Positions 1 through 14,858 of a stretch of 14,858 bases of DNA are shown piece after piece; within the stretch, counting starts at the first letter, position 1, and every line of letters starts with the position of its first letter. The position numbers and the translations under genes are program-made. Under the pieces are notes generated by a model. The model had not been told where the DNA came from. It saw only the letters and a list, made by a program, of their open reading frames with translations, and searched no databases. Source of the DNA: a bacterium. Its GTDB lineage: Bacteria > Chloroflexota > Dormibacteria > UBA8260 > Bog-877. The stretch is from contig JAKAWF010000064.1 of assembly GCA_021817025.1 (NCBI GenBank), forward strand, positions 1 through 14,858. Reading direction: 5' to 3'.

Positions 1-284
1 ACGCGCTGGTGAAGTGGGGCGGCTGGATGAAGCTGTTCCTGCTCTCCTCCATCTTCATGAACGTCTTCGTGCTCCCCGGCGGCCTGGGCAACGGCACCAG
101 CCTGGCCGGCGGCCTCCTCGGGATCCTGGCCCTGCTGGGCAAGCTGGCGATCTGTGGGCTGGCGATCGTGATCATCGACTCCTCCTTCGCCAAGCTGCGC
201 TTCTTCCGCATCGCGGAATACCTGGGGGGCGCCTTCCTGCTGGCCCTGATCGGGCTGGTCACCTCCTACGTGGTCGCCAAGTAG
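1..284 (+). CDS. HyfC/NuoH-like membrane subunit, 3' end only
   Basis: This is the last 93 codons of a gene that enters from the left; the reading frame begins at base 3. The protein is hydrophobic with about three membrane segments. Its tail (IIDSSFAKLRFFRIAEYLGG, then a last helix) is the usual end of the NuoH/HyfC family, in which an acidic residue and an AKLR-FRI stretch precede the final helix. In this family the subunit anchors the hydrophilic arm to the ion-pumping membrane arm. The TAG stop lies two bases before the next ATG, so it is the first visible gene of the hyf-like operon. HyfC is preferred over complex I NuoH because hyfE-type and hyfB-type genes follow. The N-terminal part, including the quinone-site loops, is outside the window. 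Confidence 0.85.
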   Translation, partial: ALVKWGGWMKLFLLSSIFMNVFVLPGGLGNGTSLAGGLLGILALLGKLAICGLAIVIIDSSFAKLRFFRIAEYLGGAFLLALIGLVTSYVVAK

Positions 285-286
285 AG

Positions 287-961
287 ATGCAGCACCTCTC
301 CCTGGCCTCCCCGGCCGGACTCTTCCTCAGTCTGGACGCGGTCCTGATCCTCCTGACCGCGTTCGCGTGCCTGGGATCCAAGCTCTTCGACCGCTATCTG
401 ACCTACTACGGACTGCAGTCGGTGCTGCTGGCGGCGGCCGCCGCCGTCGCCGCCTCGGTCACCGGAGACCCCGCCCTGTGGGTGCTCGCCGGGCTCACCT
501 TCTGTCTGAAGGGCATAGCCATCCCGGTGGCGGCGCGCCGGCTGCTGGTGCGGCGGCTGCAACTCAAGCGCGACGCCAGCGTCGCGGTGGGGCTGTCGAC
601 CTCCCTGATCCTGGGGGCCGGGCTGTGCGCCTTCGCCTATCTGGTGATCGGGCCCCAGAACCTCGCCCACGGCCTGATCTCCAGGTCGATCATCCCCCTC
701 TCCACCGCGGTCCTGCTGCTGGGGGCTCTGATGATGGTGGTGCGGCGCCACATGGTGGCTCAGCTGATCGGCTGGCTGATCATGGAGAACGGTGTCTTCC
801 TGGGCGCCATCACCCTCACCGCCAGCTTCCCGTTCATCGTCGAAGCGGGCATCTTCTTCGACCTGATCGCCGGCTTCCTGATCATGCTGGCAATGACCAC
901 GGGGATCGCGGAGCGGATCTCCGCAGCCTCCCTCGTGCGGCCCGGGCGGGAACCCTCGTGA
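287..961 (+). CDS. hyfE: Hydrogenase-4 component E-like membrane subunit
   Basis: The protein is 224 residues, close to the usual HyfE length of about 216. It has about seven hydrophobic segments and a basic patch ([13 protein letters not shown]) near residues 80-95. The C-terminal part, with [16 protein letters not shown] and then [18 protein letters not shown], is the conserved core of HyfE, which resembles a fusion of NuoK-like and other small membrane subunits. The conserved Glu of IMEN sits inside a membrane helix, as in NuoK. I chose the ATG two bases after the previous stop, because the longer open frame reaching back to base 14 overlaps the HyfC end and is not membrane-like. No strong ribosome site is seen, so translation is probably coupled to the upstream gene. 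The stop overlaps the next GTG start (GTGA). Confidence 0.88.
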
Positions 962-2436
962 TCGTCCTTCCGATCCTGGCCGCGGCGGCTCCCCTGCTCG
1001 GGAGCATGGCCGGGCTGGTCACGGCCAGAGCCAGGCTGGCCGGCCTCGCCACCATCGTGGGCGCGCTGCTCGGCCTCCTCCTGGCGGTTGCCACCGCCAT
1101 CGTGGTCATCCCCGGCCAGCCGCTCGCGAGCAGCGGCAGCTTCGTCTACGTCGACGGCCTGGGCGCCTTCTTCGCGATCACGGTTGCGATCGTGGTCTTC
1201 CTCGCCAGCCTGGGCTCCTTCTCCTACATCGCGACCGAGCAGCGTCGGGGGCTGCTCTCGTCTCGCCGAATCAGGGTTTACTTCGTGGTCTTCGGCCTCT
1301 TCGCCACCGCCATGATGGGGGCGGTCGAGACCGCCAACCTGGGGCTGCTGTTCATCCTGGTCGAGGCGGCCACGCTCGCCAGCGTGGTGATGGTGCCGAT
1401 CGAAGGCCGCACCGAGGGGCTGGAGGCGGGCTGGAAGTACGTGATCATCAGCAGTCTGGGGATCACCATCGCTCTGGCCGGCACCCTGTTCGTCTTCTAC
1501 GCCGCCACGGGACTGGCCGGCAGTCCCGACCAGCACCTCACCTGGGCCTACCTGGTGGCACATGCCCAGCAGCTGAGCCCGGTCGGCGTGCGGCTGGGAT
1601 TCCTGCTGGCGGTGGTCGGCTACGGGACCAAGGTGGGGCTGGCCCCCATGCACACCTGGCTGCCCGACGCCCACTCCGAGGCGCCCAGCCCCGCCAGCGC
1701 AATGCTCTCGGGCGCCCTCCTCAACGTGGGCATGTACGCCATCATCCGGTTCGTCGCCATCGCCAACGGCCGGCTGGGCCCCGCCTACGCCAGCCACGTC
1801 CTGCTGGTCTTCGGCTTCCTCTCGATCGCGGTGGGGGCGTTCTTCATGATCCACCGCCGCGACTTCAAGCGCCTCTTCGCCTACTCCTCGGTGGAGCACA
1901 TGGGCATCATCGCGGTGGGGCTCGGATTCGGGGGGGTGCTGGGCCTCTATGGGGCTCTCCTGCACACCCTCAACCACAGCATCGGCAAGGCGGTCCTCTT
2001 CCTCACCGGCGGCACCCTGGTGCTCGCCTACGGCACCAGGCGCGCGGATCGGATCGGCGGCGCTCTGACCAGCCTCCCCCTGACCGGGGGAGCTCTCCTG
2101 ATCGGCTCGCTGGCCATCGTGGGGTCACCTCCGTTCGGCCTGTTCATCAGCGAGTTCGTGATCGTGCGCGCCGGTCTGGCGGCCGCCTACCCGGCCCTGG
2201 TCGGCCTCTTCCTCCTGCTGCTGGTGATCGTCTTCATCGGTTTCATGCACACCACCAGCGGGATGGCGGTCGGCCAGGCGCAGGCCGCCGCGGTCTCGCC
2301 CTACCGGGGCCGGGCGGAGCGCTGGAGCGCGGCGGCGCCGCTGCTGCTGGGGCTGTGCGGACTGCTCCTGCTGGGACTTTGGATCCCGGGCTGGCTCAAC
2401 GCGTTGCTGCTGCACTCGGTGGCGCTGATCCGATGA
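958..2436 (+). CDS. hyfF: Hydrogenase-4 component F-like proton antiporter-type subunit
   Basis: The protein is 492 residues with about 14 membrane segments and belongs to the NuoL/M/N and Mrp antiporter family. Landmark residues expected for ion translocation are present: Glu136 in the fifth-helix motif LVEAATL, Lys225 in [20 protein letters not shown], and Lys344 in [11 protein letters not shown]. The SVEHMGI and [11 protein letters not shown] motifs are also typical of HyfF. It is predicted to carry one of the proton or cation channels of the membrane arm. I chose the GTG at 958 because it overlaps the hyfE stop as GTGA and opens directly into the first hydrophobic helix; the open frame upstream of it is an arginine-rich shadow of hyfE. 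The 3' end overlaps the next ATG (ATGA). The retained channel residues argue that the complex still pumps ions. Confidence 0.9.
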
Positions 2437-4019
2437 CCGCCAACGCCCCCGCCCTCTCCCTGGCCGAGGTGCTCCTGCGGCTCCCGGGCCAGGCGCGGCC
2501 GAGCCCTCAGGCCGGGGTCACCGCCTGGCGGGTCGAGCCCACCGACCTGGGCGCGGCCGCAGCCGCGCTGGCGGCCAGCTCCGCCCGCCTGGCCGACATG
2601 TTCGTGGCCCCGGTGGGAGCCAACCTGGATGCCGGTCCGCAACTGGAGCGCGTCCTGGTGCTGGCCTTCGACGACGAGGAGCGGTATCTCCTCCTGCACA
2701 GCGCGGTCGCGGCCGACCACCACCCCGGGGTGGCCACCGCGCTGCCGGGCGCCTATCTGGAGGAGTGCGAGATCTTTGAGCTCTGGGGGCTGCTCCCGGG
2801 CGGGGGAATGCCTCTGAACCGGGTGCTGCTCCCTCCCGACAGGGAGGCCGGTGCCCCCTTGCGAATGGCGGTCGGCGCCGTCCAGGCCCATCCCCTCCCC
2901 ACCGAGGTGCGCGCCCCTCACGTGGTCCAGGGGGAGGCGTTCGAGTTTCCGGTCGGCCCGGTGCGCGGGGTCGGCCAGGAGTCGCTCTACCTGGGCCTGG
3001 TGACGACCGGGGAGGAGCTCCTGGACGTCTACCTGGCGTGGTTTCACAAGCACCGTGGCATTGAGCAGCAGTTGGCCGGGTTGGATCCAGCCAAGGCGCT
3101 CTTCCTGGTCGAGCGTTGTGAGGGCCTCGGGGCGGTGGGCAACTCCCTGGCGTTCGCCAGGGCGGTGGAAACCGCCTCCGGCACCCGGGTGCCGGCAGCC
3201 GCCGAGCGCACCAGAGCGGTGGCGCTGGAGCTGGAGCGCATCTACAACCACGTGGCGACGACCGCCGGCCTGTGCCAGGCGACCGGACTCGGGGTGGGGC
3301 AGGCGCAGATGGAGATGCTGCTGGAGGAGTGGTTGCGCCTCAACGCGGCGGCCTTCGGGCACCGCTACCTCTTCAACGTGATCGCTGTCGGAGGGGTGCA
3401 GCGCGGCTGCGACCCGACCACCTTGGAGACGGAGCTGGGACCCCTGTGCAGCCGCTTCGCGGAGCGCGTCGGGGCCCTGCTGCGCACCAACTCCTTTGTG
3501 GACCGGCTGGAGGCGGCCGGGGTGGTGACTCCCGAGGCGGCCGCCCGACTGGGGCTGGTCGGGCCGGTGGCGCGAGCCTCCGGGGTGGGAACCGATCTTC
3601 GCCGCGACCATCCCAAGTCGGTGCGGGCCGCCGGCCTGAGCGTGCCCTCGCAGCACGACGGCGATGTCCTGGCGCGGCTGCGGGTGGCGATCGAGGAGAT
3701 CCGTGAGTCCGAGCGCCTGATCGAGCACTGGCTGAAGTCGGGGGAGCTGGTCGACTCGTCCCTGACCCGCGGCTCGGTGGTCGCTCCCAGGGGAGATGAG
3801 GAGGACGGCAGCGCGCTGGGGTGGTGCGAGTCCGCCCGTGGGGAGGCCCTGGCCTGGGTCAAGCTGAGAGCCGGCCGGGTGGAGGCGGCTCGCATCCGGC
3901 CCGCCTCGGTCCGCAACTGGCGTGCCTTCGACGACGCCCTGCGCTCCCGCAACGTCTTCACCGATGTCGCCATCATCGAGGCCAGCTTCGGGCTGACGGT
4001 GGCTGGGTTCGCCCGCTGA
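2433..4019 (+). CDS. HyfG/HycE-like large subunit lacking the [NiFe] ligands (Ehr type)
   Basis: The protein is 528 residues with two fused domains: a NuoC-like 30-kDa part (about 1-170, including [15 protein letters not shown]) and a NuoD/hydrogenase large-subunit part (about 175-528). In [NiFe] hydrogenases the first ligand motif reads ERxCGxC followed by His. Here the aligned stretch at 226-238 is [13 protein letters not shown], so the ligand positions are Glu230 and Gly233 and the His is Asn237; Cys229 is one residue out of register. The C-terminal DPCxxC is replaced by FGLTVAG (519-525). All four metal ligands are therefore absent, and no hydrogenase activity is expected. This fits the energy-converting-hydrogenase-related (Ehr) class, whose substrate is unknown. 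The ATG overlaps the hyfF stop (ATGA). The protein ends directly after the motif, so no maturation-type C-terminal extension is present. Confidence 0.9.
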
Positions 4020-4354
4020 TGGCGCTCTGGTTCCTGCGCGGGGTTCGCCGGGGGGTGGTCACCACCGCCTACCCGAAGCGACCCGACGCCTCCAGCTCCC
4101 AGCTGCCGACCCCGCCCACCTTCGACCCGGCCGCGCTCGATGCGCGGGTGGCCCAGCGGATGGTTTCTGTCTGTCCCAGTCGAGCCCTGGAGTTGGCGGG
4201 CGGAGCTCTGATCCTGGACGTCGGCTGCTGCACCGCCTGCCAGCGCTGTTTGGGGGTCGGCGGTGACCTGGGGCGAGCGAGCGGGGAGTTCCAGTGGGCG
4301 ACTCGCGATCCAGCCAGGCTGCGCCTGAAATTCCCGCTGGAGGGCCGGTCTTGA
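4019..4354 (+). CDS. HyfH/HycF-like ferredoxin subunit with one [4Fe-4S] cluster
   Basis: The protein is 111 residues, shorter than the usual 180 of HycF/HyfH. The N-terminus (LRGVRRGVVTTAYPKRPD) is the characteristic lead-in of these subunits. Only four usable cluster cysteines are visible: Cys52 in VCPSRAL, and Cys71, Cys74, Cys77 in CCTACQRC (Cys70 is an extra). In a standard two-cluster ferredoxin, cluster II is bound by the three cysteines of the second motif plus the CP cysteine of the first. That is exactly the set kept here, while all ligands of cluster I are gone. Its role would be an electron relay between a donor and the HyfI-like cluster. The start overlaps the previous stop (TGATG). 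Identification rests on the N-terminal motif, the cysteine pattern and position in the operon. Confidence 0.82.
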   Translation: MALWFLRGVRRGVVTTAYPKRPDASSSQLPTPPTFDPAALDARVAQRMVSVCPSRALELAGGALILDVGCCTACQRCLGVGGDLGRASGEFQWATRDPARLRLKFPLEGRS

Positions 4355-4923
4355 AGAAGGTCGCGGGGGGACCGCCGACGGCGAGGACGGTGGCCTCTCT
4401 GCCGATGGTGGCAGAGGGCTCTCCCGTCGTTCCCGAGAGGGAGCTCCGCCAGGTCGGCTCCGAGCTGCGCCGCCGGAGCTCACGCCTGCTCGGGCGCAGC
4501 CTGCACATCCGCACCGTCGACACCGGCTCCTGCGGCGCCTGCGAGTCGGAGATCAAGCTCCTGGCGTCCCCCCACTACGACCTCCATCGCCTCGGACTGT
4601 TCTTCACCCCGGCGCCGCGCCACGCCGACTGCCTGTTGGTGACCGGGCCCGGGACCCTCGCCATGGACCACGCCCTGCTGGCCACCTACGAGGCCATGCC
4701 CGATCCCAAGATCGTGGTCTCAGTGGGGGCCTGCCCGCTGGGGGGGGTCTTCGCGCCTGACCAGTACAGCCACGGAGGCATCAGGGACCTGCTGCCCATC
4801 GATGTCTTCATTCCCGGTTGCCCTCCCAGTCCCCTGGCCTTGCTGCAGGGCCTGCTGGTGGCGGTGGATCGGCTCGAGGAGAGGATGGGGCCCAAGCAGG
4901 GCCGGGCGGCCAGCCGGCCATGA
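4351..4923 (+). CDS. hyfI: HyfI/NuoB-like small subunit with proximal [4Fe-4S] cluster
   Basis: The protein is 190 residues and belongs to the NuoB / hydrogenase small-subunit family. All four ligands of the N2-type proximal cluster are present: Cys61 and Cys64 (GSCGACE), Cys128 (GACPLGG) and Cys157 (IPGCPPSP). PRHADCLLVTGP is the usual HyfI-type motif between them. It should bring electrons to the interface with the large subunit. I chose the TTG at 4351 because it overlaps the preceding stop as TTGA and has a GGAGGG six bases upstream. A GTG at 4294, also with a GGGGAG at good spacing, would add 19 residues. An ATG at 4405 would remove 18, and all conserved residues lie downstream of every candidate. 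The stop overlaps the next ATG (ATGA). Confidence 0.88.
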   Translation: MKKVAGGPPTARTVASLPMVAEGSPVVPERELRQVGSELRRRSSRLLGRSLHIRTVDTGSCGACESEIKLLASPHYDLHRLGLFFTPAPRHADCLLVTGPGTLAMDHALLATYEAMPDPKIVVSVGACPLGGVFAPDQYSHGGIRDLLPIDVFIPGCPPSPLALLQGLLVAVDRLEERMGPKQGRAASRP

Positions 4924-6935
4924 GTACCGTGATCTTGGGGCTGCTGCTCGCGGCCGCCGTCACCTGGCTGCTGGCGGGGGCGATCGCGGCCGCGGTGCAG
5001 CGCCGGGTCGGAGTTCTGGGCGCCGCCGGACTCTCCAGCCTGGGCGGCGCCATGGCGCTGGCGGCGGGGCTGGTGGCGGTGGTTGGCCGGACCCCCGCCC
5101 ACCTGAACCTGGGCCAGGGTCCGGCCGGGCAGACCTCCTTCGCCCTGACCCCCATGGCGGCGGTCTTCGTGGTCGCGCTGGGGCTGGTGGCAGCCGCCAT
5201 CGGCGCCTACCTGCCTCGGTACCATCGGCCAGGGCGCGGGACGTCGCTCTACCTCCTGGCCTACCACGGAGCGCTGGTGGCCAGCCTGGTGGTGCTCTGC
5301 GCCGGCTCGGTGACGGTCTTCTTGGTGGCGTGGGAGTCGATGACCTTCAGCAGCTACCTGCTGATCCTGCGCCACCAGCGGGACCTCAAGGTCGCCCGGG
5401 GCGCGTTCCTCTTCCTGGCCCTGGGGGAGGCGGGTTTCGCCATGATCGTGGCCGCCCTCGGAATCCTCGCGGTGCAGGCGGGCAGCCTCGACTTCGCGGT
5501 GATCCAGGCCCACGCCGGCCAGCTGGCGCCCGGCTGGCGGGATGCGGTCTTCCTGCTCGCTTTGCTCGGCTTCGGATTCAAGGCGGGCCTGGTGCCCCTC
5601 CACATCTGGCTGCCGGCCGCCCACCCGGTCGCGCCCGCCGACGGCTCCGGCTTCCTCTCCGGGATCGTGACCAAGCTCGGCGTCTACGGCTTTGCCCTGG
5701 TCGCCTTCCAGCTGCTGCCGCGGGGGCCTGTCTGGTGGGGGCTGCTGGCGATGGCGCTGGGAGCCGTCTCGGCCCTGCTGGGGGTGTTGTACGCGCTCAT
5801 GGAGCGAGACTGGAAGCGCTTCCTCGCCTACTCCACCATCGAGAACATCGGCATCGTGATGATGGCCCTGGGGGCTTCGCTGACCTTCTTCGAGTCCTCC
5901 CAGCCGGCGGTGGCGGCACTGCTCCTGATCGCCGGGCTCTACCACGTGCTCAACCACGCCACCTACAAGACCATGCTCTTCCTCCAGACCGGGGTGGTCG
6001 AACACGCCACCGGCCTGCGCGATCTCGACCGCCTGGGGGGGCTGGCTCACCGGATGCCGATCACTTCGGGGCTGACCCTGGTCGGAACCCTGGGGATAGC
6101 GGCGCTGCCGCCGCTCAACGGCTTCGTCAGCGAGTGGCTGGTGTTCGAGGGACTCTTCCAGGGTTTCCGCATCCACAGCCACGTGGTCGGAGTGCTGCTG
6201 GTCCTGGCCGCCGCCACCATGGCGCTGACTGGAGGCCTGGCCGTCAACGCCTTCGCCCGTGCCTTCGGCATGCCATTTCTGGGGATGCCGCGCAGTGAGG
6301 GGGCGGCTCGGGCCAGCGAGGGGGGCCAGCCGATGGCGGGGGCGGCCCTGCTGGCGACTGCCTGCGTGTTCCTGGCGCTGGGGGCCCCCCTGGTGCTGAC
6401 GGGGCTGGACCGGGTGGTGGCGGCGACCACCGGGACCAACATCCTCGCCCGCCTGATCGTCCCTGGGCTGACGGTGATTCCGGCCCACACCAACTTCAGC
6501 GCGTTCTCACCGACCTACCTGGCCGTGTGCCTGGTGGCGATGCTGCTGGTGCCCGTCCTGATCGTGAGGAGCCGCATCCGGACAGCCCCGGACCGGAGGG
6601 TCCCGGTCTGGGCCGGTGGCATCATGCGCTTCCGGCCCCGCATGCAGTACACCGCCACCACCCACGCCAACCCGGTGCGGGTCACCTTCGACGGCCTCTA
6701 CCGGCCCCATGTCGAGGTGACCAGAGCTTCGGATGATCCGGCCGGGCGGTCGGGGCCGGTGCACTACCGGTTCCAGGTGACGCCCCTCTTCGAGAGTTAC
6801 CTCTACCACCCCATCGTCCGGCTGGTGGAGGTGTTGGCCCGGCGGGCGCGGCCGATCCAGTCCGGCGACGTCAACCTCTATCTCCTGTACGTTTTCGCGG
6901 CGGTCCTCATCGTCTACGCGGTCGCGGTCAGGTAG
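4920..6935 (+). CDS. hyfB: Hydrogenase-4 component B-like antiporter-type subunit
   Basis: The protein is 671 residues, matching the 672 of the E. coli HyfB family. It has about 14-16 membrane segments. Ion-channel landmarks are present: Glu139 (VAWESMTFSSY), Lys221 (GFGFKAGLVPLHIWLPAAHP) and Lys350 (HVLNHATYKTMLF). The motif ALPPLNGFVSEW lies near 400. The C-terminal extension after about residue 540 contains a soluble loop (PVWAGGIMRF to PLFESYLYHP) and a final helix, as in HyfB/HycC. It would be the second antiporter-like module beside the HyfF-like one, so two candidate ion channels are encoded. It is the last gene of the operon; in E. coli hyf the corresponding gene lies near the beginning. 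The ATG overlaps the hyfI stop. Confidence 0.9.
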   Translation: MSTVILGLLLAAAVTWLLAGAIAAAVQRRVGVLGAAGLSSLGGAMALAAGLVAVVGRTPAHLNLGQGPAGQTSFALTPMAAVFVVALGLVAAAIGAYLPRYHRPGRGTSLYLLAYHGALVASLVVLCAGSVTVFLVAWESMTFSSYLLILRHQRDLKVARGAFLFLALGEAGFAMIVAALGILAVQAGSLDFAVIQAHAGQLAPGWRDAVFLLALLGFGFKAGLVPLHIWLPAAHPVAPADGSGFLSGIVTKLGVYGFALVAFQLLPRGPVWWGLLAMALGAVSALLGVLYALMERDWKRFLAYSTIENIGIVMMALGASLTFFESSQPAVAALLLIAGLYHVLNHATYKTMLFLQTGVVEHATGLRDLDRLGGLAHRMPITSGLTLVGTLGIAALPPLNGFVSEWLVFEGLFQGFRIHSHVVGVLLVLAAATMALTGGLAVNAFARAFGMPFLGMPRSEGAARASEGGQPMAGAALLATACVFLALGAPLVLTGLDRVVAATTGTNILARLIVPGLTVIPAHTNFSAFSPTYLAVCLVAMLLVPVLIVRSRIRTAPDRRVPVWAGGIMRFRPRMQYTATTHANPVRVTFDGLYRPHVEVTRASDDPAGRSGPVHYRFQVTPLFESYLYHPIVRLVEVLARRARPIQSGDVNLYLLYVFAAVLIVYAVAVR

Positions 6936-6974
6936 GCCGGATGGGCCCCCGCGGCGGGCGGCCGCCCATCCGGC
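6936..6974 (+). terminator. GC-rich hairpin after the hyf-like operon
   Basis: Immediately after the hyfB-like stop, GCCGGATGGGC (6936-6946) is the exact inverse of GCCCATCCGGC (6964-6974). The 17-base loop is itself GC-rich. No T-tract follows, so this would be a non-classical terminator or an mRNA 3'-end stabiliser rather than a standard rho-independent site. Confidence 0.5.
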
Positions 6975-7421
6975 AACCTCGGGATGCGCTCCTGGCTCCG
7001 GGCGGCGCAGGTGCGGCGCCTGGGGAGGTTCCGGCGAGATCTGAAGGAGTCGGTGCTGAGCCCGCACCCGCCGCGGACCCAAGGAGACGGCAGGGCGGGG
7101 AGTTCCTCAGGGCAGGCGCGACGGCGGTCACCGGGGCTGGACACGGAAGCGTCAGGGGCTCCCCAGGGGCCACTCCAGCCGGAGTGGACGGACAGCGCCG
7201 GCAGATCACTTTCGACTGCTCGGACCGCGCTACCGGTGAGATCCGGCGCGGCCAGATCCCGGTCCCCCGGGCCGGGCTCCGGCCCGCCGGTCGGCAGGGA
7301 TGAATGGCCGCGGCTCGTCGCCATCACACCACCGGCCAAGATCCTGACGCCAGGGGGCGCAACTCCACTGAGATTTCCGCTGGGGCACCCACGGCCATGT
7401 CTCAAGAGCCAGAATTGCGGC
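6975..7421. other. Non-coding stretch upstream of the MarR-type gene
   Basis: This 447-base interval holds no gene I can support. The frame of the MarR-type gene stays open through it, but the translation is Pro/Arg/Ser/Gly-rich and looks like random high-GC sequence. Two small perfect hairpins are visible: CCACTCC/GGAGTGG with loop AGCC (7170-7187), and CGGGCCGG/CCGGCCCG with loop GCT (7268-7286). Neither is followed by a T-tract. No clear promoter was identified. Confidence 0.4.
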
Positions 7422-7904
7422 ATGGATGAAGGGCTCTCGCCGGTTGCGGCCACTCTCAGCCTGCTCCAGGCGCACCGACTTCTGGAGGTCTCCCTGGACC
7501 GTCGGCTGATGGCGGCCACCGGGCTCTCCCTGTCGGCGGCGGAGGTGCTGGTGCGCCTGGGGGCGGTATCCGGGGGCCGCATGGGGATGCTCGAGCTGGC
7601 CCACGCCACCTGCTTCAGCAGGAGCGGGGTGAGCCGTATCGTCGACCGCCTGGAGCGCCGCCGCCTGGCCCTCCGCCGGATCTCAACGGAGGACCGGCGC
7701 CTGACCTGGGTGGAGTTGACCGAAGCCGGGCGCGACCTGATGTGGGAGTTGCTGGCCGCCCTGCAGGTCGCGGTCGAAGAGGACTTCGCCAGCTTTCTCA
7801 GCGACGACGACATCACCTCGCTGGCCGACAAGCTGGACAAGTTGGTGGCCGGTATCCGGGGCGCGGTCCAATCAGTCCTGGAACAGGACGACCAGGCCGG
7901 GTGA
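7422..7904 (+). CDS. MarR-family transcriptional regulator
   Basis: The protein is 160 residues with the MarR architecture: an N-terminal dimerisation helix, a winged helix-turn-helix (about 38-100) and a long C-terminal helix pair for dimerisation. The recognition region LAHATCFSRSGVSRIVDRLE (59-78) and the wing STEDRRLTWVELTEAG (88-103) contain the conserved DRR and LTEAG signatures. Cys64 in the recognition region could be redox-sensitive, but that is only a suggestion. The ATG at 7422 gives a normal family length; an open extension back to 6984 is low-complexity and was rejected. No clear ribosome site precedes the ATG. The ligand and targets are unknown. Neighbouring candidates are the DsrE-like gene downstream, whose upstream region carries a palindrome, and its own promoter. 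Confidence 0.87.
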   Translation: MDEGLSPVAATLSLLQAHRLLEVSLDRRLMAATGLSLSAAEVLVRLGAVSGGRMGMLELAHATCFSRSGVSRIVDRLERRRLALRRISTEDRRLTWVELTEAGRDLMWELLAALQVAVEEDFASFLSDDDITSLADKLDKLVAGIRGAVQSVLEQDDQAG

Positions 7905-8472
7905 GGCGGGGGCGCTCGCCTTCCCGGGGTCGGCGCGGCAACGCGCACCGGGGCCCGGCACGGCTGACCGCCGCGGGGTGGGACCGGCCGGCGGCCCAGA
8001 GCGTCGAGGCCCGACATCAGCCGCGGCAGGTGGGAGCCGGGACCGCGCCGGAGAACGGTGAAAGAGATGCTTCGAACTCTGGCGGCTCCGCCCATCAGCG
8101 CGGGAGCCGGCGGCGGACGGATGTCCGCACCCGCGACCGTTCTGGTGTCGGCCACTTCCTCTTTTGATACCCGCGCCCGCCCGCGCGCGCAGGCGTGAGC
8201 CGGGAGGCCGGGAGGGGGATGGTGTGGAGGGGCGGACGGTGTCTGGGGTGTTCAGCCAAGGGCCCGGGGTTCCGCTTCTCACCGCGGTGACCGGTACCGC
8301 GTGGTATGGCCAGCCCCTCGGTGGTTGCTTCGCCGCAGTCCACTCAGACGACCATCTGCGCGCTGCGGCTCTGGTGGCCTTCGGGGTGGCCGCCGAGGGA
8401 CTCGGGTCGTTTCAGGTGAACCTCTAGACTCTATCGTGGCTTTGCCGCCGGCATCTCTCGATGCCGCCACCA

Positions 8473-8492
8473 GGATCACCAGCTGATGATCC
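8473..8492. promoter_or_regulatory. Candidate operator, 20-bp near-perfect palindrome
   Basis: GGATCACCAGCTGATGATCC equals its own reverse complement at 18 of 20 positions; only the pair at positions 7 and 14 does not match. It is centred on CAGCTG and ends 70 bases before the DsrE-like start. The size and symmetry are those of a dimeric winged-helix regulator site such as MarR. Binding by the nearby MarR-type protein is an inference only. Confidence 0.45.
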
Positions 8493-8548
8493 GCCACGCC
8501 CAAGGGCGCCACTATCCATCTGCGACTCAGGAAGGCCAGCTCTCCAGT

Positions 8549-8555
8549 AAGGAGG
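8549..8555 (+). promoter_or_regulatory. Strong ribosome binding site of the DsrE-like gene
   Basis: AAGGAGG lies seven bases before the GTG at 8563. It is the best Shine-Dalgarno match seen in the window and fixes the start of the DsrE-like gene. Confidence 0.8.
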
Positions 8556-8562
8556 AAGCGAC

Positions 8563-8919
8563 GTGACCGAACCGACCCAATCGACCTTGGTGGTGCTAAC
8601 CACGGGCAAGGAGGCTCTGGTTCGCGCCAACGCGGTGCTCCAGATGACGCTCATGCTCCGCAAGACCGGCCAGATGCCAGTCGAACTCCTCACCCTTGGC
8701 CCGGGGGTGGAGGTTCTCCGCTCCAACCAGAAGAATTCACCGCAGTTCCAGCAACAGCTCGACGCTCTCCGTGAGGCCGGTGTGCGCCTCACGGTGTGTG
8801 AGGTCTCGCTCGAGAATCTTGGGCTCACCCAGGACCAGATGTTTCAGGCGGACACCGTGAAGGGTGGCGTCGAAGTGGCGACGCGCCTGCGCGAGGGCTG
8901 GCAAGTCCTCACCTTCTGA
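8563..8919 (+). CDS. DsrE/DsrF-like family small protein
   Basis: The protein is 118 residues with the alternating hydrophobic-strand/helix pattern of the DsrE-like fold: TLVVLTTG, then a helix with many Met residues, VELLTLGPGVEVL, GVRLTVCEVSLENLGL and a C-terminal strand WQVLTF. Its only cysteine is Cys79, in the conserved VCEVSLENLG position where DsrE/TusD-type proteins often carry the persulfide-accepting Cys. It may take part in sulfur relay or thiol redox, but many members of this family have no assigned function, and no dsr, tus or sulfur-oxidation genes are nearby. The GTG start is set by the strong upstream AAGGAGG. The gene is convergent with the YhbP-like gene, and the two stop codons are only nine bases apart. 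Confidence 0.8.
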   Translation: MTEPTQSTLVVLTTGKEALVRANAVLQMTLMLRKTGQMPVELLTLGPGVEVLRSNQKNSPQFQQQLDALREAGVRLTVCEVSLENLGLTQDQMFQADTVKGGVEVATRLREGWQVLTF

Positions 8920-8927
8920 TCCGAAGG
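8912..8927. terminator. Small hairpin over the convergent stop codons
   Basis: CCTTC (8912-8916) and GAAGG (8923-8927) pair around the loop TGATCC, which contains the DsrE-like stop codon. It lies between two convergent genes and could act on both strands. The stem is only five pairs and there is no T-tract, so the call is weak. Confidence 0.2.
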
Positions 8928-8928
8928 C

Positions 8929-9420
8929 CTAGCGCTGAGCGGATGCTGGATCGGTCCCCGCATCCTGCCACCGGTCGCTGGACCGGTTGGCGGCCGGCGG
9001 GACACTGAGTTCTTCGATGATCCCAGCGGTCCGGTCGACCAAGCGCGCCCAGCCGACATCGATCACGAAGTACGCCTGCACTCCGCTCGTATCCTGCGCG
9101 TCCGGAAATCGAGATCGGTACGCAGTCCGTATGGCCCTGGAGTCGAGCGCTCGGCACCTTCCCCGGAGCTGGACCCCGCGGACCTGACCGCGCGGGATGT
9201 CAGGATGGGCGAAGACCGTCAGTGCCACGGCTGAGCCCTGGTGCCAGAGCCTTGCATGGGTGCTCGCTGGGTCCGTGAGAACGGCCAAGCGGAGCCCCGG
9301 GCCGGGCACCAGTGCGTAGTACAAATTGGCGGCCCATGGCATGCCATCCGGCGTGACCGTCGCCACCCCTGCGGTGTGCGCTTCGGCCAGCAGCTCGCGG
9401 ACGCGGTCAAGGACGGCCAC
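8929..9420 (-). CDS. YhbP-like pyridoxamine-phosphate-oxidase-fold (FMN split barrel) protein
   Basis: The protein is 163 residues and resembles the YhbP/UPF0306 branch of the PNPOx-like split barrels. The N-terminal helix (VRELLAEAHTAGVATVTPDG) leads into the first barrel strands and PWAANLYYALVPGPGLRLAVLT. A STHARLWHQGSAVALTVF segment follows, then RGVQLRGRCRAL and RTAYRSRFPDAQ, a combination I associate with YhbP. It probably binds FMN or a related cofactor and acts as a small flavin oxidoreductase or cofactor carrier; the reaction is unknown. The GTG at 9420 is the only in-frame start between the upstream in-frame stop and the conserved region. No Shine-Dalgarno sequence precedes it, but TATCAT lies six bases upstream, suggesting leaderless expression. 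Confidence 0.8.
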   Translation of the reverse strand: MAVLDRVRELLAEAHTAGVATVTPDGMPWAANLYYALVPGPGLRLAVLTDPASTHARLWHQGSAVALTVFAHPDIPRGQVRGVQLRGRCRALDSRAIRTAYRSRFPDAQDTSGVQAYFVIDVGWARLVDRTAGIIEELSVPPAANRSSDRWQDAGTDPASAQR

Positions 9421-9426
9421 GCCGCG

Positions 9427-9432
9427 ATGATA
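9427..9432 (-). promoter_or_regulatory. Possible -10 box for a leaderless YhbP-like transcript
   Basis: On the minus strand TATCAT, one change from TATAAT, ends six bases before the GTG start at 9420. This spacing would put the first transcribed base at or next to the start codon. No good -35 element was found 16-18 bases further upstream, so this is a weak call. Confidence 0.3.
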
Positions 9433-9504
9433 GACCGTGCCGAAACTGGCTCAGATTTCGTAGGCGTTCCACCGCCTGGATGAGCGGCGCCCGCTAGTCC
9501 CCGT

Positions 9505-10392
9505 CTACCGCACCGTGTGACGGTAGTCAGTCACCCGGATGGCTCTCGGCAGGTTCTCATTGGCCAAGTTCCAAATCCCAGGGGCTCCAGCACCCAACAC
9601 GACCAGCTGCTGGGCCCGGTCGCAGCCGCAGCGCCGCGCCTGTGCATGGGGACAGGGCCGAATTCGGCGGCTGTCGTCATCGTGGCCACGTAGCTGGAGG
9701 AGTCGGGATCCCGGATCGGATGGCCCCTGTCATCCCAGGCGGTCTGAGAGAACAGGCAGCCGAGCTTTGCCCCTCGGGTGTGCGCCCGGCCTCAGGCGAC
9801 TTGCCCGGGCGCCCTTCCGTGTCGGCGGGCACCCCGGCGCCTTCGATGGCGACGTACGGCTCGGGGTCGGCTCGGAGCTGACCAGTGGGACCACCTTGGC
9901 CGAGAGCACCGCCTCGGCCTGAGCTTCGGCGACCACTCGGATCTTGGCCCCGTCGGCTTCGGAGCTGCGCTCAACCCGCGCGCTGGTCAGATGGAGTCCG
10001 ACCAGTTCGGCCAGGTCCCGACTCCCCGTCTTTGGGCAAGCGCCTATGGCCGCAGTCCGCGCAGGCGTAGTAGGCGCGGCCGAGGCGAACCGGGCCCAGG
10101 CCGGTGTCGACCTTCTTCTCCCGGTGGGCGGAGAACCCGGCGAGGTGGCCCCCACCGCAGTCCACCCGGGCACCGCGATGCCCGGAGTCGAAATCCAGCA
10201 GCCCTTCCCGCAGGCTGCCCCCGATCTTGACCATGGCGGTGCGAATCGCCAGCTCGACTGGGGCCAAACCTTTCCCAAGGGATCACTTAGGCTGGCGGCA
10301 AGCTGGGTGAGGCGCTCCAGCTCGGCGGAGAGGTCCCCCTGGAGCTGCGTGGAGAGCCCCTTTCTTGGACTCTGCCTCGGGTGGAATCCGGG
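9505..10392 (-). pseudogene. Decayed ISKra4-type transposase
   Basis: Reading the minus strand and allowing frame changes recovers a transposase of the ISKra4 type. Order of recovered segments: KGLSTQLQGDLSAELERL near 10359-10306; AIRTAMVKIGGSLREGLLDF and GHRGARVDCGGGHLAGF, then LGPVRLGRAYYACADCGHRR down to about 10035; LAELVGLHLTSARVERSSEA; YVAIEGAGVP; AKLGCLFSQTAWDDRGHPIR; then VLGAGAPGIWNLANENLPRA, ending at a TAG at 9505-9507. At least five frame changes are needed (near 10280, 10020, 9860, 9770 and 9630). About 30 residues seem deleted near 10020, and the C-terminal third is missing. The usual GDGA and VDGTGVP acidic residues read GAGA and IEGAGVP. It cannot be functional. Family assignment is from remembered motifs. 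Confidence 0.8.
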
Positions 10393-10395
10393 CCG

Positions 10396-10746
10396 GTGCC
10401 GAGACTAGCCGAACTTCACAGATTCGCTCGTTGACCTCCACAACCTGGTCGACCATCGCCTGGAACTGCTTGGAGTGGGCCACCTCCTGCTGCGCCGTGG
10501 TCAGAGCGGGTCCATCCGGGATCGCTCTGGTGGCGGTCTTGCCGCTCACGGATTTGGTCAAGAGGTTGATGGGGCCGTGCCCAGGGTGGTCCGGGTCGGC
10601 GCAGGCGCAGTAGCTCTTCCCGCAGCGCCGATAGGTGCTGACCGGGCCGCCCCGCCGGAAGTCACCTCCACCGGCCAGCTGCCCCTGCGACCGGCCCGCT
10701 GCGCCTTGAGTTCCTCCACATCTCGGTCTTCGGCACTGGCCAAAGT
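10396..10746 (-). pseudogene. DUF6788-like accessory ORF of the decayed insertion sequence
   Basis: On the minus strand the N-terminal piece ASAEDRDVEELKAQRAGRR (about 10743-10680) is in a different frame from the rest. After one frame change near 10680 it continues as VSTYRRCGKSYCACADPDHP, GHGPINLLTKSVSGKTATRA and VDQVVEVNERICEVRLV. The YRRCGK-xx-C-x-C and HGP...SVxGKTxTR pattern matches the DUF6788 family, small proteins I know mainly as neighbours of transposases. It lies immediately upstream (5') of the transposase remnant in the same orientation, as expected for the accessory gene of the element. The frameshift and read-through into the transposase region mark it as broken. Assignment is from memory of the family motif. 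Confidence 0.7.
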
Positions 10747-10943
10747 GAGCTGTCCTCACACAGCAAGCGAGTACGCTTGCGGCAGAACCCATCTTTGGTC
10801 TCGTCGTCAAGCTCGGCCTCCACTCTTGTCCCACAGTAGGCCCGAAGCCGGTGCCGACAGCGACGGCCCGGCTCGTCTATAGTCACTTGGTTCAGGGGTC
10901 TTGCGCAGAGACCCGCACAGCGGGTACACGAGGGGGCGGAGCC
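10747..10943. other. Upstream region of the liv-like operon
   Basis: This interval of about 197 bases lies between the IS remnant and the binding-protein start. An open minus-strand frame (RLRAYCGTRVEAELDDETKD, about 10851-10790) may be another decayed coding scrap, but I do not recognise it. The promoter candidate listed separately lies in its right half. Confidence 0.35.
10854..10883 (+). promoter_or_regulatory. Candidate promoter of the liv-like operon
   Basis: TATAGT (10878-10883) is a good -10 match, and CCGACA (10854-10859) matches four of six bases of the -35 consensus with an 18-base spacer. Transcription would begin near 10890, about 54 bases before the GTG of the binding-protein gene. 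Confidence 0.4.
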
Positions 10944-12185
10944 GTGAAAAGATATCTCATCGCAACAGCCGGACTGGGGTTGCTGGGGCTGATGGTGTCC
11001 GCCTGCGGGGCTGCCACCTCGGCCACCTCGAAGGCCCCGGCGGCCATAACCGTTGGCACGCTGTATTCAGGATCGGGTTCCTTTGCGACCTCTTCGCTAC
11101 CCGAGCTGGCGGGCCTGAAGTTCTGGATCAGCCAGGAGAACAGCAAGGGCGGGGTCTACGTGGGAGCCTACAAGAAGCGGATCCCGGTCAAGCTGGTGAC
11201 CTACAACGACCAGAGTTCGGCCACCACCGCGGCCACCCTGTACACCCAGCTGATCACCCAGAACAAGGTCAACATCATGGTGGCCGACTTCGGGTCGGTG
11301 CTGACGGCGCCGGCGGTCACGATTGCCGAGGAGCATCACCAGTTGCTGTTCGATCAAACCGGGACCGGCACCACCTTCTTCACCCCTGGCAACAAGTACA
11401 TCGTCCTGACGGCGCTGCCGAGCTCCGGGATCTGGCCGGACCCCTTGGTCAAGTTCCTGTTGGCGGAGAAGATCTCCAAGGTCGCGATCCTCTACGACTC
11501 CAACGACTTCGACGCCAGCCAGGCCGCGACCGTGAACAAGGGCCTGATCGCGGGCGGCGTCACTCCCGTCTACTATCAGGCGGTACCGACCGCGACCACC
11601 AGCTACGGCACCTTGATCCAGAGCATCAAGGCCACCAACCCCCAGGCCGTCCTGGAGTACGGGTACCCACCCAACGACATTTCCTTCCTGCAGGCGCTGC
11701 AGTCCGGGGGGGTGAAGTTCCCGATGGTGTTCACCGCCTTCCCGGGCCAGTTGCACCAGCTGCTGGAGAGCAATGTGGGCCAGGCTGGGCTCGCCTACAC
11801 CTTCTCCTATGGGTTCCCCGTCCAGCTGGCCTACAACACCGTCAACGAAGGGTTGGGGACCAGCGCGTTCGAGAGCGCGTTCGCTCCCTCGGATCCCTCG
11901 AGCATCAACTTCCTGGACGTGGCCGGCTACCAGACGGGGCTGGTCATCCAGGCCGCCCTTGACCACGCCACCAGCCTGAGCCAGCTGGCTCTGCGCAACG
12001 CGGTGGCCTCGGTCTCGGGCCAGCTCAAGACCATCGACGGCAGCTTCGCGATCAACTCCACAGGCGCCCAGACCGGTGAGTTGCTGCCGGTGTCCCAGCT
12101 GTTCCCCTCGGGCAGCACCACCAAGATTCAGATGGTCTACCCGCCCGCTGCGGCCACCCACAGCGCCGTCTACCCGGCACCGTGA
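10944..12185 (+). CDS. livK: Branched-chain amino acid type ABC transporter, substrate-binding lipoprotein
   Basis: The protein is 413 residues. It begins with a lipoprotein signal peptide: a basic start (MKRY), a hydrophobic core and the lipobox VSAC with Cys21 as the acylated residue. The remainder is a type I periplasmic-binding fold of the LivJ/LivK class, with ITVGTLYSGSGSFA as the first strand and binding loop, VKLVTYNDQSS, and ISKVAILYDSNDFDAS at the start of the second lobe. It should catch substrate outside the membrane and hand it to the LivH/LivM permease. Family members bind leucine-type amino acids, amides, urea or aromatic acids, and the substrate here cannot be told. I chose the GTG at 10944 because it gives the complete signal peptide and has AGGGGGCGGAG just upstream. 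It is the first gene of the operon. Confidence 0.9.
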   Translation: MKRYLIATAGLGLLGLMVSACGAATSATSKAPAAITVGTLYSGSGSFATSSLPELAGLKFWISQENSKGGVYVGAYKKRIPVKLVTYNDQSSATTAATLYTQLITQNKVNIMVADFGSVLTAPAVTIAEEHHQLLFDQTGTGTTFFTPGNKYIVLTALPSSGIWPDPLVKFLLAEKISKVAILYDSNDFDASQAATVNKGLIAGGVTPVYYQAVPTATTSYGTLIQSIKATNPQAVLEYGYPPNDISFLQALQSGGVKFPMVFTAFPGQLHQLLESNVGQAGLAYTFSYGFPVQLAYNTVNEGLGTSAFESAFAPSDPSSINFLDVAGYQTGLVIQAALDHATSLSQLALRNAVASVSGQLKTIDGSFAINSTGAQTGELLPVSQLFPSGSTTKIQMVYPPAAATHSAVYPAP

Positions 12186-12191
12186 CGCGCC

Positions 12192-12225
12192 CGCCGGGGC
12201 CCCGGGTCCGCCCGGGGCCCCGGTG
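12192..12225 (+). terminator. Very strong intercistronic hairpin between livK and livH
   Basis: The arms CCGGGGCCCCGGG (12194-12206) and CCCGGGGCCCCGG (12211-12223) are perfectly complementary around the four-base loop TCCG. One G-U and one C-G pair extend the stem outward to 15 pairs. It begins six bases after the livK stop. No T-tract follows, so it is best read as a partial terminator or 3'-end stabiliser that raises livK mRNA over the downstream genes. Confidence 0.65.
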
Positions 12226-12264
12226 CCGTCTGGCCGGTGGGCAGGAATAGGAGACTTTGCAGCG

Positions 12265-13143
12265 ATGCTTCTCGAGTACGCGATCGTGGCCGGGGTGCTG
12301 TTCGGGATCTTCTACGCGTACCTCGCGATCGGGCTCAACCTCATCTTCGGAGTGCTTCGGGTCGTCAACCTGGCCCACGGCGACCTGGTCATGCTGGGCT
12401 CCTACCTGGCGTTCGAGCTCTACTACGCCTGGCACTGGAGCCCGCTGCTGGCGATAGTCGTGGCGATCGTCCCGGCCATCCTGGTGGGGGGAGCGGTCTA
12501 CCTGGGCGTGGCGCCGCGGCTGGCCCGGGCCTCGGACCCCGAGATGATGTCCCTGGTCCTCTTCTTCGGGGTGTCGCAGATCATCGAGGCGCTCGCCACC
12601 TTTGGCTTCGGCAGCAACGAACGCTCGATCAACTCCACCGCCTTTGGCAATCACCCCATCGGCTTCCTGGGCCAGGCCTACCCGGTCACCTGGGCGGTCG
12701 CGGCGGCGGTATCGGTGCCGGTGTTGCTGATCCTCTTCGCCTACCTCGGCCGCACCAAGCTGGGCCGGGCCACCAAGGCGGTCATGGCCAGCCCCGACGA
12801 AGCGGCGGCGGTCGGGATCAACGTGCGCACCATCTCGGCGCTGACCTTTGGCATCGGGGTGACGCTGGCGGTGGGCGCCGGTTCGCTGGCGATCTTCATG
12901 CTGGGCGGGGTGACTCCCACCGAGGGGGTCTCGATCACGGTGGTGAGCTTCGCCGTGATCGTGATCGGTGGCCTCGGCAACACCCTGGGGACGATGGTGG
13001 GAGGTCTCGTATTCGGGCTCGCCTCCCAGCTGACCCTGACTTTCCAGCCCAATTGGGCCGCCCTGGTGCCGTACGCCCTGCTGCTCGCGGTGGTGCTGAT
13101 CCGTCCCAGCGGGATCCTGTCGAGGACCAGCCGCCTTGCCTAG
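12265..13143 (+). CDS. livH: Branched-chain amino acid type ABC transporter permease LivH
   Basis: The protein is 292 residues with about eight membrane segments. The opening AYLAIGLNLIFGVLRVVNLAHGDLVMLGSY is the standard LivH signature (GLNLIFGVxRxxNxAHGxxxMxG). The cytoplasmic loop GRTKLGRATKAVMASPDEAA (from residue 162) followed by AVGINVR is the coupling region that contacts the ATPases, and GGLGNTLGTMVGG lies near the C-terminus. It forms half of the translocation channel with LivM. The ATG at 12265 was chosen because it opens directly into the first helix. An AGGAG sits 11 bases upstream, a rather long spacing. The upstream open frame runs through livK and the hairpin and is not coding. 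Confidence 0.92.
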   Translation: MLLEYAIVAGVLFGIFYAYLAIGLNLIFGVLRVVNLAHGDLVMLGSYLAFELYYAWHWSPLLAIVVAIVPAILVGGAVYLGVAPRLARASDPEMMSLVLFFGVSQIIEALATFGFGSNERSINSTAFGNHPIGFLGQAYPVTWAVAAAVSVPVLLILFAYLGRTKLGRATKAVMASPDEAAAVGINVRTISALTFGIGVTLAVGAGSLAIFMLGGVTPTEGVSITVVSFAVIVIGGLGNTLGTMVGGLVFGLASQLTLTFQPNWAALVPYALLLAVVLIRPSGILSRTSRLA

Positions 13144-14173
13144 GCTCAGCTGGCTGATCAAACCGGGGGGAGGGGCGGGGCCGGTGGTTGGAGGGGTCTC
13201 CAGGCCCGCAGCGGCGGCCGCCATCGTGGTGCCGGCCCTTGGTTTCGTGGTCGCCAACGTCTTCTACCCCAACCAGCAGGAGCTGGTGATGATGATGGTG
13301 TACCTGGTGATGGCCCAGGGCATCAATGTGATCTATGGCTTCACGGGCTACCTCCCCTTCGGGTACGCCGGCTTCTTCGGAGCCGGCGCCTACGGGCTTT
13401 CGCTGTCGGTCATCTACTGGCACGTGCCCGCCGGCGTGGGACTGGTGTTCGCGATCCTGGCGGCGGTGGCGGTGGCGGCGCTGCTGTCGCCCCTGCTGCG
13501 GCTGAACGGGGTCTACTTCGCAATCGCGAGCCTGGCCGCGGCCGAGGCGCTGTACGTGGTGATCTCCAATCCCTCGCTGACCGCCATCACCAAGGGCCCC
13601 TACGGGATCAACCTGATCGCGGTCTACAACTCCAACGCCAGCTTCATCGCGGCGGTGGCGCTGGTGATGGCGGCGATGGCGGAGGCGGTGTACCTGCGCA
13701 GCTCTCGCTTCGGCCTGGCCCTGCGAGCCATTCGCAATGATGCCGTCAGCGCCGAGTACGCGGGCATCAGGGTGGTGCGGCAGAGGGCCGCGGCCTGGCT
13801 GATCGCGGCCGCCCTCGCCGGGGCGGCCGGGGGCGTCTTCGCCTGGTACACCTCGACCTTCTACCCCAGCGCGGTCTTCGACACCTCGATCAGCATCTTC
13901 GCGATCGTGTTCGCCCTCTTCGGCGGCGTGGGAACGATCTGGGGGCCGGCCCTGGGGGCGGTGATCCTCTTCGGGATCTACAACGCCGTCGGCATCTCAG
14001 AGCCCCAGTACTTCCAGCTCATCTACGGGGTCCTGATCGTGCTGCTGGTGCTCTTCCTGCCCGGCGGTCTGGCCGGGCTGGCGCGCCACCTGGCCTCCGG
14101 GTTCAACCGCGTCCGCGGCAGGCCCGGTCGGGGCCCGGGCCGCGCTCTGGGGCCCGGGGCCGGCGATGTCTGA
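13136..14173 (+). CDS. livM: Branched-chain amino acid type ABC transporter permease LivM
   Basis: The protein is 345 residues with about ten membrane segments. Family landmarks are INVIYGFTGYLPFGYAGFFG near the N-terminus, the coupling loop RFGLALRAIRNDAVSAEYAGI (about 190-210), and the late motif FALFGGVGTIWGPALGAVIL. It pairs with LivH to form the channel. The TTG at 13136 overlaps the livH stop by eight bases and has GAGGA nine bases upstream. A later GTG near 13182 would drop about 15 residues, so the exact start is uncertain. The C-terminal tail (RVRGRPGRGPGRALGPGAGD) is basic, Gly-rich and probably unstructured in the cytoplasm. Confidence 0.9.
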   Translation: MPRLSWLIKPGGGAGPVVGGVSRPAAAAAIVVPALGFVVANVFYPNQQELVMMMVYLVMAQGINVIYGFTGYLPFGYAGFFGAGAYGLSLSVIYWHVPAGVGLVFAILAAVAVAALLSPLLRLNGVYFAIASLAAAEALYVVISNPSLTAITKGPYGINLIAVYNSNASFIAAVALVMAAMAEAVYLRSSRFGLALRAIRNDAVSAEYAGIRVVRQRAAAWLIAAALAGAAGGVFAWYTSTFYPSAVFDTSISIFAIVFALFGGVGTIWGPALGAVILFGIYNAVGISEPQYFQLIYGVLIVLLVLFLPGGLAGLARHLASGFNRVRGRPGRGPGRALGPGAGDV

Positions 14174-14858
14174 TCCCATCCTGGTGATCTCCGATCTGGC
14201 CAAGTCATTTGGAGGCTTCGTCGCCCTCGACGGGGTCAGCCTGGAGCTGCAGGCCGGGGAGGTGGTGGGCCTGGTGGGGCCGAACGGCTCCGGCAAGACC
14301 ACCTTGATCAACGTGGTCTCGGGTCTGTACGCGCCCTCCCGGGGCACGGTGGTGCTGGGCGGCCGTCCGCTCCACCGAGGGCCTCCCCATCGGGTGGTCC
14401 GGAGTGGCATGAACCGGACTTTCCAAATCCCCAAGCCGCTGGGCACCCTCACCGTGAGCGAGAACCTGCGGGTGGCCGCCGGCTGTGGGACCGGGCGCCG
14501 GGCTCTGGAGGGAGATCCCCTCGAGCTGGTGGGCCTGGGGGGTCTCGAACGACGGTTCGCCAACAGCCTCAACGCCTCTCAACAGAAGCGGCTGGATCTC
14601 GCCCGGGCGCTGGTCACCTCACCGCGGGTGCTGCTGGTGGATGAATTGGGCGCCGGCCTCTCGCCGGCTGAGTTGGACGACGCCGCGGGGGTTCTGCGCC
14701 GGCTGGCGTCCGCCGGGATCGCGCTGCTGGTGGTTGAGCATCTGATGGGTTTTCTGGCCAAGGTCACCGGCCGGGTGATGGTCCTCAACGCGGGCCGGCA
14801 GATCTTCCAGGGAAGCCTGGAGGAGGCCGTGCAGGACCATCAGGTGGTGGAGGTGTTC
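14166..14858 (+). CDS. livG: Branched-chain amino acid type ABC transporter ATPase LivG, 3' end beyond window
   Basis: The visible 231 codons cover nearly the whole ATPase. The ATG overlaps the livM stop by eight bases. Walker A is GPNGSGKTT (38-46), the Q-loop Gln87 is in TFQIPKPLGTLTVSENL, Walker B ends in Asp159-Glu160, and the H-loop is His192 in VVEHLM. Two motifs differ from the ABC norm. The signature reads LNASQQKRLDLARAL (135 onward) instead of LSGGQ or the LivG-type LxxGxQRxLEIARAL. The segment after Walker B reads DELGAGL where DEPxAGL is usual. Both are substitutions seen in part of the LivG-like branch, to my recollection, so the protein is probably active. It would energise import through LivH/LivM; a livF-type gene is expected next. 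Confidence 0.9.
   Translation, partial: MSDPILVISDLAKSFGGFVALDGVSLELQAGEVVGLVGPNGSGKTTLINVVSGLYAPSRGTVVLGGRPLHRGPPHRVVRSGMNRTFQIPKPLGTLTVSENLRVAAGCGTGRRALEGDPLELVGLGGLERRFANSLNASQQKRLDLARALVTSPRVLLVDELGAGLSPAELDDAAGVLRRLASAGIALLVVEHLMGFLAKVTGRVMVLNAGRQIFQGSLEEAVQDHQVVEVF

Follow-up and report, generated by a model that had tools for sequence, protein, structure and literature searches.

We lean towards the view that the operon described here encodes an energy-converting-hydrogenase-related (Ehr) complex that is related to complex I, lacks hydrogenase chemistry and belongs to a fluoride-response regulon, where it would act as a redox ion pump restoring pH and membrane potential. Its most likely function is that of an ion pump, with an activity predicted to uphold pH and membrane potential under HF stress. 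To our knowledge, Ehr complexes have been catalogued since about 2005 with no function assigned, and the comparisons below suggest that these long-puzzling enzymes may help cells survive fluoride rather than handle hydrogen. This reading draws together fluoride-riboswitch-type leaders and fluoride-regulon neighbours in relatives, the loss of all metal ligands, conserved antiporter residues, and a short electron path that is kept. Fluoride control of the operon itself would follow by analogy with the leaders of its relatives.

The operon lies in a stretch of 14,858 nt (the window), positions 1 to 14,858 of the forward strand of contig JAKAWF010000064.1 (assembly GCA_021817025.1), from the GTDB lineage Bacteria; Chloroflexota; Dormibacteria; UBA8260; Bog-877. 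Its genes run in the order hyfC (cut), hyfE, hyfF, large subunit, ferredoxin, hyfI and hyfB, followed by a MarR-type gene (Table 1). The window starts inside hyfC, and the operon leader therefore lies upstream of it. Further downstream in the window, a gene for a DsrE-type protein (8563-8919, +) adjoins one for a PNPOx-type protein (8932-9420, -); a DUF6788 ORF, possibly a mobile-element remnant, lies at 10286-10834 (-), and genes of a branched-chain amino acid type ABC transporter (binding protein, two permeases and an ATPase cut by the window end) occupy 10851-14858 (+).

Table 1 Features of the window (no prefix) and of N2-less relatives (locus prefix), with coordinates, strand and basis of assignment.
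Feature	Coordinates	Strand	Basis
HyfC/NuoH-like membrane anchor, C-terminal 93 residues only (window-start cut)	3..284	+	64-86% identity to same-operon hyfC of relatives
HyfE-like membrane subunit	287..961	+	NCBIfam hydrogenase 4 membrane subunit 4.3e-16, under its cut-off
HyfF-like antiporter-like subunit; E135, K224, H339, E398 kept	958..2436	+	Pfam Proton_antipo_M 8.9e-44; alignment with NuoL/M/N, HyfF
Large subunit, 30 kDa + 49 kDa fusion, without [NiFe] ligands, 528 aa	2433..4019	+	Pfam, best solved relative, alignment
E183, beta1-beta2 loop glutamate, HycE E193 register, invariant 161/161	2979..2981	+	Alignment
Former L1 ligand loop; E230 and G233 in Cys registers, N237 in His register	3108..3146	+	Alignment
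C-terminal loop; T522 and G525 in Cys registers, G520 in canopy Asp register	3978..4007	+	Alignment
Ferredoxin-like subunit (HyfH/NuoI type), one cluster: C52, C71, C74, C77	4019..4354	+	Alignment with HyfH, HycF, NuoI
HyfI/NuoB-like subunit, four N2-type Cys at nt 4531, 4540, 4732, 4819	4351..4923	+	Pfam Oxidored_q6 2.6e-22
HyfB-like antiporter-like subunit; E139, K221, K252, H346, E405 kept	4920..6935	+	NCBIfam hydrogenase 4 subunit B 5.2e-172, under its cut-off
MarR-type regulator ORF, start uncertain	6984..7904	+	Relative also downstream of hyfB in L001, L002
N2-less HyfI/NuoB-like subunit, Asp/Glu/Asp/Ser for four Cys	L009:18084-18551	-	
N2-less HyfI/NuoB-like subunit, Asp/Glu/Asp/Ser for four Cys	L011:9362-10282	-	
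N2-less HyfI/NuoB-like subunit, Asp/Glu/Asp/Ser for four Cys	L012:1525-2364	+	
N2-less HyfI/NuoB-like subunit, Asp/Glu/Asp/Ser for four Cys	L018:709-1134	+	
N2-less HyfI/NuoB-like subunit, Asp/Glu/Asp/Ser for four Cys	L034:14970-15341	-	

The original prediction of an Ehr-type complex is supported at the level of sequence, because a large subunit belonging to the group 4 hydrogenase/complex I superfamily has lost its ligands, the operon is of hydrogenase-4 type with corresponding membrane and antiporter-like subunits, and the latter keep their key Glu, Lys and His. In our tree, the window-type (type A) sequences group with the B and B2 rows in a single clade (100/99) from which HycE/HyfG and Nuo are separate; identity to a Mycobacterium branderi plasmid member is 34-36%. 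Published Ehr sequences include those of Geobacter, Sulfobacillus, Nitrospira and mycobacteria. Ehr complexes are already known (PMC6349859, PMC10284858, PMC4378227, PMC7304191, PMC10432482) and, likened by description, share a group 4-like large subunit without CxxC motifs, antiporter-like subunits and the lack of an assigned function; fluoride control and a single-cluster ferredoxin go unmentioned in the passages compared.

The large subunit matched Pfam Complex1_49kDa (6.9e-24) and, weakly, NiFeSe_Hases (2e-06), and its best solved relative by sequence was HycE (8.7e-38). We aligned 161 type-A rows (159 distinct), namely the window, 120 listed of 1286 matches and 40 genome loci, two truncated-gene loci being omitted, with E. 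coli HycE, HyfG and NuoCD. The prediction that all four [NiFe] ligands are replaced in an otherwise aligning subunit was borne out: both motifs fell where they had been placed, and when aligned with HycE the window's subunit has no cysteine in register with any of the four [NiFe] ligands. In this, 159 of the 161 rows agree with it, the other two having one Cys each. The HycE C241 register holds E230 in the window (Glu 120, Asp 41 among the 161 rows), C244 holds G233 (Ser 101, Gly 52, Cys 2), H248 holds N237 (Asn 111, Asp 22), C531 holds T522 (160/161), and C534 holds G525 (160/160 rows with a letter there). E230 and N237 had been proposed as parts of a new active site; they are not inventions of the type-A family, because E. 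coli complex I (NuoCD) has E272 and N279 at those registers, with G275 between them. Cys229, proposed alongside them, was rejected as a catalytic residue, since it is Cys in only 27 of the 161 rows and Ala or Thr in 110. Elsewhere in this subunit, C112 of the 30-kDa domain (nt 2766-2768) is Cys in 159/161 rows and Arg in HycE.

Roles of residues at the ligand, canopy and quinone sites were taken from PMC9474812, PMC11228991 and PMC7684303. Around the emptied site, the canopy Arg (HycE R478, here R469; 161/161) and His (H284, here H273; 160/161) are kept, as is E183, the counterpart of the glutamate to which PMC9474812 gives a proton role in hydrogenases. The canopy Asp (HycE D529), which in the relevant passage of PMC9474812 appears strictly conserved, is lost and replaced by Trp in 154 rows and by Gly in 7, the window among them; this loss counts against our preferred explanation. 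Judged by the alignment, the pocket is a mosaic of a complex I-like metal-ligand loop and a hydrogenase-like proton-delivery loop.

Complex I shares with this complex E/D, G/S and N at the former ligand registers, plus the antiporter residues. One alternative is a quinone reductase like complex I, in which N2 would reduce a quinone bound in the emptied cavity and the fluoride link would reflect back-up respiration when complex I fails. We consider this unlikely: the quinone His (NuoCD H224) is Q182 in the window (Trp 81, Gln 56 among the 161 rows), the quinone Tyr (Y273) is G231 (Gly in 161/161), the N2 cysteines have the CxxC spacing of hydrogenases rather than the tandem Cys-Cys of complex I, the canopy Asp is Trp or Gly, and the window's operon holds no NADH-module gene. 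The idea of a new or quinone-like redox-driven ion pump survives in part. A redox-driven pump is plausible, with one ferredoxin cluster and four N2-type Cys retained; the proposed active site is not upheld and its quinone-like character is weakened.

Compared with E. coli formate hydrogenlyase (FHL) and hydrogenases 3 and 4, the subunit kinds and folds are alike and E183, R469 and H273 have counterparts in HycE, whereas both Ni-Fe-binding CxxC motifs and the C-terminal maturation extension are absent and the ferredoxin has one cluster instead of two. No type-A row has residues past R528 (one row is cut earlier), while HycE and HyfG have 32. A C-terminal tail of this type is the substrate of the maturation protease. 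Of the 40 host genomes of relatives, which include MAGs with no completeness given, 19 contain the maturation gene HypD. A degenerate leftover of a formate hydrogenlyase, with no function, would account for the loss of every metal ligand and for the source names that still read hydrogenase; this is scarcely credible given the open frames, the conserved gene order, the many invariant residues around the lost site and the conserved leader.

P. furiosus MBS offers a further comparison, having lost two of its four Ni-Fe Cys (four of four here) and likewise lacking quinone residues (PMC7684303). A sulfane-sulfur reductase of this kind, with catalysis at N2, would also suit the DsrE-type gene at 8563-8919. 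However, according to the same source MBS lacks the E21 glutamate and its shortened motif leaves three Cys on N2, whereas here E183 is invariant and four Cys with hydrogenase spacing are kept; moreover, no DsrE-type protein was recognised among the neighbour clusters recurring in relatives, which makes this alternative very improbable.

The route by which electrons could reach the N2-type cluster is short. Relative to HyfH, HycF and NuoI, the ferredoxin-like subunit lacks Cys 1-3 of motif 1 and Cys 4 of motif 2 and keeps the others, so that by alignment it is a protein with one complete cluster set of two, which we take to be N6b in complex I terms, the lost set being N6a. Of 48 rows compared, 46 or 47 retain these four Cys (among the 48, one is masked DNA and six come from second operons), and within type A both this cluster and the N2-type Cys of HyfI are nearly invariant. 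On the membrane side, the key Glu, Lys and His align in both HyfF and HyfB. The E-channel is less well preserved. Among 28 full-length HyfC relatives, three of the eight positions named for FHL (E138, E189, E206) hold an acidic residue in 26 to 28, and the other five (Y102, R108, E130, E199, E201) are not kept; E139, E205 and E216 are present in 28/28. The preferred explanation is weakened because only these three of eight positions are kept and because one riboswitch-linked relative stands alone.

Because the genes around the operon in plasmid relatives (enolase, universal stress protein (Usp), inorganic diphosphatase, CrcB, MutS, MFS) resembled the fluoride regulon, we scanned for the Rfam fluoride element. 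Of the 42 type-A loci, 16 contain RF01734 at its gathering score, with 22 sites over 618 kb of sequence. This is a ~70-fold enrichment relative to the 40 host genomes, where counting by hand gave about 73 over-cutoff sites for a summed length of about 149 Mb. In six loci (L024, L030, L031, L033, L035, L037) the riboswitch is followed on the same strand by a Usp gene and then by hyfC onward, at a distance of 672-1038 nt from hyfC; in L031 and L035 there is one extra small ORF in between. A covariance model (R1) was then built from 31 gathering-level sites, of which none lies directly before a type-A hyfC and six are the leaders just described. Among the 31 loci with the hyfC start and 200 nt before it present (11 loci were not testable), R1 matched 17-65 nt before hyfC on the same strand in 29. 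The 28 convincing matches scored 21.6-38.5 bits (E 2e-5 to 0.08 over 633 kb), while that of L042 is weak, its core missing, and R1 found no element before hyfC in L017 and L025. Over 31 windows of 150 nt, the probability that such leaders arise by chance is negligible. GCGATG was present in all 29 pattern-checked elements (the 28 convincing ones and L007) and a strict 3' core in 27. None of these type-A hyfC-proximal elements reaches the gathering score, and we class them as putative aptamers of a fluoride-riboswitch-type variant. These low scores, the two loci without a leader, and the 5 of 12 type-B operons without one (below) count against the preferred explanation.

The window itself contains no riboswitch by the Rfam scan or R1, beginning as it does past any leader. 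Three of its four nearest kin in the tree have R1 leaders (L001, 21.6; L002, 22.0; L004, 25.5 bits); the hyfC start of L003, the nearest by path, lies outside the available sequence. At E <= 5 the Rfam scan gave no fluoride element in L001-L004 or the window. On the operon contig of G004, the genome-wide search placed a fluoride element upstream on the same strand (27.7 bits). In the L001 and L002 genomes, the second operons too carry R1 leaders, of 35 bits, and as a positive check, G040 showed a gathering-level riboswitch directly before a crcB pair.

R1 gave no match in 39 control sources, with a best score of 15.1 bits. These included stretches of E. coli hyc, hyf and nuo as well as 30 loci, mostly nuoB, that PF01058 had picked out in the hosts. 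Plasmid FHL loci of Pantoea and Azospirillum argentinense, with RVCGIC and DPCYSC intact, reached 16.9 bits at best; the FHL operon start was covered for these two and for E. coli hyc, but not for E. coli hyf. Nine plasmid Ehr loci were chosen from 223 and 247 matched records. All four that end in an EASF/DASL C-terminus have a fluoride leader before the operon or gene, each site being a Rfam gathering match in the R1 training set, and the five with an NKSF C-terminus have none, like the three FHL loci. These five (L100-L104, from Cupriavidus, Rhodococcus, Allomeiothermus, Methylovirgula and Azospirillum) form a second plasmid group in which hyfB precedes hyfC, with hyfI and hyfB before hyfC in Rhodococcus.

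PMC2864571 and PMC11139923 name 'formate hydrogen lyase' among the genes of the fluoride riboswitch (crcB motif). In the lineages examined here, this fluoride-linked 'formate hydrogenlyase' is, to judge from its residues, not a hydrogenase and is predicted to be unable to bind Ni-Fe. What is new is the identification of Ehr with it in these lineages, which would give Ehr a physiological setting, together with the existence of relatives without N2. Our literature search found no link of Ehr to fluoride and no description of N2-less complexes; it extended to less than whole texts, and the absence is correspondingly weak.

The neighbourhood of the operon in relatives resembles the fluoride regulon (RF01734) in its Usp, enolase, MutS, pyrophosphatase and MFS genes; an example of that regulon is the E. 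cloacae operon ppaC-uspA-eno-gpmA-crcB (PMC5533749). MutS occurred in 19, Usp in 11 and enolase in 6 of the 42 type-A loci, neighbours being identified as clusters in three or more loci, from which eleven proteins were Pfam-scanned. Unlike E. coli FHL, no formate dehydrogenase, nor any other donor gene, was recognised near the Ehr operon among clusters found in at least three of the 42 loci; no acceptor gene was found near it. The regulon also differs in that its central operon here is a complex I-like pump and that CrcB/Fluc is present in only 10 of 40 host genomes, compared with 10 of 14 controls, with fluoride riboswitches over the cut-off in 28 of the 40. We rejected the missing Fluc as proof of fluoride export by Ehr: its absence from 30 of the 40 hosts may result from MAG incompleteness, and CLC-family genes are present in 33.

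Within the favoured explanation of a fluoride-linked Ehr pump, HF entering the cell would lead to fluoride binding the leader and switching the operon on. Electrons from a reduced soluble donor would enter at the single [4Fe-4S] cluster of the ferredoxin-like subunit, move to the N2-type cluster and from there reach a small acceptor sitting in the cavity that the metal has vacated. E183 would supply a proton, and loop movement would drive the two antiporter-like subunits. The charge expelled would restore the pH and membrane potential needed for fluoride export, which depends on both (PMC11139923).

A sister type (type B) bears on the redox part of this scheme. All four N2 Cys were absent in each of the 120 listed of 3389 matches to the type-B query, replaced by Asp, Glu/Asp, Asp/Glu and Ser (Ala at the second site in 2 and at the fourth in 1 of the 120). 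Type B nevertheless keeps the fold and four of the five antiporter positions checked, and 7 of its 12 testable operons have a leader over 20 bits (two of the seven being R1 training sites), with none over 20 in the other five. The Mycobacterium branderi plasmid member likewise has a fluoride leader and no N2 Cys. Because these N2-less sisters are under the same control, redox drive is weakened as a general mechanism, and the apparent dispensability of N2 leads us to keep a non-redox, ligand-gated reading in view. Here the cavity would be acted on by fluoride or HF, possibly together with a metal ion at the carboxylates, and the antiporter-like subunits would move as a result, the clusters being structural or sensory. 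We give this only a small chance; the low count of CrcB/Fluc would fit it, yet the MAG gaps and CLC-family genes noted above detract from that point, and type A, the window's complex included, retains N2 and one ferredoxin cluster almost without exception. Equally tentative is the bolder proposal that the Ehr clade under fluoride control represents a novel class of ion-moving machinery, its complex I-like pumps having lost the catalytic metal at first and later, in type B, also N2 and with it electron transfer to that cluster; export of protons (or fluoride) through the antiporter-like subunits would then be gated or driven by fluoride, HF or a fluoride-metal complex acting at sites rich in carboxylates, many of the cells concerned showing no Fluc. 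For the question of how redox chemistry and pumping are coupled, Ehr complexes are natural complex I relatives without quinone ligands and, in type B, also without N2.

The N2-less subunit was confirmed in 21 of 40 type-A host genomes (tally) and is fused to a one-cluster ferredoxin in L011, L012 and L034. An obligate pairing of types A and B was rejected: among 118 genomes of G012's order, 13 have type B and 3 type A, counted by similarity (type B E <= 1.3e-44, type A E <= 2.6e-140), with N2 residues checked in the three type-A genomes. These three are all seeds and all also have type B.

Several further arrangements accompany fluoride riboswitches or Ehr operons. Near the Ehr operon lie proteins with MutS domain V, about 500 aa long and usually in pairs (e.g., L016:1524-4549, +; L024:13534-17150, -), and MutS pairs stand directly behind a fluoride riboswitch in L013, L019, L030 and L031. 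In L023, an MFS gene (from 2554) that may be another exporter follows a riboswitch at 2348-2406. On an Alicyclobacillus plasmid, a 19-kb stretch in which no antiporter gene or other Ehr gene was found has a fluoride riboswitch directly before a large-subunit gene (L098:8507-10209), with CrcB at 5762-6217.
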